Below are positions 1-64,000 of a stretch of DNA of 64,000 nt, piece after piece. Each line of letters opens with the position of its first letter. Position 1 is the stretch's first letter. The DNA is from Rhizophagus irregularis (Eukaryota; Glomeromycota; Glomeromycetes; Glomerales; Glomeraceae), in contig NC_089439.1 of assembly GCF_026210795.1 (NCBI RefSeq), positions 4,216,001 through 4,280,000 of the forward strand, in the 5' to 3' direction. The position numbers and the translations under genes are program-made. Under the pieces are notes generated by a model. That model was not told where the DNA came from. It did not search any database and saw nothing but the letters and a program-made list of their open reading frames with translations.

Positions 1-648
1 TGAAAAATTTTTAATTTACGATCATGTGATAAAATTTTGGGATTTTTGATGCCACATAACAACTAAATCTTACGTTTGATTTACGATCACGCACGCCTTT
101 ATTCATCTGAAAAATTTAAAGAGCGTAATTCCAATAAATAAGCTGATTTGGTGAAAATAAAAAGGTTAAGTTAAAATGAATTAAATAATCAAATACTAAA
201 TAGAAAAAATAGAAGAATTTTTAGTTTTAAATTATGTAAAAAGACAGTATATTGTTGATTAAGCTTCAATAAATTATTATAAATTTGAGATTTTTATAAT
301 CTAAGAACATATCAGCTGACTAATTAAAATAAATACGTATAACGAATTTTTGTGATCACATAGAAATACAGTATGTAATATGTAGTAGATCAGTAGAATG
401 TAAGGTATATCAATAGCCATACATATAGGTATATACCTGTGTATAAATTTTATTATATTTACATATAACACATAAATCGTTTGTAAATATTAAATTTTAT
501 TTTATTTCTATCGTAGTACTATGAAAAAAAAATTATATTTTAAATTATCAAAAAATAATTAATGATTCAATAATAAAATAATCGAAATTCATAAAAAAAA
601 AATCTAAATGATTTTCACTGCAACAGGCGGTACGCCACATATGTACTG
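1..648. other. AT-rich non-coding DNA
   Basis: No open frame or recognisable domain. Only AT-rich sequence with poly-A and poly-T runs is visible. Confidence 0.6.
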
Positions 649-883
649 TAACAGCTAACTTTCAAGGGGTAATCTTACCACACCACCTGTCACAATATAA
701 ATAGTACTTTAAACGTGGTACTACAGGTGATATGTAATGCGATGACAAATAGAGATCAGGCTAGTAAAAAAAAAAGTGTTTCGAAGAAACATAATAAAAA
801 ATGTAAACAGGACATCACGAGACGAAGTGATAAAAACATCACAGCAGGGTGGTGTGGTAAGACTTACCCATTCAAGTTACACG
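649..883. repeat. Inverted-repeat (fold-back) element upstream of the kinase
   Basis: A left arm around 657-689 (core CTTACCACACCACC) is matched in reverse complement by a right arm around 844-879 (core GGTGGTGTGGTAAG). Each arm is about 35-40 bases with few mismatches, and about 150 bases lie between them. The layout is that of a MITE or fold-back element ending less than 100 bases before the kinase start codon. No target duplication was identified. Confidence 0.5.
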
Positions 884-969
884 ATTAACCTGATACGGTT
901 ATCTGGATTTTTTTTTTTGTTTAAATATCCGCTTCTAAAGAAATTTGAAGCATTTATAATATATTTATC

Positions 970-3251
970 ATGTCTAGAAATAGAAAAGTTTATGATGCAA
1001 TTAATAGAGCGTATTTGGTTGTAACTTATAGTAAATATGGTGATGATGATATATTCAGTAAATATGAATTTAAAAAACATATAATTAAACGTGATAACTC
1101 GCTTACAGAAGACGAAAAAACAGAAGCAATAAAAATATTAACTAGAAGCTATGATGAAAATAAGATTCTTACTAATGAAGGAATAAAAAGATTTTGTGAA
1201 GGGTGTAGCCAAAAATGTTTGGCTACATCATATTGTGAACATTGTGTTCGAAATTATTTAGAAGCAAAATTTTCAAATTGGACATCAGGAAATAATAATA
1301 TTGATAATATAATAAAAGAATGTCAAAGGAAAACACAAGTACCTAGTAAAATAACAGAATGGATTCCATATGATAAATTAAAAGATATCGATTATTTAAC
1401 GAGAGGTGGATTTTCAGAAATTTTTACAGCAATATGGGTTGATGGACGTTTTATTGAATGGGATTCTGAAAAACAACAATTAAAAAGATCTGGACAACAT
1501 AAAGTAGTACTAAAAAAATTAGAAAATTTTAAAAGTGCAAATCAAAGATGGTTTGAAGAGGTTTGTAATCTAAATTATTTAAAAAGTTAGTAATATTCTT
1601 AAAATTTTAATTGTACTTTCTTTTATAGGCCAAATTACATTTAACTATGAGCAATAAATGGAATATGTTTGTTCAATGTTTTGGTTTAACACAAGATCCA
1701 TCAGATGGAAATTATATGCTTGTAATAAATAAAATGGATATAGATTTAAGAGAATATTTACGACAATATCATATTCGACTTACATGAAAAAAAAAAGTTG
1801 AAATTGTTTTCTATATAATTTCAGCACTCCACAAAATTCATAATTCATAGAGATTTACATTCCGGAAATATATTATATACAACTCGATTTTCTATTTGTG
1901 ATCTTGGATTTAGCGGACCCGCAGATAAACCATTAGGAAGTATATATGGAAATCTTCCTTATATAGCACCTGAGGTTATTGGTGGAAAACAAACTACAAA
2001 AGCATCTGACATTTATAGTGTTGCAATGCTAATGTGGGAAATTTTATCTGGAAGACCACCATTTGTTGAACGTGAACATAATTATTATCTTGCAAAGGAT
2101 ATTATTAATGGTATAAGACCAAAAATTGTACCAGGAACTCCTTTAGAATATGAAGACTTAATGAAGCAATGTTGGGATGCTAATCCATCAAAAAGACCTG
2201 TCAAATATGTGCTTTGGGATAAAATATATAAAATTAATGCATCTTATCAAAATAAATTTGATAAAATGGATGAATCATTAATACAACCAGCAATAAACGA
2301 AATCTAAAAAATTATGTTAGTACAAGTAAAGTTCATCAATTTGAAAATCTTCCTGAACCAAGAAATGCAACAGCAGGTATTATTTTTAGCTTGAAATCAT
2401 TTTATTAAATATTTTAAAAAAAAGTACCAATACTATGCCATATAATTAATGATATCTTATTTTTTTTAAATTAAAAAAAAAAAATAGAAGAATTAGAAGG
2501 TATGAAATATTCATAAATTTTCTTATAATTTATTAAGGTGGTTGATTATTTCTTCTTATAAATTTATAGCATTTCATAGTAAACCATATGATTTTGATAT
2601 TCCTAATAACAGTAAGTATTTATTTAGATTCGTCTTTTTTAAGTTGCATTAACTAATGATTTAATTGATTTGTTGCTTTAGTTGAAGATTTTGGTAAATC
2701 AGTTAATCAAAAGGATAATGTTACTAAAAGTAATTTTATATTTCATTTTTCAATAAAATAACCATATTAATAATAATTTATTGTTTGGTAGCTTTAGATA
2801 ATAGTAAAAAAGACCCATCCAAAGTATTTAATAAACTGCAAATAAGTTCAAAAATTGATAGTAAGTAAAACTAATTATAGTATATTTAATTTTCTATTTT
2901 AAATTTTTTATTAATATTATTAAATAAATCATTTATATTCTTTAAGATGTTCGAAATGATTATTTTAGAGAAGAAATAATACAACGTCAAAAAAAGAATG
3001 TTCATATAAATGGTATGCAAAAATGATTATTTAAATATATATAATATACTTAGTATTTTTTATTAATTCCATTTTATACTAGATGATGATGAAATGCATA
3101 ATAATTCCAATTTTCATTCAGAAGAACAAAATGAATTGGAACTACCTGACGGTAAAAATTTTTTTAAAATGCTTGAATTTTATTTTTAAATTTAGTATTA
3201 TAATCTTTTTTTTGTTTTTTTTTCAATACAGATATTGACAAAGAACAATAA
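970..3251 (+). pseudogene. Broken TKL-type protein kinase, glomeromycete family
   Basis: A Ser/Thr kinase-like gene of the family expanded in arbuscular mycorrhizal fungi. Exon 1 (970-1560) holds the family's cysteine-rich stretch (CEGCSQKCLATSYCEHC), a glycine-rich loop (TRGGFSEIF) and the lysine strand (VVLKKLE). Exon 2 (1629-2376) holds the catalytic loop HRDLHSGN, a DLG in place of DFG, APE, and the C-lobe. The tail then runs through 2488-2499 (12 bases), 2570-2611, 2682-2729, 2792-2860, 2947-3012, 3083-3151 and 3232-3251, all joined in phase 1, to a TAA. Exon 2 is damaged: TGA at 1785-1787 where relatives carry tryptophan, a frame change just before HRDLH (about 1840), and a compensating shift at about 2300 that returns to the frame used by the tail. 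The tail itself is clean. Either a recent pseudogene or assembly errors; I favour pseudogene. It would be about 560-580 residues if whole. Confidence 0.75.
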
Positions 3252-4539
3252 ATTATAATAACAGTATATCTAGAAATTTTTTTCTCATTGCTTGATATGA
3301 AATTATTTAAACACTAAGGATAGAGTATAGTAGATTTCTTTCAAAATTCTTAGTTTGTAATTTAAATAGTTATTTTTATACCATATCTTATCAATAAATT
3401 ATTATATAACTGAAATTTATTAGATTACATGTCATGATTTAAAATTATAAAATGTAAGGTTTCAAAATTTGTGAGGATTAAATAATATTACATTGATTAT
3501 CAAAGCATTACGTTTATTAAATATGATGGTATTTGTACATTTAGTACCTTAAATGATTAAATGCTTTTTTTAACTTAGTAATTATCTTTGATTCTGGCCA
3601 TAATTAATGGCTTCAGTTGGAAATTTAAATGACTTTGGCCAATTATTTGATGAGGGTTTATTTATTATTTTTAGGAATATGAATAAACTGAATATGAGCT
3701 TGCATAACGATTTTTTAATATAAGCTTCGATTATGTATATTTATATTGTCAGCCTTTTGATCAAAGCTTTTCATTTTTTTATGATAATAATTAAAAAAAT
3801 AATAAAGAAAATGAACATACGTAAAAATGATATACCGATTTAAGTTTAATAGTTTAATTTAATACATATCAAATTTAAAGCTGCATTAAGCTAAACTTAA
3901 GCTTATGTTTTTAATTGGATGTGTCTCCTAATAAGCTAGAGCTTTTTCATTAGATATTCGCTAGCAGCCAATATATTAGCTGGACATATTCGAATAAATT
4001 AACATCCCTAATATGAATAATTACGATATTAATATACTTCGATAATTATAATTGATTTATTCGTGAAGAAATCTCTTAATAAACTGCAAATTACTAATAA
4101 AAGTATCAAAGAATTAATTTTAGAAATAAAATTTTCCGAAAAACAGTATTAAAACTTTCATTAAATTTATTTTACGTTTGAATTTATTTATAAAATTATA
4201 AAAAAAGTCAATACTACAGTAGAATCATCAATATTATATAAAGCTTGCTTCAACAAATAGTACTAATACTTTCACACATTTTGATAATATATGAATTTTC
4301 CTGCAGAGAAAATAAATTAAATAGTAAATACATTCATTTACTTAAACAATGATCATGTAACACAATTGCAATAAGGAGTATGAACAAATAAATAAAATTA
4401 TATAAATCCTCAATTTTATAGTCGGCCAATATGATCATATTTTTAGACAGAATTTTCAAGTTTTCAATACGAAGCAAAAGATTAAAAAAAATTTTTAAAT
4501 ATAATACCATTAAACAAAAATAAATTCTTGATTAAAAAA
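3252..4539. other. Intergenic, nothing recognised
   Basis: About 1.3 kb of AT-rich sequence with no supported gene, RNA or clear repeat. Confidence 0.5.
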
Positions 4540-5043
4540 ACTTTTCTCTTCAAATTTCTTTACCATGCTTTAATAATTTAACAATAAACTTTACAAATAA
4601 ATAAAAAATTCATTATCGCAAATACAAGACCTCTACCAGCAATTCAATACCATCAGCCAACATTTAGGAGGTTTTATATATTCATAAACATGATTTAATG
4701 TAATTTCTTGATTTTGTATCTGCGATAATGAAGGTTTAAATAATCCATGATATTTTACAATATTCCCATATTTTTGTATCCATTTAAGATCTGGACTCTA
4801 TACAAAAGAAATTAAAAGAGGAAAATATGTAAGTCAATTAAAATTAAGAATTATGACTATTGTAAATAATAATCATTGACCTCTTCTAACAAAAATGTTC
4901 CAAAAGGTTCCCGTAAAATGGATTTTCAGATGATGGACCAGGAATTTTTCTCAAAGGAGTAATATAAATTGGCCAAATACAGTATATAACCAACACTATA
5001 ATTCCTAACGCGAAAAGCTAATTATAGAAGATAAATCAAGCAT
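4540..5043 (-). pseudogene. 5' remnant of a cytochrome P450 gene
   Basis: The minus strand carries exon 1 (start codon 5043-5041, running down to about 4881) and most of exon 2 (about 4799-4617) of the same P450 type as the copies at 7.2, 11.6 and 15.4 kb. It is closest to the inverted copy at 11.6-13.6 kb. The frame is destroyed by small deletions, for example one T lost from the run after the first ten codons. Exons 3-7 are missing. About 4540-4612 instead resembles DNA downstream of the inverted P450 (around 11160-11205), so the copy looks internally deleted. Homology to the upstream flank of that P450 continues to about 5575. Confidence 0.75.
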
Positions 5044-5575
5044 TTTTTATGACAATTTGGTAGTGAATTTCAGATTTATTGAAATAAATAACGATAAGAA
5101 GTCGGAGACATTTATCACGAGATACTGATTAATCATTTCGGTAGTTATGATGCCGTTTATATTTTAAAATTGCGTATCGTTTTTTTTTAAAAAAAAAAAA
5201 TCAATAACGCATTTTATTACAAATATACTAATTTTAATATATTTTTTTCATTAAATTGTGTATCGTACAATTAATTACACGCCGACAGTTAGTGTTCCAA
5301 TCCGTCAATCCCCATCCTTATCCGCCGTCGTTGGATATGGATCACGGATATCCGAAAATGACGGATGACGGATGACGGATTATCCGCAGATTGTAACACT
5401 ACCGACAGTTTTAATTTTTGACGTTAATGGACAAAAATGATCGACTCTAAAATTTATTTTTCAACACGTTACCTGCAACTCATTTTTTTACAAAAAATTT
5501 TGTTTGTTTCTATCAAATTTCAAAATATGTATACAGATCAATTCAATTATATTAAATTGTAATTTCAAATTTCAG
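5044..5575. repeat. Duplicated P450 upstream flank
   Basis: This DNA matches 13578-13930, the upstream flank of the inverted P450, with small indels and one clean insertion (the element at 5290-5401). It shows that the remnant and its promoter region were copied together. Confidence 0.7.
5290..5401. mobile_element. hAT-type miniature transposon (112 bp)
   Basis: The ends are TAGTGTT and AACACTA, and the inverted similarity continues inward (CAATC/GATTG). The flanks are an 8-base direct repeat, CCGACAGT (5282-5289 and 5402-5409). The interior has a short direct repeat built on ACGGATG. The paralogous flank at 13738-13745 has one copy of the site (TCGACAGT) and no insert, an empty site. Eight-base duplications with TAGTG-like ends are the hAT signature. 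Non-autonomous. Confidence 0.8.
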
Positions 5576-6265
5576 GTAAAATTGCCTGCGATTTTAACGA
5601 AAGTTCAGCTCTCATTTAACTTTTTAAAAAATAAAGCTATTATAACAAAAGCTTTAAACGACATATTATATGATGGTGATCGTTATTTTTTGATTATATA
5701 TTTGAAAATCAAAATTAATCATTAGATAAAAAAGTTAGCATTTTTAATAACAGCAATCTTAAAAATTTTCGCAATTAATTTTGACATTTCATCAGGATTT
5801 AATTGTAGCTATATAGTATCATAATACAATATTTAGAATTAGTCATGACGAACAACATTTGTTATTTGAACTTTTGAGTTGAGATTTAAAGGTAGGATTT
5901 TGACCTTACATAGGACCCTAAAAAATGAATAATTTTCGAAAATTTAATAAAAAAAAAGAGCAAACTAAGTAAGCTGATTTTAAAATATAAAAAAAAATTT
6001 TATTAATTGTCATTTTCTTTTTGAGTATCTACTATCCTTGTTCTAATAATCCCGAATACTGGGTAATTTAAAAATACCAGCATATATCACTATTCGCTAC
6101 AAAATTCTAAATTCCTTTATTGTTATTAAATCTTCCTACTTACGTTTCTCTCCTCCATTCTTTATGCAAGCATATGTATTGGTAGTTTTAACAATCGTTT
6201 TTATTTGTTCTAAAGAAAAAAAGAGACTAAAAATGGAATAGTGTGTTGGTAAATTAAATTGATAT
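5576..6265. other. Intergenic, nothing recognised
   Basis: An open frame of 73 codons near 5504-5725 has low-complexity composition and no start or splice context that I would trust. Nothing else is seen. Confidence 0.4.
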
Positions 6266-6577
6266 TCACGGGATAAATTTATCACAACTGAAATTCATGT
6301 AAAGGTTTAGAGTGTTGTAGAATATTAAAAGAAATTGGAGCCGGAAATTGTGTAATCTCTTCATCCTTATTGCCATGGTCTGTTCCTCTACACTACCGCT
6401 GCCGCTATCACTGCTTCTGCATCTACCTCTAATATTTTCTTCTTCAATTTCTTCAATTTTTTCAATTTCTTTAATATTATTATCATTTATATTGTCCCGT
6501 TCATTATCAATATCAAGTTGGGAAATATTTCTTGAAAATTCAACAATAAATTCATGTTTCTCTTCATTAGTTTCCAT
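6266..6577 (-). CDS. Hypothetical small acidic protein (uncertain)
   Basis: An open frame of 103 codons from ATG at 6577. Residues 1-55 are rich in Glu, Asp, Asn and Ile with a repetitive acidic run (KEIEKIEEIEEEN). A Ser/Gly-rich stretch follows, then a hydrophobic C-terminal segment. No domain is recognised. The opposite strand also has an open frame, which low-complexity sequence favours. The frame could be the first exon of a larger gene, but no clear donor was identified. Low confidence that it is expressed. Confidence 0.25.
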   Translation of the reverse strand: METNEEKHEFIVEFSRNISQLDIDNERDNINDNNIKEIEKIEEIEEENIRGRCRSSDSGSGSVEEQTMAIRMKRLHNFRLQFLLIFYNTLNLYMNFSCDKFIP

Positions 6578-7229
6578 AATAAAAATAAAATAATAAATAA
6601 AACAAAATTTCGGGGTTTTTAAATTCCGAAATGTTTAATGATTAGCCACCAGCCACATACATTTGATGATCATGTTGATCATTACACCTACAAAATTATA
6701 TGACATCATACTGTATAAACGGATTTCTGTATGGCTGCATTAAGATCAGTTATTAATTGTTCGCGTGCGGTCCCTAAAAAATACTTTTTAATGGAGATTT
6801 CCACCAAGAAATTAGCGGAGTTTATCCGCTGAGGCCGTTAATTTTAAAAAGCTTTTTTTTAAAAAAAAAAAAATTTTGCAGACCATTTAAGGGATACGTT
6901 TATTTACGTAAAATACTTTTAGATATTTTTGTGTAACACTAATAGTCATTCAAATAATAGTTACTTTACACTTGATTGGCACGTTCTATGGGTATTTCTG
7001 ACTACCGATGTGCTGATCTTGGCTTTTTGGAGTTCCCGAAAATTCCGAAATCGGGCAATCATATAAATTGCCATCGGTCGATTAACAAATTGTCTTCTTT
7101 TAAAATGGCGCTATTATCTACCGAAACCCGAAACTGAATTAATCGTATATATCTTGCGATAATTTTCTCTTCACGACTTTTGAAAATTTATTCACTCAAT
7201 TTGTTTTAATAAATTTGCAACAAAACAAA

Positions 7230-9276
7230 ATGCTTGATCTGATTTCTTTAGTTGGTTTTTTTATATTAGGAATTATAGGGTGGGCCACTTATAAAATATA
7301 TATTTGGCCAGTTTATATTACACCTTTGAGAAAAATTCCCGGACCACCATCTGAAAGTCTATTTTATGGAAATTTTAAAACAATTATGACAGAAGAGGTT
7401 AATAATATTATTATTAAATCGGTAATCATGATTCTTTTTTTACAATTTTCTTTCTTTTTATATATAGCGTACATGCCTTAAATGGGTACAAAAATACGGG
7501 AATATTATAAAACACCATGAAATATTAAATCAGCCAGCCCTTCTTATCTTGGATACGAAAATAATTCAAGATATTTTATTAAATCATGTTTATGATTTTA
7601 TTAGACCACCTTATATGTTGGCTGATGCTATTGCAATAGCTGGTAGAGGTCTTGTATTTGCAGAAGGTGAAAATCATAAGAGACAAAGAAAAATGATGAA
7701 TCCGGCTTTCATTCATAATAACATCAAAGTAATTATAATTCATTGTAGGTAAATTAATATAAAGTTAATTAAATTAAATTAATATGTTCATTCAATTTTA
7801 GGAAATGGTTCCAACGTTTATTCGAGTAGCTTTTACTTTAAAAAGTTTAATCGAAGATAAAGTGAACTTAGGAGAATCTGAAATTAATCTTACTTCTTAT
7901 CTCTCAAAAGCTACGTTAGACGTGATTGGCTTAGTCGGTGAGAAGATAATAGCTTTTTTTCAAAGTTGATGTTTTCACATTATTAATAAGAAATTTTTTT
8001 TCTTTAGGATTTAATTACGATTTTAATTCATTAACGTCTTCAAATGAATTAGCAGAAGCTTATGAATCTCTCACGAATGCTCCAAATTCTGCTCTACGCA
8101 TTGGCATTAATTATTTTTCAAGTTTTATTCCATCTATAAGAGAAATTCCAATCGATATAAATAAGCAATTTAAAAATGGTTGTGCAGTTATTGACCGCGT
8201 ATCAAAGAAATTGGTTGAAGAAAAATATAAAGCGGCAGAAAGTGGTGAATTGAAAGGAAAAGATCTCTTATCTCTTTTAATTAACATCAATAAGACATTA
8301 CCTATTGAAGAGAAAATGACTGACAACGAGTTAAAATATCAGGTAAAATAAGAGAAGAATTTGTAATTTGTCGTCATAGTGCCATGGATCTAATAATATA
8401 ATGTGACAAATCTTATATATCAGCGTTATGGCTCCCACATAATAATTTTTTCTTGTTAATATTATTGCTTATTCATTGTATTTATTATCCTAATCAATTT
8501 TTTTGAATATTAGATTATGACATTTTTATTAGCAGGACATGAAACTACAAGTATAACAATTAGTTGGGCTTTATATTACCTTTCAAAATATCCACATATG
8601 CAAGACTTATTGCGTGAAGAAGTAGTTAAAGCTTTTCCCGATAAATCAAAATTCAATCCCACATTTGATGAAATTAATTCTTTGGAATATTTAAATTGCG
8701 TAGTTAAAGAAACTTTAAGATTAAATCCTCCAGGTATACATTTAAATTTTTATTTCTTTCTTTTATATATATCATCTTATTAACCATGTAATTCTACTAA
8801 AGTTCTTGTTACTAGTCGACTTAGTACTAAAGATGAAGTTTTTGGAGGATACCACGTTCCAAAAGTATATTTACCGTTTTATATTTTTTTTGTCAAAAAT
8901 TTAAAATTATTATTAATTTGATCTTTTTTTTTATTATTTTAAAAAATAGAATACTGTAATTATGATTCCATTTTCAATACTTCATCGACTGCCTGAAATT
9001 TGGGGCCCAACAGCTGCTGAATTTGATCCAAAAAGATGGTTGGATCCTTCCTTAATTAAGAACGTAACCAATTTTAACTATTTGCCTTTCCTTGCTGGTA
9101 CAAGAGCTTGTATAGGCAATAAAGTAGCCTTGACTGAATTTAAAATATTATTGAGTATGTTAATTAGGAATTTTGTTTTTAAACCAATTGAAGGATTTAA
9201 CATTAAAAGAAGATTTATTCCTTTGGATAAACCTGATCCATACCTTGGATTATCTGTTTCTAAAGTTGAAAATTAA
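7230..9276 (+). CDS. Cytochrome P450 monooxygenase (copy A, intact)
   Basis: A heme-thiolate monooxygenase, probably ER-anchored; substrate unknown. Seven exons: 7230-7397, 7468-7728, 7802-7937, 8008-8342, 8514-8733, 8803-8864, 8950-9276. They join in frame to about 502 residues, the normal P450 length. Visible features: an N-terminal hydrophobic anchor (about residues 3-30), the proline-rich hinge KIPGPP (35-40), I-helix AGHETT (307-312), K-helix ETLR (366-369), FDPKRW before the heme loop, and the heme loop FLAGTRACIG with ligand Cys448. The start chosen is ATG 7230. An upstream in-frame TTG is not needed. It and copy C have the same exon lengths and phases. No CYP family is assigned. No lesion seen. 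Confidence 0.93.
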
Positions 9277-9632
9277 CAAAGTTATCATATTTATAATTAT
9301 AGTTTATAATTTATAATTTATAATTTATATATTGTTTGATTCTTCATCTGCTTTTATTTTTTTGTTGTTTCAGAGTTTTATATTAGTTAGTTTGACATTT
9401 AGAATGTCATAAGTTATTTATTTTATAATAAATATAATAACTATCATATAATCATAACTATAATTTTGTTTCACTGTCTTTCACATCATGGATATGTTTT
9501 ACTCATCATTGTTGGTAAAATCATCCAATAGATGTTGAATATCAATATTAGTTGCTTCTTTTGAACTACAATCCCAGATTACATGTAGTGCAGTGGGACC
9601 GAGGTCAGCTATTTCTTGATCCAGTGATCATA
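9277..9632. other. P450 3' flank
   Basis: Shared with 17311-17628 downstream of copy C. It holds AATAAATATAATAA-like A-rich stretches that could serve for polyadenylation. No gene. Confidence 0.5.
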
Positions 9633-9941
9633 CTTTACAGAAACTTCAAGATCGTAGCGATGGCTTAATTGCGTTATAAATACATAGTGACCACATTATG
9701 TCCAGTAAATATTTTTTGTATAAATTTATACCAAACGGGTTCATTGGCTCAAAATTAGCTCAAATTTATGCAAAAAATAATCCAAATTTAAGCCAACCTA
9801 GAGCCAATTATATATGGATGAGCCCATTTGGTACAAATTCATACAAAAACTATTTACTGGGATGTAATCGTAAAGAAATTACATATATGCAGTTAGTACT
9901 GCGCATTAAGCCATCGTTACGATCTTGAAGTTTCTGTAAAG
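9633..9941. mobile_element. TA-flanked fold-back miniature transposon (309 bp)
   Basis: The ends are exact inverted repeats starting CTTTACAGAAACTTCAAGAT, with about 36 bases and one mismatch, and most of the remainder also folds back (for example the CCAGTAAATA and TATTTACTGG arms). TA lies on each side (9631-9632 and 9942-9943). The paralogous position at 17629-17630 has a single TA and no insert, so insertion came after the duplication. The TA duplication suggests a Tc1/mariner or Stowaway-like origin. A 76-codon open frame inside is incidental. Confidence 0.85.
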
Positions 9942-9951
9942 TAGAAAGATG

Positions 9952-10108
9952 TCCAATATTCCATCTTTTTCCGTTAAAGGCTCATGTTTGCGGAATTAAT
10001 AACTTTATATCACGGAATTTATCAAATCACTTACATTTTCCGTGAATGATCGTAAAAGGCTCATTTTACGGGGTCTTTACAGAAATAACGGATAAAATTT
10101 TTATAGGG
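9952..10108. mobile_element. CCCTATAAAA-family MITE, 5' truncated copy
   Basis: It matches the element at 17639-17822 in the duplicate but lacks the first 30 or so bases. It keeps the right end TTTTTATAGGG and internal blocks such as CCGTTAAAGGCTCAT and CACGGAAT. It sits at the same site as the copy in the duplicate, so this insertion is older than the duplication. Confidence 0.65.
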
Positions 10109-10474
10109 ATGAATACAGCTTGTTAGAATCGTCTCGCCCAAACAAATCAAAAATCGAATGGTGGTGGTTTTATCATTCTATGATCAGTTGGTGCTAAGTA
10201 CGCCAAAATCCAGTTGCTAGCCATGTATAGAATGATAATGAAAGATTTAATTTTTATATAATTGATCTTTTAAAGTCTACTGTAAAAGACTGACTGTCTT
10301 AGCTGATCTTCAAAAAGAATATTTAAGGCCATAAGAGTTTGTAGCCTTTTTGGTCTGATATTTTCAGTCTTAAGAAAGAACAGGTTAACACCTTTAGTAG
10401 TGATTAAACCAATCTTGAGAAATCAAAGAAAATTTGAGAACAATCCTAAATTTTCATTTCTAAGATTTCGGAAA

Positions 10475-11035
10475 ACCCAGAATTTTCCTGGATAACTAGT
10501 ACGTAGAGAAATGTCGATTATTAGCGATTACCAGAGGAAATCTTGGGAAATTTTCAGTGAAAATATTGTAGTGTTACACAAAGTTTTAAAATTTATTTAT
10601 AATGAAACTACCCTAAAAATTGATGAAATAACCAAAATTTTTTCCAGAAATTGCCCATTTTCTATATAATAGTACAATAGGACCCCGAGTTATACATAAA
10701 AGGTAGGGTAAGGGTTTGCGTAGAATTGACCAAAATAATCATGTAGATCTTTCCTTTTATAGATAATTCCGGCCGGAATTTGTTTCCTTTTTTAGACGCT
10801 GACTGGCATTATCATAATTCCGGCCCTGAAAAAATGCATAAAGCTACTAATAAATTTTTTTGCACCTACTCTATACTGTATATATAGCCCGGGGTCCTAG
10901 TACAATAAAATTAACGGTAATCGCAAATTTTGGAAATCGATTATTTTAGGGGTTGTTGTGTAGGGATCGCACTAATTTGAAAAAGGCGATAAAAATATAT
11001 ATAGTTATATAGTTCCTTTTAAAAAATAATACGTA
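10475..11035. other. Extra DNA in copy A, mostly unexplained
   Basis: Absent from the corresponding place in copy C (around 18225-18300). Apart from the element at 10680-10897, no gene or family is recognised in it. Confidence 0.5.
10680..10897. mobile_element. Mutator-like MITE with 10-bp target duplication (218 bp)
   Basis: The ends are GGACCCCG and CGGGGTCC. They are flanked by a perfect 10-base repeat, TAGTACAATA (10670-10679 and 10898-10907). The interior is shared with 11222-11413 (for example CCAAAATAATCATGT and CCCTGAAAAAATGC). Nine- to eleven-base duplications point to the Mutator superfamily. Non-coding. Confidence 0.8.
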
Positions 11036-11221
11036 AAATCACTCCACACTTTTTAGGCCATTCATGCCCAGCTATATAGTAATTAATATATAAATAAAAG
11101 CCTTTATTTTAATAATTAGATAAATCGACAGACATAATTCTAGTAATTCACAATTATCATAATAATTTACTAATAAAATTTATAAATAAATAAAGAATTC
11201 ATTTAAAAAAGATTCTTAACA

Positions 11222-11413
11222 GGACCCCGAAAAATACTATGCGTAGATTAGGCCAAAATAATCATGTGATCATTCCATTTTCGATAATGTTGGCCAGAAT
11301 TTTATTTTCTGTTTTAGTAACTGACTGACACAATCATAATTCCGACCCTGAAAAAATGCCAATTGTAAACTTTTTTGGCCGAACCTTACCAATTTTAATA
11401 TTTTTCGGGATCC
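11222..11413. mobile_element. Mutator-like MITE, second copy (192 bp)
   Basis: The same family as 10680-10897: ends GGACCCCG and CGGGATCC, and the same internal blocks in the same order. The flanks are TTCTTAACA (11213-11221) and TTCTTAACT (11414-11422), a 9-base duplication with one mismatch. It lies about 200 bases beyond the stop codon of the inverted P450. Confidence 0.75.
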
Positions 11414-11609
11414 TTCTTAACTGGCGGCGATATAATTGCCGTAAATCAGAATCCTCTAGTTACCCATAATCTTGTTGCTACCAAAATAATAATAAAATTA
11501 TGAATAATATACTATATAATAACTAAATAAAAAAAAAACGTAAAGATAAAAGGATGTAAAGAATAAAAATTCGCATAATAAACTCATGTTGCAATAAAAT
11601 TTTGTTATG

Positions 11610-13577
11610 TCAACCTTCAACTTTAGAAACAGCTAGTAATCCAAGATATGGGTGAGGTTTATTCACAGTAAGAGTTCTTTTTTTGAATTGGAATCCTTCT
11701 ATTTGTTGAAAAACGAAGTTTCTAATTAACATACTTAATAATACTTTAAATTCGGTTAAAGCTACTTTGTTGCCTATACAAGCTCTTGTACCAGTAAGGA
11801 AAGGTAAATAATTTAGATTTGATACATTTTTAGTTAATGAAGGATCCAACCATCTTTTTGGATCAAATTCAGCGGCTGTTGGGCCCCAAATTTCAGGTAA
11901 CTTATGAAGCGCTGAAATTGCAACCATAATCACAGTATCCTATTAATAAATAAAAATTTAATATAATTTGAAATTTAACAAAATATAGTATATAAAATAT
12001 ACCTTTGGAATTACATAATCTCCAAAAACTTTATCCTTAATATTAGTCCGGGTAGTAAGAGATACTAAAGTAAAAAATTAAAAGGTAATAAGTCAATTTG
12101 CTAAATAAATTAAATAAAATAAAATTAAATTTATACCTGGAGAATTTAATCTTAAAGTTTCTTTAACTAAGCAACTTAAATACTCCAAAGAATTAATTTC
12201 ATCAAATGTAGGATTAAAATTCGATTTATCAGGAAAGGCTTTAACTAATTCTTCACGCAATAAGTCTTGCTCATGTGTATGATGTGCGAGGAAATATAAA
12301 GTCCAACATGTTGATATACTTGTTGTTTCGTGTCCTGCAACTAAAAAAGTCATAATCTAAAAATATCCAAAGATAACAATATTTCAACGCGCATTTAATA
12401 ATATTGATAATAAATTTATTGTAGTAACCTTTAGGTTAATTACCTGATATTTTAATTCTTCGTCAGTCATTTTTTCTTCAATGGGTAATGTTTTATTAAT
12501 ATTAATTAATAAAGATAACAAATCTTTTCCTTTCAATTCTCCTTTTTCGGCTTTATTATATTTTTCTTTGATCAATTTCTTTGATACGCGGTCAATAACT
12601 TCGCATGCACTTTTAAATTTCCTATTCATGTCTATTGGAATATTTCTGATATATGGCACATAATTTGATAATAAACTAATGGCAAAGCGTAAAGCAGGTT
12701 GTGGGACATTTGTAACAGAATCATAAGCCTTTGCTAATTCATTTGGAGACGTTAATGAATTAAATTCGTAATTAAATCCTAAAAAAAAAAAATGAAATTG
12801 TAAGAAAACAAATAAATATCAACATTGAAAAAAATTTCCATTTATTTTCTTACCGACTATTCCAATGACATCTAAGGTAGCTTTTGAGATATAAGGAGTA
12901 AGATTAATATTAGATTCAGTTCTCCTAGGTTTACTTTATCTTCGATTAAATTTTTTAAGATAAAAGCTACTCGAATAAATGTTGGAACCATTTCCTAAGA
13001 TCGAATGAACACATTAATTTAATTTAATTAATTTTTATTATATTTGACCAACAAACAATAAAGTATAAATTACTTTGACGTTATTATGAGTGAAAGCTGG
13101 ATTCATCATTTTTCTCTGCCTTTTATGATCTTCTCCTTCCGCAAATACAAGACCTCTACCAGCAATTGCAATACCATCAGCCAGCATTTTAGGAGGTGTT
13201 ATATAATCATAAACATGATTTAATGTTATTTCTTGAATTAATTTCGTATCTGCGATAACGAGGGTTGGCTGATTAAATAATCCATGATATTTTACAATAT
13301 TTCCATATTTTTGTATCCATTTAAGATCTGGATTCTATACAAAAAAATTAGAGAAAAATATGTAAGTCAATTAAAATAAAGAATATGACTATTGTAAACA
13401 ATAATTGACCTCTTCTAACAAAAATGTTCTAAGGTTTCCGTAAAATGGATTTTCAGATGATGGACCAGGAATTTTTCTTAAAGGAGTAATATAAATTGGC
13501 CAAATATATATTTTATAAATGACCCATACTATAGTTCCTAACACGAAAAAGCTAATTAAAGAAGATAAATCAAGCAT
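11610..13577 (-). pseudogene. Cytochrome P450 (inverted copy B) with one frameshift
   Basis: The same seven-exon P450 on the minus strand: 13577-13410, 13334-13074, 12994-12854, 12778-12444, 12356-12137, 12064-12003, 11939-11610. Anchor, KIPGP hinge, AGHETT, ETLR, FDPKRW and FLTGTRACIG with its cysteine are all present. Exons 1, 2, 4, 5 and 6 match the length of those in copies A and C, and exon 7 is one codon longer. Exon 3 is 141 bases against 136: two extra codons and one base missing after GGAGAA, near 12921. Without that base the frame reaches TAG within exon 3. The single lesion in an otherwise well-kept gene suggests a very recent pseudogene or a sequence error. Convergent with copy A. 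Confidence 0.8.
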
Positions 13578-13930
13578 TTTTTATGACAATTTGGTAGTGA
13601 ATTTCAGATTTATTTGATAAGAAGTCGGAGATGATATTTATCGCAAGATACTGTATTTATATGACAAATCATTTCGGTTTTCGGTAATCATGATGCCGTT
13701 GTTTACATTTTAAAATTGCGTATCGTACAATTACACGTCGACAGTTTTTAATTTTTCGACGTTATTGGACAAAATGATCGACATCTAAATTTATACTTAC
13801 CGATTTTCGTTCGTAACACAGCGCACCTCATTTTTTTTTACAAAGAATTTTGTTTGTTTCTTTCAAATTTCAAAATATGTATAAGTTTTACTAGATCAAT
13901 TCAATTATAATTGTAATTTCAAATTTATAA
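13578..13930 (-). repeat. Upstream flank of P450 copy B
   Basis: Matches 5044-5575 next to the P450 remnant. It supplies the empty site (13738-13745) for the hAT-type element there. No promoter element can be named with confidence. Confidence 0.6.
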
Positions 13931-13976
13931 TATTTACATTATTTTGATAATTTAATCTAATATATATCGATATATA

Positions 13977-14172
13977 CAGTCAAAGCTCGTTATAGTGAAT
14001 CTCGTTATAGTGAACATTAAGTAAAATCACGTTATAGTGACCTATTGATTTTTTTCTTTATGATTAATTTCTCTCGATACAGTGAATTCTCTTAATAAAT
14101 CTCGTTATACTGAAAAAAGGGGAAAAAATTATATAGTGGAACGGAAAGTTCACTATGACGATATAATATACA
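13977..14172. mobile_element. Pogo/Tigger-like MITE candidate
   Basis: It begins TA-CAGTCAAAGCTCGTTATAG. The motif CTCGTTATAGTGAA recurs three times on the + strand, and its inverted form GTTCACTATGACGA lies near 14150. CAGT ends after TA with CTCGTTATAGTGAA-like repeats are characteristic of pogo/Tigger termini. The right terminus is degenerate, so the end is approximate. Confidence 0.45.
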
Positions 14173-14861
14173 GTAAAAGATAGCGTTATTTATATTTTAG
14201 CAGAAAAAATTTTTCGAAATTGCCTTAGCGATAGAAGCTTCAACAAAGGCAGTAGTCATTATTTATATTTTCTCACTTTTGAGAACCACTTTCAATGGTC
14301 TAATAATGGGAAGGACATCATGTATATTATCTATCGCTTGCACGATTAGTTATTATATTAAATCACTCTTAGTGATACTTTAACTATTTTATTTTTAAAT
14401 TGACAATAAAAATATATTTTGCTAAAGAATTTTCGATTAATTTAAATCATATTTTTTTTAAAATAATTATTTGTTACATAAATCTGCAATCATTAATTTT
14501 AATGCATGCAAAGTGATCTCTTGCTTAAATGCAATAAGAATATTCTATTTTTAGAAATGCATTTAACAAAGAAAAGTTTGATTGATTTTTAAAACATTAA
14601 AATTTCAGTTAGACTGTAATATGCAATTATGTTTATTTTTAATAATGATTTTAAAATACTGTACATTTCATTATAAAATGAAAGTATTATGATCGTTATA
14701 TTATAATAAATATTTTTCATCAACGCAAACTAAACAATTCAAATAAAAATGAAATTTTCGTCGCTGCTCTCATTCAAAATTCAGAAGATATTTTAAATAT
14801 ATAAAATAAAGTTTAAAATATGAGAAGTAAAGAAACTATCTCACATACATAATATATATAC
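14173..14861. other. Intergenic, nothing recognised
   Basis: AT-rich sequence between the MITE candidate and the start of the duplicated block. No gene seen. Confidence 0.4.
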
Positions 14862-15349
14862 GTTTATTTTACATAAAATAATTTTAGATATTTGTGTAAT
14901 ATTATTAGTCAATAATATTAATGTACGATCGGCACGTTCAATGACTTTTACCCGGTATTGACTGATGTGTTGATCTAAAAATATAAAATTAAGCAATTTA
15001 ATTAACTTTATTAAGCTTGGCTTTCCCCTTGGCGTTCCCCGGAAATTCCGAAATCGTGTATATTAGGCAATCATAGAACATTCCAATACCGTAAATATAT
15101 AAATTTAGCAGCCATGTGGCCTTGTGAAAGTACTATAGCAAGTCGATTGTCGATCATTCTGTCCAATGTCCAATTAAACGTTAAACACAAATTGTAACTG
15201 TACAACATGTCTTCTTAATGAACCGGCGATTATTATCTACCGAAACCCGAAACTGAATTAATCGTATATATCTTGCGATAATTTTCTCCTCACGACTTTT
15301 GAAAATTTATTTACTCAATTTGTTTTAATAAATTTACAACAAAAACAAA

Positions 15350-17310
15350 ATGCTTGATCTGATTTCTTTAGTTAGTTTTTTTATATTAGTTATTATAGGG
15401 TGGATCACTTATAAAATATATATTTGGCCAGTTTATATTACACCTTTGAGAAAAATTCCCGGACCACCATCCGAAAATCTATTTTACGGAAATTTTAAAA
15501 CAATTTTGACGGAAGAGGTTAATATATTATTATTAAATCGGTAATCATGATTCTTTTTATACAATTTTCTTTCTTTTTATATATATAGCATACGCGCTTT
15601 AAATGGGTACAAAAATACGGAAATATTATAAAATACCATGGACTATTTAATCAACCAGTCCTTCTTATCTCTGATACAAAAATAATTCAAGATATTTTAT
15701 TAAATCATGTTTATGATTTTATTAAACCTCCTCACATGATGGCTGATCTCATTGCAATGGCTGGTAAAGGTCTTGTATTTGCAGAAGGTGAAGATCATAA
15801 GAGACAAAGAAAAATGATGAATCCGGCTTTCATTCATAATAACATCAAAGTAATTATAATTCATTGTAGGTAATATAATATAAAGTTAATTAAATTAAAT
15901 TAATATGTTCATTCAATTTTAGGAAATGGTTCCAACGTTTATTCGAGTAGCTTTTACCTTAAAAAGTTTAATCGAAGATAAAGTGAACTTAGGAGAATCT
16001 GAAATTAATCTTACTTCTTATCTCTCAAAAGCTACGTTAGACGTGATTGGCTTAGTCGGTGAGAAGACAATAATTTTTTTTCAAAGTTGATGTTTTCGCC
16101 TTATTAATAGAAATTTTTTTCTTTAGGATTTAATTACGATTTTAATTCATTAACGTCTACAAATGAATTATCAGAAGCTTATGAATCCCTTATGAATGCC
16201 CCAAATTCTGCTCTACGATTTGGCATTAGTTTTTTATCAAATTTTATTCCATCTATAAGAGAATTTCCAATCGATATAAATAAGAAATTTAAAAATGGTT
16301 GTGCAGTTATTGACCGCGTATCAAAGAAATTGGTTGAAGAAAAATATAAAGCGGCAGAAAGTGGTGAATTGAAAGGAAAAGATCTCTTATCTCTTTTAAT
16401 TAACATCAATAAGACATTACCTATTGAAGAGAAAATGACTGACAACGAGTTAAAATATCAGGTAAAATATCTAATTTCTCGTCATAGTGCCATGGACCTA
16501 ATATAGTGACAAATCCCAGCGTTATTATCGTATATATTATCCTAATCACTTTTTTTGAATATTTTAGATTATGACATTTTTATTAGCAGGACATGAAACT
16601 ACAAGTGTTTCAACTTCTTGGGCTTTATATTTCCTTTCAAAATATCCACATATGCAAGACTTATTGCGTGAAGAATTAGTTAAAGCTTTCCCTGATAAAT
16701 CAAAATTCAATCCCACATTTGATGAAATTAATTCTTTGGAATATTTAAATTGCGTAGTTAAAGAAACTTTAAGATTAAATCCTCCAGGTATACATTTAAA
16801 TTTTTAATTTTTTTTTATATCATATTATTAATTATGTTGTTCTACTGTAGTTGGTGCTACTAGTCGACTTAATACTAAAGATGAAGTTTTTGGAGGATAT
16901 CACGTTCCAAAGGTATATTTACCGGTTTGTATTTTTTTGCCAAAATTTAAAATTATTAATTTGATCTTTTTCTATTAAAATAGAATACTGTAATGATAAT
17001 TGCAATTTCAACACTTCATCAACTGCCTGAAATTTGGGGCCCAACAGCTACTGAATTTGATCCAAAAAGATGGTTGGATCCTTCCTTAATTAAGAACGTA
17101 ACAAATTTTAACTATTTGCCTTTCCTTGCTGGTACAAGAGCTTGTATAGGCAATAAAGTAGCCTTGACTGAATTTAAAATATTATTGAGTATGTTAATTA
17201 GGAATTTTGTTTTTAAACCAATTGAAGGATTTCATATTAAAAGAAGAATTGTTCCTATGAATAAGCCTGATCCATACCTTAGATTATCTGTTACTAAAGT
17301 TGAAAATTAA
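15350..17310 (+). CDS. Cytochrome P450 monooxygenase (copy C, intact)
   Basis: A paralogue of the gene at 7230-9276. Exons 15350-15517, 15589-15849, 15923-16058, 16127-16461, 16568-16787, 16851-16912 and 16984-17310 have exactly the same lengths and phases and give about 502 residues. The N-terminal anchor, KIPGPP hinge, AGHETT, ETLR, FDPKRW and FLAGTRACIG (heme cysteine) are all intact. Substitutions against copy A cluster in the I-helix flank (SVSTSWALYF for SITISWALYY) and around exon 7's start (MIIAISTLHQL for MIPFSILHRL). Those regions line the active site in P450s, so the two may differ in substrate. That is inference. Confidence 0.93.
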
Positions 17311-17638
17311 CAAAGTTATCATAATTATAATTTATAATTTATATATTGTTTGATTTTTCATCTGTATTGTTTCAGAGTTTTTATATTAGAATGCCATAAG
17401 TTATTTATTTTATAATAGATATAATAAATATCATATTTTAACCAATATAATCATAACTATAATTTTTTCACATGGATATGTTTTTTCTTTCATCATCATC
17501 ATGTTGGTAAAATCATCCAATAGATGTTGAATAATATTACTGTAATCAAGTTTAGTTGCTTCTTTTGGACTACGATCCCAGATTACATGTAGTGCAGCAG
17601 GACCAGCTATTTCTTGATTTAGTGATCATAGAAAGATG

Positions 17639-17822
17639 CTCTATAAAAAAAAGTCGATCTGTATTTTATATTCCATCTTTTTCCGTTAAAGGCTCATATT
17701 TCCGGAATTAATAACTTTATATCACGGAATATATCAAATCATTTACATTTCCGTGAATGGATCCATAAAAGGCTCATTTTTACGAAGTTCTTACAGAAAT
17801 AACGGATAAAATTTTTATAGAG
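17639..17822. mobile_element. CCCTATAAAA-family MITE (184 bp)
   Basis: The ends are CTCTATAAAAA and TTTTTATAGAG, and ATG stands on both sides (17636-17638 and 17823-17825), a possible 3-base duplication. The interior blocks (AAAGTCGATC, CCGTTAAAGGCTCAT, ATCACGGAAT, AACGGATAAAATTTT) recur in several other places in the window. Present in both copies of the duplication. Confidence 0.7.
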
Positions 17823-18889
17823 ATGGTTAGAATCGCCTCACTCAAACAAATCGAAAATCGAATGGCGATGGTTTTATCTTTCTACGATCACTTAATGAGT
17901 TAATTTTGAGTACGTCAAAATTCACTATTTTAACGCTTATTACTGCGCCTTTAACGTTGCCAGCCATGTATATACTGATATTTTTTAATGAAAGATTTAA
18001 TTTTTATATATATAATTGATCTTTTAAATGAAGTCTACTGTAAAAGACCGACAGTCTTAGTTGAACTTCGAAAAGAATATTTAAGGCTATAAGAGTTTGT
18101 AGTTTTTTGGTCTGATATTTTAGTCTTAAGTAAGGCCAGGTTACACCTTTAGTAGTGATTAAACAATTTTGAGAAAGGAAAGAAAATTTGAGAATAATCC
18201 TAAATTTTCATTTCTGAGATTCCGGAGATATAAAATGGGTTTTCTGCCCTCTATACTAGTTATATCGATATTAAACAATATGATGTATAATATGAGAAAA
18301 ATCACTCCACACTTTTTAGCCACCCGCGCCCCTAGGACTAAGGCTATGTAATTAATATATAAATAAAAGCCTTTATTTTAGTAATTAAATAAATCGACAG
18401 ATATAATTCTTCATTTAATTTCTGCAAGTACTGTGGTTTTGGTTAAAAGTTATCATCACGCGGTCAAAATCAAAGTTTTAAAAATGATTAAAAATAATGT
18501 TAGTATTGGAAACTTAACTCCTTTTAATTTTAATTATCAACATTAAATTTTTTTAAAAACAATGGTATAAAAAAAAAAAAATTCCGAATACCAAGTTATT
18601 CCAAGTTATTCTAACTAAGTACTTCAACCAACCATAGTCCTCCTTAAAAAACAAAATTTATTAAGAATTCTTATATTATAAGTTCATATTTATATTCACG
18701 ATTAGATATAATTAATAACATCTTAATTATGAGAAAATGCATAATATTTGGGCAAATTTAACAATATTAGTTGATATTGCAGCATATTGTTTTACTTATT
18801 TTCTTGTAATATAATAAAACTCGAGCAACTATTTGGCGTCTTGATGAGTTATTATATAAATTAAGTTGCTAAGACTACCTGCGATATAG
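17823..18889. other. P450 3' flank then intergenic
   Basis: The part up to about 18415 is duplicated DNA; beyond it is AT-rich sequence. The 60-codon open frame at 18169 lies in shared flank and is broken in copy A, so I do not call it. Confidence 0.45.
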
Positions 18890-18990
18890 CCCCATAATAA
18901 ATTTTATCCGTTATTTCTGTAAAAACTCCGTTAACATAAGCTTTTTACGGAAAAAAAGATGGAAAAAACGGATCGACTTTTTTTATAGGG
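18890..18990. mobile_element. CCCTATAAAA-family MITE, short copy
   Basis: The ends are CCCCATAATAAATTTTATCC and GACTTTTTTTATAGGG. TAG flanks both sides (18887-18889 and 18991-18993). It shares the internal CCGTTATTTCTGTAAAAACT and AAAAAGATGGAAAAAACGG with the other members, in opposite orientation to 17639-17822. Confidence 0.65.
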
Positions 18991-19160
18991 TAGGCGGGGT
19001 AGCTGTATTACCTATAATAACCTTCATTAATAATCAAATAGTATTATACTTGCTTTATCATCATTTTATTTACATAAGATAAATTAAATCTAGTAGTTTA
19101 AATAAGTTTACTGAATTTTTAAATAATGAATTATAAATGTATTTTTTCACGAAATTACAA

Positions 19161-19613
19161 ACACGCCATGGCGCTCAATGCCATAGTTATATACATGATT
19201 TATGTATTTTTTATTTGTTTAACTTTTTATTCTATATTATTAGTAGATTAGCTAAGCTGATTTTATTAATATAATAATTATATTTAATTCTGCAGTCACA
19301 ATCTTTTTCGATTTTTTTTTTATTTTACAATATTTGCAATATAAAAAATATATAGTACTAATCAAATCTTTTTCCTGGCCATTTTCGAGGCGAGTGCTGA
19401 GCAATTTTAATTAGTATAACTTCCATAAAAATGAGTCTTTCATGGATTCATTCACGGACAATGTAAATAGTTCGATAAATTCCGTGATATAAGGTTATTA
19501 AATATGAGTCTTTACGGAAAAAGATGGAATATAAAAAACGGATTGACTTTTTTTACAGTGTAGCTTAGACCATAGTTTTTGGTCACATTATGGCGTTGAG
19601 CGCCAGTGGTGTG
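19161..19613. repeat. Inverted-repeat element with a nested MITE
   Basis: ACGCCATGGCGCTCAATGCC near 19162-19182 is mirrored by GGCGTTGAGCGCCAGTGGTG near 19592-19611, which makes terminal arms of about 25 bases with some mismatches. A member of the CCCTATAAAA family (about 19430-19559) lies inside. The flanks GAAATTA and GAATTA might be a target duplication. Confidence 0.45.
19430..19559. mobile_element. CCCTATAAAA-family MITE, partial copy
   Basis: It contains ATTCCGTGATATAAGGTTAT, CTTTACGGAAAAAGATGGAA and a terminal GACTTTTTTTACAGTG. The left end is eroded. It ends in ACAGTG like the member at 39871-40067. Confidence 0.5.
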
Positions 19614-20961
19614 AATTAGTAAAGTCGTTTTTTCATATGTGAATCATGAGTAAAATTATGCATTATGACTCATTAAAGCTGTGAATGTTATATTTGTAAA
19701 AAAAATTGGCAGTCACTTTTGATCTAGAGCTTTCATTTAACAACTTCACGTGTTTTCTCGTACAGCTGCGTAATTCTGCGCATGATCAATCCAGAAAATT
19801 TCTGCGCATGACGGCATGATCATCCGGAAATCGTAATGATAGTATGAGAGATCGGCACTAATTACTACCTGGCAATCATCCAAAAAGGAAGGATATTATG
19901 GACGCTACACGGACACACGGACTTGGTATTTGTTGCCTTTTTATGTGTTTCAAATACTAAGTATGGAATAGTATAACCAAAAGTAACAATAAATTGATAT
20001 TATTCAATGGTTCTCTGAACCAATTAAAAAATCTTGTTTGGTAGAACTTCAAACAAAACAAAAACAAAAAAGAATAAATTTTTTCTTTTTAGAAATAATG
20101 AAAATTGAAAGAGGATTATATATGGTAATACAGTGAATTCCATTGGATACTTAATAAGATTGTTTTAAAAGCTTTTAATTGTTATTCTATATCGAAATTT
20201 AGAAACTTTAGGAGTGGAATAATAACCATATCTGATATTGTTTATTAAAGTAAGTATTGTTCTGCGTAAATAACTTTCAAACCAATTTTTTTTTACAAAT
20301 CGTATTGTATTAATTCCACAATTCATGCGTATATGATTTTTTTCGATCTTCAATTTGTGATACGATATACTAAGGAAAACACTTTATTTGCTTTGTGTAA
20401 TAAGAAAGGTCCCTTAAATATGTGCCACGGGTTTACTATGATATCTCAAATATATTCGGCAACTTGGCATTCGGAACAAGGGGAAGCAAATATGAACACA
20501 ATAGCATGTAACGTTAATCAGTAACCTGTCAGATTCATTTTTATAGAAAGCAAGTATAAATAGTCAAAATTCAACTGTGGGAAAATTTTTCGGAATCTGT
20601 TATGTCTTTGTTAAGATCAATATAGGAAACAAAAAGATTATACTCTAATAAAATGATCCGCAGTTAATTTGTACAAATGACATCAAAGGACCTCGTAAAA
20701 ATTTTATCCGTTAATGACAAAAGGGGGGGTTCGCTAAATTTAGAAATTTGCCTTAAACTCCTAAAGGAGATGCGTTGAATGTGTTTTGCAATTTTATATA
20801 ATTTATTGACAAAACTTGAATTTATATAAATAAATTCTTTTTATTTCATTCTTTAATGTCAAATGGTCATGTGTCGAATGCCGGACTCCGAGAAATTAAA
20901 TATATAATGGCAAGTCGTCATTAGATTATTCAAAAAAAAAACAAAAAAAAATACCTTGACC
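19614..20961. other. Intergenic upstream of the lipase
   Basis: No gene is supported; the short open frames near 20165-20524 overlap on opposite strands and look random. A fragment with CGTAAAAATTTTATCCGTTA at 20694 is another trace of the CCCTATAAAA family. A poly-A/T-rich stretch precedes the lipase start. Confidence 0.45.
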
Positions 20962-22793
20962 ATGGATTCCGAAAAAACTGCACCTAATAATGTTATTGAA
21001 AAGATTGATCGACCTCATATTGTCGATTTAGAAAATACTCCTAAAGGGATTATACCAGAAAGTTTTGAAAATGTTCCTCTTATTTATCCATCCGTAAATT
21101 ATTTAATTTATTTTATACGAACCTTGCAACATCTTTTTCTTACGTTATTATTTGATTGGACCAATATTATTACTAGTCCAATAAATTTCTTGTTAACTTT
21201 TGTCTTTTTCCCTGTGGTTGCTATTGGTTTATTTTTACTTGAAATTATTTTACGTTTTATATCTTTCATGAAATGGGATGTTAACGATGATGAAAGTGTG
21301 ATTCAATCCTGGTCAAGATTAACATCAAATTCTGAACTATGTAAGTAAATAAATATATGATAAGTTCATTCGTTAAGAATAATATAAAAAATATTAAAAT
21401 TACACTTTATTATATAGTAGTGAAAAATCTTCGTTTAGGAATAAAAGCTTTAGACGAACTTCCGAATAAGTATCGTAAAGGATTTGACCTAAATGGTGCA
21501 CAATTCTTATTATATCTCTCGGCCATCTTACAAGAAAGAGATGAAAAAAAAGTTACTGAAGCTTATCGTATGATATCACAATTGAAAAAATCCTTAAAAA
21601 AAGATAAAAATCCTGATGATGAACAAAAAATTCGAAAAATTTATGAAATTCTCAAAGAAAGTGAATCTGGGATACATAAACAATTAGAAGAATTTGGTAT
21701 TAAATTTACTTCATTATCTGAATTGAATACTCTTGGTGGTCCTTATGCTGGAATGTTTTGGTCTGATGAAGGAAATTTTATTGTTATTGCTTTAAAAGGT
21801 AAAATATTTATTTAATGAAAATCATTTTAATCGTCTTTTCTAATTTTTTTTTTTTTTTTTTAAGGAACGACACCAACGAGTTTCAATGATTGGTTGACAA
21901 ATGCTACATTTCAACGTATGGATGCAAGGTCTTATTTATTTGGAGAAGTTCATGAAGGATTCTATATTCAACTTTTCCCTGCGGATGAATATGATTCAAT
22001 AAGAGTTGATAGAAGGTGTCCAGCAACAAGAATTATTGACGCTGTTCGTATAAAAGCGGAATCTATTCGAAAAAGAAACAGGGATAATAACCATAAGACA
22101 CCTGAAGATACACCCTTAGTAAACATATATGTTACGGGCCATTCTCTAGGTGGAGCGTTAGCAACTTTATTATATGCACGTTTAATGAAATCTCCTCAGA
22201 GTTTAGGAAAAGATTGTTTATTAAGAGATGGGACTGTATTTGCGAGTCCATCAATAGGAGATAATGATTTCTCTGCGGAATTTTCGTCATTAAGTAATAA
22301 ATCCAATGACGAATACAAAACATTGTGGAGGATCGTATGTGATAATGATATTGTACCACGTGTTCCAATTGGCCATCATCATCCAAAATTCCGCAGATAT
22401 ACCAAGAAGATTCATATAATGAATTATTTTCACGTCGGTAATGAAGTAAGATTTTATCAAGATGGTAGTACACCTTCATCGATGAATAATATTTTTACCG
22501 ATGATAAAGAATTAATATTCATAGAAAGAGGATTAAGTTGGAAGGATTGGAGAGGTTTATTTGGTTTTTATGATCCTTTCGATCATGCAAAGCATGATAA
22601 AAAAGCAACTTTTGAACGTAAACTTAATGATAAATTATATTCTTATGAAAAATTTCTGGTTGGACCATTAAGTCCCTTCAGGAATCATATGTCTCATCGT
22701 TACTTTGCAGCCTTGGAAAAAAGTAGAGAATTTTTTGATAAAGGTGATGTTAATTTTAAAGATAAACACGTTCCTGGAGAAAACATAGTATAA
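20962..22793 (+). CDS. Class 3 lipase, membrane-anchored
   Basis: An alpha/beta-hydrolase of the fungal lipase 3 family, expected to cleave acyl esters of glycerolipids. Exons 20962-21340, 21418-21798 and 21865-22793 join in phase 1 to 562 residues. Residues 46-102 hold two long hydrophobic stretches, probably one or two membrane spans or a hairpin, followed by about 140 residues rich in charged helix. The catalytic domain starts near ALKGTT (about 252-256). The nucleophile elbow is GHSLGG with Ser347, the acid is Asp415 in CDNDIVPRVP, and His528 or His531 in NHMSHRYF near the C-terminus is the likely third triad member. The start is ATG 20962; an upstream in-frame TTG is ignored. No lesion. 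A membrane anchor with a lipase 3 domain suggests intracellular membrane or lipid-droplet lipid turnover, not secretion; that is inference. Confidence 0.92.
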
Positions 22794-25117
22794 AAACATT
22801 TTTTAACTTTTATTATATATGTAATATATTTTTTTGTATATTTATAAAACTTTTATGTAATTAATTTTTAATTATTAATAAATATCTGACGGTTAATAGC
22901 ATTTAACCCTGGTAAAATTATTTTAATTAAAAGCTTGACCGGTTAATTGACTGGTTAAGGAAAATGGAAAATAGTGAGAGAAGGTTTGTAATAAAATACA
23001 TATAAAGCGATTTATAAGGAGAAGGAGTTATGATTCCTGGCCTCCCTTGGGGCTTCTATTTCCTATATTATGTCAGAGAAAAAGGTTTTATTGTATAAAG
23101 GGGAAACATACGCACATTTTTCTCCGAATTCTTCTATTTTGGTACGTTGTTATTATAATTCCCTAAAATAATTCCCTAAAATAAAGGATAAATGAATTAA
23201 TGAGGTATCTTCTTACCGTTTATGGGGTAATCTTGAAAAAAAAAAGCGTAGGGGTATGAGATGTCACGTGATTTACCTTTTTTATTCCAACTTGACCGTT
23301 CTTTCAGAATATTCTAATTTGTATAACACTTGGCATGACGATTTCTATACTAATAAATAGATTTTCAATCGACAAATGAATTTTTTCCTTCTTTTATTTT
23401 AAAGTTCATTAAATGTGTTGCGCAACTGGTCGTATGACCACTTTGTGCAATGATCTACAATACATATATTTTTGGTTTCGCTTAGCTGTTAGTACTGTTC
23501 ATTTTTTTTTTTATACATTCTTATGTTTTTATGTTCCTAATTTCTTGCTTTTTTGGTAAAAAAATAATAAAATTTGTAGATATGAATATTTTACTTCATG
23601 AGATGCCAAAATTAAGAGATGAACTTATAAATGTTACCGACATTAAGAATGCTTTCGTGTCAATTTCACGGTAGTAACCTGAAATTTCGTTATCGTAATT
23701 TGAAATAAGTTCGGGAATTAATAATGTATAAAGTTATTTCCCTATTCCAAATTAGGTAAGTCGGATGTGAAACATTTTTTTTTAATTTCTAATAAATTAT
23801 TAGTTCAATTTTTGTAAATTGAAATATATTGAAATATATAATTGTTCATTTTCATACGTTCATTTTCATAAAATGCAGTTAACAAGAATTAAGTTAAGGA
23901 AATACGAACATGATTTAATTAATTATAACGCCCTAAAATTGCTAATTGATATCATGAAACAAGCGAAAAAAGATATAAAATATATTAAGAAGAACGTATT
24001 AAGGATATTATTCCACGACACAAAAGACACGGCGGAATAAACTTTGCAAATCAAGGCAAGGATTTTTTTCTTTTATTTGTTACGTAAAAAAAGTTTATGC
24101 TTACTCATGATAGATATTATACATAAATAATCTTATTTTTGACGTAATTTCATAGGGATTTTATAATCTTGCGATAACTTATAATTTGTATCACATGCAT
24201 CAAAAAAGGGAATTGACCCAATTTCGCGCAAAATATGAACTTACATGAATCGAGTGAGACAGATTTTCGACCACTTTTGATAATATAAATGATTTAAAAG
24301 ATAAATCTACGAATCTTTAAACAATTGTGTACTTTATAATTGAAGGAAATTGAATTCATTAATATATTTGAGATTAATGTATGAACTTTGATTAATATTT
24401 ATATTAGCGTCCTTTCAAGGATTCATGGAGTAATGAACCGGGCAATTAGAAGCTAAAATATTTTCAGTTCTGTTGTATCATGATAAGAGAAAATTTGGAA
24501 CAAAATTGCAGCAAATAAAATCATTTTTTGGATATGCTTTACACGATAGATTCTTTATTACAAATACATAATGGATGACATGTGCGTTTCTCCTAATCTA
24601 ACCTAGTAAAAAGAAGAATGCGTAACGTTCTACGATAATTCTGACATTTGAAACGAAAAGTTTTAATATACAAAAAAAGTATTAACTGAATAAAGTGCGA
24701 GTACCTGGAATACACTATTGTGTAATTAAGATCTTACGCCATTTTTAAGAAAATCTTGAAATATCACGTGATCGAAAACTTTTGAACCATTCTTTTAGCG
24801 CACGTTTTTGACATAAAAATTAGATCCTAATCTCATCTTTAAAACTCCCCTTTTTTACATAATATGATTTTCTGTATTTTTCTATATTTCGTTAAGTACA
24901 ATTTGTATTACCATCCGATTATAGTATTTGTCATTTATTTATGTTACGCAATGGTAAAATTTTCCTTAAAGCGTTTAAACGAAATCTGTTGTCGAAAGTT
25001 AAGATTCCGATGGATTTTTCAAATCCACCAATAGATAAAACATGTTTTAGATAAAATATAAATAATTTATTTTTATATATAAATATTTTTTATTTAAAAT
25101 AACCTTTACAAATTTCT
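22794..25117. other. Intergenic, nothing firm
   Basis: The sequence between two intact genes. A 30-codon frame from 23582 and a 55-codon Lys/Ile-rich frame ending at 24040 cannot be joined in frame with a sensible intron, so no gene is called. A direct repeat of ATTCCCTAAAATA lies near 23157-23182. Confidence 0.45.
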
Positions 25118-26380
25118 TTAAATAAGTGTATCATAAATATGAGTAGCTTCAGATATATCTAAATCCATAATTTCCCAACGGGAAGTATCATTTATAATAT
25201 TTAATATTTCATAATTCTCAATTTTAACTTCCACTAATCTAATAAGTTTTAAAGAATTAAGATGTATTTTTAAAGCTATCATAACAAGATCAAATCCTAC
25301 AGGACATCTATAAATTTCAAAATGTGATAAAGAATTTTGTACTTGAATTAAATTTACTAGCCCATTTACTTCTTCTAACGTAATATTTATACTATTATTA
25401 AAATCTAACCAAGAATATTGATCATATTCTATACTTATAATTATAGTTTTCAAATTTTTTGATACTTTAGCGAGAGAATTTAATAAAATTTGTTTTCTTT
25501 GTCTGCTCGTACAAATGAATTCAACCAAATTTGATAAACAATTTGAAGATCCTTCAAATATCGGTAAAATGAAATAAGATTCTGGTAATCGAGTATAATC
25601 TAATTGTTCGTCATCTATATGAGATTGAAAATCCTTATATAAATGTTTACATCGAAATTTTCCTGATTTCAATTTATTTTTTTCAACTTCAATTGAGATT
25701 GATATTAAAGAATTTTGCTTATTTCTCATTAATAATTTACATATTACAATTGCCACCCAATCATTTAATTGATCATTATTTTGTGGTTGTTTATAATTTA
25801 ATATATTATTGGCAAGATATTTAAATAAAATTATTGAATCATCATTATTAGAAGATGATGAAATAATGAATGAAAGTGAAGTAGAAGGAAATCCAATCCA
25901 ATTCCAAATAGGTGAAAAAAAATCTCCGAATGAAATATAATTATTATTAATTTTAGAATTTTCGGAAGCGAATTGAATCCAATCAATTATAGCGTTATGT
26001 AATTCTTCAAAATCAATATATTTTAAAAATTGTATATAATTAAATATTGGTCGTTTATAATTTGGTCTATCATTATCTTGTCTTTGTTGTAAAATATATG
26101 ATTCATTAATTCTTAATTCTTCGTTAAACATAAAACATGATAAATATGTTTCAAGTAAATTATAAGCTTGAAATTGTCTTTTTATAGCTTTTTCATTATT
26201 ACATTGACAAATTTCTTTTTTACATGTATAAAGAAATCGAAAAGGTTGTTTCCATAAAATATCGATTGTATTTTTACACCAATGTCGATTTACTAATAAA
26301 CATGAATGTAAATCTTCTTTATCTTCTTTAAGTTCTTCAAATATTTGACGTAAACATTCTGCGGGCAAATACGTTGTCAT
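25118..26380 (-). CDS. F-box protein (single exon, 420 aa)
   Basis: Substrate receptor of an SCF-type ubiquitin ligase; target unknown. One uninterrupted frame from ATG 26380 to 25118. The F-box is at the extreme N-terminus (about residues 3-45): LPAECLRQIFEEL, then LHSCLLVNRHWCKNTIDILW, the Skp1-binding pattern. The remainder is rich in Asn, Leu and Ile with irregular leucine-rich stretches (for example SNCLSNLVEFICTS, LNSLKLIRLVEVKIENYEIL) that could form a degenerate leucine-rich solenoid. Intron-less F-box genes with this start are a large family in arbuscular mycorrhizal fungi. No lesion. Upstream DNA (26381-26470) is A/T-run rich with no named promoter motif. Confidence 0.9.
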   Translation of the reverse strand: MTTYLPAECLRQIFEELKEDKEDLHSCLLVNRHWCKNTIDILWKQPFRFLYTCKKEICQCNNEKAIKRQFQAYNLLETYLSCFMFNEELRINESYILQQRQDNDRPNYKRPIFNYIQFLKYIDFEELHNAIIDWIQFASENSKINNNYISFGDFFSPIWNWIGFPSTSLSFIISSSSNNDDSIILFKYLANNILNYKQPQNNDQLNDWVAIVICKLLMRNKQNSLISISIEVEKNKLKSGKFRCKHLYKDFQSHIDDEQLDYTRLPESYFILPIFEGSSNCLSNLVEFICTSRQRKQILLNSLAKVSKNLKTIIISIEYDQYSWLDFNNSINITLEEVNGLVNLIQVQNSLSHFEIYRCPVGFDLVMIALKIHLNSLKLIRLVEVKIENYEILNIINDTSRWEIMDLDISEATHIYDTLI

Positions 26381-27360
26381 CTCGGTAAAATTTTTTAAAT
26401 GAAAAAAAAAAGAATTTGTGATGGCTTTTTTTTTATGACTAATTTTTTTTTTTTATCTTAATTAAAAAATTTTTATTATATATATTATTTATTTTTCGAA
26501 AAAAAAATAAACATATTTATACATTTTTTTTTATATTTAATATCGGAAATATCATATACGGTCAAAACCATATATCCTTTTTTGAAAATTCCGTAAAAAT
26601 AAAAAAAGCCCCAGTTTTATTGTTCTTATTTTTTTTTAAGCCCTTTTTCCGAAAAAAAATATATATAAGCCATTTTGATGCAACCGTATAAGCCCACTAA
26701 AAAAAATATAAGCCACAATCAACCTTGAATAGGAATTTCATTGCACCAATTAAAATTTTTCCGTATCAGGTGTATCAGGTGTATCATGTGTCAAATTTTT
26801 CTATTTAAAATTTTTTTTTTAAAGTAAAATTAAAAAATAATTATTATGTAATCATCGGAATATCATGGGATTTGAAAAATTTTTACTGCGGTTCCTCCTC
26901 TTAGAATTGTGCAGCGGCTTATATAAGTTATAACGTGATCTCTCAAAAAATATCTATATATAGGGGTACATGGTTTACTAAGTCGCCATAATGGTTTTTT
27001 TTCTTGCGAAAGAAAAAAAAATGAAAAGTACCCAACGTGCAATTTCGTACGTATTTTGTGGCGCAGTAATTTGAAATTTAATATTAAATGACATAATACT
27101 TTCAGCAATTTTATTAAAAAAATTCTTGCACAATTAATAATTGGATGAAGACAACAATTGTATATACAGGTAGAAGTTGAACACAAACACAAATTTCTAT
27201 TACTGATACTGATTCAATACCATAATTGTTATAAACTTAAAATAATGTAAAAGTAACATAGATCTTAACTATTAAGAAGCCTACTGACAAGCTAGAACTT
27301 GAATCAATAAAAAAGCATTAGTGAAAATAATACAGTATATCCTGCTATACTCAAAAGTGT
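26381..27360. other. Intergenic, nothing recognised
   Basis: AT-rich sequence. The 109-codon minus-strand frame at 26863-27192 has no recognisable domain and a composition unlike the neighbouring genes, so it is not called. Confidence 0.45.
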
Positions 27361-27387
27361 TACTATTAATTAAATTGTAAATTAATC

Positions 27388-27573
27388 AATGGCAATCCTA
27401 CTCTTGCATTTACTATTCTGGCATATAATTATTTATTGGATAAAATTGAAGATATCATTGGTAATGAAAATATAAGGATTGAAATTAAAAATGCTGCAAC
27501 TGCAGTAAAAAATAAAATTGAAGAATATTATACTACTACTGGTGGACACATTTATATAATTGCTACAGGTTAA
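27388..27573 (+). pseudogene. hAT transposase fragment
   Basis: One frame reads NPTLAFTILAYNYLLDKIED, then EIKNAATAVKNKIEEYY, then HIYIIAT before a stop. This matches the hAT/ZBED-type transposase segment just before the C-terminal dimerisation region (pattern: hydrophobic, YN.L.D.IE, then AA..A..K...YY, then I.IIATIL.P). The sequence decays on both sides. Confidence 0.6.
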
Positions 27574-29382
27574 TTGAATTATCAAATATGCATCAAAACT
27601 TAAATCACCTAATGTTAATAGATCAAGACAACAGAAATTACCTTTTATTTACCAAAATCTGTCAGACTATGCAAAAAATTATATTTAACTAATAATGTAC
27701 CTGAAATTCAATTAGTAAAATTAACAAGGAAAAATAATATAAATTTTCCCAATTCTAAAATATGAGAAAAATGAACTTTATTTCAAAGATAATGATAGCT
27801 ATACTAGAAGTACTCAAGTATTGATTTATATCTCTATCTAATTCAGAGTTTGTTGAAAGGAATTCAAGTAAATGGTAACTGTTTAAATCAGTTGTAATGG
27901 AATATTTTGATAAATATATATTGAGTAAAATATTAGTCAGACATTCACATACAGTAAATACCAGTGTATTTCAAAAAGTTATATACAAAATTGTTATGCC
28001 ATCAAAAAAAATAGTTTATGAAATTAACATCCAAAAATACCATTCTTAATATATATGGTCAAAGAATATCAACCCTTCAAAGCTGAGGAAAACTAAGTAA
28101 ATTATGGAAATGGTTTACAGTAATTGGCTCTTAAATCAAAAAATTATGATCCACAACAATTCCAATTTGAAGCTGAAGATAACTAAGTAAAGATTTTAAA
28201 ATCCTTAATATACTGAAAACTATTCTAAAAAAAAATAGAACAGAATGCAAACTATTTATTTACATTCTTAAATAGTAAGAGCCTGAATTATCCTACTTTT
28301 ATGGAGGCAATTAAAAACTGATCACTGGTTAGAAGATTTACCTCTTATAATGCAAATAGAATACAAATACTTGCAAATTAGAAGTTGCACTGACATATCT
28401 AAAAGGAGTCACATCATCCTTTTAGAATTCCAAAATAATTATGTATAAAAGATTTATTAAGCAAAAAAGATTTCAAACAATAATTTATCAAGATTCAAGA
28501 TTTTTATACTATCTAAATAAATTTTTTTATTTCCAGATAGCCCTAAAATACTTTGAATAATTTATGCGATTTATGCATAATATTATACAAAGATAATGTT
28601 TAAACCAAATAGAATATTTTGACTTATATAATACTTTAGAATGCATTAAAATACATAATTACTAAGAGTGGAGAAGTTGATAAAAGAATAAAAAATAACA
28701 AGAAAGTTCAAATCAAACAATAATTATTAATTTTTCTGATGCACAAAATATAGCATTAATAGGTCCAACAGATGGTTACCAAATTTTCAAACAGAAAACA
28801 GTTCATTAATGCTAATCTATCCAGATGTTATTTATGTCAGCCATATGTAAAAAAAATCATAAGGATAAATAAAAATAATTTCAGAATGAGGCTTAATTAT
28901 TATTATTGCTATTGATTATTATTTAAATTTTAATTTGGTAATTATGTCTGGAATAGTTCATTATATCAGAGTCAATCTGATAATATAAGTGTAATCATTT
29001 GAGAAATTTAGCAACTATTAGACGTTTTTTTGATCTGGTGAATTGCATCTTAGGGCAGGTAAAAGTGTGCCAGATTGCTTACATAGCAAGTGACAGACCT
29101 TCCTTTCACAGCACTAAACTAGGTAGTGAAGTTTATTAAAAATATGCTAAGCGTCTAATCAAAAAATGATGTGCTTTAATATATAGTATAATAACCAATT
29201 TGAATCATAGTAAAAAATATCACCATTACTCTTTTGGTCTTTCTCATAATAAGAACCAACATATATTACAGACCCTATAAAATAAATCAAAATCCTATAG
29301 GTATTTCTACATTACTTATCTATTATTTACAAATACAAATCTCAACCAAATTAGATTAACAACATCCATTAAGTCACAGAAG
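27574..29382. other. Decayed sequence, nothing firm
   Basis: Stop-ridden in all frames. It may continue the hAT relic, but no further motif is recognised. Confidence 0.4.
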
Positions 29383-29761
29383 TTGATTAATAACATCATT
29401 GAAGAATTATACATGGCAATAAAACCATCAAGAAAACTTAGAGAAGCTATGTCTATAATGGTCAATAACTCTTTAATGATCAACAACCATTTAATGAATA
29501 TTCAGTTATTGAAAATTAACTTCAAAAATTTGTGTTTTACTCTCAATCATAAATACAAGTTACCTGTTTCAAAACTTTTTTAATGAAAAGAAAGTAATTA
29601 CTTATAATACTTTGGCTTTATTGGAACAGAAAATATCAATAATAACAACTGATTCGTGGACAAGTATTAACTCAAGAAGATGGATGAAACAGAATAAGAA
29701 AAATATTCATCCAATTCCAAATGAGGAAAATTTTGAAATTGCAATTGATTCTTCTGTTTAA
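29383..29761 (+). pseudogene. hAT transposase fragment, N-terminal catalytic part
   Basis: The first frame (29383-29583) carries SRKLREAMSIMVNNSL and KYKLPVSKLF. After a +1 shift, the next frame gives YNTLALLEQKISIITTDSWT followed by SINSRRW. TTDSWTS is the usual context of the first catalytic aspartate in hAT transposases. The frame change and missing downstream part make it non-functional. Confidence 0.6.
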
Positions 29762-30067
29762 TTATTAGAATGATAAACTATCAAGTAAAAGATGATTCTT
29801 CCTTCCAATATTTGATAACTTTAAAAGTCACTCTAAACTCTTATCCTTAAAACTTTTCAGATGGTTTTTACAACAAAAGTGTATCATTGAAGGGACAAAA
29901 CTATATTGAATTAAAGATATTTCTAATTATACTTACAAATACAAAACTAATATAATACTATTAATTTATAAGACTAAAAAGAGAAATCAAACATGAGATG
30001 GTAGCAAATTTTCTTAAGGAAAATTGATTAATTCCTAATTCCTAATCCAATAAAGCTTGTATTTTGT

Positions 30068-30602
30068 AAATAAAGAACATACAAACAATTATACTGCTGG
30101 TTTGTTGACATTATTATTTTATACTCAAAATGTGGAAAATGTGAAATCTGAAAAATTTAGATACATATTATATAAGAAATATAAGGATAAATGAAAAACA
30201 TTTGTTTAAAAACATATAGAGGTAATATTACAATATAGTAAAAATTCAAGTCACTTATCACTATTACATACTCAATGATTGAGCAAAGAATCTCAGCTCT
30301 AAATATTTGCATAGTTATTATTAGAATGAGAAATGAAAATAAAGAACATATGAACAATTATTTTCAAACAACTGCTGAATTGGTGACATTATTATTTATG
30401 CTCAAAATGTGGAAAATGTGAAATCTAAAAAATTTAGATACATATTATATCAGAAAAATAATCAGAAAAATGATTAAAGTTGTATAGAGGTGATATTACA
30501 ATATAATAAAAAGTTGTCACTTATCACTATTACATATTCAATGATTAGAACAAAGAATCTCAGCTCCAAATATTTGCATATTTATTATTAGAATGAGAAA
30601 TA
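30068..30602 (+). repeat. Two-unit direct tandem repeat (about 268-bp unit)
   Basis: The unit starting AAATAAAGAACATA at 30068 recurs at 30337. The shared order includes TACTCAAAATGTGGAAAATG/TGCTCAAAATGTGGAAAATG, TTAGATACATATTATAT, GTCACTTATCACTATTACAT, AAAGAATCTCAGCTC and ATTATTAGAATGAGAAAT. The differences are scattered substitutions and small indels. No coding potential. Confidence 0.7.
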
Positions 30603-30954
30603 TACTTCCAAAAGGAAAGGATATTGATTGGTTAAAAGGGAAGAATGAACACTTAGTAAAGAAAATGAATAAAAAAACTGTCTTTTGTGACTGTCATTTG
30701 CAGGAAAAAGAAAACACTTTTTTAAATATACTAAATAATATTATTATTGTAAAAATAAAAATATCAAATCTTTCTTATTTAAGAAACTTATCATGTAAAA
30801 AAAAAGAAAAACAATTTACTTTTTAAAAACTTGTCATGCTAAAAAAAAAAAAAAAACATTTGGGAAGTTTAAATAGTAAAAGGTTGGAAGTGTTAAACTA
30901 TATTTGCAGGCTAAGTGTATTTTAAGGGATTATGGTATTGAGATTAAAGAGGAG

Positions 30955-31330
30955 TATACTGACATGAGACATAAATTTGCTAGTTCAAATTCCCTATGGC
31001 ATATTGATAGCAACCATAATGGAAATTTATAATATATGGAGACATTGATGACCATTCAAGACTACCATATTATTCCATCATTATGATAGTGGTAAATTAT
31101 TGTTTATAAATTAAACCCAGCTTCCAGCTAACATTAAAGACATTGATCTAGCCCCACTTGTCAGACAATTGAATGCTAAAGCTGTTAATGTTCCATTATC
31201 TTCAACTAAAGATAGGCTTATGTCACCTTTGGTTCTCAAGAATTATTTGATGCTGTGATGGTATAAACTATTGCCCTTCAAAATCATAATTTGAATGGGA
31301 CTTTTCTGCTAACACCACCAAGCTTTAGAG
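30955..31330 (+). pseudogene. Integrase-type transposase relic (tentative)
   Basis: The frame around 30985-31030 reads NSLWHIDSNHNGN. It resembles the NSLWHIDGNHKL start of an integrase-like catalytic domain found in eukaryotic mobile elements. The following sequence is full of stops, with a second possible match near 31210-31330. No ends were identified. Tentative because the matched stretch is short. Confidence 0.35.
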
Positions 31331-31799
31331 GTCATTTATGTAATAAAAATATTAAATCATGAAGTAGAATGAGAGGTTAAGTCCTCATTTAGTTAGTAGT
31401 AATAGTCAAATTTATATTCATTGTCATACAAACTAATGAATTGACTGAAAAGATTATTGTGCATATAATTGGATATACTAGATCCATCTAAAAACAATTG
31501 ATCTGAATAATTAAGAAATGTTCAATATATAGTATTATTAATATTAAGATTAATGCAAATTGGTTCCAGAATTATGAAAATCACTTGCACCAAGTTTTCA
31601 ACTATCCAATAGGCAAATAACAAGGTGGTTAACTACACTGATCAATTCAAAAATATTTCTAGTTATAAATTTGTTTTCCTTTCTTGATGAAAGTAATAAT
31701 CATTTAATTTATCATTAATTATATAATTTATAAACTTTCAATTCACTTTAAATCAGTTGAGATTTTAAATACCCTATTACACAATAATATATATATAAT

Positions 31800-31985
31800 T
31801 ATGCTTTTGGAAGGTTAAAAGCAAGATTTGGAATGTTAAGAAATCTTGATATTAAAACAGTTAAAATGGAAATTTTATTACATGCTATGCAATTATTTTG
31901 CATATTTTTTTGGAAATGAATATGGATACTTGGGAAGTTAATTGTAATATGGATGATACAGAAGATATATATTCATGCCTATAAA
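31800..31985 (+). pseudogene. Harbinger-type nuclease relic (DDE_Tnp_4 C-terminus)
   Basis: The frame reads YAFGRLKARFGMLRNLDIKT followed by a hydrophobic helix (EILLHAMQLFCIFF). The HAFGRLK.RF..L motif near the last catalytic residue, followed by a helix ending in HN.L, is typical of Harbinger-type DDE nucleases. Stop codons follow at once. Confidence 0.5.
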
Positions 31986-33358
31986 TTAAACAAACAGATA
32001 TAATTAAACATTATAATATTACTAACAATAACACCTTTTCCAACACTACCTTTATAAGTGTAATCTACATTATTTAGAAACTTATTGTAAAAAGTAATTA
32101 GAATAGAGAGTCTTTATCACCAAATTCAACCTAAAATCAGACATCCAATTTCATGCTGATTTGGACTATTTCGACCAGTAATCTGCTATATATATTATTT
32201 TCCACATTATTTGAATGTAATTTAACTTTATTAATAACAGTCACAAAATGATTATTCTCAAGAGCAAAACCTTAACTACAAATAACTTAGATCAATTTGT
32301 TAGAGTAACAAATAATGATAATGACTTAATTTTACAACAACAATCTTTAGAGAATACTATGCATATACTCACTTCAACACAAATTGCTACTAAAAACATC
32401 AATGATTTAGAAAATAGTATTAGTCAATGGAAACAAAAAGAAGAACCAAATTTGAAGTGAATGTAGATAGAGATATAGAGCAATGATAGCAGTGGATACA
32501 ATATGGAGATACCTTGCTCTATTTTATAACAATAAATATAGGTCATTTCAAAGAATTTAAAATAATAAATAAAATGGCTGTTTAACATTTAGAACAATTT
32601 ATGAATATTATAAGGAAAGAATCTGATATTACCATAGTTTATCAAAGTTTTATGGTAAGTAGTTGCTTATAGTAGATATGTTTGAAGGAATGAGATTACT
32701 AAAGTAATTATTATAAGTTTTATAAAAAAATTTTCAATAATGAAGTAACTATCTTTAATGCAAAACTATATATTTACTGGCAGTGACAAGTTGTTCAGTT
32801 GGAAGAGAATAATGTGGAGTTGAATAAAGATAATGTTCAATGCTGCTTCTAGAAGAATGGCAAATGAAGAGAGTCTTACCAAACGATTTCATTCTTAGTG
32901 CAGAATACTAAAAGGACTTAGAGTGGCTGGGCATATTAAGAGCAATCTGAGACTGGTGTCCCATCAAACTCTGATCAATAAAGGATCAGTACTAGAGTGG
33001 TATAAATCAAAAATTACAAAACATTATTTCATAGCAGTAGTACTTGTTAAAATAGTGTTGATCAAGTCGAATGCATAATATCAGATTACATATCAAAAGA
33101 AAAAAGTTTTAAAGTTATTAGGTTAATAAACATACTACCTTTTAAAGAATATTACTTTTAAAGCATTTATATGACATTAATATTAATTTATGGTAACACC
33201 ACTTATCCATACTGTTTGTTTTTAAGCTTAATAAATCCACAACATTTGAAGATTATTAATCATAATGGGAATGAACCTTATAACTATTATGAGAATGTAG
33301 ACTGGAAATAATGTGAAGATCTTTTTTTCATATCCATTTTGCAAATACAAGTTAGAGA

Positions 33359-33752
33359 TAAATAAGAATCCTTCACATATATAGCAATTATTATCCATTA
33401 TTTTACATTCAGACACAACAAAAAGAAACTGAAATTTCTGATCTTCAGATACAGCACTATGAATTTTAAAAAGCTGATAAGACAGCTGATGATTGAATAA
33501 TTGCCAAATTAAACAAAACTGAGCAGGAGAACAAAAACCTACTAAAGTGAATAGCTGCAGGAGCAAGAAGTGAATGGCAATGACTTTCTGGAAACATGCA
33601 AGAAAAAGTTTATAGCATTTGGGATTCCTGGTGGGCCTGCAAGATGACTATCAAACTTCATCAAAGATATCAATAATAATGGTAAGATAAATAAATAAGA
33701 ATCCTTCATATATATAGCAATTATTATCCATTATTCTACATTCAGGCACAAT
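33359..33752 (+). repeat. Direct repeat of about 60 bp
   Basis: The stretch AATAAGAATCCTTCACATAT and what follows to 33420 (ending ACATTCAGACACAA) recurs at 33694-33752 with three or four substitutions. The spacing is about 335 bases. Origin unknown. Confidence 0.65.
33555..33683 (+). pseudogene. Short coding relic, family uncertain
   Basis: One frame gives LQEQEVNGNDFLETCKKKFI then AFGIPGGPARRLSNFIKDIN. It resembles the helical (SAM-like) linker ending in GGPA.RL..FI found in several glomeromycete proteins, recalled here from general knowledge of those proteomes. It is flanked by one arm of the 60-base direct repeat on each side. No full gene can be built. Confidence 0.3.
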
Positions 33753-34732
33753 AACTCCAATAATCTTACAGTAATAAAATAAAATTATAATAATTTATCT
33801 TAGAGCTGAACAATATTCAGAAACTTCCAAAATATGCATAGTTAATTTTCAGAAGCTTCTAAAATACATATGGTTAATTCTCAACTTTTAATGGTATTAT
33901 TAAATATTATATACTAGCAAACCTTTCTCTTTTAAAACAAAAAAAAGCCTTAATTAATCTTGATATATTAAGAATGTATTGTTAAATCCTAAAGGGATTA
34001 TTATCAAGATCTTAGAATATCCAATTTTTCTAACAAAAGTTAAAAATTAAAGTTCTTTTAGGATTCTTATCTATTCTTCTATTAATTTATTTGATTTTAA
34101 TAGATTATTTACAAAATTAACAAAACATATAAATTTTGTATTAGAAGATACTCTTGTTAACAAAGATGTATAAAAGAAAAATTCCAAAAAAAATGATAAA
34201 TGGACCTTCATAGATAAAATCTTTATACAACTGGTTATCTGTTAGCTAAGTCCATATCATATATTTACTACATAGTAAACAAAGTAAAGGGACTTATATT
34301 ATAGATGTAATTGTGCCTTTACTTTAGGCTAGCTTGAGGCTCTACCAAATAGTAATATCTGTTTAAGTACAGCAGAACGTCAGAGCATTGCAAGCAAGGC
34401 ATGAAAAAGCTTTGGAAAAGATAAAAATCAAGTGGGCAGGAATTATAAAAATTAATCTGTATGCAATTGAAAACCTTTACTTTCACAAGAGATTTTAGCA
34501 TCCCTTCATAAAGCAAATTGTGAAAATTTTGGCAATGAAGTATTTATGAATACATTAAATAAAAAAGAAAGCTATAACATCAAGAATTATTTATTAGAAA
34601 TTCTAAAAGAATAATGGCAATAATAATGGTCAAACTCAAACTTGACAACTATTGTAAACCTAAGAATATTGTTAAAATGAAAAATATAAGATATCTAGTA
34701 GAAAACTAAAAAATAATTAATAATCAAAATAT

Positions 34733-35376
34733 TGTTACGATGAAAAACAATGCGACAAAGTCACGTGATATAACCGATGATCAATGGTAATTACCGGGAC
34801 GATTAGATGGGTCAGGCTGATACTCCCAATTCGCACAATGTGTGATTGTATGATCAACGTCATATAGCGGGAAGATTAATGTTCGAAATGTTTAATATAT
34901 CAAATATATTAAATATATTGCATATATTGCACATATGGTATATATGGCATATATTAAACATTTTAAACATTTTTAGTTTAGTGTTTTTACTTATAAATAG
35001 ACGCGATGTTTTTCGATGTAATTAGATAGGTATCCAAGTCAATAAGATATTTACCGATATTAAATAAAAACATATTTTATTATTTATAATATCTTTGGTT
35101 ATCTCATTGTTTATTTTATAGTTTGTTGTATTTGTGAGTTAATATTGCGTCTGAGTGTATATGCCCGTGTGTGCAATACCGTATTCGCATTTGACTGAAA
35201 TTTCATTTTGTTTTATTGTGTAACCTTCGACAGTGATACATTTACTAATATTTACATATAGTTATTTTCACTTTGCGTTCATTAATATTATTTAACATTT
35301 ATTTTATTCAATTATCCTTCTGCTTACCATACACCCATACGCTTATTTTTATAAGCATACAAGAACTGGCTTAACA
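34733..35376 (+). mobile_element. Solo LTR of a retrotransposon (644 bp)
   Basis: It starts TGTTACGATG and ends GGCTTAACA (TGTTA...TAACA). The direct flank is ATAT on both sides (34729-34732 and 35377-35380). Inside are a TATA box (TATAAATA, 34992-34999), an AATAAA signal near 35063 and a CACGTG. CpG is common inside and nearly absent outside, consistent with a younger insertion into old DNA. No internal retroelement genes adjoin it, hence a solo LTR. Its first 45 bases resemble the candidate LTR at 59831. Confidence 0.65.
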
Positions 35377-36854
35377 ATATTAGTGTTTTAAATTAAACCA
35401 GAACTATTCCACTTTGCAAGGTTATTTTCTTCACTTTATTAGAATTACATAATATTATAAAAATAAAGAAATTATCCAATAAGAAAAAAAAATATTGTCA
35501 CTCAATTTTTCTTTAATATATACAACAAAATCCTACTATTGTAACGACAACTTCTGCCACTTTGAATGTTACAAGTTTTGTTTGTTTCATATAATCATAA
35601 AAATTTATACTTTAATAAAAAGTTTATTTTTTATTGTGTAAGAATATGTCATTATAACAAGTTGTTCATTAAAGATAAAGTTTATAATCATAAAATTTGT
35701 AAAAATATTGCAAAATAATTATTAAAATTAAAAGAACTATTGAAGGTAAAAGAGTTTTAAAAGTTGGAAGTAAAAGAACTTAAAAGAACTAATACTAAGT
35801 CAAAAAGTTGTGGTTTATATAATTTCCATGTTGATTTTTTTGATTAATTAAACAATTATGACTCATTATTTATCATTATTATTAAAATGATCTTTACTTC
35901 CAATCTAATTACTTCAGACTATTAATATTACACAAAATATGAATGATCTCTTTAATTCTGAAATACTCAATTATTTAAACTTAAAATTAATTCTATGTTT
36001 ATGGCATTACAAACTTTCCTCCTCCTTAAAATTTGTGTCCTTATAAATTTTTAATTATAGAACTTTGCACTACAATATTCAAAAGGCTAAACATATCTTA
36101 AATTATAATATTTATTTATCACACATTCCTAATAATTTTAGTAAATTACGATATTTATGTCTACTAAATTCAAACTATTATTTTACCCCTTAAATTAAAT
36201 TTTTGTGTATTATTAAAATAAATCACTAATTTTAACAAATCATAATTTTAATGTTTTACAGAAATAATTTGTTTTTATCTCCTTAAATTAATTAATGTGT
36301 ATTACTATTTTAATACGTCCTCTCTTTGTTTTAAAAATAACTTTTCTTTTTTTTTCATAAATTTTCACATGGGTTTTTCATCAAATCTTTTTGTGATAAT
36401 TTTATTTTGTTTAATTTTTAATGCGTTTTTCAAGTCACATTTTTTTCTCTTTATAAGGCCTCACTTTTTCCTTTTTTTCTCTCTTTACTCTTTAATCATC
36501 ATAAAAACTTTCTATATAACTTTCATAATATTTCATTATGACTTCTTGCCATTCAGCTTCATCCAACAAAAAGTTTTAGATTCATTATACAGCTCTAAAA
36601 ACTTCACACAAAACAAAAAAGTTCATCTTAAGGGTGGGTATTGTACATAAGGTTCTTAAGATGTCTCTTTGATGGGTTTAACTGTAGATGAAGTTTTAAA
36701 CTTATATTCTGTTCTTTAAATGGTTAATTTTTTGGCCTGTAGACAGGATATTCATACCTCTAGGACTAGTCTTAAATCACACTATTGACTTTATTTAGTT
36801 TTTAACTAATTGATAATATGAATTTTCCTCTCCTTTTTCTTTTCTCTTTTAACA
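35377..36854. other. AT-rich, CpG-poor DNA
   Basis: The 117-codon frame at 36297-36650 is Phe/Leu/Ile low-complexity sequence and is not called. No other content is seen. Confidence 0.45.
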
Positions 36855-37230
36855 GAACAATTAGAAACTATTCAAAATAAATTATCCTTGACTCAGCAAG
36901 AACTAAGTAAAGCGAAAGAATAGAATAATTCTCTTCTGAAAGGAAATCTTCAATATTTGAATGCATATTAGAAATTAGAGGATCAAATCAAAGAGATGGA
37001 AGAGAAAATTAAAATTTTTGAACAAGAATAAGTTGAGTTTCAAAGTACAATATCAGATCTTCACTCCACCAAATTAAATCTTGGATAATTACTCCTTAAC
37101 CTTAAAGGTATATACTATATAATTGTTCATTCTTATTTTCTAATATTAAATTTCTGATTAAAAAAATTTTTTTTTTTTTTTTAGAAGAAAATCTCAATCA
37201 AAAAATCTTCAATAACTCCATTTTTCTTCT
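36855..37230 (+). pseudogene. Coiled-coil gene remnant with four in-frame stops
   Basis: An exon from an AG at 36853-36854 to GT at 37108 reads a heptad-like coiled coil (EQLETIQNKLSLTQQELSKA, later KLEDQIKEMEEKIKIFEQE), and a second exon from 37185 starts EENLNQKIF. The frame is broken by TAG at 36921, TAG at 36969, TAA at 37029 and TAA at 37086. Each is one C-to-T change from a Gln codon. The parent protein is not identifiable because coiled coils are generic. Confidence 0.55.
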
Positions 37231-37302
37231 TTTTGATTATAATATTTTAATAAAATTTTAATATTTCTAACAAATTATACTTGCTTTAATCAATTAAGAT
37301 AT

Positions 37303-37700
37303 TTATTGCTGTTTTCTAATTACTGTGATCTAGCATTATTTAATAAAAAAAAAAATTTTTGAGAAAATATGTGAAAATAAAAATTTTATTGTATTTTCAA
37401 ATAAAGGAGGTATGATTATAAGCTGAAAATTACAATTTTAAGAAAAAACTTTCAATTTTTAAATAAGTTTACTTATAAGTAACTTTTTAAATTTTGTGTA
37501 ACAAATCGTTTTTTAAAAAGTTATTTATAAGCAAACTTATTTAAAGATTGAAAATTTTTTCTTAAAATTATAATTTTAGCTTATAATCAAACCTCCTTTA
37601 TTTGAAAATGCAATAAAATTTTTATTTTCACATATTTTCTCAAAAAATTTTTTTTTTTTATTAAATAATGTTAGATCACAGTAATTAGAAAACAGCAATA
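37303..37700. repeat. Long near-perfect palindrome (about 390 bp)
   Basis: The left arm begins TTGCTGTTTTCTAATTACTG (37307) and the right arm ends in its reverse complement (CAGTAATTAGAAAACAGCAA, ending 37698). Arms of about 180 bases are complementary almost throughout, around a short AT-rich centre near 37500-37515. ATTAAG lies near both outer edges. The structure is a fold-back element or MITE of unknown superfamily. Confidence 0.75.
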
Positions 37701-37749
37701 ATTAAGTTTTCTCATAAAATACTTTTTTAGTAATTCTCCATTTATAAAT

Positions 37750-38280
37750 TAGATGGAAAAATATTGAGAAACCCCATAAGATCTCATGTATCAAATATGG
37801 TCCTGACCATTTATTGTCTAATTTACTTGATTTAAAATTTTGCCATGCTGCATTGTATCCCAATATTTCATTTCCTATTTTAAATTCTTCTTTTCTTTTC
37901 TTTTTGCTATCATAATATTCTTTCTATCTCATCTGAAATCTTAAAATTTCTTCTTTTGCTATATTTCTTTGAAAGGTATCTTCCATATACTAAATAAAAT
38001 GGTTTAACCTTTGTAGAAAATGGGTTTTGTTTTTATATGTAAATAATACCAAAGGTATTTTATCATCCCATTGTTTATCTTCTTGTAATTTAGCTAATGA
38101 TTCACATAGTGTTTTATTAAACCTTTCTACTAATCCATTAGTTTGAGGATGATAATTCATTGATAAATTATGCTTTATTTCAAACTTTATAGTTAATAAT
38201 TCCACCATTTTATTGCAAAAATGTTTTTCTCTATCACTGTAGATAAATGTATAATTTTGCAATACATTTTAGAGGACTTA
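37750..38280 (-). pseudogene. Ty3-type integrase fragment
   Basis: On the minus strand, 38262-37990 reads FIYSDREKHFCN (second catalytic Asp context), NYHPQTNGLVERFNKTLCE (the signature around the catalytic Glu) and WDDKIPLVLFTYKNKTH. Lower down, in shifted frames, EEFKIGNEILGYNA and KWSGPYLIHEIL correspond to the integrase C-terminal GPY/F-type module. The frame is broken between the parts and nothing upstream is found. A relic of a Ty3-class LTR retrotransposon polyprotein. Confidence 0.75.
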
Positions 38281-38860
38281 TTTTAGTGTTAGTGATGAAG
38301 AAATAATTATTTCAATCAAATTTTAAATTAAAGTGTTAAAGAATTGATATGACACAATTGACACATGCCTTTATACCAGTAATTTTTTCTTTTTGCTCTC
38401 CTATTATTTTTTCATTCCCACCTCCTTGGCATTGTTAAACTTATACATAGAAGAGCAAATCAAAGAAAAGTAGAACAATTTTAATGAACTTTTTTTAAAA
38501 TTGTAGAACTCAATTGTATATCAATTATTGGTGAGTTAAGTTTAGATTGTAATGTTCTTATATATAATATTCAAAAATTTCAATCAAAAAAAAATATATG
38601 GGAGGAATTTTTCCCTAGTAAATAAACAATTTTAAACATCACTTTAGAATTAAAGAATTATTTAAAAATGAATTTAATGAACAAACTATTAAATATATAG
38701 ATTTATATAACAATAATGTTATTTTTCTTAATATTATAACAACTTTTAACACTATTATCATTCCTAATGATACTTTACTGAAATTAATTCCAACAAACTG
38801 TTGGAGTTTTAGCATACATTAAATATGTTATTAAAAAAATTATATAAATCAACAATATCA
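38281..38860. other. Decayed AT-rich sequence
   Basis: No motif recognised. Confidence 0.4.
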
Positions 38861-38952
38861 GAAGATCGGGAAAGTGCTAGTACGGCGAGTTATGTGTGGA
38901 AATATTTTATAAAAGATGTTAATTATAAACAAAACAAAAAAGCAAAGTGTAA
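38861..38952 (+). pseudogene. BED zinc-finger relic of a hAT transposase
   Basis: The frame reads SYVWKYFIKDVNYKQNKKAK followed by CN. This is the start of a BED-type zinc finger (S.VW.YF..D....AKC..C), the DNA-binding N-terminus of hAT transposases. The second half of the finger is lost to a frameshift or stops. Confidence 0.5.
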
Positions 38953-39870
38953 TCATCTCCTTCTACTCCGAGCATTATCAGCTTGTTGCTGAAAACGAAA
39001 TTCTGCTGAATGAGATCCATGAGATACAGCAACTTGAAAAAAAAGAACCAATTGTGGAGTTATTTGCTCATGTACTTAAGTTATTTATGCTAATTATCTA
39101 TTTTTTGAAAAAAAAAGAAAAAAATTTCTAACTTTACTGAAATATTCAAATTTAAATTAACAACATCGTTATGAGACCAGAGATGGATAGTCAATATTTC
39201 AACTAAATGATAGTTATGATAACTTCAATAGTATGATTCTCATATAGCAAATATAGATATTGTATGACAACCTGGTTTTTGGGGCTGAGTTTAATGAATA
39301 CAAAGTTGAAATGTATTGGCAATAGTAAAGATTAACAAAACAATAAACTATTAATTGCCATCATAAATCAAAATATTAGAGGAACAAGAGACAAACGATT
39401 TTTTTGCTCAAGAATTTGTTAGACTCTTATTTAAATATCGTGTTTATTTACTTTTATTGCTTGATTATATTTTCTGGCGCTTTTGTGGTTGAAATTTAAA
39501 TGTACGGAACATAATATGTTCCATACTACCTTACATCAGTTATTCCCAAAGGAAAAAGTGAAGGGAAGTGAAGCGAGAAAGAAGGTGCCAAAGAAAATAG
39601 GGAAGGGACTATTTAATTCTGGGATATGATTTACATAGGTCACATGGTTGTCCTATTTGCGAGTGATTCAGAAGCTAACAAAAATAAAACACACCAAGTC
39701 ATTTTAATGAAGTATATTCAAATATAAATATTAAAAGGAGTACTTATGTTACAATTTTGTACACACATACAGAAACGTAGTTAATGGTCGTTTTCGGGTA
39801 TTGAAATAAATGAAAATACTCTTGCGAAATTTTTCTAAAAAAAATTGATGAACAAGCGTCTAACGAATGA
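38953..39870. other. Intergenic, nothing firm
   Basis: No supported gene. The short frame ending at 39131 overlaps the edge of the BED relic and is low complexity. Confidence 0.4.
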
Positions 39871-40067
39871 CCCTATAAAAAATTTTTATCCAAATATTTC
39901 CATTATTTCTCCGTGGCTTTCGTAAAAATTCCGTGAAAATGATACATCCCGGATATCCGTCGTCAGAGAGATGAAAATTTCCATGATTTAAGTCCATGAA
40001 AAAATGATACATTCACGGAAAAAACATGGAAATATGAAACACCGACGGATCAACATTTTTTACAGTG
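39871..40067. mobile_element. CCCTATAAAA-family MITE (197 bp)
   Basis: The left end CCCTATAAAAAATTTTTATC is matched by a right end CATTTTTTACAGTG, an imperfect inverted repeat. The interior shares TTCCATTATTTCTCCGTGGC and GTAAAAATTCCGTGAAAATG with 48855-49047. The copies are close enough to suggest fairly recent activity of this subfamily. Confidence 0.7.
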
Positions 40068-40334
40068 AGAACTGCAATGACGATAAAAATATAAAGCTAC
40101 TAATTTTATATATATATTTTTTATTGTATAAATTTTTTGCTGTAATAAAAGTTCTTATTGTCAATCTAATTCATATGATTTTATAATATTTATATTACGT
40201 TATTAACTTATTATGTTGTATATATAAACGAAAAAAAGGAGATTATTCGTTTGCTTAGTATAACTTTTATCACGAAGGACTTCATAGTAGTTTCACTGAA
40301 AGTAGGAGTTATAAAGTGAATATAATAATATAAA

Positions 40335-40506
40335 TTATTGTGCTCCGACTGATCAAAAATAATCGCTTTAATTAAGCGGTCACACGTTATTGTGCCAATT
40401 CTAGCATCCTGATTGGACAGATTTGGCTACACGTGACCAAATCTTTACCAATCATCTGCTATCATTGGTTAATAATTGTGATATTAATCGTTGCAAAGCA
40501 CAATAA
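40335..40506. mobile_element. MITE candidate with TTATTGTGCT ends (172 bp)
   Basis: The terminal inverted repeats are TTATTGTGCT (40335-40344) and AGCACAATAA (40497-40506), with TTATTGTGCC again inside near 40388. The interior is less AT-rich than its surroundings. No clear target duplication, so the superfamily is open. Confidence 0.5.
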
Positions 40507-42411
40507 CTTATAAATAACATTTACGACAAATATTGTCGGTCAATGTGAAATCATTTATCATCGTCAATATTATTTCACATATAAACATGAAATCATTGTT
40601 TAGTATATTAGTAAAAATATATAAAAAGATTACGTATAACGAATTATCAATATATTACTATACGCAACACAAAAACTTAATAGAATTTTTTTTTATGATA
40701 CTGTAAATGGAATTTTAGATGCAATCTATATGTAAGGAGTAATAAATTTCTTCAGGAGAGATTGAAGGGATACGTTATACTATTTCTAATCTTACTGATC
40801 TTACTGATGATCTATATTATCTATTTTATCCTTTTGTTTTCTGTATTTAGACCAATGATACAATGTCTGATAAATAAAACTGCGGTTCCTTATTATTAGT
40901 TTAGATATTAAATGAAACCAAAAATAGATTATTTTCTGTAAAGAATAATTCGTGCATAGATGAATATCCTATGTTATATATAATAATTTTAGGTTATACG
41001 TACAATACAACATATTATTGCGGTATTATAACAAAATGGCTAAAAGGCGTTCATTTTTATAAAATCATTTAAAAATTATTTATGTTTTAAAATGAATATA
41101 AATTCTAACATCCTTTTTTTTTTACAAGTATTATTTTTGAGTCATTATTTCAAATAAAAACAATTAATTATCATACTGTAGCCTCTTTTCCCTTAATATG
41201 CAAGCCAAGTCAATAAATAAACACAAAACTATTGTACAATCAAAGTTCATCATGATAAAATCACGTTTCCAGTCTTTTAAATTCTCTATATCGAGTGAAA
41301 TTTATAATTCACTGTTAGTAATTAACCATATAAGCATAACAAGACTAAAAATTTGCGTTATCTATACGATGAATAATCATAATAAAATTATATATATTGA
41401 AAATACTAACAATATTGTAGAACTTTATGTCGCATATTGAATTATGAAATATTTGAAAGTATTAGGCATTAAAATTTTAAAGTTTATTAATAATCATGAA
41501 ACTAAAACATATTTCTTTTGAATGGCAATAATATGTTAATTTTTAAGGCTAAATGCGGGAAAGGAGGAGATGAAACAATTGAAACATGGTCACATGGATA
41601 ATACACGAAATATAAAACGCAGTTATAATCCGAATATTATTAACTAAATATATGACTTGTGACTTTAAATTCAGCATGTAGATCAAAAGCCTGATCGGGA
41701 TCAGATATTTTCTTTGTGATAAGTTTAGCGCATGCTTAACAAAATTTTGTGTTACATCCTGATATGGTTAATTAAGTCTAAATTTAATTATTTTTTACTT
41801 TTATAGTTTTGATTTTAGGTTAGGGTTGAAGCATTGTTTCAAGTTAAGTACGCACATGTACGCATTACAGTCATTACGTGTATACATAGTGCATTTAACC
41901 ATTTAATATAATTTATATAATTTTGTAATAGTAATACAATCAAAGGTGGTTACGAAATACAAATGATATCACGATGTCTTTTTATGGGAAACTGGAGGCA
42001 AAATTTATAAATTTTTTAGTGAATTCTTTCGATTCAAAAAACGACTAACGAAAATAAGCCAATCCCGCATAAACAAGAAATTCTTGTTTATATGCATTAT
42101 TAAGTATAGTTTGACATCCATTGCATATAATAGAAAGATGTTTGTTAATTAGATAATGGAAGAGAAAATAATGTATATTTGAAACTGCGGATATTTTTTT
42201 CATTCAAAATTTTTCTATAAATATGAATTTATTGAAAACGAAGAATAAAACCTTAATAAAAATTTTTTCTTCTTCATTTTCTTCTTTATTAATTAAAATT
42301 CTTTACAATCCATTTTACTTTCTTTTTCACAAAAATCCAAATCCATTTATTATAAAAAAAAAAATTATTTTCGCGGATTGTATATAAACACCTATATTGT
42401 ATTCAACGAAA
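40507..42411. other. Intergenic, nothing recognised
   Basis: No supported gene; the 80-codon frame at 41198 has no domain and lacks coding character. A perfect short hairpin (ATAAACAAGAA/TTCTTGTTTAT) lies at about 42070-42092. Confidence 0.45.
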
Positions 42412-43497
42412 ATGCAACGTCTTCCTCCAGCTGGATGGTCACGTCACCATTTAGTTTATCCTCATCGATGTTTTTATTGTTCACCTAATTCAAATCCATC
42501 TGAATATACACGCCCAATTTCTCGCTTATCAGAACCACCAATCCCAATGCCCGAACCTTTTCATTTTCCTGATACAACAAATAATTTCACCAAAAATTTA
42601 AGAAAATATCATTCTAATGATCGTTGCCATTGTCATTTTGCTAATTATAATAATATTCGTGCATCTGTAAACGATAGCATAATAGCTGTATCTCCTGTTA
42701 GTGATCGCGAATCTATTTCGATAACTATAAACGATGAAAAATCTGAAAAAGGAATCAAAATTAAACGAAAAAAATCCCCAATGGATAATCCTCCTTGGTG
42801 GAGACGAGTTTATTGGATTTTTTTAACGATATTAAATTTTTACGCTCTTATAGGAAGCATTGCTTTAATTGTCAATTTATGCCTTAAGACTAATCCATTC
42901 GGGGTAATATATCTCGTACACTTAAATTTGTCAATTAGTACATTAAAAAGTTAATGCTTTAACTGCTCCATTTTCCTTCTTTACAGTCTTATCAAAATGT
43001 CGTCTCAAATTACGTATTCATCATAATTACAACTTTAGAATTGGCTCCTTGTGCAGCAAATATATATCAAATCCATCAATGCAGTAAAGGTAAACTTAGA
43101 CTTTGTGAAGTTCTCGCTATAATTATAGGTGAGTTTCTATTTGATATATATATATTTCATTAAAAAATCGTATAATTTTAATTAATTCGTTTAATAAATA
43201 ATAGGCAAAAAAGAATTATATTTTTTATATGGAAAAACACATTTAACACAAAAACAAATTAATAAAATGGAGCATATGACAGACGCACTTTGTTTTATTT
43301 ATTGGATATTTTTAAGTTATCAAATTGCTCTTGAAATACAAAAAAATATGGGTCATTCAGTTGAATTTATTATATTAAATGATAGAGTAAGATTATTAAT
43401 ATTTACTTTATTATTAGCAGCTACTTTATCAATATTAAGAATTCTTTGGACTTTATTAAAAAAATGTGTTTATTTTGTTGATAAATTAGATTATTAA
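42412..43497 (+). CDS. Unrecognised multi-pass membrane protein (308 aa)
   Basis: Three exons, 42412-42903, 42987-43128 and 43205-43497, join in frame to 308 residues. Residues 1-130 are polar, with Cys/His pairs (HRCFYC near 18-23, RCHCHF near 71-76) that could bind metal, and a proline-rich patch (PPIPMPEPF). Hydrophobic segments near 133-156 (WIFLTILNFYALIGSIALIV), about 169-188 and two more in the last exon (CFIYWIFLSYQIAL, LIFTLLLAATLSILRILWTL) suggest four spans. The start is ATG 42412, near TATATAAA at 42380. Clean splice sites and constant frame argue that it is real. I do not recognise the family. It lies about 1 kb upstream of, and in the same direction as, the copine gene. Confidence 0.8.
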
Positions 43498-44496
43498 AAA
43501 TATTTATCAAAATGATAATTTGTATTATAAGGTTTTTTTTTTTTGTACATTTTATAAAAATACAATAATACGAAGTTTTACATTTATTGTAATAATGTAA
43601 TAACGATAATGGTAAATCAGTTGTCACCTGTCAGTATAATACAGTATTATATGTATTTATTAAGATAGATAATTAAGGATTCATTATTTTAACGAATTTA
43701 TCGAATTAATTTATTTTAAAAAATTTTATTCGAATATTTCATGTGCTGGATACATGGCGAAGATATATTTCATACATTTAATACATTTCTAATATTAAAT
43801 AAACGGTTTTAACGGATTAAATAAAACAAAGAAATATCAAATATCTAATATTTTCTAATCAAAATCTTGGAAATTCATTGTAAGTTTACCGGATTTGTAA
43901 ACTTTATGAAATTTATGGTCAATACATAAAAAGTAACCACATGGACTCATGGACTTTATAAATTACGGACGGAATCGAAAATCAATTGATGATCATTTAC
44001 ATAATTCTTTGCCTATTTTGTTACAGTGATAATCATCATATGTCGGAGTAAATTAGTTTATTCAAACAATCATTGACAATAATCGGAATACAATTTAGTT
44101 TAAGCTTAATTTAGAAATACAGAGTTACCAATAGAGATATCAATACTGGTAATTTAATACAGAATGCAGATATGCACATTGCGTATGTTAAATTCCTGGT
44201 AACGTTTCAACGTGGAAGGTATGGAAGGTGTGTGGAGAATATCTATTTTATAAATGTAAATGTTTATGGTAGATCTCCAGTATATGGTGTGATACTCGAA
44301 GTTTGTTCTATTTCTGTGACACATCAATAAGCAGGGCTGACAACTGGTTAAACAAGTATTTATATGGCAGTAAAACCTCATTTTTTTTTCTCAATCATTA
44401 AAAATATTTTTTCTTCGTTCTCGACGACTTTTAATCATTAAAAATAGTTTTATTTTATTCCAAACGACTTTTAATTACTAAAAATATTTTTACAAT
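43498..44496. other. Intergenic, copine upstream region
   Basis: AT-rich sequence. Just before the copine start there are two approximate repeats of CTTTTAATCATTAAAAATA (around 44388-44480). No other feature. Confidence 0.45.
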
Positions 44497-47200
44497 ATGA
44501 AAGGAGCACCACCAAGATATGCTCATTCACAGATTGAACTTAAAATTTCTTGCGAAAAATTATCGGATTTGGATTATCTTTCTAAAAGTGATCCACAAGT
44601 TATATTATTAGCTAAAGATATTCGTACTCAAAAATGGAGACCAACAAACCAACAAACTGAAATTATTATGAATGATTTAAATCCAAAATTCGTAACATCT
44701 TTTATCGTTGATTATTTCTTTGAAGAGTTACAACAATTCAGGTATATTAAAGAGATTTTAATTCTATAATTATTATTATTATTATTTATTAATTTAATTT
44801 TTTATTTGTTCAGATTTATTTGTGTAGACGTTGATAAACCACATAATCCTGAGTGGCAGGCTCAAGAATTTGTCGGCCAATTTGATTGTGATCTCGGTTC
44901 TATAGGTAAACTATTTTTTTAAAAAATGTTTTTTGATCTTATAAAATTTAACATGATTTTCTTTGGTCTGTGTAGTCGGTTCTCCAGGCGGTACGTTGAA
45001 AGGAACATTTTACGATCCAAACCATCCAGGTAAAGACCGAGGACACATAATTATAGAAGCTGAAGAGGTTAGCAAGTCAAAAAGAAACGTAAAGTATGTA
45101 TTTATTTTTGCTTTGCGTTTTTATCATTTGTATTATCTGATTCATTTATTTTATTCATAATTTCTTTTTTTAAAAAAAATATTAGATTACAATTTCAAGC
45201 TCATAATATATCTCCAAAAGTAAGATAGGATTTAATTTTGATTAATCTTAATTTAAATATGATTTAAATTCAAATATTTTCTTAAATATTTTTAGGGTGG
45301 TTTGTTTAAATCAAAGCCAGAAATATTTTTAGTTATTAGTAGAACAAACGAAAACGAAATTAGCACATCTTCTCCGGTATATCAAAGCTCTGGAGTTACT
45401 ACAAGCAATCCATATTGGGAACCATTTACTAGTAAGTTTAAATAAAATGATTTTTTTTTTTACATCCTTTCATATTTATTTATTTTATAATATTATGTAG
45501 TTAGAGAGACGACATTATGCAACGGGGATTTTGATCGAATATTGATATTTCAAGTGAAACAATACAAAAAGAACGGATGTACGTAATCGCATTAAATATG
45601 TGTATATATATATGTATATATATTTGAGATTCTAAAATTATTGTTTTAAATTACAGCACATATAATTCTTGGAGAATGTAGCGTAACCCTTCATGAAATT
45701 TTATCATCGAAAACGAGCTTTCCATTACGTTCACCTTCTAATTCAAATGTGAAGATTGGAAAAGATGCATGTATAACTGTTATTCATGCATCAGTTGAAG
45801 AGCCACCAACATTTTTAGATTACATTGCCGGCGGTACAGAGATTAACCTTGTGGTCGCAATTGATTTTACGGGATCAAATGGAGATCCTAGATCTCCAAA
45901 AAGTTTACATTATATTAAGGGAACAAATGATAATGAATATCAAAAAGCCATTCGCAGTGTTGGACAAATGTAAGATTAATTTTTAGTTTTAAGAAAGAAT
46001 TTTTATGATTTATACGATAAATTTTCATTAATTTAATTTTTTTTTTTCGCGATTTTAGATTGGAGGGATATGATTATGATCGAAGGTTTCCGGTATATGG
46101 ATTTGGCGCAAAATTCAATAAGGAATTATCTCACGCCTATCCACTGAATAATAATAGAGATGATGTACGTGAAATTAAGTTTCATTTATTCTTTATTGAT
46201 TTAGCGTGGCGGTTTTCTTTTTGCTATTTCTTTTTTATATATTGTCTAACTTAACTTTGATTTTTTAGCCTGAAGTAGAAGGAGTTGATGGAATATTGAA
46301 AGCCTATTCAAAAGCCATGGAAACTATTGAGTTATTTGGACCGACTAACTTTTCACCTGTAAGTGTAGCTTATTTAGTACAGTTAAATATAGTAAAGTTG
46401 ATTATTTATTAATAGTTTTACGCTTTGTTATAGATTATAGATCAAACAGCCGCTAAAATTAAAAGGGAGATCGATAATGGAAATGACAATGTTTATTATA
46501 TATTGTTAATAATTACAGGTAATTTTTTTTTTTTATCACAAATTCGTATTTAAGTTACAATATATTGATTTATTCTTTATTTATAATGATACATATTTTA
46601 CTTTCTTTCCAAATTATAGATGGTGTGGTAACTGGTATTTACGTTAATTTAAATTTTTTAATGTTTGATATAATTTTTAAATTATATTTTTTTAACAATT
46701 TGTTCTTTTTATTAGTTATGGAGCCAACAATTAGAGCAATTATAAGTGCCAGTAAACTTCCATTGTCCATTGTTATTGTCGGAGTTGGCAATTCAGATTT
46801 TACTAATATGAAGATACTTGATGCTGACGAAAAACCATTGGTGGTAAGTAGTTATTACTAATACTTGGAATGTTTTATTTTAAAAATTGTTAATGTCTCA
46901 TTCTAATTATAATTATAATTTTGATTTACTTAGCAAAAATCAATCCCTCAAGCAAGGAAACCAGCAGTAGTAATGGATAGAGATATAGTACAATTTGTAG
47001 CAATGAGAGATTTTCAGTCAGAAGCAGCATCATATGAGTTACCGAAAGCAGTATTAGAAGAAATTCCTGATCAATTTATGGAATATATGACGAAACATAA
47101 AATAGAACCAAGACCTCCAGTTAGGATAGATGTATCAGACTTAAAAGTTAATCATAGATTTATCAATACTCCTGATGAACCTCCACCGGCTTATACATGA
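44497..47200 (+). CDS. Copine (two C2 domains plus vWA/copine domain)
   Basis: Calcium-dependent phospholipid-binding protein that recruits partners to membranes. Thirteen exons: 44497-44741, 44814-44905, 44976-45093, 45186-45219, 45296-45431, 45501-45578, 45657-45969, 46059-46164, 46269-46358, 46434-46518, 46620-46634, 46716-46843, 46934-47200. They join in frame to 568 residues, the usual copine length. C2A starts at IELKISCEKLSDLDYLSKSD. C2B begins near KPEIFLVISR and includes NPYWEPF. The vWA/copine domain carries the metal site DFTGSN (about 304-309), FPVYGFGAK, HAYPLN, IITDGV and IVGVGNSDFTNM. The C-terminus PPPAYT is typical of copines. Exon 46620-46634 has only 15 bases but encodes the essential DGVVT stretch. 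No lesion. Confidence 0.95.
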
Positions 47201-48119
47201 AAAAAAAGCAAATTTTTGCTCCGATCAACTTGGAAATTTATTAATAAATACGTAAATCTCTCAAACTTTCCGTAAACGTTATTTGTAAAATATTCTTATT
47301 ATTATATTATAATTATAATTGTTATTATTTATTATTATTATTGGAAACTTGAGATGATATATAATTATATAATTTTAGATTTTAGAAAAAAAAATTTGTA
47401 TTAAATTGTACATATTAAGTAAGTATATGACGAAATGATCTTAATCTAGAACAAACATTTTATTTTTTTAATCAAGTTCTATTCATACTTTTTCTGTTTA
47501 TACAATACAATTTATTTTTTTTCAATTTATTAAATCACTAATTAGCTTCTTTAATTATTTTAACGAAAAGAATGAATATATCAAATATTATCAAGTAAGG
47601 AAAATTGTAACAATTGCGTGAGTGTTAAGTTAGATTTTTGTTCAATCATTACGAGTAAATTCCGTGCGAAAAAAAAATTTCTTATCTGTTATCCATGTGA
47701 CAGTTGATTGAACCTGAACCTGCTGTTACACGAATCAAAAACAATATTTTTGCGACAGTTGTATACTTAAAAGAAAAAGATGATTGAAATTTTAAATAAT
47801 GCGCGGAATTTATCTTTTAAAGTATAAAAGGTTTGACAAGAGCTCAATTAATTTTTTTTTTTTTTTTTTCCAAATGCTGATTTTTTTTTATAACTCATAT
47901 TTGCTAGGATTTTCATTTATTAAATTTTTTTTACAAGAATAAAATACAAATTATTAAGAATATACTTTTTTTGTAATGATAATTTATCTAACATTAATAA
48001 AGTCCATTATTGTACATATTACATTTGCATTAAATACCGTCAGCGTTCAAACAAACTTTTCTTTAAAGAACAAATAGAGATGAACAAGGTCGCGTGACTT
48101 AATGGATTATTAAAATATT
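47201..48119. other. Intergenic, nothing recognised
   Basis: AT-rich 3' flank of the copine gene with long T runs near 47850-47895. Confidence 0.45.
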
Positions 48120-48495
48120 TATCATGATAATATTTGATAACGTATCCGAAATATTAGCAAGATTTTTTAATAAATATATAGATTCTCATATTATGCATTA
48201 AACAAAAGTATTATGAATAATAATGCAACAAACGCAAACGACATCTTAATACCAAAAGATCGTAATTTTCAAAGATTTATTGATGCAGTCCTACTAACTT
48301 CCAACATCCACATCGTTCTTGGATTAACTCACCTTTTATTAGACAATCCATAACTCTCCATCCCGAAGATGTCTCTATCAATTACGTGCTTTTGACCATT
48401 CCTCATTAAATTCTAATCTTAAGAATAAGGCGAGACGTTATTAATTTATGGAGTACTTTTCTTCCTAGGAAGACTAATAATCCTACTAATTTGTA
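48120..48495 (+). pseudogene. Orphan-family pseudogene, inverted and decayed
   Basis: On the plus strand the frames give DNVSEILARFFNKYIDSHIM and later pieces that align with FQRFVDA, VLGLTHLLLD and the terminal TNL-GTAAGT exon end of the genes at 50.0, 53.0 and 62.2 kb. Several stops, a lost start and an internal deletion (between the FVDAV and VLGLT blocks) show that it is dead. It is the only member on the plus strand. Confidence 0.7.
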
Positions 48496-48854
48496 AGTCC
48501 AATGTCTCATTTTTTTTGTGATTTAATTTAATCTAACGTACTTTATGATAATTAATCAAATAGAAATGGTGATAATCATATTCTAAAATACTTAAACCTA
48601 TACGTATCCATTAAATTAACTGTATCAGTAACTTGAGATTACAAATACATCAGAGTCAGAGCAGAAGTCAGAGTGGGTCAATTATTAGAGTATAAGTAAA
48701 ATTAATTCTATTTATTTACGCATACATAACTAATTATAAATAACTGTTTTTTTTTATAAAATTAGAAATTTAACATCCGTATTTAATATTATAGATTCGA
48801 ACTTCAACTCCTTTATCAATTTATATTCAATATTCGTTAATTCAGGCGCTTAAT

Positions 48855-49047
48855 CCCTATAAAAAATTTTTATCCGAATATTTCCATTATTTCTCCGTGG
48901 CTTTCGTAAAAATTCCGTGAAAATGATACATCCCGGATATTCGTGATAGAGTAGATGAAAGATTTCCATGATTTTAAGGTTAAAAATTCCATGAAAATAA
49001 TACATTCACGACAAAATCATGGAAATATAAACACGGATCAATTGCTA
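48855..49047. mobile_element. CCCTATAAAA-family MITE
   Basis: The left end CCCTATAAAAAATTTTTATC and the following 90 bases are nearly identical to 39871-39960. The right half is more divergent and its terminus is eroded after CACGGATCAA. Confidence 0.65.
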
Positions 49048-49673
49048 TATAATTTAGTTAACAATTATTATACATTTTTTTTTTAAAAAATAACAATCAT
49101 TTATTTTTTGTAATTCTTTGATTATGTTCAATTGCAGAAGAGTCAAAAAACAGATTAAATCAGGCATAACATTGGAATTAAGAACGTATCCCTAAAAAAA
49201 ATTAAAATTTTTTTAAATTTTTTCAGAAAAATTTATCACGTGTCTGAGTTTCTTCGGAAATAAAAACTAGAAAAATGATCATTTTATCGGAGTTTTTTCC
49301 AGAATTTTTTTTTTTATAGGAGGCAAATATTGGTAAAAAATATTATATTATTTAAACAAATTTTATAAATTATATTAATAAACTACTTAAACATTTATTA
49401 TTTAAAAGAATAAATTATACATAGTGTTTTTTACTTTCATATTTTTAATATTTTTAACTAAATTATATTATAAACTAACTTAAGCATTTATAAATTTTAT
49501 ATATAGTGTTTTTATTTTCATATTTTTAACTAAACTTTTATATTTGTTTAACGGTATTATTATGTACTGTACATATCTATAAAATAAGAATGATTATTAT
49601 TATTATTTTTTTTTTTGTAAGATGAAACGAAAAGTATAACATCACTTAACGTTCAAAAATAAATTAAAACTGT

Positions 49674-50543
49674 TTAAATGCTAATCACATAATTAAGCAT
49701 TTTAGTTAACGAATTTCGAATATAAGCTGATAAAATAGTTGGAGTTCGGGAAGCACCAGTATCTATAATATTAAACACAGGTGTTAAATCACTATAGTTT
49801 AATAAATAACAATTATAATTAGATATGTATGCGTATTATTATTATATTATATTTGAATTTAAATATATTTATTTACTTACATACTACGTGAATCGGTAAG
49901 AACTGGATATCGAACTTCATGAATTAAAATATCCCATTCACCGTTCCTTTTTTTTGAAAAAATTATTATAAAATATATTAATTTTAAAAATTAAATAGCA
50001 TATATAATAAAATATCAAAACTTACAAGTTAGTATGACTATTAGTCTTTTTATAAAGAAAAATACTCCATAAATTACGAATATCCTGTAAAATAATAGCC
50101 TTATTCTTATAATTAAAATTTAATAATGAGGAATGATCTATTTTATTGTACACAAAATATGTAATTCCAATAAATGGATAAATTTCTTCAAGTTTAAAAT
50201 CTCCAAAATTTCCGGATTTGTCTGATAGAAGATGAGTTAATCCAAGAACGAATTTCATAAAATTTACGAGCATCATATCATCAGGAAAAATTTGTTGATA
50301 TATTCGAACATTTGAAGTTAATTTAATTTGGGTAGGATCAAAATCTCGACTGGTTACTGCATCGACAAATCTTTGAAAGTAAATATCTTTTGACCTTAAA
50401 ATGACACTTGTTGTATTATTGTTTTTATTTAACCACCAATTAATTATATGAGGATCTATATATTTGTTTAAAAATTTTGCTAATATTTCAGATACATTAT
50501 CTATATTATCATGATAAATAGATGTTCGCGTTGTTGTTAACAT
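49674..50543 (-). CDS. Orphan-family protein, member 1 (intact, 233 aa)
   Basis: Exons 50543-50026, 49946-49881 and 49791-49674 (518, 66 and 118 bases; both introns phase 2) give 233 residues. The same 66 and 118 base exons occur in the two other intact members. Family motifs in order: TSIYHDNIDNVSEILAKF, FQRFVDAVTSRDFDPTQIKL, FMKFVLGLTHLL, YPFIGITYFVYNKIDHSSLL, IRNLWSIFL, SHTNL, NGEWDILIHE, DLTPVFNIIDTGASRT. No signal peptide or clear membrane span. I do not recognise the domain and assign no function. The first intron starts at the conserved TNL, so a one-exon reading would end there wrongly. Confidence 0.8.
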
Positions 50544-52353
50544 TATAAGTATTTGTAATAAAGATTGTAGCGTCGTAGTTTATTACAAGTGTTTAGATCA
50601 ACTTCTCGAAAAAAAAATATAATAAACTTTGTCGGGTTATATATTAGGTTTTTTTTTAAATTCGGATTCGTTTTAGTTTTTATTCTTTAAACGATCTAGT
50701 ATAAAATGTATATGTACAAAAATGAATTAATAATTGAAATATTATTATGGATAAAATAATTACAGGATAAATTATTATACAGTTGAAGAGAAAAAAAAAA
50801 ATTATTCAAGAAAAAAAGAAAGTTCTACCCAACATTTTATATTGATGCAAAGGTAAAGAATATGATATAAGAAGACAGTGGACGAAAAGCAAAATTACTT
50901 TAAAAGGAAAAAAGGAAACCATTGTTTTGTTGTGTAGTAAGATATTCATTGGTGATTTATAATTCGGAATCTACGGTCTTTATTATATATTTTTATTTGA
51001 ACCGATAAATCCGATAATGCATAATATGCATAATAATATTTTTTATCAAAATAAACATTGTAGTTATATAATTAATAAAGTATTCACTAAAGTATGACAA
51101 TGATAAAACTTTAATAATTCTATCAAATTTTTTTTTTAAAAAAAAATATGAAATTTAAAAAATTTGAGACGCGAGATTTATTTTATTTAAAAGGATATTT
51201 TTAGTAAAATTTTTGGTAAAACGGGTAAACAATCATAGGCATCACAATGTTACATTTTACTGTTACAGAATTTGAAACAAGCCAACAAGCCACGTTTAGA
51301 GTGATCGCTCATAATTCCTTGTTTTGAATAGAATTTCCTGATTTGGTATGATGGTGTCAATAAATCATCACAACCTTTTATTTAATATGAAAATTTAAAA
51401 AAAAATTACTAGTTTTTCATATAAAAATAATAAGAGAATAAGATTTCAAATGTTAAAGGGGAGATAACCAGGGGTTAACGAGAGGGGATTAACGAGGGGT
51501 TAACGAGAGGATATAGTACAAAAAATGAAAAAAATGAAAAAAAAAGAGACAAGACAAAGAATGAATAATACAACGAATCAAAGTCAATATTTAATATCCC
51601 AAAAAAAGTAAAAATGCGCTCACTTATTATATTATACCTAAAATCGAGAATAAAAAAAAATACATTTTCGGGTTTGGCTCAATTAATCAATCAAATTATT
51701 AAAAGTTATTTAATTGACAGGTTCATATCAATAAATATTAATTTTATTTAATAAATATAATGCGAAATAATATCATTAAGTATTGTACAAAATTTTAAAT
51801 TTTTAACAGATGTGTTGACCATATGATACATTTATGCGTGTTGCAGCAAGAAGAGGTAAATTTAAATTTTTTTTTTTAATCCGAAAAGTTTCATAAATTG
51901 TAAACGTTTTATGCATAAATAGTTATTTATTCGAGAGAATAAAACAAAAAATAAATGATTGTCAGTGAAATGTTGTCATTGTGATTGTCGATTGCCTCAA
52001 TAAATATCGGAGATGTATATTAGAATATTTTAGCAAATACCATATTAGTGATTGACAATAATATCATAATATCCTAACATGACGTTTTAGGACTTTACAA
52101 AGATATTTGTTGACGCAGTAACCACCATACTACTCAAATTGCTAATATCCGCATAATAAGAAATTATTTCGCAACTCCTAGTTCACGTGCCAGGTTTGAT
52201 GTTACACAATGAGAGGATCAACAAACAAGCAGGGGATAATACAAGTTTTATCTAATTATAAATGATGTTCCGGAGTCCGGGACAATCAATGAATATTCGT
52301 ACTGTACGACATTGATTTTCTGTCCGATAGTCAGTGAATAATTAATTAATTGA
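50544..52353. other. Intergenic, nothing firm
   Basis: AT-rich. Short imperfect repeats of GGGGTTAACGAGAG near 51470-51510. No gene seen. Confidence 0.45.
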
Positions 52354-52511
52354 CCCTAATTCCGGTGTTTTTTTTATTTCATGTTATTTCCGTAAATGTA
52401 TCATAAAACATGGAAATTATCCAAGTTGCTTAAATTTTTAGTCATTTTCCCGTAAATGTTTCATATTCACGGAGTTTTTACAGAAATCACGTATTAAGAT
52501 TTTTTACAGGG
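52354..52511. mobile_element. CCCTATAAAA-family MITE, divergent copy
   Basis: It begins CCCTAATTCCGG and ends GATTTTTTACAGGG, with internal GTAAATGTATCATAAAACAT and CACGGAGTTTTTACAGAAAT-like blocks shared with other members. The boundaries are approximate. Confidence 0.5.
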
Positions 52512-52915
52512 ATGAGATTTTATTTGGAAAAAAAGAATTAATAATGATTTTTTTTTGAAAAATAATTTTGTCGATAAATAAAATTTGCTAGTAATAAATC
52601 TCGTATTTGCATTCTATAGTGTCTATTTTATTTTATTTTTTTTTCTCTTTCATTTTCAAGTTTATATACTTTGGATTATGCTAATGAAACTTTGGATTAT
52701 ACTATTTGTCTAGAATGAAATATCAGTCAAATATAATTATGAGATATAATAATATATAATAAATGTAAATTAAATCACGTAATAATATAACAAATTTTAA
52801 GAACTGCATTTTAAAAAATAAGCAAAATAGCCAATGAACGATGGGTTAAATGGGGTCAAGTTTCTTGACCAACCTGATTGGCTACATAACAAATTACAAA
52901 ATTAATTAAAAAAGT

Positions 52916-53978
52916 TTAAATATTAATTATATCATTAAGTACTTGAATTAACGAATTTTTAATATAAACTGATAAGGGTATTGAAGTTTGAGAAATACCA
53001 AGATCTATAATATTAAATGCTGGTGTTAAATCCCTATAATTTCGAAAATTATGTCATAATTAGTTATGTATATGTATATATTAGGCCAGTTCAGCTTTTT
53101 TATCGTAATCCGAGTATGTGATCAAAATCAAGAATTGAAGTCTTCTTTTACCACTGATTGCAAAAAATTCTATTTAACTAATCAGCCTCATTTTAAAAAA
53201 AATCCCACTTTTCTTGTTTGGAAAATCCAGGTCGCTGATCAGGTTACACAATCCTGACAGCCAATATAGCCAATATTTACGATCAAGAAATGAACTGGCC
53301 TATTCTATATAAATAGAACAAATTTACTCACACTCTACTTGAATCATTAAAAATTGGATAATGAGTTTCATGAATTAGAACGTCCCATTCACCATTCCTA
53401 GTATTTGAATAATTAATTATTAGTTTAAATTAAAACTTTAAAATTAATATAGAGAATCGTACTTACAAATTAGTATGACTATTCGTCTTTCTAAAAAGAA
53501 ATATACTCCATAAATTACGAATGTCTCGTAAAATAAGAGCTTTATTATTAGGATTAGAATTAAATAATGAAGAATGTTCTATTTTATTATATATAAAGTA
53601 TGTAATTCCAATAAATGGATAAATATCTTCAACATGTAAATTTCCGGATTTATCTAATAAAAGATAAGTTAATCCAAGAACGAATTTCATAAAAGTTACG
53701 AGTGTCGTACGATCATCAGGAAAGATTTTTTGATATATTTGGACATTTGAAGTTGGTGTAATTTGGGTAGGATCAACGTTCCGGTTGGTTACTGCATCAA
53801 CAAACCTTTGAAAGTTACGATCTTTTGGCCTTAATATATTATTTTTTATATTATTAATATCAATAATGTTTTTATTTAAACACCATTCTAGAATATGAGA
53901 ATCTGTATATCTGTTAAAAAATTTTGCTAATATTTCAGATACATTATCAATATTATCATAATAAATGGATGTTCGCAT
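52916..53978 (-). CDS. Orphan-family protein, member 2 (intact, 231 aa)
   Basis: Exons 53978-53467, 53397-53332 and 53033-52916 give 231 residues. The last two have the same lengths and phases as in the other members. I chose ATG 53978 (MRTSIYYDN) because the member at 62.2 kb has the same MRTSIY context; in-frame ATGs at 53996 and 54032 would add up to 18 residues. Motifs: NIDNVSEILAKFFNRY, FQRFVDAVTNRNVDPTQI, FMKFVLGLTYLLLDKSG, YPFIGITYFIYNKIEHSSL, IRNLWSIFL, NGEWDVLIHE, DLTPAFNIID. The second intron is enlarged by a miniature transposon (53084-53300). Function unknown. Confidence 0.8.
53084..53300. mobile_element. TA-flanked MITE inside an intron (217 bp)
   Basis: The ends are GGCCAGTTCA and TGAACTGGCC, perfect over 10 bases, and TA lies on both sides (53082-53083 and 53301-53302). 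It lies wholly in intron 2 of orphan-family member 2. The corresponding introns of members 1 and 3 are short and lack it. The 63-codon frame inside is incidental. Confidence 0.75.
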
Positions 53979-55214
53979 TTTAATAATTAATAACATTGTA
54001 TTATTATTGGTGATTAATAAACATTCAACCAAAAGTTTTTTTTTAACGGCTGATAATATTTCAAAATAATTAGTGCGTAATAGAATTTTAAAAAAAGAAA
54101 ATACAAGAAATATGAGAAATATGAGATCAGATAAATAATTGCTATAAGGATTATAATACGTTTAAAAAGGGGAAGCGTTCAAAAGGATGAAATTATAAAA
54201 ATTTATTTGTTGTTATGCTCTTATAAAATCAATATTTGAAAAAAAAATAATTCGAAAAAAAAAGGTTTTGGCTCAGCATTTATATTGCTGAAAAAAAAGT
54301 TAGTCCGAGTAATTAAAAAGCATGTAAAAATAGATTACTGAAAAGGAAAATCATTTTTTTTTTGTGTAGCGATTATTTAATTGAGAAGGTAAAACTTAAA
54401 ATTTTTTTTCTACTTAATAAGAAAAAAAAATTATCACGTGTTTCCTGATACATTTAGGATTAATAATGTCCTTTGTCTGGAATACTAAATAACACGAGGA
54501 ATGACGATAATTTGGAAGTGTATATTACGAAAAAAATTTCACAAATGGAAAAACAATTGATTAAAATTATATGCATACATATTTTTAAGAAAGAAAAACA
54601 AATGTTCTTTATATTATCTGTAGTAGATGAATAAATAATAAATAAACAATATTATAAATGATAAACAACGTTTCAAAATCGTTTTCACGCTATAAATAGC
54701 AAAAGTGCGATGATCATCAGAAAAAATTGTTGTATACTGTAAAGGAAAAAAAAGATAGTATGCTGATTTTCTTTTCCTATGAAAAACGGATATCTGAAAA
54801 TGTCTTGTTATCTCCAAAATGTCTGCAAATATCTAAAAAAAAAAAATTTCATTATAACTGACTAACCGACTATATATTTTATTTTATAAGGTAGTGCAAG
54901 GCAGCGTCCTAAATTGATTTAACAGTATCAATATTTGAAATCCATAGAAATTCCGCATATAAAAACTTTGCCATGTTTCGACGTGTTACGATAAACTAAT
55001 AATTAATTTTGTCCTAATTGATATTAATATTATTGTGTCAGGAAGTTACTTTAGAATATCGGTTAAAGCCGATACAATAATAAATCGGAAATTTTTTCCG
55101 GTGACTTTTTTATCATGTACGAAACTGGATTTAGCGAAACCATAATCGGATTTTGAATAAATTATTATTATAAACAAATTAAATTTATAGATTGATTTGT
55201 TTTATAAAAAGAAA
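53979..55214. other. Intergenic, nothing recognised
   Basis: AT-rich with several A runs; no gene supported. Confidence 0.45.
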
Positions 55215-55835
55215 AAGAAAAAAAAAAATCTCCGTGAATTAAAAATTATGAATGTCTTACATAATCGTGCATTTAATTAACGATGAATGTTCTTTTTTAA
55301 TTAGTACAACAAATACAAATAATGAATTCTACAAATTCATTCACAAATTGTATCCATAATGGATGTGTGTTACGTTACTTTTTTTTTTATGGTTTGAACA
55401 TTTATGATTTTCTAATCACATGTAACGCACTGTAATCATGTAAAACATTTCATTCCGCTGAGACACGATTTTATGCATCCAAAACGTTCGGTTTGATTTC
55501 CAACTGCCTTAATAAATAATTATTTTATGTAAAGTACGTAATCTAATAAATGGACATACTGTATATCTTCAACAAGCAAATTACCGGATTGGTCTAATAA
55601 AATGTAAGTTAATCCAAGAACAAAATTATGAGTACATTGTACGGTCATCAGTTGATACTGGCTGTTATTGTAATTTAAATCCTGGCTAGTTACTGTATCG
55701 ATATACAGTAACTTTGAAAATATGATCTTTTGAATTTGCATATTTCGCATTATTATTGTTATCAAGAATATTTTTATTTAAAAAGTTTAAACACCAAACA
55801 ATAATACGAGGATCTTATATTTGTTAAAATAATCA
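55215..55835 (-). pseudogene. Orphan-family pseudogene
   Basis: Minus-strand pieces match exon 1 of the family: a degraded N-terminal half (around 55835-55690), the VLGLTYILLDQSGNLLVEDI block (around 55630-55560), and the equivalent of RNLWSIFL near 55240-55210. Foreign DNA of about 150 bases separates the last two. The start codon and introns are lost. Confidence 0.65.
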
Positions 55836-56990
55836 AAATAATCATACTAAGAAACGTAATAAATAGGTATTGTGGTTTTTGTAAGAAAGTATGTATGATG
55901 ATCATTCAAAATGATTGGCAATCATGTGATAAATAACCAATCAAGATGCATGATATTTATGTTTGATTTTAAAATAAGAATTTTGAAAATCTTAAAATTT
56001 TATAAAAATTAAATAATAATCCGTATAATAATGTATAATAATAAATCAAATAAAGAATCAAAATATATAGTGTTATTTAATTTTAATATTAATAGTTTAT
56101 AATAAATATTAACAAAAATATATAAATTTCTATATTAGAAATTAAAATATAATGTTAAATAAATTATTAATTATATTATCGAGTTATATTAAAAAAAATT
56201 GAAATAGAAAAAATTGAATCTATAAAATTTCTTAATTACCTATATTATTATTTAACATGATTTTCATAAGTTTTCCAAAAGTTTAATAATTACATTTTCT
56301 ATTAGCGTTAAATATTGTATGATATAAATTATTAGATTGAACAAGACAATTTTTTAAAATAAATGTAAAAACTATAATTCTTATTATTCGTTTATAAAGA
56401 AAAAAAATAAATAATAAAAAATTAATTTGAATGTTTGATATCTAATTTGTGATCAAACCACATTTTTTTAATGCCAGATATCAAAATTTGTTTTAATCAT
56501 ATTAATATGTAAAAATATGCAAAAAATTTTAGTTTTATTGAATTTTACGAAAAAATTAAATACAAAAAATTATTCTGGAATTTTAATAACAAGAGATTCA
56601 TAATGAAGTTTAAAAAAATTGGTTAGTAGTATTTAATTTTATGTATAATAATACGGTAGTAGGAAAAGAAAACTTTATTTAAAATTATTTTATTAGCGTA
56701 TTGTACTGCGTACATTGCTAAATGTACTAGCACGTGCAGAATACTGTAGTGACCTATTAATTATCTTTTTTTATCCTTTTAATTATTATCCTTAAAAATG
56801 ATATTGTATTATATCAATGATAATTTTAATATTCTAAATTTTCAAATTAAAAAATCAATATTATAATGTAAACTGAGCTCGTAAATAAGCAAAATTAATA
56901 GGTTATAATAAATTTTTTTTTGAAATTACGTATAAATCACATAATGTTATGTCTCAGATCGATTCTTACCTCAGATCGCAGCTCACGCAT
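55836..56990. other. Intergenic, nothing recognised
   Basis: Very AT-rich; no gene or repeat ends seen. Confidence 0.45.
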
Positions 56991-57118
56991 AAAGTTCGAG
57001 AAGTACTACCATCAATACATGGCTCACTTGATGATCGATATTCTGATCGTCAAGTGAGTCAAATCCGGTTATCATTAGTTATGATTTACAACATGTATAT
57101 ATCGCAAGACAAATTTAA

Positions 57119-57385
57119 TTCGTGATCCGTGAGCCAACTGCAAAAAATTCTTTGGTGCAAATTTTTGTCGATCATTAGTAATCTTTTTCTGATACCCGGT
57201 TTTCATTCCTTAAGTAATGCTCTTCATGTAAACCCATTCGACTCTGACATATTTTAATACATAATATTTATCCCAAAGTTTCAAATAATTTGTTTTTTAA
57301 AATAAATTTCTCACATAAATTTTTTCTTTTATTTGACGCTACCCATTTTCTGCAGATCCTTTGCAGTTGACTCGTGGATCACGAA
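57119..57385. mobile_element. TTAA-flanked MITE, piggyBac-like (267 bp)
   Basis: The ends are TTCGTGATCC and GGATCACGAA. The inverted repeat continues to about 28 bases (…CAACTGCAAA / TTTGCAGTTG…). TTAA is present on both sides (57115-57118 and 57386-57389). TTAA duplication is the piggyBac signature. No coding sequence. Confidence 0.7.
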
Positions 57386-57477
57386 TTAATACATCCACTT
57401 GAGTCCGAAAAACTTACTAGCGAACACCGAATTTCGTAAATTAAAATATTCCATTCACCATTTCTATATGATTTATT

Positions 57478-57605
57478 GTCCGGAGCGAAGCGAAGGACAA
57501 TATATGTCTACGCACTATGAAAAAAAAATCGATCCCGTGAATTTCTCTGTCCGCCACGTGATCGTTCCCCAATAAAATCGCAAATTTAGCTTTTTCGCTC
57601 CGGAC
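57478..57605. mobile_element. Miniature element with GTCCGGAGCGAA ends (128 bp)
   Basis: A perfect 12-base terminal inverted repeat, GTCCGGAGCGAA / TTCGCTCCGGAC. The interior is GC-richer than the window (GATCCCGTG, CCGCCACGTGATCG). Target duplication unclear. It lies between exon 1 and exon 2 remnants of an orphan-family pseudogene. Confidence 0.6.
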
Positions 57606-58085
57606 TTACAACGGTTCCCGTTTCCTAGTTATTATAAAGTACGTTAGTTTAATAATCAAATTACAAATAAAAATATTTGGACTATTAGTCTTTCTAAAAA
57701 AGAAATACTCCATAAATTAAGAATTTCCCGTAGAATAGAGAGACTTATTTTTGAGATTAGAATTTAATAATCTATTTTATAATACATAATTCCAATTGAT
57801 GGATAGATACAAATTTCTGGATATGTCTATCAAAAAGTAAGTTATTCCAAGAACGAATTTCATGAAAGTTACGAGTATCGTACTATCGCTAAGGAATCAA
57901 CATGTTACTGCGTCAACAAATCTTTGAAAGTTATAATCTTTTGGCCCGCCCTAAACCTTCGTTTGTATTATTAATGATTTTTTTTATTAAACCAATCTAT
58001 AATATGAGGATCTGTATATTTGTTAAAAATTTTGCTAATATTTCAGATGCATTATCGATATTATCATGATAAATAAATGTTTAAA

Positions 58086-59830
58086 TTTTATCTGGAAGTC
58101 ACTTATTTGCCACAGAAGATGCGATAGAATATGTCTGGGTTATTATTAACGTTTCCTTTTAACATCTGATTCTATTAAACAATCTTGGGATGTACCAATT
58201 TGCAGTCATTTAATTTTGATTGGTTGATTGTCTATCATGTGATTAAATTGACAAACAATTGGTTTATTTCTATTGTACCTTTTTCTATTCTCAAGTCATT
58301 ATTCATTGCCGAGAGAATGTGATACTGCAGTGATGGCATTAAAAGTTGGAGGCACTTTTGGAACTTCAAAATAAAAAAACATTGGAAGCTTTCAATGCCC
58401 ATCACTGTGATACTGTATCTGTTACATAAGTGGTTACGCCACGCAATACGCCACACAATTCCAATCAATTTCCAAAATAATCTGTAATTGATTTGAAGTC
58501 AAAGCCACTCAACCTGCAAGAACTGCGGTAATTCATTTGCGGAATTTGCGGAGCGCAAATTACTTCTGGATTCCGTAAATTATATATGGTTCGAATATTA
58601 ATTTAATTGCATGTGGCTTTTCTTGCGCATTGCGCAATAAGTATTTTACTTGAACACTGACAGCGTTATGTTACAATTATAATTTTATTTTACTTTATAG
58701 AAAAATTTCTTTGATTTCCTGTATAAGAACAAGAGTAGAACAAGTAATTATGTCACAATAGGCCAAGAAGGTAACTTCCGCAATTAACTTAATTTTAAAA
58801 AAAAGAGAAAGATTTCCTAATAAATATTGTTACATAAAAAAGAAATTTGAGATTTTAGTCAATTTTTTTTTTATCCGAATACCGAAAAAATTTTCAATTT
58901 TTGGAATTTGTAAAAAAACGGATTAATAAATTAGTTATTATTGGAATTATTGAAAGTATTTATATAGTTTCATTCATTTTAATCTCGGAATTTCCCGGAT
59001 TACCTACAGTATATTGATGTCAATCAAATTAACTAAATTTAAACTAGTTTACCATAATCACATTACCAGCATTTTCACATTATCTCATACATAAGGATGT
59101 GATTGGCTTAACTTAGATTGCGAAATGTTAAGAAAGAGAGCAATATAAAGCATATTTACCATAATCTTACAATGTGTATAATTTTTTAAATATTTAATAC
59201 AGAAAGACAGTCATCATTTTATTTGTACTGAGGTCGTCATTTATTAATAAATCGACAAACGATTTAAGAAACCAATTTTTTTTTATTAAATTGTCAGGGC
59301 ATTCAAATATTTAATAATAGAATAAAATATACGAAATATCGGCGGATTTGAATAATCAACGTGTTATTTTGTTACACAAAGCATTACATAAGGCGCGAAC
59401 ATTAAAAAATTTTTATTTGGTTTTGCTATACAATAATTTGATAAATACTTCTTTTAAGCCAAAAATATAATAAGTATGATTCTAATAATATTGATAATAT
59501 CCGTTATGGGATCTCACTTTGCGCGAAATATTTTTTTGTAAAATTGAAAGTACATATGTTTTACAATCAGTTTTGAGTGCAAAGTTCCTATAATGTGTAC
59601 AATAAAATAAATGTGAATTAGTTATATGACTTGAAAAATATAAAAAAATGGACTTTAAACATAAAAAAAATTTTTTTAAACAATATTCATTGAGTTTTAA
59701 AAACTTTTAAATATTTATAGCTATTGTGACTATATAAATTTCTATTTTACATCTTGTTTTATTAAAGCATACTCACTTTCTAATAATAATTACTAAAATT
59801 ACTATGCAGGCGAGAAATGGGTTTTTTTGA
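58086..59830. other. Intergenic with a hairpin and a shared repeat
   Basis: A hairpin is formed by CAGTGATGGCATTAAAAG (58328-58345) and CTTTCAATGCCCATCACTG (58389-58407). The block AGTGGTTACGCCAC at 58432 recurs at 63959. No gene is supported. Confidence 0.45.
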
Positions 59831-60338
59831 TGTTACTATCGGTTTTCGTCGAAGTCACGTGATAGTAACGGAAGTACGCATAAGTCAATTCACAAAATAA
59901 GGTGTATATGTCAATTTAAAGTTTATATGTATATAAATTTAAAATGTATATTTATTGGGAATAAGCAATAAATGAAACCATAAATAAGTAATAAATAATA
60001 AACTTCATAAATCATAAAATATAAAATAAAACAAAATATTGCTGCCTCCACCGGCGATCTACAATGATATTACCGAATAGAAAACTAAACTAAAATTATA
60101 CTAAAATAAACCTTTCTAAAATCTCTCTTTATCGCTTCGTTTACCTTATCTTTTTATACTATATCGTATCTTCGAGTAAGTTATCGTATCGATAAGTTAC
60201 TTTAAAATAAGTTATCAAATCGATAAGTTACTATAGGAGTAAAGTTACTATTAAAGAATCTATTAAGGTAACTTACTATCCGGAGCGTCGATCATTACCG
60301 GGGTTCCGATTCCAGCGTCGATCCGCGTGACATTAACA
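59831..60338. mobile_element. LTR candidate (508 bp)
   Basis: It starts TGTTACTATC and ends GACATTAACA (TGTTA...TAACA), like the solo LTR at 34733. Both have AGTCACGTGATA about 25-30 bases from the start. Internal A-rich stretches with AATAAA are present. No target duplication was found, so the boundaries rest on the end motif and the resemblance only. Confidence 0.35.
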
Positions 60339-61459
60339 ATCTTGAAGTATGAAAATCATTTAACAATATAAAAAAACTTATACTAATAGACTTTAAATGA
60401 AAAATCCAGAACTCAAGATTTCTTTCCCTTTTTCGATCGGCTTTTATATTCTGATTCTATTTCACTTTCTTGGTGGGTTCCAGGCGTTGAATGAAAATCT
60501 TCTTCAATAAATAGAGAATAAAAAATAAACCGATACTGGGACTCAAATTTATTTTCAGAGATGCTATATATGAAAATCACGTTCAATTTTCTATATAATT
60601 GGAACCTACTAAGAATGTGAATCAAAATCGTAATATATAGTAATTAAATTACTAATTGCTTATGATTTAAATAATAAAATTCAGTGTATTACTATATCAT
60701 GCATGACATGATCACGATTTATTTCAAAGAATCACGATTTTTTCTTAACCAAAAAAAATATATTCATTTAAACGTGTATAAAAACTTTTTCTGATTTTTA
60801 ATTTTAATTTCTTATTCGGAATTATTGAAAGAGGAGTTCAATTAGAAGTTTGGGAATTTGCGGAACTTTTTTCCGGAACCAAATCATATAAAATAAATTT
60901 GATATAATGGAATTTATTAGTAAAATCTCGATAATTGCTATAACGGAACAAATAACGAATCAGTTATATTAAAAATGATTCGATTTACCGGAACACGTGA
61001 TGATTCACGGTTTTAAACCAATAAAATTAGCAGCAAGTGTGATGATCCTTTGGAAATTTTAGTGGAATACGCAAGCTTTGAAGACTCAGATGAAATTTTT
61101 CTGAATATATTGACTAGGAATGTTGAAAATATTGAAGAATCTTCATCACTTTATAAGGATGTAATATAAATAGAATTTCCTAAATAAGATTGTTTATTTG
61201 GATAATTAACATATGGGAAACCCCTAAAAATAAATCAGATCATACACGAAATCTTTTTTTTACACTTTAATCACGAACTTTTTTATTGAAAATATGTCTA
61301 ATAGTGAAGTAAGAAAAGCAAAAACAGGGTAGGATAGATGATTTTTTTTAAGTTTTAGTTTATAAAATTTCTCAAATAATGTTTTAAATAAAAAATAATC
61401 TAAATTTTCAGTGTTCGTCGCACATGTCGCACAAATAAAAACTTGATTTCATATGATTT
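60339..61459. other. Intergenic, nothing firm
   Basis: No supported gene. The region near 60945-61000 (TATAACGGAACAAATAACG) resembles pogo/Tigger-type terminal sequence and may be a decayed copy. Confidence 0.4.
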
Positions 61460-61564
61460 ATATATAAAATCCGGTATATCGAAATTTTTTGATATATCGG
61501 AAGTCTCGATATACCGGATATTTTTACTGGAACGGATGGTTCCGTTATATCGAATTTCACTGTG
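61460..61564. mobile_element. Pogo/Tigger-like MITE candidate
   Basis: It contains repeated and inverted ATATCG/CGATAT motifs (CCGGTATATCGAAA, GATATATCGG, CGATATACCGG) and ends CGTTATATCGAATTTCACTG, whose complement begins CAGTGAAATTCGATATAACG, a typical pogo/Tigger terminus. The left end is unclear. Confidence 0.45.
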
Positions 61565-61836
61565 TATATACAGTATGTGCTTTATTATACGTTAAATTTT
61601 GTAACGAGTCATCGGAAAAAAAAAATAGTTAAGAGGTTTATAATTTACTGAGATCATAAAAATTTCACACATGTAGATCTGTTTTACTTGAAAAGTACGA
61701 AGTGGTGTACCTACGAAATTTTTTTGTTGGAATTTCAGTTATTCAAAAATAAAATTTCAAATGAGGCTCAAAAATAGATAAACAAACGGAAATTACTAAC
61801 CAAAAAACAGCAGAATGAAATTAACTTTAAAAGTAA

Positions 61837-62676
61837 TTAAATATTGATTACATCATTAAGTGCTTCAATTAATGAATTTTGAATGTAAACTGATAAGGGG
61901 ACTGAAGTTCGAGAAGTGCCACCATCAATAATATTAAATGCAGGTGATAAATCTCTTTTTATCGAATAATAGTTTTAATTAGTTATGATGCAGTATTTGT
62001 AATATATTTTATGATAAGTTTACTCACACTCCAGATGAATCAGTTGAAACTGGATGTTGGGTTTCCTGAATTAGAATATTCCATTCACCATTCCTTATTG
62101 GATAATTGTCATATAATAAGTCAGATTAAAAATTTAAGTATAAAATATAATAGGTCATTGTACTTACAAGTTAGTGTGACTATTAGTCTTTCTGGAAAGA
62201 AAAATACTCCATAAATTACGAATGTCTCGTAAAATTAGAGACTTATTGTTGAGGTTAGAATTTAATAATGAAGAGTGATTTATTTTGTCGTACATAAAAT
62301 AAGTTATTCCAATAAATGGGTAAAAACCTTCAAGATGTAAATTTCTGGATTGGTCTAACAAAAGGTAGGTTAACCCAAGAACGAATTTCATAAAAGCTAC
62401 GAGTGATGTACGATCATTAGGAAAAAATTGTTCGTACGTGTGGACGTCAGAAATTAATGTAATTTGAGTAGGATCAAGATCCCGGCTTGTTATTGCGTCA
62501 ACGAATCTTTGGAAGTTGTAATCTTTTGACCTCAAAACTTCGTTCGTATTATTGTCAACAATAATATTTTTGGTTAAACACCAATCTTTAATGCGAGAAT
62601 GTGTATATTTGTTAAAAAATTTTGCTAATATTTCGGATACATTATCGATATTATCATGATAAATCGATGTTCGCAT
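61837..62676 (-). CDS. Orphan-family protein, member 3 (intact, about 230 aa)
   Basis: Exons 62676-62168, 62093-62028 and 61954-61837 (509, 66, 118 bases) join in phase 2 to about 230 residues. ATG 62676 (MRTSIYHDN) is preferred; an in-frame ATG at 62703 would add nine residues. Motifs: NIDNVSEILAKFFNKY, FQRFVDAITSRDLDPTQI, FMKFVLGLTYLLLDQS, YPFIGITYFMYDKINHSSLL, IRNLWSIFL, NGEWNILIQE, DLSPAFNIIDGGTSRT. The identical exon structure across three members, with most changes conservative, argues for selection on the protein. Function unknown. Confidence 0.8.
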
Positions 62677-62703
62677 TTTATCTGGAAACCACGTATTTAT
62701 CAT

Positions 62704-63956
62704 AAATATGCGTTATTCTTAACGTTATGTTAACGTTTCGTTTATCTCTCTTATTCTTGATTGTTTATTTAACGTTTGAGTAAAATGTGTGTGTAGATTT
62801 ACTGAATTTACTGGGTCAATAAAGAAATATTATATATTAGATTAGACTAAATGACTTATATAATATGTTTAAAAGTAAAGCAGGTAAATTTTTAGATAAA
62901 ATTTTATCAGCTTTATGCTCTTATAAGAAAATCAATAAATGAAAAAAATAACTAAATATAAGTTGATAAAAAAAAATGGTGCTAACGTTTTTTTTGATTT
63001 ATTTTCAAAATTTTGCATTTATCTTGAGAAATTTTTTTCGAAGCCAAAATTACCGCGTTTTTATAGCATCTATTTTATTAATGTGTTCAGATTGTCACTA
63101 ATAAATATAATCAGAAAGATGTTAAATATTGTCCAAAATAATAATTACCATACATCTATTAATTTGTACTATATTTGGACTTATGTACAACACTATGCAA
63201 ATTGTGAAATTTTGATGTTTAATATTTATTTTGCTTGTAAACAGAATTACTTTAACATTTTTATATCGATGTTTTAATTAACCACAAAAAAAAAAAATTC
63301 TTATCAAAAATTATTCAATAGTGATCAACCCATTTTTTTAATGATTTGATAGATTTTTTAGTCAAGTTGTAGCACAACGGAAATTATTGGTGCATATTGA
63401 ATGGCCATTTACTGATCGGACAAATTTTTAAAATATAGAGTTTTACATTTAATAAATCGGTTGTTTAATGGGTAACAAGAATTTAAAAACAAAAATAAAT
63501 CAGGTTAGACGAAATATGAATTCTTTAAACTTACTTGAAAATATACGCCAGTGTGTAATAAAATAACTTACTCCTATACTTATATTAAATATTTAATTAT
63601 GTACAGAAATAATATTCCCATTCAATAACAGGTAAATAGAACTATATAAAAGTTGAAAAGTTTCGGTAACATGAAGAATTTCAGACTTTTCTATACAACA
63701 TTTATCTTAGTAAGATTGTAAAATGTTTTTCCCATTAGACATTTTCGGACAATAAACACAATAAACTCCGGAAAATGTCCAGGTGAAATACGGAAAATAT
63801 AGGAAAATATACTGAAAATCTAATTTAGTAATTTCTTTTGATATAAATAAGAAGTTCGCCTTACTTTAAAGGAATAGAAATCATAGTATTAATATTGTTG
63901 AATTTGGTCCTAAACATGATCTGATGTTCATCAGCTTTTTAGATTACTAAGGTTAT
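62704..63956. other. Intergenic, nothing recognised
   Basis: The 112-codon frame at 62939-63277 is Lys/Phe/Ile-rich low-complexity sequence without a domain and is not called. Inverted CATTTTCGG/CCGGAAAATG pieces near 63740-63780 may belong to a decayed MITE. Confidence 0.45.
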
Positions 63957-64000
63957 TAGTGGTTACGCCACACAATCCATTTCCCAAAATAGCTCCGATT
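63957..64000. repeat. Repeat shared with 58431-58478, cut by the window end
   Basis: AGTGGTTACGCCACACAAT followed by CCA and TTTCCCAAAATA parallels AGTGGTTACGCCACGCAA and the following CAATTTCCAAAATA at 58431-58478. Probably the end of a repeated element continuing beyond the window. Confidence 0.45.

Follow-up and report, generated by a model that had tools for sequence, protein, structure and literature searches.

Intact and decayed copies of a gene family without a recognisable domain lie in a local array in Rhizophagus irregularis

Results

Three intact genes and their decayed relatives

The window analysed here is a 64,000-nucleotide stretch of the Rhizophagus irregularis genome (NC_089439.1, positions 4,216,001 to 4,280,000) with a GC content of 26%. 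Within 14.6 kb of it, one gene recurs in an array of three intact copies and three or four decayed ones, which we refer to by the following names.

49674-50543, minus strand: G1, intact gene; exons 50543-50026, 49946-49881 and 49791-49674; 233 residues
52916-53978, minus strand: G2, intact gene; exons 53978-53467, 53397-53332 and 53033-52916; 231 residues
61837-62676, minus strand: G3, intact gene; exons 62676-62168, 62093-62028 and 61954-61837; 230 residues
53084-53297, no strand assigned: 214-bp insertion in intron 2 of G2, MITE-like as read by eye
48117-48854, plus strand: psi48, decayed inverted copy; nhmmer pieces 48117-48289 (E 1.2e-28) and 48313-48854 (E 5.8e-62), with tblastn pieces
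52044-52154, plus strand: psi52, probable seventh copy, a weak inverted relic; nhmmer E 2.6e-4, exon-1 piece near the RFVDAVT block
55521-55829, minus strand: psi55, decayed copy; nhmmer E 4.4e-35, only the middle of exon 1 kept
56990-58157, minus strand: psi57, decayed copy found by nhmmer; exon 1 to a weak exon-3 piece

The gene models come from a search for GT-AG introns in which exon 2 was set to 66 bases, exon 1 to 450-620 bases, intron lengths were bounded, and only models with an exon 3 of 100-139 bases were considered. Within these limits a single three-exon model was found for each gene, with an exon 3 of 118 bases and both introns in phase 2, so that a reading made from the sequence only, which had described three intact minus-strand genes for proteins of 230-233 residues with exons of 66 and 118 bases and equal intron phases, was borne out for all three. 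Exon 1 measures 518, 512 and 509 bases in G1, G2 and G3, differing by whole codons, and intron lengths vary freely (79, 69 and 74 bases in intron 1; 89, 298 and 73 bases in intron 2). All six introns begin with GTAAGT or GTGAGT and end in AG. By eye, the insertion in intron 2 of G2 carries short terminal inverted repeats (GGCCAGTTCA and TGAACTGGCC) with TA on its flanks.

The three frames are open with canonical splice sites and are 77-83% identical in DNA; at the protein level identity to G3 is 74% for G2 and 68% for G1, and the conserved blocks listed in the sequence-only reading were found in all three proteins. The MRTS start is encoded by ATG in G2 and G3 and reads ACG at the same place in G1, where the frame opens at an ATG farther upstream, indicating that the start has moved relative to the other two genes. 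In-frame upstream ATGs are present in G2 and G3 as well.

Decayed copies were sought across the window with a nucleotide profile (nhmmer) built from the three intact genes, for which the best control matches were E 2.3 on the reversed window and E 0.31 in the window outside the array. A six-frame protein-profile search, with a best score of 8.4 bits on the reversed window, agreed on psi48, psi55 and psi57; it did not support psi52, found by the nucleotide profile only and probably a decayed family copy. In psi48 we recognised two exon-1 pieces, a poorly matching exon-2 stretch and part of exon 3, with an internal deletion that leaves a net ~85 bases missing from the middle of exon 1. The matches in psi57 cover exon 1 together with part of the 5' flank (58157-57600, E 5e-89) and exon 2 (57476-57394, E 1.8e-6), and a weak exon-3 piece (57086-56990, E 0.031) falls short of the inclusion threshold. 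The start codon of this copy is gone, frameshifts and deletions interrupt it, and repeats have been inserted into both introns, the insertion in intron 1 being read by eye. Three decayed copies, one of them inverted, had been described and were recovered by the nucleotide profile, with corrected positions: the copy placed at 55.2 kb lies at 55.52-55.83 kb, the match at 55311-55225 being at noise level (E 0.69), and the copy placed at 57.0 kb extends to 58.16 kb.

Elsewhere in the window there are P450, class 3 lipase, F-box and copine genes, a content that, like the GC value of 26%, is compatible with a Glomeromycotina genome. A reading frame at 970-1590, which we take to resemble Rhizophagus kinases, had no Pfam match, and Rfam and tRNA scans across the window returned nothing. 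Eight minor rows of tandem repeats occur in the array region, none linked to the family genes.

Selection on the encoded proteins

Ratios of dN/dS near 1, which the sequence-only reading had singled out, in combination with a lack of transcripts, as evidence against it, did not appear: all three intact pairs gave values below 1. With the NG86 method the ratios were 0.48 (bootstrap 95% range 0.34-0.76) for G1-G2, 0.27 (0.17-0.38) for G1-G3 and 0.24 (0.16-0.37) for G2-G3, each range excluding 1. The YN00 method gave 0.22, 0.21 and 0.21 and the LWL85 method 0.73, 0.45 and 0.38 for the same pairs, and thus the magnitude varies with the method while the direction is stable.

Constraint is distributed unevenly along the proteins. 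NG86 ratios for G1-G2, G1-G3 and G2-G3, respectively, were lowest in codons 121-170 (0.18, 0.16 and 0.07) and highest in the part encoded by exons 2 and 3 (0.73, 0.47 and 0.49), with codons 1-60 (0.52, 0.16 and 0.17) and 61-120 (0.58, 0.31 and 0.33) in between. The description of the family as fast-evolving therefore fails as a blanket label, given a tight stretch at codons 120-170, the loosest values in the exon 2-3 part and intermediate ones (0.16-0.58) over codons 1-120.

With intact and dead copies standing side by side, the dead ones can be used as an internal neutral standard against which selection on the intact ones is read. We counted exon-1 changes unique to one copy, judging each intact copy against the other two and each decayed copy against all three intact ones. 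Unique changes in G3 fell on 35 of 130 third-position sites and 22 of 286 other sites (p 4e-7), and those in G2 on 14 of 109 and 12 of 276 (p 0.006). The corresponding counts for G1 were 15 of 110 and 22 of 286 (p 0.08). No third-position excess was seen in exon 1 of psi57, psi48 or psi55 (p 0.63, 1 and 1), a comparison with less power, at 188 to 293 sites versus 385 to 416 for the intact copies. Codon-position differences between G1 and G2 gave p 0.21.

From these patterns we conclude that G2 and G3 very probably encode functional proteins, as G1 probably does too. G1 may be under relaxed constraint, because its third-position bias (p 0.08) and the G1-G2 codon-position comparison are both weak, LWL85 gives 0.73 with G2, and its start has moved. 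It is extremely improbable that the array is a relic in which every copy is already a pseudogene. Three or four of the seven copies are dead and constraint on G1 is weak, as such a relic would have it, but the frames of all three intact genes are open across three exons, with canonical splice sites and DNA that is 77-83% identical; this, the third-position bias in G2 and G3, and NG86 bootstrap ranges that exclude 1 in every pair all argue against it.

Shared flanks and duplication history

Because ungapped identity of introns and flanks was about as high in shuffled sequence, we compared local alignment scores with those of 200 shuffles that swap non-overlapping letter pairs, an approximate dinucleotide shuffle. 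Exons 2 and 3 were never matched by a shuffle (0/200) in any of the three intact pairs. Intron 1 was not clearly above shuffles (30, 17 and 21 of 200 as high for the three pairs), and intron 2 was (2, 0 and 0). The contrast between exons and introns is not uniform, since intron 2, supposedly unconstrained, also beats the shuffles. The 3' flanks of the intact pairs scored at shuffle level (114, 92 and 79 of 200 as high).

Upstream regions of 1000 bases were compared in 15 pairs; three of these pairs scored above 50, all of them at similar distances from the start, and involved the following flanks.

50544-50937, minus strand: 5' flank of G1; -394 to -249 aligns with -391 to -260 of G2, score 56
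53979-54369, minus strand: 5' flank of G2; aligns with G1, and -267 to -121 aligns with -272 to -141 of G3, score 69
62677-62977, minus strand: 5' flank of G3; aligns with G2, and -301 to -173 aligns with -237 to -121 of psi48, score 67

When the nearest 300 upstream bases were compared, no shuffle of 200 scored as high for G2-G3 or G3-psi48 and two did for G1-G2; G1-G3 showed no similarity there (120 of 200 as high). Three of eight spacer comparisons beat all 100 shuffles, with scores of 56, 69 and 67 that represent the same upstream stretches. AT-rich low-complexity stretches add to the upstream alignment scores. The common 5' flank is modest evidence, best for G2-G3 and G3-psi48 and weakest for G1-G2, because such stretches contribute and because non-collinear, presumably chance, upstream matches reach a score of 48. 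A multiple alignment of five upstream regions gave no clear common motif.

Upstream DNA held in common at similar distances suggests that the genes were probably copied as DNA, introns and 5' flanks included, and the retained introns exclude simple retroposition. The upstream likeness would fit a duplicated unit that starts hundreds of bases upstream and would equally fit a constrained 5' control sequence. An arrangement in which psi48-G1 and psi52-G2 are copies of one convergent pair was not supported (spacer score 33, shuffled mean 32.4). The exon-1 tree is poorly resolved, its best grouping being G3-psi57 with an ultrafast bootstrap of 80 and the others reaching 57 and 60. With pairwise identities among copies of 69-85%, the duplications look old rather than like a recent burst.

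We also considered that a locally inserting transposable element could carry the gene as cargo or as an accessory reading frame; this would accommodate the two orientations of the copies, an integrase relic found at 38 kb and the repeats inserted within introns. Such an origin is very unlikely, as no profile match beyond 48.1-62.7 kb was better than E 0.31, tblastn outside the array reached only E 0.11-0.44, and a lenient blastn search there gave short AT-rich matches (to E 1.5e-6) that neither the profile nor tblastn confirmed. The 3' flanks at shuffle level and the introns that speak against simple retroposition point the same way, and no transposase, integrase or reverse transcriptase domain was found in the Pfam search of the three proteins.

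Protein character and searches for relatives

None of the three proteins had a Pfam match at E up to 10 or a PADLOC match, and a profile search of solved-structure sequences gave none either. The following matches were judged to be chance: NCBIfam RluD in one of three members (E 0.0014, 18 bits against a cut-off of 351), NCBIfam AprA in one of three (E 0.037), and three PHROGs in two of three (best E 0.17). Hence no confident match to a known domain emerged from Pfam, NCBIfam, PHROGs, PADLOC or solved-structure sequences, and the proposal of a family without a recognisable domain, whose intact and decayed copies sit at one spot, held up. One of two short peptide patterns was matched by 91 stretches of viral contigs and by 40 in prokaryotes (one genome per species), with none confirmed in either set; phage records searched with G3 as the only query gave no match. 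We consider that absence from these sets says little on lineage restriction.

AlphaFold modelled exon 1 as almost entirely helix in both runs, with pLDDT of 43.4 from three alignment rows and 47.5 from 11 rows, the latter including added pieces of decayed copies. Foldseek comparison of the second model with the PDB returned 77 matches at E up to 10, none at 0.001 or below (best 1.6), an outcome that is uninformative because the exon-1 model is poor.

It is possible, if somewhat doubtful, that the proteins are diverged members of a known helical family missed by sequence searches, so that "orphan" here would reflect homology-detection failure. The profile had no more than three close sequences to draw on (identity to G3 68-74%), both poor AlphaFold models show a helical pattern, and the part of PMC10234402 available to us discusses homology-detection failure as a caveat of gene age in R. 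irregularis. Against this stand the empty Pfam search of all three proteins even at E up to 10, the lack of profile matches among solved-structure sequences, and the 0 of 77 Foldseek matches at E 0.001 or below, obtained with an unreliable exon-1 model. This possibility overlaps with that of a locally duplicated array of an orphan family: the label would change and the array would stay.

The proteins are ~27 kDa in size with at most one cysteine. Among 19-residue segments that begin at one of the first 15 positions, mean hydropathy peaks at 0.04-0.14 across the three proteins, and the highest 19-residue mean anywhere is 1.19-1.54; values this low predict no signal peptide and no clear membrane helix. 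A secreted effector family is not favoured, since none of the three proteins, scored from the starts of the gene models, has an N-terminal signal peptide as judged by hydropathy alone. Because the proteins lack a hydrophobic N-terminus and a strong membrane segment and have at most one cysteine, we favour a soluble protein inside the cell over a secreted effector.

Discussion

We conclude that the locus is probably a local array of orphan genes of one family, formed by duplication and shaped by birth-and-death turnover, in which copies have been either selected or left to decay. For this we draw on the observed gene structure, homology, selection pattern and decay, together with some common 5' sequence. 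An ancestral three-exon gene in the nuclear genome would have been duplicated repeatedly at the DNA level, introns and part of the 5' flank included, probably through unequal or ectopic recombination and at least one inversion. The copies would then have come under protein-level selection (G2, G3 and probably G1) or decayed (psi48, psi55, psi57 and probably psi52). The intact copies would be transcribed, and we predict that they encode a ~27 kDa protein that is soluble, mainly helical and not secreted but stays inside the fungal cell, where its conserved exon-1 core may bind a partner through which it acts, while the looser C-terminal part would give differences between copies. A further-reaching proposal, that a helical fold or function is confined to arbuscular mycorrhizal fungi, with several selected copies, a common 5' control region and a role in the obligate symbiosis, strikes us as unlikely.

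Orphan families without a known domain are an acknowledged part of arbuscular mycorrhizal fungal genomes, and a profile started from the three proteins could be used to count the family across Glomeromycotina. Among the papers listed by a literature search by words, none was seen to describe this family.

Birth-and-death multigene families hold selected copies beside pseudogenes and arise by duplication at the DNA level. The array resembles such families in both respects and differs from them in general in its high divergence and poorly resolved exon-1 tree, owing to which it gives no sign of a recent burst. In the part of PMC8647823 available to us, the R. irregularis genome is described as having orphan expanded families ("Class B" genes), occasionally in tandem arrays. 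Those genes are like the array, by features only, in having no recognisable domain and several paralogues, and the array would fit as a new family instance of these already described orphan expanded families. The array also fits the picture in PMC10234402, as far as the accessible part of that paper goes, of a burst of Glomeromycotina-restricted gene birth with regions of young genes.

Start codons and intron insertions in the orphan array

Each of the three intact three-exon array genes carries an in-frame ATG (at 50543, 53996 and 62703) 5′ of the conserved (M)RTS start. Because ACG occupies the conserved start position in G1, the intact gene at 49674-50543, this gene relies on its upstream in-frame ATG. 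Three MITE-like insertions with inverted-repeat ends, two recognised by eye and one by computation, all lie within introns of array copies, and one of the three is held by an intact gene, G2:

53084-53297, in intron 2 of intact G2
57115-57389, in an intron of an array copy
about 57480-57604, in an intron of an array copy

Other genes in the window

A copine-like gene adjoins the array. Four of its pieces were scanned against Pfam: one matched Copine above the cut-off (E 3.3e-10), two gave matches that fell short of it (Copine, E 1.1e-4; C2, E 0.008) and one gave none.

44482-47200, +, copine-like gene
37990-38268, -, integrase core relic (Pfam rve_3, E 5.6e-6, at cut-off), probably derived from an LTR retrotransposon
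25121-26380, -, F-box-like protein gene
21918-22790, +, class 3 lipase gene piece

Cytochrome P450 gene pieces on both strands form a second local gene array within the window, with a PF00067 match in all three pieces scanned against Pfam and the fourth piece assigned by resemblance only:

8962-9273, +, cytochrome P450 gene piece
11613-11927, -, cytochrome P450 gene piece
16192-16503, +, cytochrome P450 gene piece
about 16993-17310, +, cytochrome P450 gene piece
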